Part shown: positions 1 through 33,184 of the stretch, piece after piece
Layout: every line of letters starts with the position of its first letter
How positions within the stretch are numbered: the stretch's first letter is position 1
DNA from: Alphaproteobacteria bacterium
GTDB taxonomy: Bacteria; Pseudomonadota; Alphaproteobacteria; Paracaedibacterales; VGCI01
Assembly (NCBI GenBank): GCA_021323455.1
Contig: JAJONN010000011.1
Coordinates: forward strand, 1-33,184
Length of the DNA stretch: 33,184 nt
Direction: 5' to 3'
The notes under the pieces: generated by a model
Seen by the model: the letters and a program-made list of their open reading frames with translations, nothing else
Databases searched by the model: none
Told to the model about the DNA's origin: nothing
Translations under genes and position numbers: made by a program

Positions 1-686
1 AGCCGGATCCAACATAACACCTTCAATCATTTTTTATAACGAGATTTTAGGGGAGCGGGCGGGAGTTAGTTCACGTCGTGGGTCGCGGGCTGCCCGCCGA
101 TGAGATGCTCCACAGCAATAAAGCGCGTCCTATTCAGAGAATAAAAATTGCTGAAATGCGGAAGCACCCAAGTTCCAAACAAGCCAGACGCCCATGTTGC
201 ATCCTAAAAACTTGTGCTAGCGGTGTTTGATGTGATATCTTACCATCCAGTGGGCTTTATGCAAAATGGTTGACAGGGAATTTTGGTACGTCATTTTCCT
301 GCTCTTGACCCTCTCAGCGACAAGCCCACGAAACGCCTAAAAAACCTGCCGTTCCCCTTCCTGATAGTTTACCGGGCGTGTCATTTTCTTCTTGAATGGT
401 CACATGACACGATATTAGCTTTTTTTAAATTTGCCTATGCGCCTTGCTGAGATTATCTGGCTGTCGGGTGGTGAGGTGAAGTCTTTGTAGGAAAATCGAT
501 ATAAGTATCTTACCCATTCGCCTCCCCTCACAACATAAAGTAAGTTCCGTCTGCAAAATCCCAGAAAACTGCGGGTTTTCAGGGAAGTTGCGCAAGAAAG
601 ACGTGTACCTATGCACCTTAAGTTATGATCAGAAAAGAATAGGGTTGAAGTTTTTCTTATATCCAGAGACAAGCTAAAGGTAGAAA

Positions 687-2540
687 TTATGCCCAAAGTG
701 ATTTTAATCGCTCCTGACACTTCTCCTGCAGGAAATTAGCGATTTCATTTTGAGAAGCGATCAATTTTTCGTAATGGTTAAACTCTTTGACCACTTGTTT
801 TTGTACATCGAGCGGAGGAAGCGGGATTTTAATGGACGCAATATCTGCCAGGCTAATGCCCTTCATAATGCTGCCCGCAGAAAACTTCTTGATTTCCTGC
901 GTATAGGTTTCATTTTTGAAAAAGTAATGCAGGTATTCACGCGATAATAAATTTTTTTCGATGATCTCAAGCTTAACCAAATCATGTGAAAATATTCCTT
1001 TTTTATTTACAATGGTCGTCTTTCCCAAAATGGCAGATTCCCGATTTATGTCCTTTATAGACATTAATACATCCCCCGCAAGGCATATATTTTTTTCATA
1101 GGTTTGTGTTTCATACTTCAAAAACTTTGTCTGATAATTAGATAGGAACCCTTTTCCTATGGATTTCAACGTAAACAGAGGAATGCCATCATTGTCTGAC
1201 AAGTGGCTGACATTGTATGAAAAGCCCGTAGAAATGAAATTGACCAATTGGCCAAGGGGAACAAGCGGGTAAGGTGAAGAAACGCTACTGGGACCTGAAT
1301 AATGCTTGCCAACCCAGCTTTCATGATGACCTCCCATTTTTTCAAAAGGAACTTTGGTATAGCCAAGAGAGAGCATTTCTTCTTCTGGCACCTTATTAAA
1401 GCTTATACCTTGCAGAGTATCCAGAGGATTAGGGACATTCAATTTTTTCCCGTACTTGTCAAATGTGAATACGTCATTTTGAGCATCATAGTACCAAAAA
1501 TGCTTTTTCTGATTCTGATCTGGACAGTGGAGATTTTCAAGGTATATGAGGGCTGCCCTTACACCGGTATATGGCAGAAAAGTACGATCAGGCAAAGAAA
1601 CGACAAGTCTCAGGTCTGCGTTGTCCCTCAAAAACCGCCTGGCATCAGCGCGCTCTATGCCAAGCAAAAAACCTTCAGGAACAATAGCCGCCATCCTCCC
1701 TCCTTTTTGGATGGATTGAAAAAGATGAAGGATAGAAAGAACATCAGTCTTTTTTCTCGCAAGCCCGTTTTCATATAAACCATCATATTGATAGTTTTTA
1801 TAATCACGTGAAAAAGGAACATTTGTAAGACCAACAGAATATCTTTTATACACAGGATGCGACAAGGTGTTGGCAACGTGTTCAATGCCACTATGATCAC
1901 GCCAATGCAAAATAGCATTCATTTTAGCTACCCTGGCTGAGACAGAAATATCTTTTCCAAAAAATATGTTTCCTTTTGAGCTGTCAAATTCCTTAATATA
2001 TCCAGCTGCTCCTGCCAAAAGTCCACCAGCCCCGCAAAAAGGATCATAAATTGTGTCGTTCCTTGTCGGCGATACCAGATTAACCATTATTCTAACAATA
2101 TGACGGGGCGTAAAGTATTGCCCAAGGCTTTGTTTTGATGACAGGTTCTTCTTTAGAAAATATTCGTAAGCATCCCCCATAATATCTGAATCGAAAGATG
2201 TCAGATGGTACTTGTCCAAAATGGCCAAGATTTTTTTGATCACGCTTTCTTGTGGGATTTCCGTTTTAGAGAACACATCTTCTGCATTATATTGTGTTTG
2301 CAAACTTGGGATAAGATGTCCGTTGAGATATTGTATTTTGTTTTCTTCCTCTTTCAAGGATGCCCATAAGGGGTCTTGCTGATGTTCTTCCATCAGTTTT
2401 AAAAACAGGAGGTTTGCAAATTCAAAGAAACGAGGTCGCCCAGGTTCTATTCTTGTTTCGCCAAAGCAGTTCTCTACACGCCTAAAAATATTAAAAAGGG
2501 CTGCTTTGTCCTTAATTGTTTCCGGTCTGAGCTTATTCAT
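687..2540 (-). CDS. Fused Type I N6-adenine DNA methylase (HsdM-like) with a single C-terminal HsdS-type specificity domain
   Basis: 617-aa ORF with SD (AAGGAG). Shows 'GQYFTPRHIVRIMV', SAM motif 'DPFCGAGGLL', motif IV-like 'TNVPF', and HsdS-like C-terminus 'IKIPLPPLDVQKQVVKEFNHYEKLIASQNEIANFLQEKCQERL'. Confidence 0.9.
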   Translation of the reverse strand: MNKLRPETIKDKAALFNIFRRVENCFGETRIEPGRPRFFEFANLLFLKLMEEHQQDPLWASLKEEENKIQYLNGHLIPSLQTQYNAEDVFSKTEIPQESVIKKILAILDKYHLTSFDSDIMGDAYEYFLKKNLSSKQSLGQYFTPRHIVRIMVNLVSPTRNDTIYDPFCGAGGLLAGAAGYIKEFDSSKGNIFFGKDISVSARVAKMNAILHWRDHSGIEHVANTLSHPVYKRYSVGLTNVPFSRDYKNYQYDGLYENGLARKKTDVLSILHLFQSIQKGGRMAAIVPEGFLLGIERADARRFLRDNADLRLVVSLPDRTFLPYTGVRAALIYLENLHCPDQNQKKHFWYYDAQNDVFTFDKYGKKLNVPNPLDTLQGISFNKVPEEEMLSLGYTKVPFEKMGGHHESWVGKHYSGPSSVSSPYPLVPLGQLVNFISTGFSYNVSHLSDNDGIPLFTLKSIGKGFLSNYQTKFLKYETQTYEKNICLAGDVLMSIKDINRESAILGKTTIVNKKGIFSHDLVKLEIIEKNLLSREYLHYFFKNETYTQEIKKFSAGSIMKGISLADIASIKIPLPPLDVQKQVVKEFNHYEKLIASQNEIANFLQEKCQERLKSLWA

Positions 2541-4099
2541 TTAGGAACTCCTTAGTGATGTCTCATAAGTCGCCTCTTCCAGACAAGAAAGGCGCTGAAC
2601 TATTGAAAACCTTGCCGCTAGTGACTACCTGCCCTGTTATTGTCCCCAAGTTGAAAAGGAGAACGTTGGCGATACTCATATCTTTTTCATATCAATTGGT
2701 TAGAAACCCATGAATCTATTTTAAAAATCGAGCGGTGCTGTTCAGCGTCAAATAAAGGAAAGAATATCTTTCCAATAAAACCTTAAAAGTTTTTACATCA
2801 CACCAAAAAAAGCTTCCTCAATTTTTTCATACAGTATCTACCACTATTTATACCTTAATTTTATTTAAATTTACCTTTAATATTATAGGGTATACTTTAT
2901 TAACTTACAAGGCCAAGAATCCTACTTTTGTCAATTTTATAGCCTTTTAAAATTACCATGTAGAGATTTTCATAGATCGCATGGCGAAAGCATTTTGCGG
3001 CTCTCGCCTTATTAAATAGCCTTGTTTTGCCAATTGAGAAGTACTTTAAACCGCCTTCTTTTAACATCTCAACCATACAAGTTTCGGTCTAACAACAATT
3101 GAACGACCGAAAAATCGCCCAGGGAACTTTCCTTGCTTCCGAAGAGCCAATAAAAGGCACAAAGGAAACCAATAGGAGGAGAATTTCCAAACGAGGAAAC
3201 ATCAGTCTTTGAGAGCATATGATTTGTGGCTACCCTATTGTTTTATTGATCGCCAACAAAGGAAGGCTGATACATTAATGGAGAAACTCCTGCTCAATTG
3301 GGATTTACGCTGCCATGTCCATAGAAGATAAACCGGGCTTCGGTCGCTGTTGCGAATAAGACAAGTCAGAGTGGTTGAAAATAATGAAAAAGCCAGAATA
3401 AGCTTTTTTTCTCATGATTTTTTTCAGCATAAAATTAGTAAAGAAAACTCGTTGGGGCCAGTGCCATTTCCAATAGCTTGCCTTGCTGTTGCCAAGCATG
3501 CTATTTTCCTCATCAGTGGGCTTGCGAGAGTTGAAATGGTGAGTTTGAGCTTGTTCTCCCTTCCAGTTCCCTTAAAGGTAGTAAGCCCACAAATTTTTAA
3601 AGGAACGCTATCCAATATCCTTTCCCTCTCACATTCATTTCCTCATCGTATATTTATTAGGCGGCACCCTTCCCGCATGCATAATCAACCATTTTTTTTA
3701 AATAACCTTTGAATTAAAGGATATCTTGGTCTCTTTAAGATATATGGGATAAATAAAATTATGGTTACGCCTCTTAAACACAAAGTCTGGCTGGCCGTTT
3801 TTGAAGTACGAGTTTTGAACAATCCTCATTTTTCATAAGCCCCAATAATTCCTTTGCCTCTTGCAGGGCAACTCAATCAAACATTCACGGGATCTGGCCA
3901 AAAAAGCACGGTTATGCCATTTGCTCATTTTTTGCTTTCCTCTATGGGATCTTAGCGGATAACGCTCATCTACAACCTTACCGCACCATAGGAAGGTTCC
4001 AAAGAATAAAAAGAAATTCTCTAAATTATCAATTCATTGTTTATAAGCTTAACCGAAAGAGCCTTTTTCCTCCTCGTAACAAGTCTGTCAGTACCTCCT

Positions 4100-4756
4100 C
4101 TAAACGGACGACAAGGCATATTCCTTCAAGTATTCTCGAAAAGCAAGATTGACGGTTTGCTCACGCCATAACGTTTTACGGAAGCTCTTCTCAATTTTAT
4201 CCATAAAATCAATTATGTTGTCGTAAATCTCAACATCTGTCGAGATTATAATCTCTGTCTCCTCCCCTTTTGTCGTTGTCACTTTCCTTGCTGAAGCAAT
4301 GAAACGGCTGTAAATGTCCAGATAATCCAGGTTAGCGTCATTAATCGTCAAAACAAGGGTGGTTGCATCTTTCTCTTCGCAAAACAGAAGGAGCTGCTCT
4401 AGGATTTTGAGCTGGAACTGAAACATCACGACTCCTTGAAGGTAAGCATCAAACCCTACCTTAGCGTTAAATTTTTGCACGCTAATGCTGGGGAAATTGC
4501 AGGTGACGACAGCGGCAAGGTACCCTACCTCCTCCCCTTCGTCCTCAAAATTCACAAAGGTTTCTTTTAATTCCAAGGTCATTTCGCAAAGGAGTTCATG
4601 GCCACAATCTTCAGCTCTAAAAATATAGAGATTCGGAGAAAACTCCTGAAAATCAAACATAAAAAAATTGTTCAGTGGGACTGGCGTTGTCCTTAGTTCT
4701 TGGGATAGAGTATTTCCATCTAAGAGATCGGTGTCATTGTTAATTAGTTTAGACAT
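4100..4756 (-). CDS. Hypothetical protein, paralogue of the adjacent ORF 4791..5489
   Basis: 218-aa ORF. Shares 'GVVMFQFQLKILEQLLLFCEEKDATTLVLTIND...' and '...LWREQTVNLAFREYLK' with its neighbour. Confidence 0.75.
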   Translation of the reverse strand: MSKLINNDTDLLDGNTLSQELRTTPVPLNNFFMFDFQEFSPNLYIFRAEDCGHELLCEMTLELKETFVNFEDEGEEVGYLAAVVTCNFPSISVQKFNAKVGFDAYLQGVVMFQFQLKILEQLLLFCEEKDATTLVLTINDANLDYLDIYSRFIASARKVTTTKGEETEIIISTDVEIYDNIIDFMDKIEKSFRKTLWREQTVNLAFREYLKEYALSSV

Positions 4757-4790
4757 GGCAAACCATCCTTATTGAAATTGAGGTTGTTTC

Positions 4791-5489
4791 TTAGTGAACT
4801 GTTTCTTTTTCCTGTCGGGATTTTAAATATTGCCGGATGACAGGATTAGACCGCTGTTCGCACCATAACTCTTGTTCAAAGCCAAGAGTGGTTGCTTTCA
4901 TAAAAACCATCCACTTATCAATGGTTTCCTTATTTGTCGGAATAACCAGTTCCGTTTGCTCACCATTTTTGGTCAAGGTCGGGTCCTGATGAACCAGGAA
5001 GTCTTGATAAATTCCGAACCCTTCAACCTGGTCATCATCTATATAAATAATGAGGTGGGATGCACCTTGCTTGGCACAAAACCTAAGAAGGTGTTCCAAA
5101 ATCTCCATTTGAAATTGAACCATGACCAGGCCATAAAGGAGTTCGTCTTCCCTCATCAACCTGTTTCCTTCTTGCAGTAAAATAGCTGGAAAATGGCAAA
5201 TCACATTTCTTGAAGCGGGCTGGGCCAGTTCTCCTTCAATTTCCAGAGTAAGGTCGCATTCTAGAGCATGGGAAAGATCCTGAATTGTCATCTCGTAGAA
5301 ATCTAAACCTCTTTTTTTGATATTAACCGTAACCCCTCCTTTTGAGGATGCGGGCTGGGAAGGTAGAGCCTTCTCTTGAGCAGGAGGCGGGTTGGAAACA
5401 ACCAATTTTAATTTGGGAGCCTTTTTCTTGGAACGGGGTGGTTTTTTATGTTGAGTTGAAGGAGGTGGGGTATGAATACGTTTTACCAT
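4791..5489 (-). CDS. Hypothetical protein, paralogue of the adjacent ORF 4100..4756, with a Pro/Lys-rich N-terminus
   Basis: 232-aa ORF. 'GLVMVQFQMEILEHLLRFCAKQGASHLIIYIDDDQ...LWCEQRSNPVIRQYLKS' aligns to the neighbour. Confidence 0.75.
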   Translation of the reverse strand: MVKRIHTPPPSTQHKKPPRSKKKAPKLKLVVSNPPPAQEKALPSQPASSKGGVTVNIKKRGLDFYEMTIQDLSHALECDLTLEIEGELAQPASRNVICHFPAILLQEGNRLMREDELLYGLVMVQFQMEILEHLLRFCAKQGASHLIIYIDDDQVEGFGIYQDFLVHQDPTLTKNGEQTELVIPTNKETIDKWMVFMKATTLGFEQELWCEQRSNPVIRQYLKSRQEKETVH

Positions 5490-5601
5490 AATATTTTCCT
5501 CGTGCTCCTATACGCATCCTTTATACATCCTTGTGTAAGAGGTGGCCGAAGAATTTCCTAATGGTATTTTAGCAGGGGGGGTCTACTTTTAGTTCAGAAG
5601 C

Positions 5602-6815
5602 TTAAAAAGTATCGAATTTATGACGGTTAAATGCCAGCATTTCCAGAAAACTTTGAGAAGTGAGGGAAGGAACAGCAGTGGAATGAAGCTTGCTTCTTTT
5701 GACTGTGATGGGCAACTTACCAGAAGAAACCCATTGAAGGTATCCAAGTTCATCTATTGCACAGGTTGCCAAGCGAGAATTATCAGGATGCAAACAGAAA
5801 GGAATATCCAGATAGCCCTTTTGGAAAGCTTTATAAAGCCCTGCCCCGATATCTTTATCTAAATTTAAGACAGAATCAATCAAGGCTTTTGACTGGGCAA
5901 AGATAATCTCTTCTTCTTCCCCATCATAGGGGACATCCTCCGCAAGTGAGGTTGAAAATTCATGCGCTTTTTTTAAAGCAGCCAGGTTGGAAGCCAAAGT
6001 TGGAATTTGGCGGCTTTCGTCCTGGGTTTTAACGATGAGCCTCCTGGTGTCAGAAAGAACAGCCAGCTGGACGCTTTCTTTCAGAATTTTTTCATATCCC
6101 ACCTTGGTTTTTGGAAAAAGCCCCATAAACGTATAGATTACCACATGCCATGACATTTCTTTACAAAGGTAGAAGCCAGCCAATCTTTTTAAAGCTGAAA
6201 CTGACGCCAGATCCTGGGTGAAGCTATAGTTTTGAGCATAGCTTAACGAAATGTCTCGCAACCCGTTTTGTTGAAAAAACAAGGCTTCTAATATTCCAAG
6301 AGCGACTAAAATGGAGGGATGGCAAAGCTGGCCTAAAAGACACCCTGCAAAGCTTTCCAGGTGGCTCTGAGTCGGGTACGCCGCTAAGATGAGACATGAT
6401 CTTTGCCAGGAGGATATTGCGTCCTTAAGGGAGGTACGGCTGTAAGGGAGGCAATAAGAGACTGGCCCTCCTTCCGTTATAAAAAGCTGGCTCTTGACAA
6501 GGTGTCCAAAAATCTTTTCGGGATTAGCCGTTCCGTGCCTAACCTGGTACCAAGGGAACTTAACTGCTCCATAATTTCAGATGGCGAGTAAGCCAGCACA
6601 GGAAAACCATTTAAATCAAGCCCTGCCTGGAGTGACTTTTTGGCTTCATCAAACTGCCCCATACGAGTATAGCTATCAAGGGTAATAGTACCAACCACAG
6701 GCAATTCAAGGCTTTTAACCGCCTTCAATCCCGCTTGCATGTTTTCCAGGGAGGCCATACCCATGCGAGGTTGAACGTAAAGGTCAGACCGAGTTTTTAA
6801 AAACTTAGACAGCAT
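5602..6815 (-). pseudogene. glmE: Methylaspartate (glutamate) mutase epsilon subunit, split by one frameshift near 6544-6552
   Basis: N-terminal frame 'VQPRMGMASLENMQAGLKAVKSLELPVVGTITLDSYTRMGQ...DLNGFPVLAYSPSEIMEQLSSLGT' continues in another frame as 'QVRHGTANPEKIFGHLVKSQLFITEGGPVSYCLPYSRTSLKDAISSWQRSCLILAAYPTQSHLESFAGCLLGQLCHPSILVALGILEALFFQQNGLRDISLSYAQN...GYLDIPFCLHPDNSRLATCAIDELGYLQWVSSGKLPI'. Adding one base at 'GGTACCAGG' restores one ~404-aa protein. Confidence 0.85.
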
Positions 6816-7251
6816 GCTTGAACAGGCTTTCCATCTTAATTGCAGTTAAACGATCAAGATATCTTTTGAAACTTACCAAGGAATCACTTTCTGTAAAAAC
6901 GTCACTATATCCCAACTTGACAAGCTTTTTTCTTTGAAAGGCAGCGTTTTTTTCAGAAATTCCCATTTTTCCTCCGGCAACAAACGGTGGAAGCTGGGCA
7001 AAACCATTCCGGGAAAAAGAGGTTATAATTTTGATTGCATCCTGGAACAAATGGCCGTTAACGGAAGAAATGACGACGAGGTCAAAGAATGATCCTGCAA
7101 GAGTTTCGTGAATTTCTTGAAAAGGAACGCAAGGACCTAAGTTACGCACACTGCATCCATTTTCTTGCAAAAATAACTCCATAAAAATTAGGTTCCATGT
7201 ATGAGAATCAGAAGGCGTGCTTGTTAAAATAACATTTAGATTGTTTTTCAT
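6805..7251 (-). CDS. glmS: Cobalamin-binding subunit of methylaspartate (glutamate) mutase
   Basis: 'TSTPSDSHTWNLIFMELFLQENGCSVRNLGPCVPFQEI...LVVISSVNGH...FVAGGKMG' is a B12-binding fold with DxH. ATG at 7251 has a good SD (GGGAG). Overlaps the glmE start by 11 bp. Confidence 0.85.
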   Translation of the reverse strand: MKNNLNVILTSTPSDSHTWNLIFMELFLQENGCSVRNLGPCVPFQEIHETLAGSFFDLVVISSVNGHLFQDAIKIITSFSRNGFAQLPPFVAGGKMGISEKNAAFQRKKLVKLGYSDVFTESDSLVSFKRYLDRLTAIKMESLFKHAV

Positions 7252-7293
7252 TTTTTTCTCCCGATAAGTAGTTAAACTGACGCACCGATTTGA

Positions 7294-7315
7294 CATTTGT
7301 AGATCTATACAAATG
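7294..7315. promoter_or_regulatory. Inverted repeat CATTTGTA-N6-TACAAATG, candidate operator between glmS and the POT transporter gene
   Basis: Perfect 8-bp arms around GATCTA, 43-64 bp upstream of the glmS ATG in the divergent intergenic region. Confidence 0.5.
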
Positions 7316-7484
7316 CAAAACCTATTGGCATTATAGGCCAGTTGAAGAATTAAGACGATTAAGAACGGGGTTCTGAGAGAAAGCGACGCATATTTTACTT
7401 ATTATAGCTAAAATTAAATCGGGAAAAATGTTTTTTATAAATGATGTATTCTAAAATAAAAATATAAAAAAAGAGATATATAAC

Positions 7485-8978
7485 TTGAATCAACTTAATG
7501 CTATAAATTCTTTCTCCTCTCAACCTAAAGCTTTATATATTCTCTCTTTTACCGAACTTTGGGAACGATTTAGCTATTACGGTATCCGTTCCCTTCTCAT
7601 GTTTTATATGATTTCAGAGCTAGGCTTTAGCGACGCATCCGCCTACGGCGTTTACGGAATGTATTTTGCTCTTGTGAGCGCTTCCTCTCTGGCTGGAGGG
7701 TACATTGCCGATCATTACCTAGGCAATCGCAAGGCCATTTATCTGGGAGCCATGATCATTATAGCCGGGCATGCTATTTTGCTCCTCCCTTCCCAGAACT
7801 TCCTTAATTTAGGCTTAGGTTTTATTATAGCTGGAACCGGTTTTTTTAAAGCAAACATTACGAGTCTTTTAGGGCAATATTATCAACCTCATGACCCACG
7901 CCGAGATAGTGGGTTTACAATTTTTTACATGGGAATTAACCTGGGGGCCTTTTTAGCTCCCTTTGCTTGTGGATACATCGGCAAAACCCTCGGATGGCAT
8001 TATGGTTTTGGCGTATCAGGGCTGGGTATGCTTCTCGGACTTCTTGTTTTTTATCTCAGTAATGAAGCTTTAGGCAATATCGGGTGTATTCCTGATAAAA
8101 ACAAGCTTTACAAACGCGGGTTTCTGAGGTTATCCCCTTACCAGATCATCCTTATAAGTACCCTTTTAAGTATCCCTGTTTTTGCCGGATGTATCCATTA
8201 TCATGACCTTATGGGCAACTTCTTGTATTGCTCAGGCGTTATCGCGCTTATTGCCTTGATTGCCATGGCTTTCAGGTGCAAGGGAGAAGAAAGAAGGTCC
8301 ATGTTGACGCTGATTACCATGATGCCCTTTTTTGTGGCCTTTTGGGCAAGCTTTGAACAAGCTGGTGCATCCATCAATCTTTTTATTGATCGCCATGTCA
8401 ACCGGGATCTGTTGGGGTATGAAATACCAACCGCATGGTTTTTATCGTTAACGCCTTTTTTGATTATTATTCTCGGGTCTGCTTTCTCTATGCTATGGCT
8501 TCAACTAGGAAAGCGTAATCTTGAGCCTAATACGCCTGTCAAATTTGCCCTGGCTTTTTTTCAGGCAAGCTTAAGCTTCTGGTTTTTAAAGCTGGGAGTA
8601 GAGGAAGGACTTGGGATTGGTGCGATCTCTATGATTTGGGTCGTACTTTACTACTTTTTTAGAACAACCAGTGAGTTATGTATCATTCCCATAGCCTTTT
8701 CCATGGTAACGAAACTTGCACCTCCTCATTTAACGAGCTTCATGATGGGTGTTTTTTTCCTCTCTGTTTCTTTTGCGCAAGTAGCCGCGCAACAGGTAGC
8801 TAAATATTTTACAGCAGCACATGGGATGAAAGAAGTTGTTCATCTTCAGGATAAAGCAATTTCTCTTTCTATATTTGGACAGATTTTCGAGTTTTTAATT
8901 ATCTTGCCTCTTGTAGCAGGTATTGGCATGCTCATAATTTCCCCTCTGACAAAGGATGTATTTAAAAAGTACGGGTAA
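7485..8978 (+). CDS. POT/PTR family proton-dependent peptide MFS transporter
   Basis: 497 aa. 'ALYILSFTELWERFSYYGIRSLLMFYM' signature, many TM segments, 'FFKANITSLLGQYY...GFTIFYMGINLGAF'. Starts with TTG. Confidence 0.92.
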   Translation: MNQLNAINSFSSQPKALYILSFTELWERFSYYGIRSLLMFYMISELGFSDASAYGVYGMYFALVSASSLAGGYIADHYLGNRKAIYLGAMIIIAGHAILLLPSQNFLNLGLGFIIAGTGFFKANITSLLGQYYQPHDPRRDSGFTIFYMGINLGAFLAPFACGYIGKTLGWHYGFGVSGLGMLLGLLVFYLSNEALGNIGCIPDKNKLYKRGFLRLSPYQIILISTLLSIPVFAGCIHYHDLMGNFLYCSGVIALIALIAMAFRCKGEERRSMLTLITMMPFFVAFWASFEQAGASINLFIDRHVNRDLLGYEIPTAWFLSLTPFLIIILGSAFSMLWLQLGKRNLEPNTPVKFALAFFQASLSFWFLKLGVEEGLGIGAISMIWVVLYYFFRTTSELCIIPIAFSMVTKLAPPHLTSFMMGVFFLSVSFAQVAAQQVAKYFTAAHGMKEVVHLQDKAISLSIFGQIFEFLIILPLVAGIGMLIISPLTKDVFKKYG

Positions 8979-9076
8979 AAACGAGTTCTTTTTTAGTGAT
9001 TTAAATTAAAAATTAATTTTAAGTATTAGCCTAATAAAGATCAACGTGAAAAAGATAAGAAAACACCCATAGTAAA

Positions 9077-10321
9077 ATGAAAAATATCATTATATTTAAA
9101 AACAGAGATTTTAGCTTTTATGACTTTAATAAGATTAAAACTAAACATAAATTAAGACTATCTATTGTAACTTTCAAAAATTCATTCAGTGATTTATCAG
9201 AAGATAATAAAAATTCATTAGATAATATTTATCTTTTAGATGATAACTTACATTCATTATTTGATAGCCCTTTGCCTGAAGAAAAATTATACGGAATAAT
9301 AAAAAAAGAAATTCAATTCATTCAAGATACTTGGATAGTAGCTGCAGATGAACTTAATATTTTAACTGCTGCTTCTCTAAGAAAAAAATTTAATCTGACT
9401 GGCTCCCCAAGCTCGATCATATTAAACTATAGAAACAAGGCACAACAGAAAAAAGTTCTTTCCCAAGCTGGTATCCGTATCCCCAAATTTATTCCTATTA
9501 AAAGGAGTTATGAAAACGAGAATATAGAACTCCTTTATATTCAACTTAAACAATACCTGAAAGAACCATTTATCTTGAAGCCTGTTGAGATGGGCGGATC
9601 AACAGGCGTGGAAAGAATTGAAACTTATGATGGCTTTATAGAGTATTTCAAGAAATTTAAAAATTTCTCTAGCCTTATTGCCGAAGAGCTAATTAATGGT
9701 CAGCTTTATCACTGTGATTTCATTATTCAAGGTGGTAACTATGTTTTTTCTGAAGTATCTGAGTATATTCATAATGGCCTATCTTTCCTAAAGGGATACA
9801 ATCATGGAAGTCTTTTGCTCATTCCTTGTAACCCTCTGCGCTTACCCATTATTGAATTTTGTAAAAAAGCAAATTCAGTTTTAGGGCTGAAATCAGGTTG
9901 CGCTCATTTTGAAGTTTTTGTTACGAATAAGAAAGAAATTATTTTTTTAGAGGCAGCCGCTCGGCCAGCTGGCTCACTTGTTCCTCTTGTTTTCACCAAA
10001 ACATTTAAAACAAACTATATGAATGCTGCTTTGCTTGCTGAGATTGATGAGGATCCTGGTATTTTTAATTCACCAAATGAATATTATTTCTGGACTGTTT
10101 TTCCTAAAAAGCCAGGAATCGTCAAAAAGCTAAAATATCTTCATCTCCAAAGCCCATATGATTTAAAATGGCTTGTTAATGTTGGTAACATTTTAGATAA
10201 GCCTCTATCTGTTTCAGATAAATCCGGATTCCTTGTAGCAAACAACAAGAATTATGAGGTTTTAAAATCTGATTTTTATTTTCTTAGAAAATTTGATGCT
10301 ATAGAAATAGAAAAAATTTAG
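9077..10321 (+). CDS. ATP-grasp domain ligase
   Basis: 414 aa. 'NKAQQKKVLSQAGIRIPKFIPI', 'PFILKPVEMGGSTGVERI', 'EVFVTNKKEIIFLEAAARPAGS' match ATP-grasp lid, phosphate-binding and metal-binding motifs. Confidence 0.85.
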   Translation: MKNIIIFKNRDFSFYDFNKIKTKHKLRLSIVTFKNSFSDLSEDNKNSLDNIYLLDDNLHSLFDSPLPEEKLYGIIKKEIQFIQDTWIVAADELNILTAASLRKKFNLTGSPSSIILNYRNKAQQKKVLSQAGIRIPKFIPIKRSYENENIELLYIQLKQYLKEPFILKPVEMGGSTGVERIETYDGFIEYFKKFKNFSSLIAEELINGQLYHCDFIIQGGNYVFSEVSEYIHNGLSFLKGYNHGSLLLIPCNPLRLPIIEFCKKANSVLGLKSGCAHFEVFVTNKKEIIFLEAAARPAGSLVPLVFTKTFKTNYMNAALLAEIDEDPGIFNSPNEYYFWTVFPKKPGIVKKLKYLHLQSPYDLKWLVNVGNILDKPLSVSDKSGFLVANNKNYEVLKSDFYFLRKFDAIEIEKI

Positions 10322-11243
10322 AGTTCAGAAAATTTTTGTTTTAGAAAATCCGCTAAAACTTCAATGTTTGTATTTCCACATAGACTTTCTTCAATAATCA
10401 AATAGTAAGTATATTTTGGCCCTTTTATCTCAGGTAAAACTTCAACTAGTTCATATTTCTTTACATCAGGGTGTTGTTTAGGTACCGAGATAATTCCTAC
10501 CCCTTTATATGCAAGATAGCATCGACCGAAGTTAGCATCGGCCTCAAAAATAGGCGTTCTCTCTTTGCCAACGGGCATACCTAGTTTTAAATGCCAATTG
10601 AGATCAATAGGTAGTTTTTTACCTCGGCTAAATCCAATTATACGGTGACTATCTAACTCATCCACTATCAGCGGAGTTCCAAATTTTAAAAGGTATTCTT
10701 GGGACGCAAAAAGCTTGAGTTCCATTGTTATCAATGACTCTTGTTTATAGCCATTTAACCCCTCTATAAATGGGTGGATTAACATATGACCCGTTAACTT
10801 TTCATTTAGAGACATCTCATCATACGATACTATTTCCAAGTAAATTTCAGGATTATTATTTATAAAAGAATCAATAAAGCAAGAAATATACATACTTGAT
10901 TGACCAGTAGGCGCTACCAACTTTATGTGTTTTTTTATTTTCTTGTGATTTTCTAAAATTCTCTCTTCTGTAAACTCTAGCATATTTGTAATTCTGACGG
11001 CATCTCTATAAAGCAATTCTCCTTTATGGGTTAATTCAACACCATTGTCATTTCTCGTAAAAAGTTGGCAATTGAGATCCTGTTCCAAGCCTTTGATCAT
11101 CTTGCTTAAGGCGGTGGAAGAAATATGGTATTTCTCTGCTGCACGCGCGAAGCTACCACAAGAAGCAACACGGTAAAAAGTTTTTAATTTGCTCCAGCAA
11201 CACGGTAAAAAGTTTTTAATTTGCTCCAATTTAGGCGATCCAT
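10318..11243 (-). pseudogene. LysR-family transcriptional regulator, out of frame with its apparent native ATG because of a 32-bp tandem duplication
   Basis: HTH 'SKLKTFYRVASCGSFARAAEKYHISSTALSKMIKGLEQDLNCQLFTR'. Removing one repeat copy gives ATG at 11243 encoding 'MDRLNWSKLKTFYRV...' with SD GAGGA. The current open frame can only begin from an upstream TTG (11274). Confidence 0.85.
11165..11228. repeat. Two perfect tandem copies of a 32-bp unit inside the 5' end of the LysR gene
   Basis: GCAACACGGTAAAAAGTTTTTAATTTGCTCCA at 11165-11196 and again at 11197-11228. Confidence 0.97.
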
Positions 11244-11566
11244 AAATTCTTGTCCTCTTTAAACAATTACTCAAACATACAAAAAAGCATAATTACCATG
11301 CAGTTTCCTTATTCACACTGTATATAGTGATGTCTGTGAAAATATACAAGCGCATAGACGGTTTTTTTATCCCACACGATGCCACACGACCTTAAAGAAT
11401 GTAGAGAGGGAAAAAGTTTGTAAAAACACTTCTGCTCTCTAAAGCATAGGAGAATGAGAGTAGTTCAAATTTCTTCAAGCACCATCTCAGGTTTCGATTG
11501 AACAATTGGGAAGCAAGATGGAATATAAGGATTGATTAAACAAGAAAGATACTTAGGAGAATAAAA

Positions 11567-11998
11567 ATGCAAAACGCCAAAGATCGGGTAACGCGCGATA
11601 CTGGCTTTCAAAGTCTCATAGACCTAACCATCTTTAGTATAAAATCCCTTATTGCTATCAATGGCGGTGCAATCATAGCCTTGTTGGCTTTCATTGGAAA
11701 TATTTTAAGTAAGGAGATTGCATATCCCTTAGGGATCAGTTGTGCTTTGAGTTGGTATTGTGTAGGAATTACTTCAGCCATCTTGGAATTGATGTTTGCA
11801 TACTTTTTTCAAGTTTTTGAAATTGAGGGCGGTGCTAAATTTCCTTGTTTATGGCACAATAGAGAATGCTTTCGATACCTTGCCATTGCCAGCGCAGCAC
11901 TGAGTTTGGCGTCTTTCATCGTTGGCTCTATAAAAACCGTAAATACTTTTAGCAATTTTACACCAACGCACTCTCAAAAGGAGTGTTGTTGCAGATAA
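11567..11998 (+). CDS. Small multi-pass membrane protein of unknown function
   Basis: 143 aa with several hydrophobic segments ('LIAINGGAIIALLAFIGNIL', 'YCVGITSAILELMFAYFF', 'YLAIASAALSLASFIVG'). Confidence 0.65.
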   Translation: MQNAKDRVTRDTGFQSLIDLTIFSIKSLIAINGGAIIALLAFIGNILSKEIAYPLGISCALSWYCVGITSAILELMFAYFFQVFEIEGGAKFPCLWHNRECFRYLAIASAALSLASFIVGSIKTVNTFSNFTPTHSQKECCCR

Positions 11999-12028
11999 TG
12001 AGAATAAGAAATACATCAACTTAACATC

Positions 12029-15000
12029 TCATATGCTTAATCCCCGCGCTTTATCAACTTCCCGCTGTTGGCAATCCCTCTCAAACTCAAGGGTACGAGT
12101 GATCTGGAGGTTTAACTTGGCTATTTTATTGTCTTTGTTGTCAAGGAAACTGCTGGTTTCTTTGCCACCTTCAAAGCTTCTCTGTTCCATTCTAACAGCC
12201 AAGATTTCCTGTTGTTCTATCAGATGGAGATATTGATTCGAGAAGCGTGATACATCGTTGGATACTTGAAAATTCCCGGTTCCTTCATGCTCTTTGACGG
12301 CCTCAATAATTTCTTGGATCCTTACAAGCGACGGATCAGAGCCTGTCCTATCCTTATGGAAAAGGATGTGCTGCTCAACCTGGCCAGCCTGACTATGCCT
12401 GAGAAGGGCAGCATTTATAGTTTCTTTTGCTTCTGAGGTTATATTTCCGCTTTTCAAGAACGCCTGTCGGGCTTCTTGGCAAAGATCTGCAAGAGCGATG
12501 GATACTCCTCTGGTCAGGTTTTGGTGATAAAGGCGTCCTTCAATGGCAGTCAGGCGCTCGGCTTGCCACCAGGTATCCGCAAGCTCATCAGGATTCGGAA
12601 ACCTTCCATGAACCTCATAAAAATGAAACTTCTCGCACCATTCCTGGTTGAGCAGGAAGCGACCTTGCTCAAACTGTTCCCTCTTTTCAAGGAGGGGATC
12701 ATCTTTGTGGAAGGGTTTGATCTTCTCTTCTTTCAAAAGAGCTTCGCTGTCTTTCACTAACGGTGCCTCACCATGAGAGAGGTTGCTTTGGACGTCATCA
12801 TCTGTAGCCATACTTTTATCTTGAGGGGTCAGTGCCTCTTTAATCATCTGCCGTACAGTATCCATTGTCCAGCCGGTGGGCAGGTCGTCAGCCAGGTCCC
12901 ATGTGTTTTCTAGAACGCCTTCGGGAAGTATTACAATACCCACATGCCCAGTGGAACGTCCCTGGTCTTCTTCTCCTACAGCAGTTGCCTCATTGTGTCC
13001 GAATATAATTTCCTGGACCTTTTGGGCTGCTTTAAGCCCTTTCCCATCAAAATCGTTGTCAGGCCAAATAGCTACAGCCTTTCCCTTAAGGGGTTCCCAA
13101 TTGCTTTTATGGGGAGCCCCTGTGCCACCAATCCAGCTTATAACCACGAACTCAGGTAATCGTTTCTGGGCAATATCTGCTGTCTTTTCCCCTTCAACTA
13201 CGAGAACAGGCTTGTCAGGGTGCTGAGCCAAACGGTCAAGGCCATACAAGGAACGATTATCATCTCCAAACCCTTTCCATTTCCAACGGTGTTCGCCCTC
13301 TTTATTGACGCACCAAGTTATGGGAGGCGTTTCTTTTTTACCCGTTTTCCTGTCAACCAACCGGACAACATAGCCTAGGAGGTTCCCTTGGGCATCTTTA
13401 TAGGCATGGCGCATATCTTCCCGCTTATAATAATTGCTCTGGTCTGGCAAAGGCGGCGCACTTTGAGGAACAGGCAGGATTGGCTTCCATTCGGGTTCTT
13501 CTTCCTTCGCCTTGAAGGACGGTCTTATTTCCTGATTTTGGGGCTGGCTTAACATAGCGAGGTTCTTTAACCTGGTGTCATAATCCCGGCAGTCTTTATC
13601 CAGTGTTTTTAAAGTCACCCCCAATTCTTCCGCAATCCATTCAATTAAATGGGGACTACCCGCATGCTGGATGAGGGAAGCTGTTTTCTGACGATCCTTC
13701 AAAACTTCCTGAAACAAAGCGTAAGAAGCTGTTTTTTCCTTCTTGATGCCTTGCTCTTCTGCTTCCTGGAAACAAGCGCTGTAATGCCTGTTCGACTGGA
13801 TAACCATGTCATTGTACTGCTCAAGAAGAGAGAATATCTTCTTCTCGTTATCATTCGTCAGGTTGGCGTAAGTCACTATCCGATCAAATTGCCTGGCTTC
13901 AGCATGAATGTCTTTGGGAAAGATATTGTGGCGGTATAAGTCAGCAACCGTCACCTTTTGCCCCTTCATGGGTGTCTGTTCCAGGTCTGTCTCTTCCATC
14001 TCCGTTCTTTTTTGGTCTTGGTCCATCATCTCTTTGAGGTCACGGGCTATCAACAGCTTGACCAGAAGGGAATCCGTTTGCAGGTAGTGATTGATCAAGA
14101 TTTGACGATGAGAATCCCGGCTTTGTTCAATAAGCTTATCTTCATCGAGCGTAACACCCCAAGAATCTGCCATATGCCAGCACAAGTCCCAATCTGGCGA
14201 TCCCAGCAGGGCTGTTGCGCCCTTATTGCGCTCTGATACGGTGGCAAGGTAGTCAGGATAGAGCGGATTGTCAGAAACCTTGATGCCCAGCTTTTCCCGA
14301 TCTTCAGCGCATTGCTGATAAAGCCTGTTGGCTTTTTCTGACCAGTTTTTATATCTAAAGACAAGCCCAAAAATCTCCTGCTCTTCTTCGGTTTCCAACG
14401 TGTTAAATAAGACAAATTCTTGGAAATCCCTCGCCGCCGCAAAAACATCCTTCGGGTTTAATCCTGCCTGATAGAGGGCAAACAGGGTTTTCTTGTGGCC
14501 TTCTTCCTGGTCATCCTGAATGATCTTGACCAAATGATCCGCCAATCGTGCGCTTAACATTTCGTGTTCGGCTTCAGTAGATGGGGAGAGCGTTTTATAC
14601 CAGTTAATGATCTGTTCCCTGTACCCATCTTGCGCATGAGAAAAGATAAGCTTGCGGTCTATACTGAATCCCTTTTGTTCCACCAACTCCAGGCATTTTA
14701 AAAAGCCGGGGTCTTTGGAAAAAGCAAGAGCAGCGGCATTCCTGGCTAAAGCCGCTTCCCGCCAGGCCGGAAAATGCTCGCTTTCAGAAGGCTTAATCCC
14801 TAAACTTTCCTGGTCTGCTGCACATTGGCGATAAATCCCTTTGGCAATGACCGCATGATAATCATAAGTGCTGTAAAGTCGGAATAATGCCTTTTCGGCT
14901 TCCGTGCTTAAAGATTCAATCAACCCCAGGCGATTAAAATGACGAACATAGTCTCGGACATCGCTTGCAGAAATTCCTTTGCCCTTTAATGCGCCAAAAG

Positions 15001-18000
15001 TCTTTTTTGACCCCTGCCGCTCGTCAGCTTCCACAAGACCATAGATCTCTGCCGCCGATACCGCCTTGACCAGATGTGTCTGCCCAAGACTTGTCTGGTC
15101 AAATCCACTTCCTGCCCCCTTAAACGTTTCCAGGTAAAAATCGCGCATGCCATTTTCCACCTGGGTAATAAATTTAGAAACGTCCAGGGACATTCCCATC
15201 TTGCGGGAAAGGTCAACCATCCTATCAATGTCATGGTCTTCAAACAGGATGCGGGCGATCTCGTTCCGGGCAGCAGCCAGAGGGGCATAAATTTTGAATG
15301 ATGGTGTCTCCCAGATACGAATGTCTTGGCCACCTGGGCCTACAACTTTGACAGATTTTGCTTCAACCTCCTCTATACAAACTTTGTAAGCCTTGTTCGC
15401 CAAATAGGTTGCCTTCTCATAACGTTGAAGTGTATGGAAGATTTTAATATCCTCTTCTGTGTCCAAGGTTTGTAAGACGCGGTTTTGATGGTAAGCATTG
15501 GCAACCTGGCGTAATTCCTTAAAGTCAATGCCTACATCATAAAGCTGCCTTGCAGTAACGGATCCTCTCCTTTTTCCAAAACCTTGGGTGTCACCCAGCT
15601 TATCCTCTTGCCTATCTGGTTCGCCTTCCTCTTCCCCTTTGTCTTGTTCCTCTGCCAACACGCTTGTTCCTGACACGTGTGCCGTTGACGCGCGTTTCTC
15701 AGAATTCATGAGATTGATGAGAGCAAGGGCGGATTTTCCTTTTTCTTCTTCATTCAGAGACGTCAGGTACTTTTCAATGTGAGTATCTCTGAACGCCCTC
15801 TCCCCCCTTAAAAATATCTGCTCAAGCTCAACTTCCCTCAGATTGAGGCCCATAAGGCCAGCAAGCGCCAAAACTTCCCCATGGTTGCTTTGATCAAAGA
15901 TTTCCAGGGCAAGCTGGTTACGGGGTTTACAGGCTTTTTGGTAAATAGGCCAGGAAGGGGCGTCCCATGGTTTGAGTTGTGTCTCTTCTTGCCCGTCCCT
16001 TTCCTTACCCTTACCCATTTCCTGGGAGTTTTCATTGGGAAGGTTTCCCTTCATCTCTTCAATCTCATTCAGGCACACCACATAAGCCCGGTTGGCCTCT
16101 CGGCATTTATCGTCATACTCATCCAGGAGAAGGAAAAGCTGCCGCTCCGCCTCTGTCTTTAACCCTTCAAAGAGCTTAAGTTTTTGATATTCAAGGGCGT
16201 GCCTGGCAATATCTTTGGGCAGCACCCCTTGCGCATAAACCTGGGCAACCGTAACCTTCTTCTTGGCTTCGCGATCCTCATCCATTAACGCCTTGATCTC
16301 AAAAGCCGCGTGGAGTTTTGCTGTTTCTTCGGAGGACGTTGTATAAGTTTTAAGAAGATTATCCAAGACGGCTCGATCTTTTTGTCCTATCAGGACTTCA
16401 AAGTTGAGATTCATCCCCAATTTCTGGATCAAAGGATGATAATCCTCCCAAGAATCAACAATTTTGAGAGCGAGCTGGTCCTGCTCCCCCCTCATTTCCC
16501 GCCACTCGTCAATTTCCTTGCAAAACCCTTCCGACAGCAGCGTTCCTTTAAAGGCTTCCAGCCTGGGCTTTAACCCTTTCCATAAAGAAGCCGATAAATC
16601 ACGGGCTTCAACATAAGCCAGGAGGGTTTGGAGCTTTTCGATAAGCGCAGGGTCGGACGTATCCTTCAACATCTCTTGCTGGAGCATTTTGGAATGATGA
16701 GCTTCGCTTTGCGCCTTAATGATATGCAAACCATAGCCAAAGTGATTGTTGACACCCTCTTCCTCAAAAGTCTTTGCTGTATCCTTCAGAAAAGGACGGT
16801 ACAGAACAGGATCCTGGCTGATCTGGTTGGCCAGTAACCCCCTTTGGTCCCTTAAAGCCTCAAAATGCCGCCATTCAGGATGTGTCTTAGCTCGTCTTCC
16901 AGGATGTGTCCTTCGGATGGTATGCCACACCTGGCGGGTTTCTATGGCAACACTGGCGTATTGCTCAACGACGAGCCTGGCTTGTTCTTCCCGGCGGCTT
17001 AAGGGACGCTTCTTTACCCCCGCGGCAATTTCGATAGATTCAAACGTTAGTCCTGCCTGACGGGCAAAATCCTTAAAAACATCCCAATCTTCCAGAATAA
17101 GCTTGGCCAGTCCCTTCCGTTTTTCCTTAAGCTCTCGGACCGTTGCCCAAGCCCTTTCCTGTTCTACCTTATCTGTTTCGTCGCCTCCCTTGGCACTGAC
17201 GTGTCTGGCAAAGGCACAAACCGACATCAATTCAAAACCCAAATCCTTGTATTCCTGGATACATGACCAAAATTCCATGCTTTCTTCCAAAATACTGTAA
17301 TCCGCCGCCAGGTCTTTCTGGGAAACCTTCCCTAAACTCTTAAGGAGAGAAGGGAAATCGGCAAAATCCTCTTTGGCATAATAAGCACTGATATCTTCCC
17401 GATGACGGGTCATGGCCACATAAAGCATGTACGCATCCATGTAGCGGGATAATTTTAGAAGGGAACTATCCCCTGTTGCTCCTTGCGTCTTGTGAATCGT
17501 GACGGCATACCCATGCTGGAAATACGAATATTCCCGCAAATAAAAGCTCACAAACGTGGGCTTTGACGCGATTAAGCCCCCCTTGCCCTTTGCATCTTCC
17601 TCAACACGGACACATATTTTGTGCGTATCATAGAGCTTGCCCGTATCCCATTCCTTCATGCGGCAAGGCGTGATGGATTCGATGCGCCCTTGTGTGCCAT
17701 TCCTGACAAAGAAAGATGGGTCAGAACTGTCAAACTTCGTCCAGAATCCCCGGTCATTTTTGGTAAAGACAATTTTATCCCCTATCGTGTAGCCTTCTTC
17801 GATATAAATTTTTTCCTTTTTTACTTTCCCTTTTTCTCCCTCTGTCTGTCCTGTTGCCTGATTTTTTGCCTTGCTTGTTGTTGGTTCTGTTTCCCCCCCT
17901 CTTGGTGATGTTTTGCCTCTCTTCTCTTCCCTTTCTGTTACCTCTGAGCCTGCTTTTTCCCCTTCTGTTTCTATGCTTTCCCTGTTATCCAAAAATCCTT

Positions 18001-19987
18001 CAGGATCCCTTTCTACCTGTTTTTTGCGTGTTAATAGGTCTTCTGCTGCAAGCAAGCCGTTTTCTTTCAAAATGGCCCGGATAGCTCCGTTAAGTTCCCG
18101 AACTTCCTCATTTGTGTACGCCATTGCCAAAACTTCCGAGTCCGGTTGAGCAACCAGGTTGCGGAGGTACTGGCGAGCCATGTCCTGGTAAACATCCGCG
18201 TTTATTTCATGGCTCTGGATATGACCCTGATTTTCATACATCCCCAAGGCTTCGCCTGTCCTCAGCTCCGCCAGATGGGCAGAAGCCTCTTTCATCCAGG
18301 GAGCTTTCTGACGCTGGATTTCTGTCAAGGTGCATATATTGCCTGTGTCCTTAAAATCTTTGATGACTTTGGGAAGAACATCTCCGGCTTCAACAGGCTT
18401 GGCTTGATGGTCGTCCCCCACCACCATCAATTTAGCGCCTGTCGCATTAACGATCTTGATGAGGGCATGCCATCCTCCGGATATCTTTTCCAGCGCATCA
18501 CCCGTCCCAACCATGCCAATTTCATCAACGAGGATCAGGGTGTTTTGGTCCGGAAATTTCTTAGATGCTTCTCCCTTTGATCCACGCGTTATTTTGCAAG
18601 CCTCGGCCAATTCTCGGTAATGCTCCCTTTCCTCCTCTGTTGTGGCTTTTTCAAGTTCCTCAAGAGCTTCAAAATAGGGCTTCCAGTGGTAGGCATAATG
18701 GGCAATCGTGTCGCTCTGGCAGCCTGCGCCTTTTCTCAGTTCATGGGCTGCTGTAGCCGACGGGGCCATGCCCAAAACCGTATATCCCGCCTCCTGATGC
18801 AACTGGACCACATACTGCAAGGCCGTGGTTTTTCCTGTCCCTGCCCGCCCGATTAACACGGAGAATTTTGCGTCACCAGAAAGGGTTTTGACCGCTTCTT
18901 TCTGCCCTGCGTTTAACCAAGACGCCTCCCCAGCCAGCAACCCATCAACCCGCTCCTGAGAGATAGAAACCACCGCTGTTTGGTCTTTGTATGCCTCTAG
19001 GGATTCTAAGATATGGTCTTCCCGCGCCTTATAGTCAGCAGAGGTATAACGCTTGATATCATCATACCCCACCCCCACCTCAACAGCCTGTTTCATCACA
19101 GAATAGATGACATGCTGGGATACAATTCCTGCCTCATCCTGGAGGCGGTATTGCACCAGTTTCACCACATCCCGCTCAGAAAATGTCGCTTTCTTGGACG
19201 TCAGCTCCCTCAAGATGATTTCTGGTTCTTCCGCAATCCGCTGCTTGTTTTCTTCAGAAATTTCCGCATTTTGCGCCGCAATGCGGGAGAATAGCCCTTC
19301 CCTTTCCAATTGATGGGCTTGCCATCCTTTGTGATGCGTCGGGATGAGGTCAATGCCTCGATCCGCATAGGAACGCCAGTCCACCCGGTCGGAAAGCCCT
19401 GCCTGTTCCTGGTGCGTGTTAATGCATTGCGCAAAAATTTTCCTGGTTTCTCGGAACTCTTTTTGTGACGTTAAAAGACGGGCAACACTTTTGTCCCAGG
19501 AAATTTCCCCGTTCCAGACGGTACGGGTGGAAACTGTAATATGGACATGGGGGTTACCTTCATTCCAGTTAATGGCATAGGTCGCCACCAGACCCTTTGA
19601 CACGAACCGCTCAACCGTGACATCACGGACCAAGGCAATGTTCTGTTCCCTTGTCAGTTCTTTGGGGAGGGAAAGTTCGTAGGTTTGCCCAACGCGGGCA
19701 TGGGATAGATATTTCTCCAAGGTTGCCGGATTCTTGAAGCGTTGTTCAGCATAAAAGTCTTCAAAGCTTTCCAGTTTGTCCCAGAAGGACAGGTCGTTCT
19801 CCTCGATGCCTGACCCCAGAGGAGCCATGGTTGCCCAGGTTGTTTTGCCCCGGTTGTTCGCATAGTCCGCCTTAAGACCACGCCGCTCTTCATACAAAAT
19901 CTCCCCTGTAATATAGGCCACATTCTGGACGGTGCCGCGCCCTGTACTCCGGGAAATATGACCAATGCTCAAATGAAAAAAATTCAT
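12029..19987 (-). CDS. traA: Ti-type conjugative relaxase-helicase TraA (MobA/MobL domain, RecD/TraI-like helicase, long repeat array, Toprim-like C-terminal domain)
   Basis: 'MNFFHLSIGHISRSTGRGTVQNVAYITG' and 'NWNEGNPHVHITVSTRT' HUH motif; Walker A 'LIGRAGTGKTTALQ'; 'LILVDEIGMVG'; 'GYAVTIHKTQGAT'; C-terminal 'VLVVEGEKTADIAQKRLPEFVVISWIGGTGAPHKSNWEPLKGKAVAIWPDNDFDGKGLKAAQ'. Confidence 0.95.
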   Translation of the reverse strand: MNFFHLSIGHISRSTGRGTVQNVAYITGEILYEERRGLKADYANNRGKTTWATMAPLGSGIEENDLSFWDKLESFEDFYAEQRFKNPATLEKYLSHARVGQTYELSLPKELTREQNIALVRDVTVERFVSKGLVATYAINWNEGNPHVHITVSTRTVWNGEISWDKSVARLLTSQKEFRETRKIFAQCINTHQEQAGLSDRVDWRSYADRGIDLIPTHHKGWQAHQLEREGLFSRIAAQNAEISEENKQRIAEEPEIILRELTSKKATFSERDVVKLVQYRLQDEAGIVSQHVIYSVMKQAVEVGVGYDDIKRYTSADYKAREDHILESLEAYKDQTAVVSISQERVDGLLAGEASWLNAGQKEAVKTLSGDAKFSVLIGRAGTGKTTALQYVVQLHQEAGYTVLGMAPSATAAHELRKGAGCQSDTIAHYAYHWKPYFEALEELEKATTEEEREHYRELAEACKITRGSKGEASKKFPDQNTLILVDEIGMVGTGDALEKISGGWHALIKIVNATGAKLMVVGDDHQAKPVEAGDVLPKVIKDFKDTGNICTLTEIQRQKAPWMKEASAHLAELRTGEALGMYENQGHIQSHEINADVYQDMARQYLRNLVAQPDSEVLAMAYTNEEVRELNGAIRAILKENGLLAAEDLLTRKKQVERDPEGFLDNRESIETEGEKAGSEVTEREEKRGKTSPRGGETEPTTSKAKNQATGQTEGEKGKVKKEKIYIEEGYTIGDKIVFTKNDRGFWTKFDSSDPSFFVRNGTQGRIESITPCRMKEWDTGKLYDTHKICVRVEEDAKGKGGLIASKPTFVSFYLREYSYFQHGYAVTIHKTQGATGDSSLLKLSRYMDAYMLYVAMTRHREDISAYYAKEDFADFPSLLKSLGKVSQKDLAADYSILEESMEFWSCIQEYKDLGFELMSVCAFARHVSAKGGDETDKVEQERAWATVRELKEKRKGLAKLILEDWDVFKDFARQAGLTFESIEIAAGVKKRPLSRREEQARLVVEQYASVAIETRQVWHTIRRTHPGRRAKTHPEWRHFEALRDQRGLLANQISQDPVLYRPFLKDTAKTFEEEGVNNHFGYGLHIIKAQSEAHHSKMLQQEMLKDTSDPALIEKLQTLLAYVEARDLSASLWKGLKPRLEAFKGTLLSEGFCKEIDEWREMRGEQDQLALKIVDSWEDYHPLIQKLGMNLNFEVLIGQKDRAVLDNLLKTYTTSSEETAKLHAAFEIKALMDEDREAKKKVTVAQVYAQGVLPKDIARHALEYQKLKLFEGLKTEAERQLFLLLDEYDDKCREANRAYVVCLNEIEEMKGNLPNENSQEMGKGKERDGQEETQLKPWDAPSWPIYQKACKPRNQLALEIFDQSNHGEVLALAGLMGLNLREVELEQIFLRGERAFRDTHIEKYLTSLNEEEKGKSALALINLMNSEKRASTAHVSGTSVLAEEQDKGEEEGEPDRQEDKLGDTQGFGKRRGSVTARQLYDVGIDFKELRQVANAYHQNRVLQTLDTEEDIKIFHTLQRYEKATYLANKAYKVCIEEVEAKSVKVVGPGGQDIRIWETPSFKIYAPLAAARNEIARILFEDHDIDRMVDLSRKMGMSLDVSKFITQVENGMRDFYLETFKGAGSGFDQTSLGQTHLVKAVSAAEIYGLVEADERQGSKKTFGALKGKGISASDVRDYVRHFNRLGLIESLSTEAEKALFRLYSTYDYHAVIAKGIYRQCAADQESLGIKPSESEHFPAWREAALARNAAALAFSKDPGFLKCLELVEQKGFSIDRKLIFSHAQDGYREQIINWYKTLSPSTEAEHEMLSARLADHLVKIIQDDQEEGHKKTLFALYQAGLNPKDVFAAARDFQEFVLFNTLETEEEQEIFGLVFRYKNWSEKANRLYQQCAEDREKLGIKVSDNPLYPDYLATVSERNKGATALLGSPDWDLCWHMADSWGVTLDEDKLIEQSRDSHRQILINHYLQTDSLLVKLLIARDLKEMMDQDQKRTEMEETDLEQTPMKGQKVTVADLYRHNIFPKDIHAEARQFDRIVTYANLTNDNEKKIFSLLEQYNDMVIQSNRHYSACFQEAEEQGIKKEKTASYALFQEVLKDRQKTASLIQHAGSPHLIEWIAEELGVTLKTLDKDCRDYDTRLKNLAMLSQPQNQEIRPSFKAKEEEPEWKPILPVPQSAPPLPDQSNYYKREDMRHAYKDAQGNLLGYVVRLVDRKTGKKETPPITWCVNKEGEHRWKWKGFGDDNRSLYGLDRLAQHPDKPVLVVEGEKTADIAQKRLPEFVVISWIGGTGAPHKSNWEPLKGKAVAIWPDNDFDGKGLKAAQKVQEIIFGHNEATAVGEEDQGRSTGHVGIVILPEGVLENTWDLADDLPTGWTMDTVRQMIKEALTPQDKSMATDDDVQSNLSHGEAPLVKDSEALLKEEKIKPFHKDDPLLEKREQFEQGRFLLNQEWCEKFHFYEVHGRFPNPDELADTWWQAERLTAIEGRLYHQNLTRGVSIALADLCQEARQAFLKSGNITSEAKETINAALLRHSQAGQVEQHILFHKDRTGSDPSLVRIQEIIEAVKEHEGTGNFQVSNDVSRFSNQYLHLIEQQEILAVRMEQRSFEGGKETSSFLDNKDNKIAKLNLQITRTLEFERDCQQREVDKARGLSI
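13560..16270 (-). repeat. Degenerate protein-level repeat array (about five ~170-230 aa modules, possibly more upstream) inside TraA
   Basis: Module starts: 'KKVTVAQVYAQGVLPKDIARHALEYQKL', 'GSVTARQLYDVGIDFKELRQVANAYHQN', 'LKGKGISASDVRDYVRHFNRL', 'LFALYQAGLNPKDVFAAARDFQEF', 'QKVTVADLYRHNIFPKDIHAEARQFDRI'. Each continues with 'L.T..E..IF.L...Y......AN..Y..C'. Confidence 0.75.
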
Positions 19988-20146
19988 GGTGGGCAACGAT
20001 TTTAAAATTATAAATAATATAAAACGGACTATTTTAAGGCGTATTTTGAATTATTAAACAATATATTAAGTATAAAACATTAAATATACCAGTTAATAAT
20101 ACACATACCACTACTCCACCATACGCCGCCGGCTAGGCCAACGCAA

Positions 20147-20171
20147 GCGCAAAGGCGCGTAAGTGCGCACT
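20147..20171 (+). other. oriT: Candidate origin of transfer (nic region)
   Basis: Hairpin GCGC-AAAG-GCGC directly followed by 'GTAAGTGCGCACT', one mismatch from the TAAGTGCGCCCT nic core recalled for MobQ/RSF1010-pSC101-type oriTs. Lies between divergent traA and traC/traD-like genes. Confidence 0.6.
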
Positions 20172-20395
20172 GCCCGAGCCAGTGACCTTGGATATCGGAG
20201 AAGGTATTGACCAACTATTACTATTCCTATACTATGAAATAGATAATAAAATACGCACAGCCGCTCCAAAAAGCCCCTAAGAACCCCATTCAGCCGGGAA
20301 CCATCAAAAAAGCCGATAGGTTGGCGGGGCGCGTAGGAAGCCCCAATAGGGGCCTATGGACGGCAACAGGCAACAACAAGGAGGAAACGTTACCC

Positions 20396-20761
20396 ATGAC
20401 TGCCAAAAATACCAGCCCCACCCCTAAATTATTGACACGCCGCGCGCTGGGACACCGCCTTACGCAAGTCACCGAGAAGATGACAGCCTTGCAACGAGAA
20501 CAAGATGAGATCTGCCAAGATTTAAGCCAAAACATAAGCCGCGAATTAACACAATGCCTGGTCGATGCGAAAGCACTGGACATTGAATTTAATATCCTCA
20601 TGGGCGGCATCCTTGAGGTGGTCTCCCAAGCCAAAGCCGACACCTCCAAAGCGGAGGCTTGGCGAAAATCAGGTCAAACGTTTCACGAACGCCGCAACCG
20701 TATTGACCGAAGCAAGAGAGCCGAAAACGGCCAGTTTCGGGAACTGCAAAAGCCACACTAA
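20396..20761 (+). CDS. TraC-like conjugal transfer accessory protein
   Basis: SD AAGGAGG followed by ATG at 20396. Coiled-coil-like protein placed between the oriT candidate and a TraD-like gene, as in Ti-type modules. Assignment is mostly from synteny. Confidence 0.55.
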   Translation: MTAKNTSPTPKLLTRRALGHRLTQVTEKMTALQREQDEICQDLSQNISRELTQCLVDAKALDIEFNILMGGILEVVSQAKADTSKAEAWRKSGQTFHERRNRIDRSKRAENGQFRELQKPH

Positions 20762-20837
20762 AAGGAACAAGGGCTTAACCATTTCTACCCAAGAAATCCA
20801 GAAATACCAAAAAAAATTGCAAGCGCTGAGGGGCAAA

Positions 20838-21188
20838 ATGAATAGGCTTTTATCGGCAAAATCAAGGATTCATACCACAATGAAAAGACAAACTTTGAGC
20901 GACAGAGCCGCCCGAACAAGAACCTTTATTCAGGCAGGGGGCTTGTTAAATTTATCTGGCCTTTTTGATATTTGCCAAATTGAACAAGGGGACGATCTGC
21001 AATTTGACACGGACTCCCAAGACAAAGCCGCTACCCTTCTCGGCATCCTTTTAGACGCGGTGGATAAAATCCCTGATCCACCGGATGCGGGCCAAATGGA
21101 AAATTGGCGGGCATCTGGTACGCGGCTTTTAAAACAACGGGCAGCGCAAAAAGCCTATCAAAAAATGAAAGGGCGCCCATACTCTTAA
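20838..21188 (+). CDS. TraD-like conjugal transfer protein (true start may be the upstream TTG 20817 or ATT 20781)
   Basis: 'RAARTRTFIQAGGLLNLSGLFDICQIE...AATLLGILLDAV' resembles the TraD (Ti) 'R.RRLIELGGLV.KAGL...ALLGAL' pattern. Confidence 0.65.
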   Translation: MNRLLSAKSRIHTTMKRQTLSDRAARTRTFIQAGGLLNLSGLFDICQIEQGDDLQFDTDSQDKAATLLGILLDAVDKIPDPPDAGQMENWRASGTRLLKQRAAQKAYQKMKGRPYS

Positions 21189-21232
21189 CGGCCAATCAAA
21201 AAGAAAATTAAGCCTGACAAAAACAAAAAAAC

Positions 21233-21260
21233 GCCCGTCACTGTTTAACAAACGGTGGGC
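21233..21260. terminator. Possible bidirectional intrinsic terminator downstream of the traD-like gene
   Basis: GCCCGTC..GTTT / AAAC..GGTGGGC imperfect stem, preceded by an A-run (T-run on minus) and followed ~12 nt later by T7 on plus. Confidence 0.45.
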
Positions 21261-21683
21261 TGCGGGTGCTGTTTTTTTGCAAAGGATTTAACGGATAATG
21301 CCCCTTCCTTATGGCGGGAAGAAGGCAGAACCAACGCCCCATAACATTACAGAAACATGTTAAACAATCGTTTGATCGATGAAAACATCAAAAATTATCA
21401 AACTATAAACCCCCCCTAAAAACCGCTCTTAAGAGTTGAAAAATAACAAAATAAAAAGTTAAAAAATTTAATATTTTTGATTTTTTTTGTTTACAAATTT
21501 TATGTAAGTATCTTACAATTTAAGTATGAGTTATGTTTAATTTTTAAATTTATTAAAGGTACCTGAAATATTTAATGAAGTTGTTTTTTTATTATTTCGA
21601 TATGTCATTTGAAATGAAGCTTTGAAGAAACAATTAAGATATTATATCGGCCATTCCAAGCGGAAATGTTAAGGAGAAAAAAA

Positions 21684-22070
21684 ATGGAAAATATGGACAC
21701 AGTAACAGAATTAGAACTAAAAAAATTAATGGTCTGTAATATTGATCGTTTAAAAGAAAAAAATTCTACAAAAATGGAAATAGAAAATTCAAGGATGCGT
21801 TGGGGATTCCTAATTGCAATGAATGATTATGTTTGCTGTTCGCCTGACCCAGAGAAATTTGCACAAACAATGGAAGCCGCTGGCTTTAGAAATGATTGGC
21901 CTTTACGTGAAAGGGAGACCGCAATAATACGCCTGGCAATCAAGCATACATTTCTTATGCAAAGAGGGCCTCGCACTCAATGGGGATTCATCACTCAAAC
22001 TATCCTTAATGCTTTCATTGCCGTTTATCACTCAGGGCGCGAGCAACAGGAAAAAAAGCTTTCAACTTGA
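21684..22070 (+). CDS. Hypothetical protein
   Basis: 128 aa from ATG 21684 with SD AAGGAG. Confidence 0.6.
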   Translation: MENMDTVTELELKKLMVCNIDRLKEKNSTKMEIENSRMRWGFLIAMNDYVCCSPDPEKFAQTMEAAGFRNDWPLRERETAIIRLAIKHTFLMQRGPRTQWGFITQTILNAFIAVYHSGREQQEKKLST

Positions 22071-22152
22071 AAATCTAAATAAAGAGACCAAAAAACGCTA
22101 AAGAAACAAGATAGGATTTGATGTTTAAAATTTAAAAAAGTGGAAAGGAAAA

Positions 22153-22587
22153 ATGAAAATGATAAAGCTTCTTGATAACGGAACTGAAGTGGGATGGTTT
22201 GAAACCTGGCAGGAACTACATGAACACATAACGACTGTTGAAGATTCACTACTCCCTACTCATTCTAAATTTGCAAACGACTTATGGAACTTTGGAATTT
22301 GTAGTACTAACCAAATTACGGAGCAACCCAAAGCCCCATGGAGCTTCGAGATTTATAGCCCTAAACAGGTTGCCCTTCGGCTCCAGGATAAGAAAAAACC
22401 TTCATATAATATTCCCGTTATGATGGAAGCTGTTCACACAAGGCTTTCCTTGCTTGAAATTTGCAAAGGCGATTCTAAAAACATAACCTCGATTATCCTG
22501 ACAACGGATATTGATGTTGATCTTTTACTGCAAAACTGGTGCAAAATGTACGCCACTGCGAATGACTTTACGGTGGTAGAAGAATAG
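22153..22587 (+). CDS. Hypothetical protein, 'LLEICKGD' family member 1
   Basis: 144 aa. 'YNIPVMMEAVHTRLSLLEICKGDSKNITSIILTTDIDVDLLLQNWCKMYATANDFTVVEE' matches 30403..30840 closely. Confidence 0.75.
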   Translation: MKMIKLLDNGTEVGWFETWQELHEHITTVEDSLLPTHSKFANDLWNFGICSTNQITEQPKAPWSFEIYSPKQVALRLQDKKKPSYNIPVMMEAVHTRLSLLEICKGDSKNITSIILTTDIDVDLLLQNWCKMYATANDFTVVEE

Positions 22588-22630
22588 GTGGTTAAATACA
22601 GACGACCATAGTTAGAAAGGATGCGGAGCA

Positions 22631-23062
22631 ATGGTTGAAAATCAAACAAGCATGGGGCTACTAACAACAGATAGGACCCGGTCAAACATGGGATTATTTA
22701 AAGATTACAGTAAGCTTTTTAACCTTATTTGTGAGCTGGTTCCTGACGTTAAATTTCATACCGAGTGGAGATTTATCTCTCACTCTGCTGACGCGGTCGC
22801 TTTATGCTACCAGAATATGGAGTGGGATGGCATTGCAATAAATCCAGTTCTTAAAGAAGCATATGAACAAAAATTATCCCTGTTGGAAATTTGCACCGGG
22901 GATTGTATGGATACTCAGTACATTGCCCCAACCTCAAGCGCCCATATGTATCACCTCATGAAACAATGGTGCATCGCTTACTGTGAGTTTCATAACCTTG
23001 ACTTTACTGTCACTGGTGAAGGAGAAAAAGACGCCTTAACAAGGATTTGGGAAGGCAAATGA
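22631..23062 (+). CDS. Hypothetical protein, 'LLEICKGD' family member 2 (divergent)
   Basis: 'LKEAYEQKLSLLEICTGDCMDTQYIAPTSSAHMYHLMKQWCIAYCEFHNLDFTVTGE'. Confidence 0.7.
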   Translation: MVENQTSMGLLTTDRTRSNMGLFKDYSKLFNLICELVPDVKFHTEWRFISHSADAVALCYQNMEWDGIAINPVLKEAYEQKLSLLEICTGDCMDTQYIAPTSSAHMYHLMKQWCIAYCEFHNLDFTVTGEGEKDALTRIWEGK

Positions 23063-23289
23063 TACTTGCCTTTTTCTTCTACTTTTACTTTGATAGAGAA
23101 AAACCGAAAACCTTTTATCATATGGCCAAGATAGGGAACATATCCTGTACCCCACCATTGTCCAGCCTTGGCCAAACTCATCTCCAGCCGAAGAAGTAAA
23201 TTTGGAAAAACATTTAGGATGCCCTGTCTTTTTCCGCATCCTGAAATGAACATAAAAGACAAATAATTGAAAATAAAATTATTTCTCAA

Positions 23290-23511
23290 TTGATAAAAAT
23301 GTCAAACGGTAACTCAATTTTTCCTCTCCCTCTTACCTTCTGGAGGGCTTCTAAATATATTAGCAGTCCTATTTATAAGGCTGAATTTCCAGAATCGTTT
23401 AACCTGGCTTTAAGGGATGGTCTAAAAGATCGGAAAAATTCTAATGCCGTTGCTTCTTTTGTCGTAACGTTCCTTGATTGGCCAGCCCATTTGTACCACG
23501 ACGAAGCTTAA
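23290..23511 (+). CDS. Small hypothetical ORF
   Basis: 73 aa ORF, no clear SD or recognisable family. Confidence 0.35.
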   Translation: MIKMSNGNSIFPLPLTFWRASKYISSPIYKAEFPESFNLALRDGLKDRKNSNAVASFVVTFLDWPAHLYHDEA

Positions 23512-23585
23512 GAAACCCAAAAAATCCTTTGACGGGAGAGAGAAAAAAGGGCTGCCCAACGCATTAAAAGCAAAAGGCGTCAACT

Positions 23586-23822
23586 TTAAAGCTGACACCC
23601 ACTTATCTCATTTATCTCATTTAAAGTTAACCCAAAACACGTACCAAACAAAATTCCACAAAAAAATGTAAGAATTATTAAACGAGCTACTTGAATTTCG
23701 GTTAAATGAATACAGTCATTGTAGTCACACGCTAACAAGGGAAAATCATTGTGTTTTGCTTCCTGGGTGCTATTTGTGATTGAATCATTTTGCGGACTTG
23801 GGGTAGATGTAATATAGGTCAT
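23586..23822 (-). CDS. Small single-TM protein with the shared leader peptide
   Basis: Start at 23822 ('MTYITSTPSPQNDSITNSTQEAK...') after SD AAGGAG and the shared promoter-hairpin module. TM 'VARLIILTFFCGILFGTCFGL'. Confidence 0.65.
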   Translation of the reverse strand: MTYITSTPSPQNDSITNSTQEAKHNDFPLLACDYNDCIHLTEIQVARLIILTFFCGILFGTCFGLTLNEINEISGCQL

Positions 23823-23854
23823 TGATAAACTCCTTGCTTGTTTATTGATGGTCA

Positions 23855-23929
23855 GCAGTGCCAAGGTGTTCAAGATCTTGGCACTGCGTTTACTCTTTAA
23901 GTATAATCAATTTTCGGAAAAATCGTCGA
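23855..23929 (-). promoter_or_regulatory. Shared promoter-hairpin module, copy M1
   Basis: -35 TCGACG (23924-23929), 18 bp, -10 TATACT (23900-23905), then AAAGAGTAAACGC and a perfect 11-bp stem GCAGTGCCAAG/CTTGGCACTGC (23855-23887). Confidence 0.8.
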
Positions 23930-24201
23930 CATTTATTTTTAAATTTTTATATTTTTATTTGATATATTTATTATCAATTACATATATGATTTGTCAAAAA
24001 CTCCTTTTTTGATTTTGTATTTTTTTGTATTCTTCTATGAAATAATCAGGAAAAAGCCACAGCAGAATTTCTGAAACGCTTTGACTGAACTACCAATCAA
24101 GAGGCGTAGGATGAAAAGAACATGAAAAAAAGAGGCACTCACTAAAAAATGAACGCCCTTGAAAAACTTTATATATTCATTAATTTTTAAAATCTCGGTC
24201 C

Positions 24202-24846
24202 TTAAAAGCGTTCAAGGTAATTTGCCCTTGCTTCCGAGTCTTCAAAATCGTTAGGAAAAAGGCGGCGGGCTTCTTCCTCCTGCTTTTTTATCTGTTGGGC
24301 TTGCCAATCTATTTCCAGCAATTCATCAACATGAGAAGGCGAGTTTTTATGCAAAAGCGCCGCCTTCTCTTTGTAATGTTTTTTCAACTGGTCTTTTTTA
24401 ATCCTGTCTGTTTTAGTTGCCATTTGATGCTTTAATCTATAGAGTTCATAGACAAGCTCAATCAAAAAGTGAATCTCGCTAAGTTCTTCTTCAGAAACGG
24501 GAAGGTTGCGTTGATGTGCTAATTTTTGTTTAAACTCAGTCAAAAAGTTTATGGCACGGTCAAGGTTAGGCTTATCTGCCAAAGCATGATAAATCCCCCT
24601 GCTCAAATCAAAATAAAGGTCATAGGGGTCATCATAAAATACAAAATTATCAAGTTTAGCATCGATTGGACAATAAGGCACATCTTGTAGCTTGTCGTCA
24701 CAGCCGCCAACTTTTTCCCTCACCTTGGCTGTTTTGCCACGCAGTCTCCAAGGTAGAAGATCGCAAAAACCTTTAAACCTTGTTTCCAGGGGTCTATTTT
24801 GAATTAGATAATTTTGCGGCTTTCGGTTAAACATAATATTGATCAT
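24202..24846 (-). CDS. Hypothetical protein with the shared leader peptide ('MINIMFNRKPQNYLIQN')
   Basis: 214 aa, Glu/Lys-rich helical C-terminus; start preceded by SD and hairpin copy M2. Confidence 0.7.
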   Translation of the reverse strand: MINIMFNRKPQNYLIQNRPLETRFKGFCDLLPWRLRGKTAKVREKVGGCDDKLQDVPYCPIDAKLDNFVFYDDPYDLYFDLSRGIYHALADKPNLDRAINFLTEFKQKLAHQRNLPVSEEELSEIHFLIELVYELYRLKHQMATKTDRIKKDQLKKHYKEKAALLHKNSPSHVDELLEIDWQAQQIKKQEEEARRLFPNDFEDSEARANYLERF

Positions 24847-24877
24847 TGATAAGCTCCTATAAGTTAATTAATGGTCA

Positions 24878-24910
24878 GCGGTATCTTGGCTTCGACTCCT
24901 TCGATACCGC
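24878..24910 (-). promoter_or_regulatory. Shared 5'-UTR hairpin module, copy M2 (divergent)
   Basis: GCGGTATC/GATACCGC 8-bp stem after 'AAAGCGC', then 'TGACCATTAATTAACTTATAGGAG' as in M1. A second inverted repeat CGTATCC/GGATACG lies upstream. Confidence 0.65.
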
Positions 24911-24990
24911 GCTTTCTCGTATCCACCCCATCGTCACTAAAGATTCCGATAGAGCGGATACGTGTATCCCCCTGCATAGAGGGGGTGTCT

Positions 24991-25395
24991 TTATTCCCTT
25001 TCAGCTAATGCAAACCTCTTGAATTTATTTAAAGACCCGGAAAAAATTATTTCGTATTCGATATCTTTATCATCATCAAAAAATGGCGGTTCTCCCCCTA
25101 ACCGTTGGTAAGCCACGACATAGAGCGATTGATCTTTGAAGGATATTTCATAACGGTAACCCAAATTCCTATAGTCTTCATAAGAGCGGGACAGCCTGAC
25201 ATCCCCACCCCCTGATTTATTCGCTACTATAAAAGATGCCCCAAATTCATCCGCTTCAAACCTTGTTAGTTCCCCAGTTAATTTTAAAGATTTCTCAATA
25301 AAATGGGCTGCGCCGGAAGGGTGACCATCCCAATGTTTGTAAACGTGAAATGTATTCAAACTGTCTTTAAATGTATAAACTGCTCGTGTACTCAT
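24991..25395 (-). CDS. Conserved plasmid-type hypothetical protein ('MSTRAVYTF...HVYKHWDGHPSGAA')
   Basis: 134 aa. Resembles widespread mobile-element hypothetical proteins. 5'-UTR has a 12-bp stem (TTGGAGACCGTG/CACGGTTTCCAA). Confidence 0.75.
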   Translation of the reverse strand: MSTRAVYTFKDSLNTFHVYKHWDGHPSGAAHFIEKSLKLTGELTRFEADEFGASFIVANKSGGGDVRLSRSYEDYRNLGYRYEISFKDQSLYVVAYQRLGGEPPFFDDDKDIEYEIIFSGSLNKFKRFALAERE

Positions 25396-25477
25396 TTTCG
25401 ATCTCCTCTATTTGGAAACCGTGCGATCCACGGTCTCCAATTGTTGTTTCAATGGAACGTTGCAAAATTATGGGGTG

Positions 25478-26539
25478 TTATAATACTTCTGAAGGTTTCA
25501 GAAAGGCAGACAGCCCGTGCAAATAATTAACCGCACGCTGGGCATGGGAAGCGGCAGTAAATATGGCTCGGTTATCTTTTTTGAGAATAGAAAGCCAATG
25601 CTGGACGTAGGCCGCATGATCTTCTCGGGTTTCTAATGTAATCCCTAAAGCAGCGCACAGAAAGGCCGAGCCGATCTCCGCAACGAGTTCCTCCATTATA
25701 TAGGCAGAGTTACCGAAACGCTTTTCGCCGAATTGCCGGTCAAGGCGCGACGGATGGTTTGTCCAGTGGATGATTTCATGAGCAAGGGTGGCATAATAAC
25801 TTTCACTATCACGGAAAGCTTGAGATAGCGGCATTTGAATCATATCTTCTGAGGGGCTATAAAAAGCCTTGTTGCCCCCATGCTGAATAACGGCTTTTGT
25901 CTCAGCAATAAATTTTTCCACAGACTCAATGCGGGCTTTTGTATTCTCGCTATGAGAAGGCGTTTTATAGAATTTTTCAGGTAGGCCGCCGATCTGTTCC
26001 ACGTTAAACGCCGTGTATCCCTTCAAGAAAGGAATAGCGGAGACCGTCTCCTCTCCTTGCTCGTCAGTTTCAGATTTAACGATTTTATTAGCGTACACAA
26101 CGAGGGTGCCTTTTTCGCCTTTTTTAACGCACCCTCCAAGTTCTTGTGCTTTCTTAAAAGTCATCCAAATAGGACGGGTGTAGCCCTTCTCGGCTGCTGC
26201 TCCCCAAAGGCTCAATACATTAATTCCCTGGTATGGTTGCCCGTCACAACGTAACGGAATGGACAGACAGTCCCCAAAGTCATTTGATGTTTTCCACGGC
26301 TTTACCCATGTCAGGTTTCCTTTTTCTAGATCAGCAATGATTTTATTGGTAACGCGGGTATAGATATCTTGCCTGTCGTCACCATCAGGGCTGGATTTTT
26401 GATGAAACCTTGTTTTTGATTTATATTTTGGCAAAGACGGCAAAGCTTCGCTTGCCTGAAATTTATACTGATTTATATCTTGGGCAGTATTTGTAGTTGA
26501 ATAACTTTGGGGGTTTGATGTAACAATACTATCAGTCAT
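25478..26539 (-). CDS. ArdC-like antirestriction/zincin metallopeptidase with the shared leader peptide
   Basis: 'IYTRVTNKIIADLEKGNLTWVKPWK', 'YQGINVLSLWGAA', 'WMTFKKAQELGGCVKKGEKGTLVVY', HExxH 'LAHEIIHWT'. N-terminus 'MTDSIVTSNPQSYSTTN'. Confidence 0.92.
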   Translation of the reverse strand: MTDSIVTSNPQSYSTTNTAQDINQYKFQASEALPSLPKYKSKTRFHQKSSPDGDDRQDIYTRVTNKIIADLEKGNLTWVKPWKTSNDFGDCLSIPLRCDGQPYQGINVLSLWGAAAEKGYTRPIWMTFKKAQELGGCVKKGEKGTLVVYANKIVKSETDEQGEETVSAIPFLKGYTAFNVEQIGGLPEKFYKTPSHSENTKARIESVEKFIAETKAVIQHGGNKAFYSPSEDMIQMPLSQAFRDSESYYATLAHEIIHWTNHPSRLDRQFGEKRFGNSAYIMEELVAEIGSAFLCAALGITLETREDHAAYVQHWLSILKKDNRAIFTAASHAQRAVNYLHGLSAFLKPSEVL

Positions 26540-26573
26540 GACGATAACTCCGTTTCAGTTATGGTTGTGATTA

Positions 26574-26650
26574 GCAACATCAAGGTACTGGTAATATCTT
26601 GGTGTTGCGCTTACTCTTTTATCTTAATCAATTTTCACTAAAACTGTCAA
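26574..26650 (-). promoter_or_regulatory. Shared promoter-hairpin module, copy M3
   Basis: -35 TTGACA (26645-26650), 18 bp, -10 TAAGAT (26621-26626), AAAGAGTAAGCGC, stem GCAACA.CAAG/CTTG.TGTTGC (26574-26608). Confidence 0.85.
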
Positions 26651-26843
26651 CAATTAATTTTAATTTTTTAAATTTTTATTATTTTAATTTTTATAATTTA
26701 AAACATAGATTTTTCAGAAATACATTTTTTGAATTTGCATTTTTTTATTCTTTTTTGAAGAGGCCAAAATGAATATTACATATATTTTTAAAACCTCCTA
26801 TAAGCAAGAAATGGTCCAGTCTATCGGGTTACAAAATGGAAAA

Positions 26844-26858
26844 CGCCCAAAACGGGCG
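26844..26858 (-). terminator. Intrinsic terminator downstream of the DUF2958 gene
   Basis: CGCCC-GTTTT-GGGCG stem followed by TTTT on the minus strand. Confidence 0.6.
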
Positions 26859-26882
26859 CTTTCCTATATCATAGCATCAAAG

Positions 26883-27395
26883 TTAAGCGTTAATGCTTCC
26901 CTTCTCTCTTGCTAATTTGGCATACTCAGATAAGGTTTTGTCCGCAACAAACCACCTGTCCCTTTCTACGGGAAGGCCAAGTTTTCCCCTTAAAGTTTTC
27001 AATTCTGCAAGATCAACATACCCTATTTCTGGTTCACCATGTCCGAGATCACACAACCCCAATGCTCTATTTGTCTCAGGGTTAAGTTCTGTTAATAGCC
27101 AGGTACATTGCGCGTCTGGTGTGAACAGCTTGACGACAGGCTTAAAATCAATCGGGTAGCCATCTTCCTGGATGATAGCGTCATTTTTTGAAAAGTTCAT
27201 TTCCAGTTTCTGGCGCTGAGATTTGGTCAATAATTTTATCTTCCCTTCTGATAGGCCGTCTTCCTTTTTTATCAAGTGGTCTGCTAACAAGCGTCTGCTA
27301 CCTACAATATGGGTATTTGTGACGTTGTTATCTAATTTTTGGCCATTGAGGATTGAATAATTTTGTGAGCTTAATTTAACAATAATATCAGACAT
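26883..27395 (-). CDS. DUF2958-like protein with the shared leader peptide
   Basis: 'VVKLFTPDAQCTWLLTELNPETNRALGLCDLGHGEPEIGYVDLAELKTLRGKLGLPVERDRWF'. N-terminus 'MSDIIVKLSSQNYSILN'. Confidence 0.85.
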   Translation of the reverse strand: MSDIIVKLSSQNYSILNGQKLDNNVTNTHIVGSRRLLADHLIKKEDGLSEGKIKLLTKSQRQKLEMNFSKNDAIIQEDGYPIDFKPVVKLFTPDAQCTWLLTELNPETNRALGLCDLGHGEPEIGYVDLAELKTLRGKLGLPVERDRWFVADKTLSEYAKLAREKGSINA

Positions 27396-27431
27396 GTCTA
27401 TAACTCCGTTTCAGTTATGGTTGTGATTATT

Positions 27432-27506
27432 AATATCGATGTACTGGTAATACATTGATATTGCGCTTACTCTTTTAGAGTAGTAAAATTTCAATAAAAA
27501 CGTCAA
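27432..27506 (-). promoter_or_regulatory. Shared promoter-hairpin module, copy M4
   Basis: -35 TTGACG (27501-27506), 18 bp, -10 TACTCT (27477-27482), AAAGAGTAAGCGC, stem AATATC.ATGTA/TACAT.GATATT (27432-27462). Confidence 0.85.
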
Positions 27507-27763
27507 TACTTATTTTCATATTTTTTGTTATTTTTTAAGATAAAGTCATTTATATTTTCTTCAACATAAGTTGAAGAAAAATTAATAAAAAAGGATTTCG
27601 CTTATGGAAAACAGAACATAAAGGAAAATGTATTAACCAGCCCACAGGTATCCCCTATTTTCCGTAAAAAAATGAAAGGGAAAGCTTCTTGCCCACCCCC
27701 CTACACCTGTAAGTTGGCTTATTTGACGTTTTCCTGGATCATCAATTTAATTGGTTCGCTTGG

Positions 27764-28160
27764 TTAGTGTTGCCCTGCTGCCGCAATTTTCAGATTATCG
27801 GCGTAACAATCATCTTTAACCAGCATCTCCCCTTTTCGTGCATTCTTGTTCCGGCCATGGCTCACAAGACATTTTACAATTCCCATATAGCCATGCGTGT
27901 TGTCAGCATCCCCCGTCCTAAACATTCGGGTTTTCGCTGTACTCAACCAAATATGCGACAACACCTGAAAGGTGTCCATCTTCAGTTGCCAACACCATCG
28001 CCGTGCTGTAATCAGAATCTATATCGCCATATCTCTTGGTCTCCTGTTCCTTTAAAGATTTGTTGACATCAAGGTGGCCATTTTTGGCAGTCTCGGCCAA
28101 TGTTTTATCATTGGCGATTGAAAAGTTTGGAAGTTTTGGTGTAAAAATGATATCAGTCAT
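27764..28160 (-). pseudogene. Ankyrin-repeat protein with the shared leader peptide, frameshifted near 27920-27930
   Basis: 'MTDIIFTPKLPNFSIANDKTLAETAKNGHLDVNKSL...ATEDGHLSGVVAYLVEYSENPNV*' continues in another frame as 'RTGDADNTHGYMGIVKCLVSHGRNKNARKGE'. Confidence 0.7.
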
Positions 28161-28194
28161 AATCTTAAGTTCTCAATAGTTAAGATTGTGATTA

Positions 28195-28270
28195 GCAGCA
28201 CTATAGTAGTGCTAATACTTGGTGCTGCGCTTACTCTTTTATATTAAAAAATTCTTAATAAAACCGTCAA
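28195..28270 (-). promoter_or_regulatory. Shared promoter-hairpin module, copy M5
   Basis: -35 TTGACG (28265-28270), 18 bp, -10 TAATAT (28241-28246), AAAGAGTAAGCGC, stem GCAGCAC/GTGCTGC (28195-28228). Confidence 0.85.
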
Positions 28271-28575
28271 TATTTGTTTTTTGTATTTTTTTAATTTTTT
28301 ATTATAATATTATCCCATCCTTTAAAATCAAAATATTGAGAAATTTTTTCTTTGCATTTTTTGTACCCTTCTTTAAAGCAACCAAAGTAAATGCCATATA
28401 CCTTCTTTGAAACGTCTGGAAAAAATAATGACCCAAGATATGGGCTTATAAACCAGAAAGCACCCAAGATCGGAAGGGTACCAAGATTGGAAATGCACGA
28501 GTCATTTTTAAGAAGCGATGAACGAAAGACGCACCGCCTTTAGCTTCAAAAAGCATCCAGATAATCCTTATAAAA

Positions 28576-28605
28576 GGGGCGGGCTAATCCTTGCTCACTC
28601 GCCCC
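28576..28605 (-). terminator. Intrinsic terminator downstream of the ankyrin gene
   Basis: GGGGCG/CGCCCC stem followed by TTTTA on the minus strand. Confidence 0.5.
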
Positions 28606-28620
28606 CAACTGTTAGCGGCT

Positions 28621-29658
28621 TTATCCAGTTGTTAACACCTTTGTTTTTAAAGCATTGGCTTCTTGATTAACCAAAAACTTCACAATCGGTAAGTAACGCT
28701 TTGAGCACGCCAATCTTAAAGCCATTTCACCTTGAGCAAAAATATTAGCACCTTTGTCAACCAAATACTCGACCATTTCCGAGCTACCCCTCTGGGAAGC
28801 GGTTATTAAGGCACGCTCCTCGTGGGCATGGATATCCGCCCCTTGATCAACCAAATATTTTAAAATGTCTGGGTCATTTTGCAAAGTGGCCAAATAAAGG
28901 GCGTGTCCCTCTTGGGCGTGGATGTCGGCCCCTTGGTCTACTAAATACTTCACAATCACTAGATAACTATGCGATATGGCTTTAAAAAGGGCTGCCTCGC
29001 CTCTAGCGTGGATATCCACTCCTTGAGCAACCAAATACTCGACCATTTCTGGATTCCCCAACCTGCAAGCAGCTATTAAGGCGTTCTCCTGTTCATAGTC
29101 AGCCCCGTACATAACATGGATATTGGCTCCCTGTCCAACCAAGTATTTTAGGATGTCCAAGAAACCTCCTAAAACAGCTTTATAAGCAGCCTCATCAAAG
29201 GCCCCTTTTTTTATCCGGGTAAGATCGCTTATTTGTTCAACCAAACACTTAACCATTTTCAAGTTTCCTGTCTCGGCTGTACGGCCTAATACTTTGGAAA
29301 ACTTGCCAATCCGGTGTTGAAGGAAACATTTTACGACTTCAAAATGGCTGTTATTAATAGCTTTCTTAAGCGCTTCTTCTGCATCCCACAAAACTCGTCG
29401 CTTCTGAAGTATTTTAGCTACGGACATATCCTTGTATATTTCTTCGGGAATGGATTTATCTTTGAATTCTATTAAGTACTTTACAATTTTATCATGACCC
29501 CTTTTCGCTGCCTCGATGATGGCCCAACCATATTCATAAGGGATGCGGGATTCCTTTTCCATCAGTCGCTTGACGCCTTCAAGATAGCCATTTGCGGCAG
29601 CATTACATAATGTGTACGTTGGGTGCTGCGTTTTGTAGACTCCCATTTTCTTTCCCAT
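28621..29658 (-). CDS. Ankyrin-repeat protein; shared leader peptide lies upstream out of frame
   Basis: Repeated 'LVDQGADIHAQEGHALYLATLQNDPDILKYLVDQGADIHAHEERALITASQRGSSEMVEYL'. Leader ATG at 29716 'MTNSIITSKPQNYSTTDVLD' is in another frame from the 29658 start. Confidence 0.9.
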   Translation of the reverse strand: MGKKMGVYKTQHPTYTLCNAAANGYLEGVKRLMEKESRIPYEYGWAIIEAAKRGHDKIVKYLIEFKDKSIPEEIYKDMSVAKILQKRRVLWDAEEALKKAINNSHFEVVKCFLQHRIGKFSKVLGRTAETGNLKMVKCLVEQISDLTRIKKGAFDEAAYKAVLGGFLDILKYLVGQGANIHVMYGADYEQENALIAACRLGNPEMVEYLVAQGVDIHARGEAALFKAISHSYLVIVKYLVDQGADIHAQEGHALYLATLQNDPDILKYLVDQGADIHAHEERALITASQRGSSEMVEYLVDKGANIFAQGEMALRLACSKRYLPIVKFLVNQEANALKTKVLTTG

Positions 29659-29750
29659 CTAAGACATCGGTAGTTGAATAATTTTGGGGCTTTGATGTAA
29701 TAATGCTGTTAGTCATAATCTTAACTCCTATCAAGTTATGGTTGTGATGA

Positions 29751-29827
29751 GCAGTATCCAAAGTTGTCTACACCTTGGATACTGCGTTTACATCTTTATA
29801 ATAAATAATTTTTACTAAAAATGTCAA
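29751..29827 (-). promoter_or_regulatory. Shared promoter-hairpin module, copy M6
   Basis: -35 TTGACA (29822-29827), 18 bp, -10 TATTAT (29798-29803), AAACGC, 11-bp perfect stem extendable to 13 bp GCAGTATCCAA/TTGGATACTGC (29751-29785). Confidence 0.85.
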
Positions 29828-29933
29828 TAAGTAAAACAAAATTTTTTATATTTTTATTATTATAATTTTGAATTTTTTAAATATGGTTTCATTGTAAATT
29901 TCCTTTTTTAGTGTGTGTTTTTTATATTTCCTA

Positions 29934-30401
29934 TTAAAGAGGCCAGGAAAGATGTGGGTTTTCAATTTTTTTCAAGAGAAAAGGGTAATTTTCATATGGT
30001 TTTTGTAACAAGCGGTCAAACACCATCATCTCGCTCCCCCTCCAAATAGACATGCCATGAGCAGCGCAATAATGCTCGTTCCAGTCTTTCTGAAGAGCAG
30101 CAATATCAAGATCGAGCGTAACCAGGAAGAGGGAGGGCTTCTCCCAATCCCCTTTGCATATAACGATGAGGTCACATTCCTGCTGTACCGCTTGCGATGC
30201 CATATAAGCAAAAGGCATGTCCTTCATTTCTTTCACGCAAGTAGCAAGCAACTTATGGGAATATCGGCTGAAACCCCAATTGTACCTCGACTGTCCGTCC
30301 GAATTTTTAAAACTTTCCTGCTTCTTGAGGTAATCCAAAAGCTCACCCTCTGTTTTAAACATTTTAATTGTGTGAAATTTATTATCTCGCAGTATGATCA
30401 T
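29934..30401 (-). CDS. Hypothetical protein, 'LLEICKGD' family member 4 (divergent)
   Basis: ATG 30401 after SD AGGAGG. 'CDLIVICKGDWEKPSLFLVTLDLDIAALQKDWNEHYCAAHGMSI'. Confidence 0.7.
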   Translation of the reverse strand: MIILRDNKFHTIKMFKTEGELLDYLKKQESFKNSDGQSRYNWGFSRYSHKLLATCVKEMKDMPFAYMASQAVQQECDLIVICKGDWEKPSLFLVTLDLDIAALQKDWNEHYCAAHGMSIWRGSEMMVFDRLLQKPYENYPFLLKKIENPHLSWPL

Positions 30402-30402
30402 C

Positions 30403-30840
30403 TTAACCTCCTGTATGTTCGCCCTCTGCTTTATTGAAATCAGCGGGGCTTGTAACCTCAGACAAAACGTAGCCAAAGGCTTTGCAAAAATCCTGGCACC
30501 AAGTGTACTTTAAAGCTTCAACATCAATATCCCGCGTTAAGATAATGTGGATAAGGTTGTTACAATCCCCTTTGCAAATCTCGAGCAAGCCAAGCCCCTT
30601 CTCAAAAGCTTCCATCATGATCGGGATATTATGTTGTATTTGATTATGCTGAAGTAGATAGGCAACCTCTTCACGGCTACGAGCGGTAAAGCTCCAGGGG
30701 GATTGCGGGAATTTAGGTGGATTTTTCTCAAGCGCCTCTAATATCCTTAAATTTTCTAGATGGGTTATGTAGTCATAAAGTTCCTGCCGGGTTTTAACGG
30801 ATTCAACTTTTGTTCCGTCTTCCTTAAATAATTGTATCAT
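30403..30840 (-). CDS. Hypothetical protein, 'LLEICKGD' family member 3
   Basis: 'HNIPIMMEAFEKGLGLLEICKGDCNNLIHIILTRDIDVEALKYTWCQDFCKAFGYVLSEV'. Stop is next to the start of 29934..30401. Confidence 0.75.
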   Translation of the reverse strand: MIQLFKEDGTKVESVKTRQELYDYITHLENLRILEALEKNPPKFPQSPWSFTARSREEVAYLLQHNQIQHNIPIMMEAFEKGLGLLEICKGDCNNLIHIILTRDIDVEALKYTWCQDFCKAFGYVLSEVTSPADFNKAEGEHTGG

Positions 30841-31007
30841 TTTTCAGTTTCCTTTTTTAAACATAGCCCTTCCCTGCCTTCCACAAAGGAAGCAGCATCG
30901 CTCAGGGCGATTTTTACGCATAACTAAGGGAGGCCATGAGGGCGGGTGAGGAAAATGCTTAAAAATTGAGAACCAGCGCCCCTAACGTCCCATAAAGAAA
31001 AAAGGAG

Positions 31008-31041
31008 CCATTCCCCAAAACTTGGGGAAAAAGCTCCGCCT
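31008..31041 (-). terminator. Intrinsic terminator of the small unit at 31044..31319
   Basis: GGAGC...CCCCAA-gtt-TTGGGG...GCTCC followed by TTTTTT on the minus strand. Confidence 0.6.
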
Positions 31042-31043
31042 TC

Positions 31044-31142
31044 TCATATTACATGAGCCGGAGGGGTATATTTTCGGCCTTTCGGCCATTTAAGGATTAG
31101 ATTGAAAATACGCACGATGTGCGATAACTTGTGCTTAGCCAT
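31044..31142 (-). CDS. Putative 32-aa basic small protein downstream of divergent module copy M7
   Basis: MAKHKLSHIVRIFNLILKWPKGRKYTPPAHVI*; lies between the M7 hairpin/linker and a terminator. Confidence 0.4.
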   Translation of the reverse strand: MAKHKLSHIVRIFNLILKWPKGRKYTPPAHVI

Positions 31143-31172
31143 GACTCAACCTCAACTGTTGATTTGTGGTTA

Positions 31173-31319
31173 GCAACGTGTGGGTATGTCTAGTACTCAT
31201 ACGTTGCGGTGCTACGGACCATCCGTAGCATTACGTTTCAAGGAGGAGATGCGTAGCCGACATGACCATAATCTCCAACCTCTGTTTTTAGGATAGGCTG
31301 GAAGCTGGGCCGAAGTCAA
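31173..31319 (-). promoter_or_regulatory. Shared promoter-hairpin module, copy M7 (divergent, two hairpins)
   Basis: Candidate -35 TTGACT (31314-31319), 18 bp, TATCCT (31290-31295); hairpin TGCTACGGA/TCCGTAGCA (31210-31230); hairpin GCAACGT/ACGTTGC (31173-31207) followed by 'TAACCACAA'. Confidence 0.55.
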
Positions 31320-31419
31320 AACATTTTTTTTAATTTCATGCCTTCAAATATGGAAAATTCCCCCTAAAATCAATGGGCAGAAGTTCCGATGTATCGACTT
31401 TTAAAGCCCCATCAGAAAG

Positions 31420-31545
31420 AAATGGCAGCCCTTGTAATATGAAACATGGTAAAAAGCTTACACTCTCTTTGCCATCTATATTTATGATCCTTTTCTTGGT
31501 TGGGTTTGGTTCTGTGTACACCACCAAAGAATTTACGTCAGCTCG
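31420..31545 (+). pseudogene. Decayed partial duplicate of the PLD nuclease 5' region
   Basis: 'AAATGGCAGCCCTTGTAATATGAAAC' vs 'AAATGGCAGCCCTTTTAATATGAAAC' at 31941; 'SIFMILFLVGFGSVYTTKEFTSA' vs 'PLLIILFLGGFGAGYTAKKFTPS'. Confidence 0.8.
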
Positions 31546-31625
31546 ATGTGGGGGGATCAACTTGACGGCACCGTACAAACACATTAATTTAATAGAGGTT
31601 TATTATAAAAATAGGTTGATTAATA

Positions 31626-31916
31626 ATGACTTCAGAATCTGGCCTAGAAAAAGACCATGCTGCTTTTAAAGAAACTTGGGAATATGAAAAAAATAGAAAA
31701 CTCCCGATTCCAGGAGAGATCTACGGTAAAACAGATCGAAATAATGTCTTAGCCTATTGTCTCAAGGATTTATTAAAATCTAAAGAGTTATCCCCCGTAG
31801 ATAATGAGAAATTTCTTGAAACAATCCAAGACCTTGAAATGGCTATAAAGAAAAAAATTAGTATCTTATGTGAGGACACAAAAGGGAATCAAATGGAAGT
31901 TGTTTTATTACAATGA
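31626..31916 (+). CDS. Hypothetical protein
   Basis: 96-aa ORF, charged, lies between the two PLD 5' copies. Confidence 0.5.
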   Translation: MTSESGLEKDHAAFKETWEYEKNRKLPIPGEIYGKTDRNNVLAYCLKDLLKSKELSPVDNEKFLETIQDLEMAIKKKISILCEDTKGNQMEVVLLQ

Positions 31917-31959
31917 TTAAGATACTGGTTCTTTAGGGAGAAATGGCAGCCCTTTTAAT

Positions 31960-32583
31960 ATGAAACGTCGCAAAAGGCTTAAAGCCCCTTCGTCTCCTCT
32001 GTTGATAATCCTTTTCCTGGGTGGATTCGGCGCCGGATATACCGCCAAAAAATTTACGCCATCTCAACAAACTGTTACCGCACCCCCGCATCACCCATCC
32101 CAGCCTACCCCCTCTTCTACTGGTCTTCCTGTCTCTGTGTGTTTTACCCCCAACAAGCAATGTCAATTACAGATTATTAATGAAATTAACAAGGCAAAAA
32201 AATCTGTTCATATCCAGGCGTATTCATTTACGGATCAAAATATTGCCCAAGCTCTTGTTGACGCCAGCAGACGCGGCGTCATGGTCAAAGCACTCCTCGA
32301 CAAGAGCAACAGGAAAGACAGCCGGTCTGCAAAAGACCTGCTTATACAAAATAACATCCCTCTCCGTTTTGATTCCCCGCCTGGCATTGCCCACAACAAA
32401 ATTATTATTATTGATGGTCAAACACTTATTACAGGGAGCTATAATTTCAGCGCCGCAGCCTATAAAAGAAACACCGAAAACCTTCTCGTGATCAATAGCC
32501 CAACACTGGTTAAAGATTATATGCAAAATTGGCTGAAACGCTGGGACTTATCTCAACCTCCCCCTGCTGTTACCGTCCGATAA
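31960..32583 (+). CDS. Phospholipase D-family nuclease/lipase with N-terminal signal/anchor
   Basis: HKD motif 'HNKIIIIDGQTLITGSYNFSAAAYKRNTEN' and 'VHIQAYSFTDQNIAQALVDASRRGVMVKALLD'; hydrophobic N-terminus. Confidence 0.92.
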   Translation: MKRRKRLKAPSSPLLIILFLGGFGAGYTAKKFTPSQQTVTAPPHHPSQPTPSSTGLPVSVCFTPNKQCQLQIINEINKAKKSVHIQAYSFTDQNIAQALVDASRRGVMVKALLDKSNRKDSRSAKDLLIQNNIPLRFDSPPGIAHNKIIIIDGQTLITGSYNFSAAAYKRNTENLLVINSPTLVKDYMQNWLKRWDLSQPPPAVTVR

Positions 32584-32762
32584 TTAGGATTAGCCGTTTG
32601 CCTTGGAATTTAAGGGTATTTATAAAAATCTTCTGCCTAACACGGGGAGCTGGTTTATTGGTTATAATTTTGACCTAGAGAACAGCTTCATTATTGAGTC
32701 TCAAGGCTTGTTCGATTGGATGTTTAGGGAACAATCGCACCTGGAGAAACAAAAAACCTTTC

Positions 32763-33184
32763 CTACTTGGCAAAAACAAGAGGAAGATGATGCCAACTTG
32801 TGGTGTAGGGCTGCGACAGGTGCTTTTTTTGTTAAACTTTTCCCACAAGCCGCAGGAAACACTGTTCCGCGCCCGTATCTTTTATTTACTAAGTCCAGGG
32901 CCTCCCATAGCTTTTCAGACTGGAACGGCTCCTCAACGTGCCTGGAAAACAGGTCCAATTGCCCTTCCTGGCCTTTGAGAGCCAGATCAAAGGCCATAAT
33001 GCCTGCTTTAGCGTAAGCAAACCCTTTCCTGTAGATTTGCTCCAGAGCTTGCGTGGCTGCTTTGATCAGGCTGATATCATCCTGGACAAAAGAAGGGAGG
33101 ACCATTGTGTGGCTATTCGCATACTGAGGGTCAGAGGCCCGAAACTTGCTCGTGCGAATGCACACCATAACGTTTTTTGTCACA
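32763..33184 (-). pseudogene. umuC: C-terminal part of a UmuC-type Y-family polymerase subunit, frameshifted at an A7 run and cut by the window edge
   Basis: 'VCIRTSKFRASDPQYANSHTMVLPSFVQDD...LEQIYRKGFAYAKAGIMAFDL...LVNKRYGRGTVFPAACGKSLTKK', then in the other frame 'HLSQPYTTSWHHLPLVFAK*', which matches a UmuC terminus. Confidence 0.85.

What the first reader, a model, noticed from the sequence alone, without database searches (positions are those of the whole stretch)
23855..31319. Multi-copy promoter + 5'-UTR hairpin module with covarying stems drives an array of unrelated genes
Five minus-strand units (M1, M3-M6) share a TTGACR-like -35, exactly 18 bp spacing, a -10, 'AAAGAGTAARCGC', a hairpin near the expected RNA 5' end, a 'TAATCACAACCATAACT'-type linker and a Shine-Dalgarno. 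M2 and M7 are divergent copies. Stem arms differ between copies (GCAGTGCCAAG/CTTGGCACTGC; GCAACA.CAAG/CTTG.TGTTGC; AATATC.ATGTA/TACAT.GATATT; GCAGCAC/GTGCTGC; GCAGTATCCAA/TTGGATACTGC), yet pairing is kept. That argues for selection on RNA structure rather than a fixed DNA operator. I do not recognise this as a described family. Possible roles: mRNA-stabilising 5' stem-loop, regulator-binding RNA element, or a shared control switch.
Basis: seen in the sequence. Interest (0 to 1): 0.9.

Follow-up and report, generated by a model that had tools for sequence, protein, structure and literature searches.

The report
SymR-like antisense RNAs over unrelated genes
Seven neighbouring gene starts in this bacterium each appear to carry, on the opposite DNA strand, a tiny 'off-switch' RNA of a kind known from one E. 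coli toxin gene, but here placed over quite different genes, which suggests that this switch has spread as a reusable control part.

Summary
The structure belongs to the opposite (+) strand. There, each of the seven module sites has a ~74-78 nt RNA of two back-to-back stem-loops. It overlaps the gene's first 6-7 nt, its Shine-Dalgarno sequence and its 5' UTR. Across relatives, an antisense sigma70 promoter lies at a fixed place inside the first ~16 codons, and this explains the shared 'leader peptide' of unrelated proteins. Evidence: stem mismatches on the sense strand are A.C, not G.U (143 v 5). The antisense strand folds better in 87/88 copies (control gene starts 86/193). The promoter exceeds a synonymous-codon null (z 8.6). 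Rfam's SymR antitoxin model (RF01809) hits four window copies at exactly these places (E 2.8e-7 to 2e-4), below its curated cut-off. My model in turn finds E. coli SymR (E 3e-11). SymE, SymR's E. coli target, is absent: 0 of 385 sampled genomes of the class. SymR-like RNAs occur in 20 of those 385. Most likely these are SymR-type cis-antisense repressors detached from SymE, now over ArdC, DUF2958, ankyrin and small-protein genes. Expression and repression are untested.

The parts
23817..23890 (+). SymR-like antisense RNA of M1 (two stem-loops, -34.5 kcal/mol); overlaps the start codon of the 78-aa gene by 6 nt
   Evidence: R3 hit 23810-23887, 57.8 bits; fold. Ends extrapolated from E. coli SymR.
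24840..24913 (+). Degenerate SymR-like antisense RNA of M2 (31.9 bits)
   Evidence: R3 hit 24834-24910; fold
26534..26611 (+). SymR-like antisense RNA of M3, over the start of the ArdC-like gene
   Evidence: Rfam symR 49.5 bits, E 2.8e-7; R3 70.7 bits
27390..27467 (+). SymR-like antisense RNA of M4, over the start of the DUF2958 gene
   Evidence: R3 hit 27383-27464, 58.0 bits
28155..28231 (+). SymR-like antisense RNA of M5, over the start of an ankyrin-type ORF
   Evidence: Rfam symR 40.7 bits, E 3.7e-5; R3 50.8 bits
29711..29788 (+). SymR-like antisense RNA of M6, over the leader ORF in front of the ankyrin ORF
   Evidence: Rfam symR 43.0 bits, E 1e-5; R3 59.3 bits
31137..31210 (+). SymR-like antisense RNA of M7, over the start of a 32-aa ORF
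   Evidence: Rfam symR 37.6 bits, E 2e-4; R3 61.6 bits
26497..26527 (+). Antisense promoter of the M3 RNA: TTGAAT (26497-26502), N19, AACAAT (26522-26527); predicted start 26534
   Evidence: sequence. Weaker in the M copies than in relatives; the family-wide signal is z 8.6.
26621..26650 (-). Sense promoter of M3: TTGACA (26645-26650), 18 bp, TAAGAT (26621-26626); equivalents in M1 and M4-M6
25478..26539 (-). M3 gene: ArdC-like antirestriction protein, 353 aa; first ~41-56 aa are a non-homologous leader
   Evidence: Pfam ArdcN from aa 57, MPTase-PolyVal; Komagataeibacter relatives match from aa 40-42
26883..27395 (-). M4 gene: DUF2958 protein, 170 aa; domain starts at aa 55
27918..28160 (-). 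M5 gene: ankyrin-like ORF, 80 aa; probably frameshifted (continues in another frame at 27764-27979)
   Evidence: Ank_2 E 0.002; ORF list
28621..29716 (-). M6: leader ORF (37 aa from ATG at 29716) followed out of frame by a 345-aa ankyrin ORF (28621-29658)
24202..24846 (-). M2 gene: 214-aa protein of unknown family, sharing the leader
23586..23822 (-). M1 gene: 78-aa protein with one hydrophobic stretch, sharing the leader
31044..31142 (-). M7 gene: 32-aa ORF MAKHKLSHIVRIFNLILKWPKGRKYTPPAHVI, followed by a terminator-like hairpin

Best explanation
Each module is a sense/antisense pair. On the minus strand lies an ordinary gene with its own sigma70-type promoter. On the plus strand a second promoter, inside the gene's first ~16 codons, makes a ~74-78 nt RNA of two perfect stem-loops. 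This RNA is complementary to the mRNA's start codon, Shine-Dalgarno sequence and 5' UTR, and it most likely blocks translation of that one gene by pairing, as SymR does to symE in E. coli. The stems diverge between copies because each RNA needs only to match its own mRNA and to stay folded; this gives each gene a largely private switch. The module is a relative of SymR that has left SymE and now controls unrelated genes (ArdC, DUF2958, ankyrin and small proteins). Shown computationally: two-stem structure on the + strand, covariation, antisense promoter signal, fixed geometry, kinship to SymR, absence of SymE. Inferred: transcription of the RNA, repression, and per-gene specificity.
For: Strand: in 67 non-redundant stems the sense strand has 767 Watson-Crick, 143 A.C, 5 G.U and 23 other pairs. 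Antisense folds better in 87/88 copies by a mean of 16.9 kcal/mol; control gene starts 86/193, mean -0.4. Covariation: 24/30 pairs with double-sided changes, score 0.662 v 0.282+-0.013 shuffled; stem-loop 1 was in no search model, yet 87.5% of its cells pair. Antisense promoter: score 7.65 v 6.85+-0.09 for synonymous recoding (z 8.6); -10 at one fixed codon position in 34/41 clusters; codon 6 ends in TA in 34/39 v 9.0 expected; sense-direction control below its null. Kinship: Rfam symR hits four window copies and relatives at the exact place and strand; my model finds annotated E. coli symR, 47.4 bits, E 2.9e-11. Geometry: 6-nt overlap with the start codon in M1 and M3-M7 (M2 7 nt), as in E. 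coli. In E. coli SymR blocks SymE translation, with its promoter embedded in symE (PMC1891008). No SymE in the class sample or among 44 sense proteins, with E. coli SymE found as the positive control. Cognate duplexes -135 to -147 v at best -96 kcal/mol for non-cognate pairs.
Against: No expression data. All Rfam symR scores stay below the 61-bit gathering cut-off. In the window the antisense -10 boxes are weak (TAACAA/AACAAT type), M2 is degenerate, M4's fold is weak (-19.8), and M6 folds equally well on both strands (-29.4 v -29.6). M3 and M4 RNAs are 85% identical and could cross-regulate (-96 kcal/mol). No clear terminator follows the second stem-loop in the M copies; annotated E. coli SymR also ends right after it without a T-run. 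Later copies were found with models that contain stem 2, so their stem-2 pairing is partly by construction.
Confidence: 0.85

Rival explanations
1. The hairpin works in the mRNA (minus strand) as a stabilising or regulator-binding 5' UTR stem-loop.
For: It lies near the expected sense RNA 5' end; sense folds are stable too (z -1.8 to -5.4); M6 has a sense G.U.
Against: 143 A.C v 5 G.U on the sense strand; antisense more stable in 87/88; does not explain the conserved antisense promoter in the coding sequence or the symR matches.
Confidence: 0.04
2. The hairpins act as single-stranded DNA on the transferred strand of a conjugative element (Frpo-like single-strand promoters or priming sites) to express leading-region genes on entry.
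For: The array lies next to a MobA/MobL relaxase gene and an oriT-like motif; the + strand would be the transferred strand and the template of the array genes; ArdC is a typical leading-region gene (own knowledge).
Against: Most relatives lie in chromosomal contexts far from relaxases; -35/-10 boxes do not lie in a consistent ssDNA stem; an antisense sigma70 promoter and SymR kinship point to RNA.
Confidence: 0.04
3. A structurally similar two-hairpin antisense RNA that arose independently of SymR (convergence), with the same cis-antisense repression.
For: symR scores are below the curated cut-off; SymE is absent; other two-hairpin antisense RNAs (R1162, FinP) also give weak scores.
Against: Shared sequence, not only shape (AGUCAUGA, UUGUGAUUAGC, GCGCU), the same 6-nt start overlap and reciprocal E-values of 2.8e-7 and 2.9e-11.
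Confidence: 0.12
4. The controlled genes are genuine toxins and each unit is a type I toxin-antitoxin addiction module.
For: SymE/SymR is a type I system (PMC1891008); units are multicopy, near mobile genes and HipA/AbiE-like ORFs; the M1 product is small with a hydrophobic stretch.
Against: The known partners are ArdC, DUF2958 and AntA antirepressor, and very different short peptides follow the element in one genus; none has a toxin family match at E<=0.001.
Confidence: 0.2

Closest known systems
SymR antitoxin RNA (Rfam RF01809; E. coli symE/symR, Kawano et al. 2007, PMC1891008)
   Same: ~77 nt, two stem-loops, cis-antisense, 6-nt overlap with the start codon, covers the SD, promoter inside the target's coding sequence, shared sequence motifs, same 3' end (GCGCU).
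   Different: Target is not SymE but unrelated genes; up to 7 copies in one array and 22 in one genome; below the Rfam gathering score; no LexA-type box of the GTTC/GAAC forms found nearby.
Other 5'-overlapping type I antitoxin RNAs (Sok, Rdl, Sib)
   Same: Antisense RNA that would block translation of a neighbouring gene.
   Different: No sequence or architectural match; their toxins are small hydrophobic peptides.
Frpo / ssi single-strand promoters of conjugative leading regions (own knowledge)
   Same: Repeated regulatory modules in front of unrelated leading-region genes such as antirestriction genes.
   Different: Those use a folded ssDNA promoter; here the stem lies outside the promoter and the data favour an RNA.

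Membership tests
SymR RNA (Rfam RF01809) | Covariance-model score at or above Rfam's gathering score (61 bits) | tested here: not met
   Best scores 49.5 in the window and 52.8 in relatives. I therefore call it SymR-like, not an RF01809 member.
SymR RNA (Rfam RF01809) | Significant match to the family model at the right place and strand, and the reverse | tested here: met
   E 2.8e-7 to 2.1e-4 in four window copies; R3 finds E. coli symR at E 2.9e-11
SymR RNA (Rfam RF01809) | Two-stem-loop antisense RNA overlapping start codon and SD, promoter inside the target's coding sequence | tested here: met
SymR RNA (Rfam RF01809) | RNA is transcribed and represses its target | not testable with these tools
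   No RNA data
symE/symR type I toxin-antitoxin system | Target is a SymE (PF08845) protein | tested here: not met
   0 of 385 class genomes over the cut-off, E. coli control positive; 0 of 44 sense proteins, E. coli SymE recovered
symE/symR type I toxin-antitoxin system | Target promoter under LexA control | tested here: inconclusive
   No GTTC-N7-GTTC type box in the window after 23 kb; other LexA motifs not searched
symE/symR type I toxin-antitoxin system | Target protein is toxic when overproduced | not testable with these tools
   Needs an experiment
Frpo-like ssDNA promoter | -35 and -10 lie in a folded stem of the transferred strand | tested here: not met
   DNA folds of seven modules show no consistent pairing of the promoter boxes

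The most novel reading that the evidence does not exclude
The SymR-type antisense RNA, with its embedded promoter and the first ~17 codons, is a portable control cassette that captures unrelated genes at their 5' ends, leaving a promoter-dictated leader peptide as its scar. In this conjugative-type region it gives each cargo gene (antirestriction, ankyrin and others) its own private silencing RNA, possibly to keep cargo off until entry into a new host cell.
Probability: 0.3. Interest if true: 0.85.

Novelty: new variant of a known kind. Interest (0 to 1): 0.68.

Why it matters
SymR is known as the antitoxin of one gene, symE, in enterobacteria; in 2,841 E. coli genomes its copies sit at one or two places, with symE annotated under nearly every listed match. 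Here close relatives occur in 20 of 385 sampled genomes of the class (19 genera) without SymE, over many unrelated genes, repeated up to seven times in one array. That would make SymR-type RNA a general, portable way to silence individual genes with sequence-private RNAs, and it explains why unrelated proteins share a meaningless N-terminus. It also warns that start-codon and effector-signal predictions can be misled by antisense promoters.

Tried and rejected
(1) Sense 5'-UTR hairpin: rejected on wobble direction and folding. (2) Frpo-like ssDNA promoter in a leading region: suggested by the relaxase and oriT-like motif; the boxes do not fold, and chromosomal copies and the antisense promoter point to RNA. 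(3) Conserved leader peptide as a secretion signal: rejected because codon choice (codon 6 ending in TA in 34/39 v 9 expected) follows a promoter, not the protein. (4) Integron attC-like site, mobile repeat or REP: considered from sequence only; G003 copies end at the sense -35 and the stop codon, as expected of duplicated genes. (5) U-turn (YUNR) loops: enriched on both strands (56 and 44 of 84), so they do not discriminate. (6) DNA search of plasmids with module M3: no match. (7) L011 was a chance hit of model R1.
Full report
OBSERVATION. The window is contig C29 of a 1.73-Mb alphaproteobacterial draft genome (class supported by an alpha_tmRNA hit of 242.9 bits whose control rings only in Caulobacter). 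The modules M1 and M3-M6, and divergent M2 and M7, are present as described. The duplicated stretch runs on into the coding sequence: unrelated proteins (ArdC-like, DUF2958, ankyrin, 78-aa and 214-aa unknowns) share ~17 N-terminal codons. In ArdC the homologous part begins only at aa 40-57, in DUF2958 at aa 55.

RELATIVES. A covariance model of the seven copies (R1) found relatives in the same order. A second model (R2) found 22 copies in one sister genome, G003, and many more in another family, 13 of 17 genomes. In total 107 elements were aligned. All but a few stand just upstream of a Shine-Dalgarno sequence and start codon, in front of diverse, mostly small, ORFs.

WHICH STRAND. In the stems the gene strand carries A.C mismatches, which are G.U pairs on the other strand. 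With G.T and A.C scored alike, 67 non-redundant stems give 767 Watson-Crick, 143 A.C, 5 G.U and 23 other pairs on the gene strand. Folding the region both ways, the antisense strand is more stable in 87 of 88 copies, by 16.9 kcal/mol on average; 193 ordinary gene starts show no bias (86 of 193). The antisense fold is two perfect back-to-back stem-loops. The first pairs the linker with the SD/start region and was in no search model, so its 87.5% pairing with 10 of 15 double-sided changes is independent evidence; the second pairs in 96.1% of cells with 14 of 15 double-sided changes (38 diverged sequences). In the window M1-M5 and M7 follow this; M6 is neutral.

PROMOTER. In 41 clusters (below 75% identity) the antisense strand of the first 20 codons holds a sigma70 promoter: TTGAAA/TTGGAA, 17-18 bp, TATAGT. 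The mean score is 7.65 against 6.85+-0.09 for synonymous recoding (z 8.6). The -10 sits at one codon position in 34 of 41, and codon 6 ends in TA in 34 of 39 against 9.0 expected. The predicted start coincides with the 5' end of stem-loop 1. The shared 'leader peptide' is thus best read as a by-product of this promoter. In the M copies the promoter is weaker (TTGAAT-N18/19-TAACAAT).

IDENTITY. Rfam at its gathering cut-off finds nothing. With E-values shown, the symR antitoxin model (RF01809) matches the window at 26534-26611, 29711-29788, 28155-28231 and 31137-31210, all on the + strand (49.5-37.6 bits, E 2.8e-7 to 2.1e-4), and relatives likewise. The reverse test works: R3, built only from these alphaproteobacterial sequences, finds annotated E. 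coli symR at 47.4 bits, E 2.9e-11. E. coli SymR overlaps symE's start by 6 nt; so do the RNAs of M1 and M3-M7. In E. coli the symR promoter lies in symE, and SymR represses SymE synthesis (PMC1891008; review PMC4147584). Because the gathering score is not met, I call these SymR-like rather than RF01809 members.

NOT SymE. PF08845 exceeds its cut-off in 0 of 385 class genomes (control: E. coli), whereas R3 hits 20 of the 385, 19 genera, 15 genomes at E<=1e-4 (E-values are rough). None of 44 sense proteins is SymE, while E. coli SymE in the same scan is found. In 2,841 E. coli genomes with a match there are one or two places, and nearly every listed match is annotated symE. In viral contigs one SymR-like RNA lies over an AntA antirepressor gene (PF08346, E 6e-27).

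MECHANISM. Shown by sequence: structure, promoter signal, geometry, kinship. Inferred: the RNA is made, pairs with its own mRNA's 5' end and blocks translation. Predicted duplexes with the own mRNA are -135 to -147 kcal/mol; the strongest non-cognate pair is M3/M4 at -96, all others -72 or weaker. So diverging stems that stay paired would give each gene a largely private switch.

RIVALS. A sense hairpin and an ssDNA element are disfavoured (above). Whether the targets are toxins is open: ArdC, DUF2958 and AntA argue for general silencing; the small ORFs remain unknown. Independent origin of the RNA is possible but disfavoured by shared sequence.

LITERATURE. Full-text searches found no report of SymR-like RNAs over non-SymE genes or in Alphaproteobacteria; the library lacks most subscription papers, so this is weak evidence of novelty.

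Noticed in passing
window 12029-19996 (-), 20150-20175, 20565-21188: MobA/MobL relaxase-helicase (2655 aa), a TraD-like gene and an oriT-like motif GCGCGTAAGTGCGCACTGCC between them; the motif recurs upstream of relaxases in L101 and L098. If nicked there on the + strand, the array lies in the leading region.
   Followed up: partly
window 28621-29716 and 27764-28160 (-): Both ankyrin-type genes appear frameshifted relative to their leader ORF; decay, assembly error or internal starts not distinguished.
   Followed up: no
window 22153-23062 (+) and 29934-30840 (-): Inverted pair of homologous unknown genes; the same family follows the M7-type element in most of its G003 copies.
   Followed up: partly
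L058, L014, L010 and others, codons 7-13 of the leader ORF: A second small palindrome (e.g. GCTCATTCTGAGC, GTCCATCCTGGAC) that changes sequence but stays paired, in the spacer of the antisense promoter; role unknown.
   Followed up: no
L014 and other G003 copies, window 31100-31310: M7-type units have a ~150-nt sense 5' UTR with further helices (TGGAGA/TCTCCA, GTTACGA/TCGTAAC) and a terminator after the 32-aa ORF: possibly an independent small RNA.
   Followed up: partly
L084, L085, L114: The same sequence (CCATGGCGATTGCACTGAAA...) interrupts three elements at different points near contig ends: probably an insertion sequence.
   Followed up: no
window 5602-6815 (-): Methylaspartate mutase E split into fragments (pseudogene-like).
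   Followed up: no
window 687-2540 (-): Type I restriction methylase and specificity domains fused in one 617-aa ORF.
   Followed up: no
window 31373-31544 and 31939-32065 (+): Duplicated start of a PLD-family nuclease gene; one copy truncated.
   Followed up: no
L225 344-425: SymR-like RNA over the start of an AntA/AntB phage antirepressor gene in a viral contig.
   Followed up: yes
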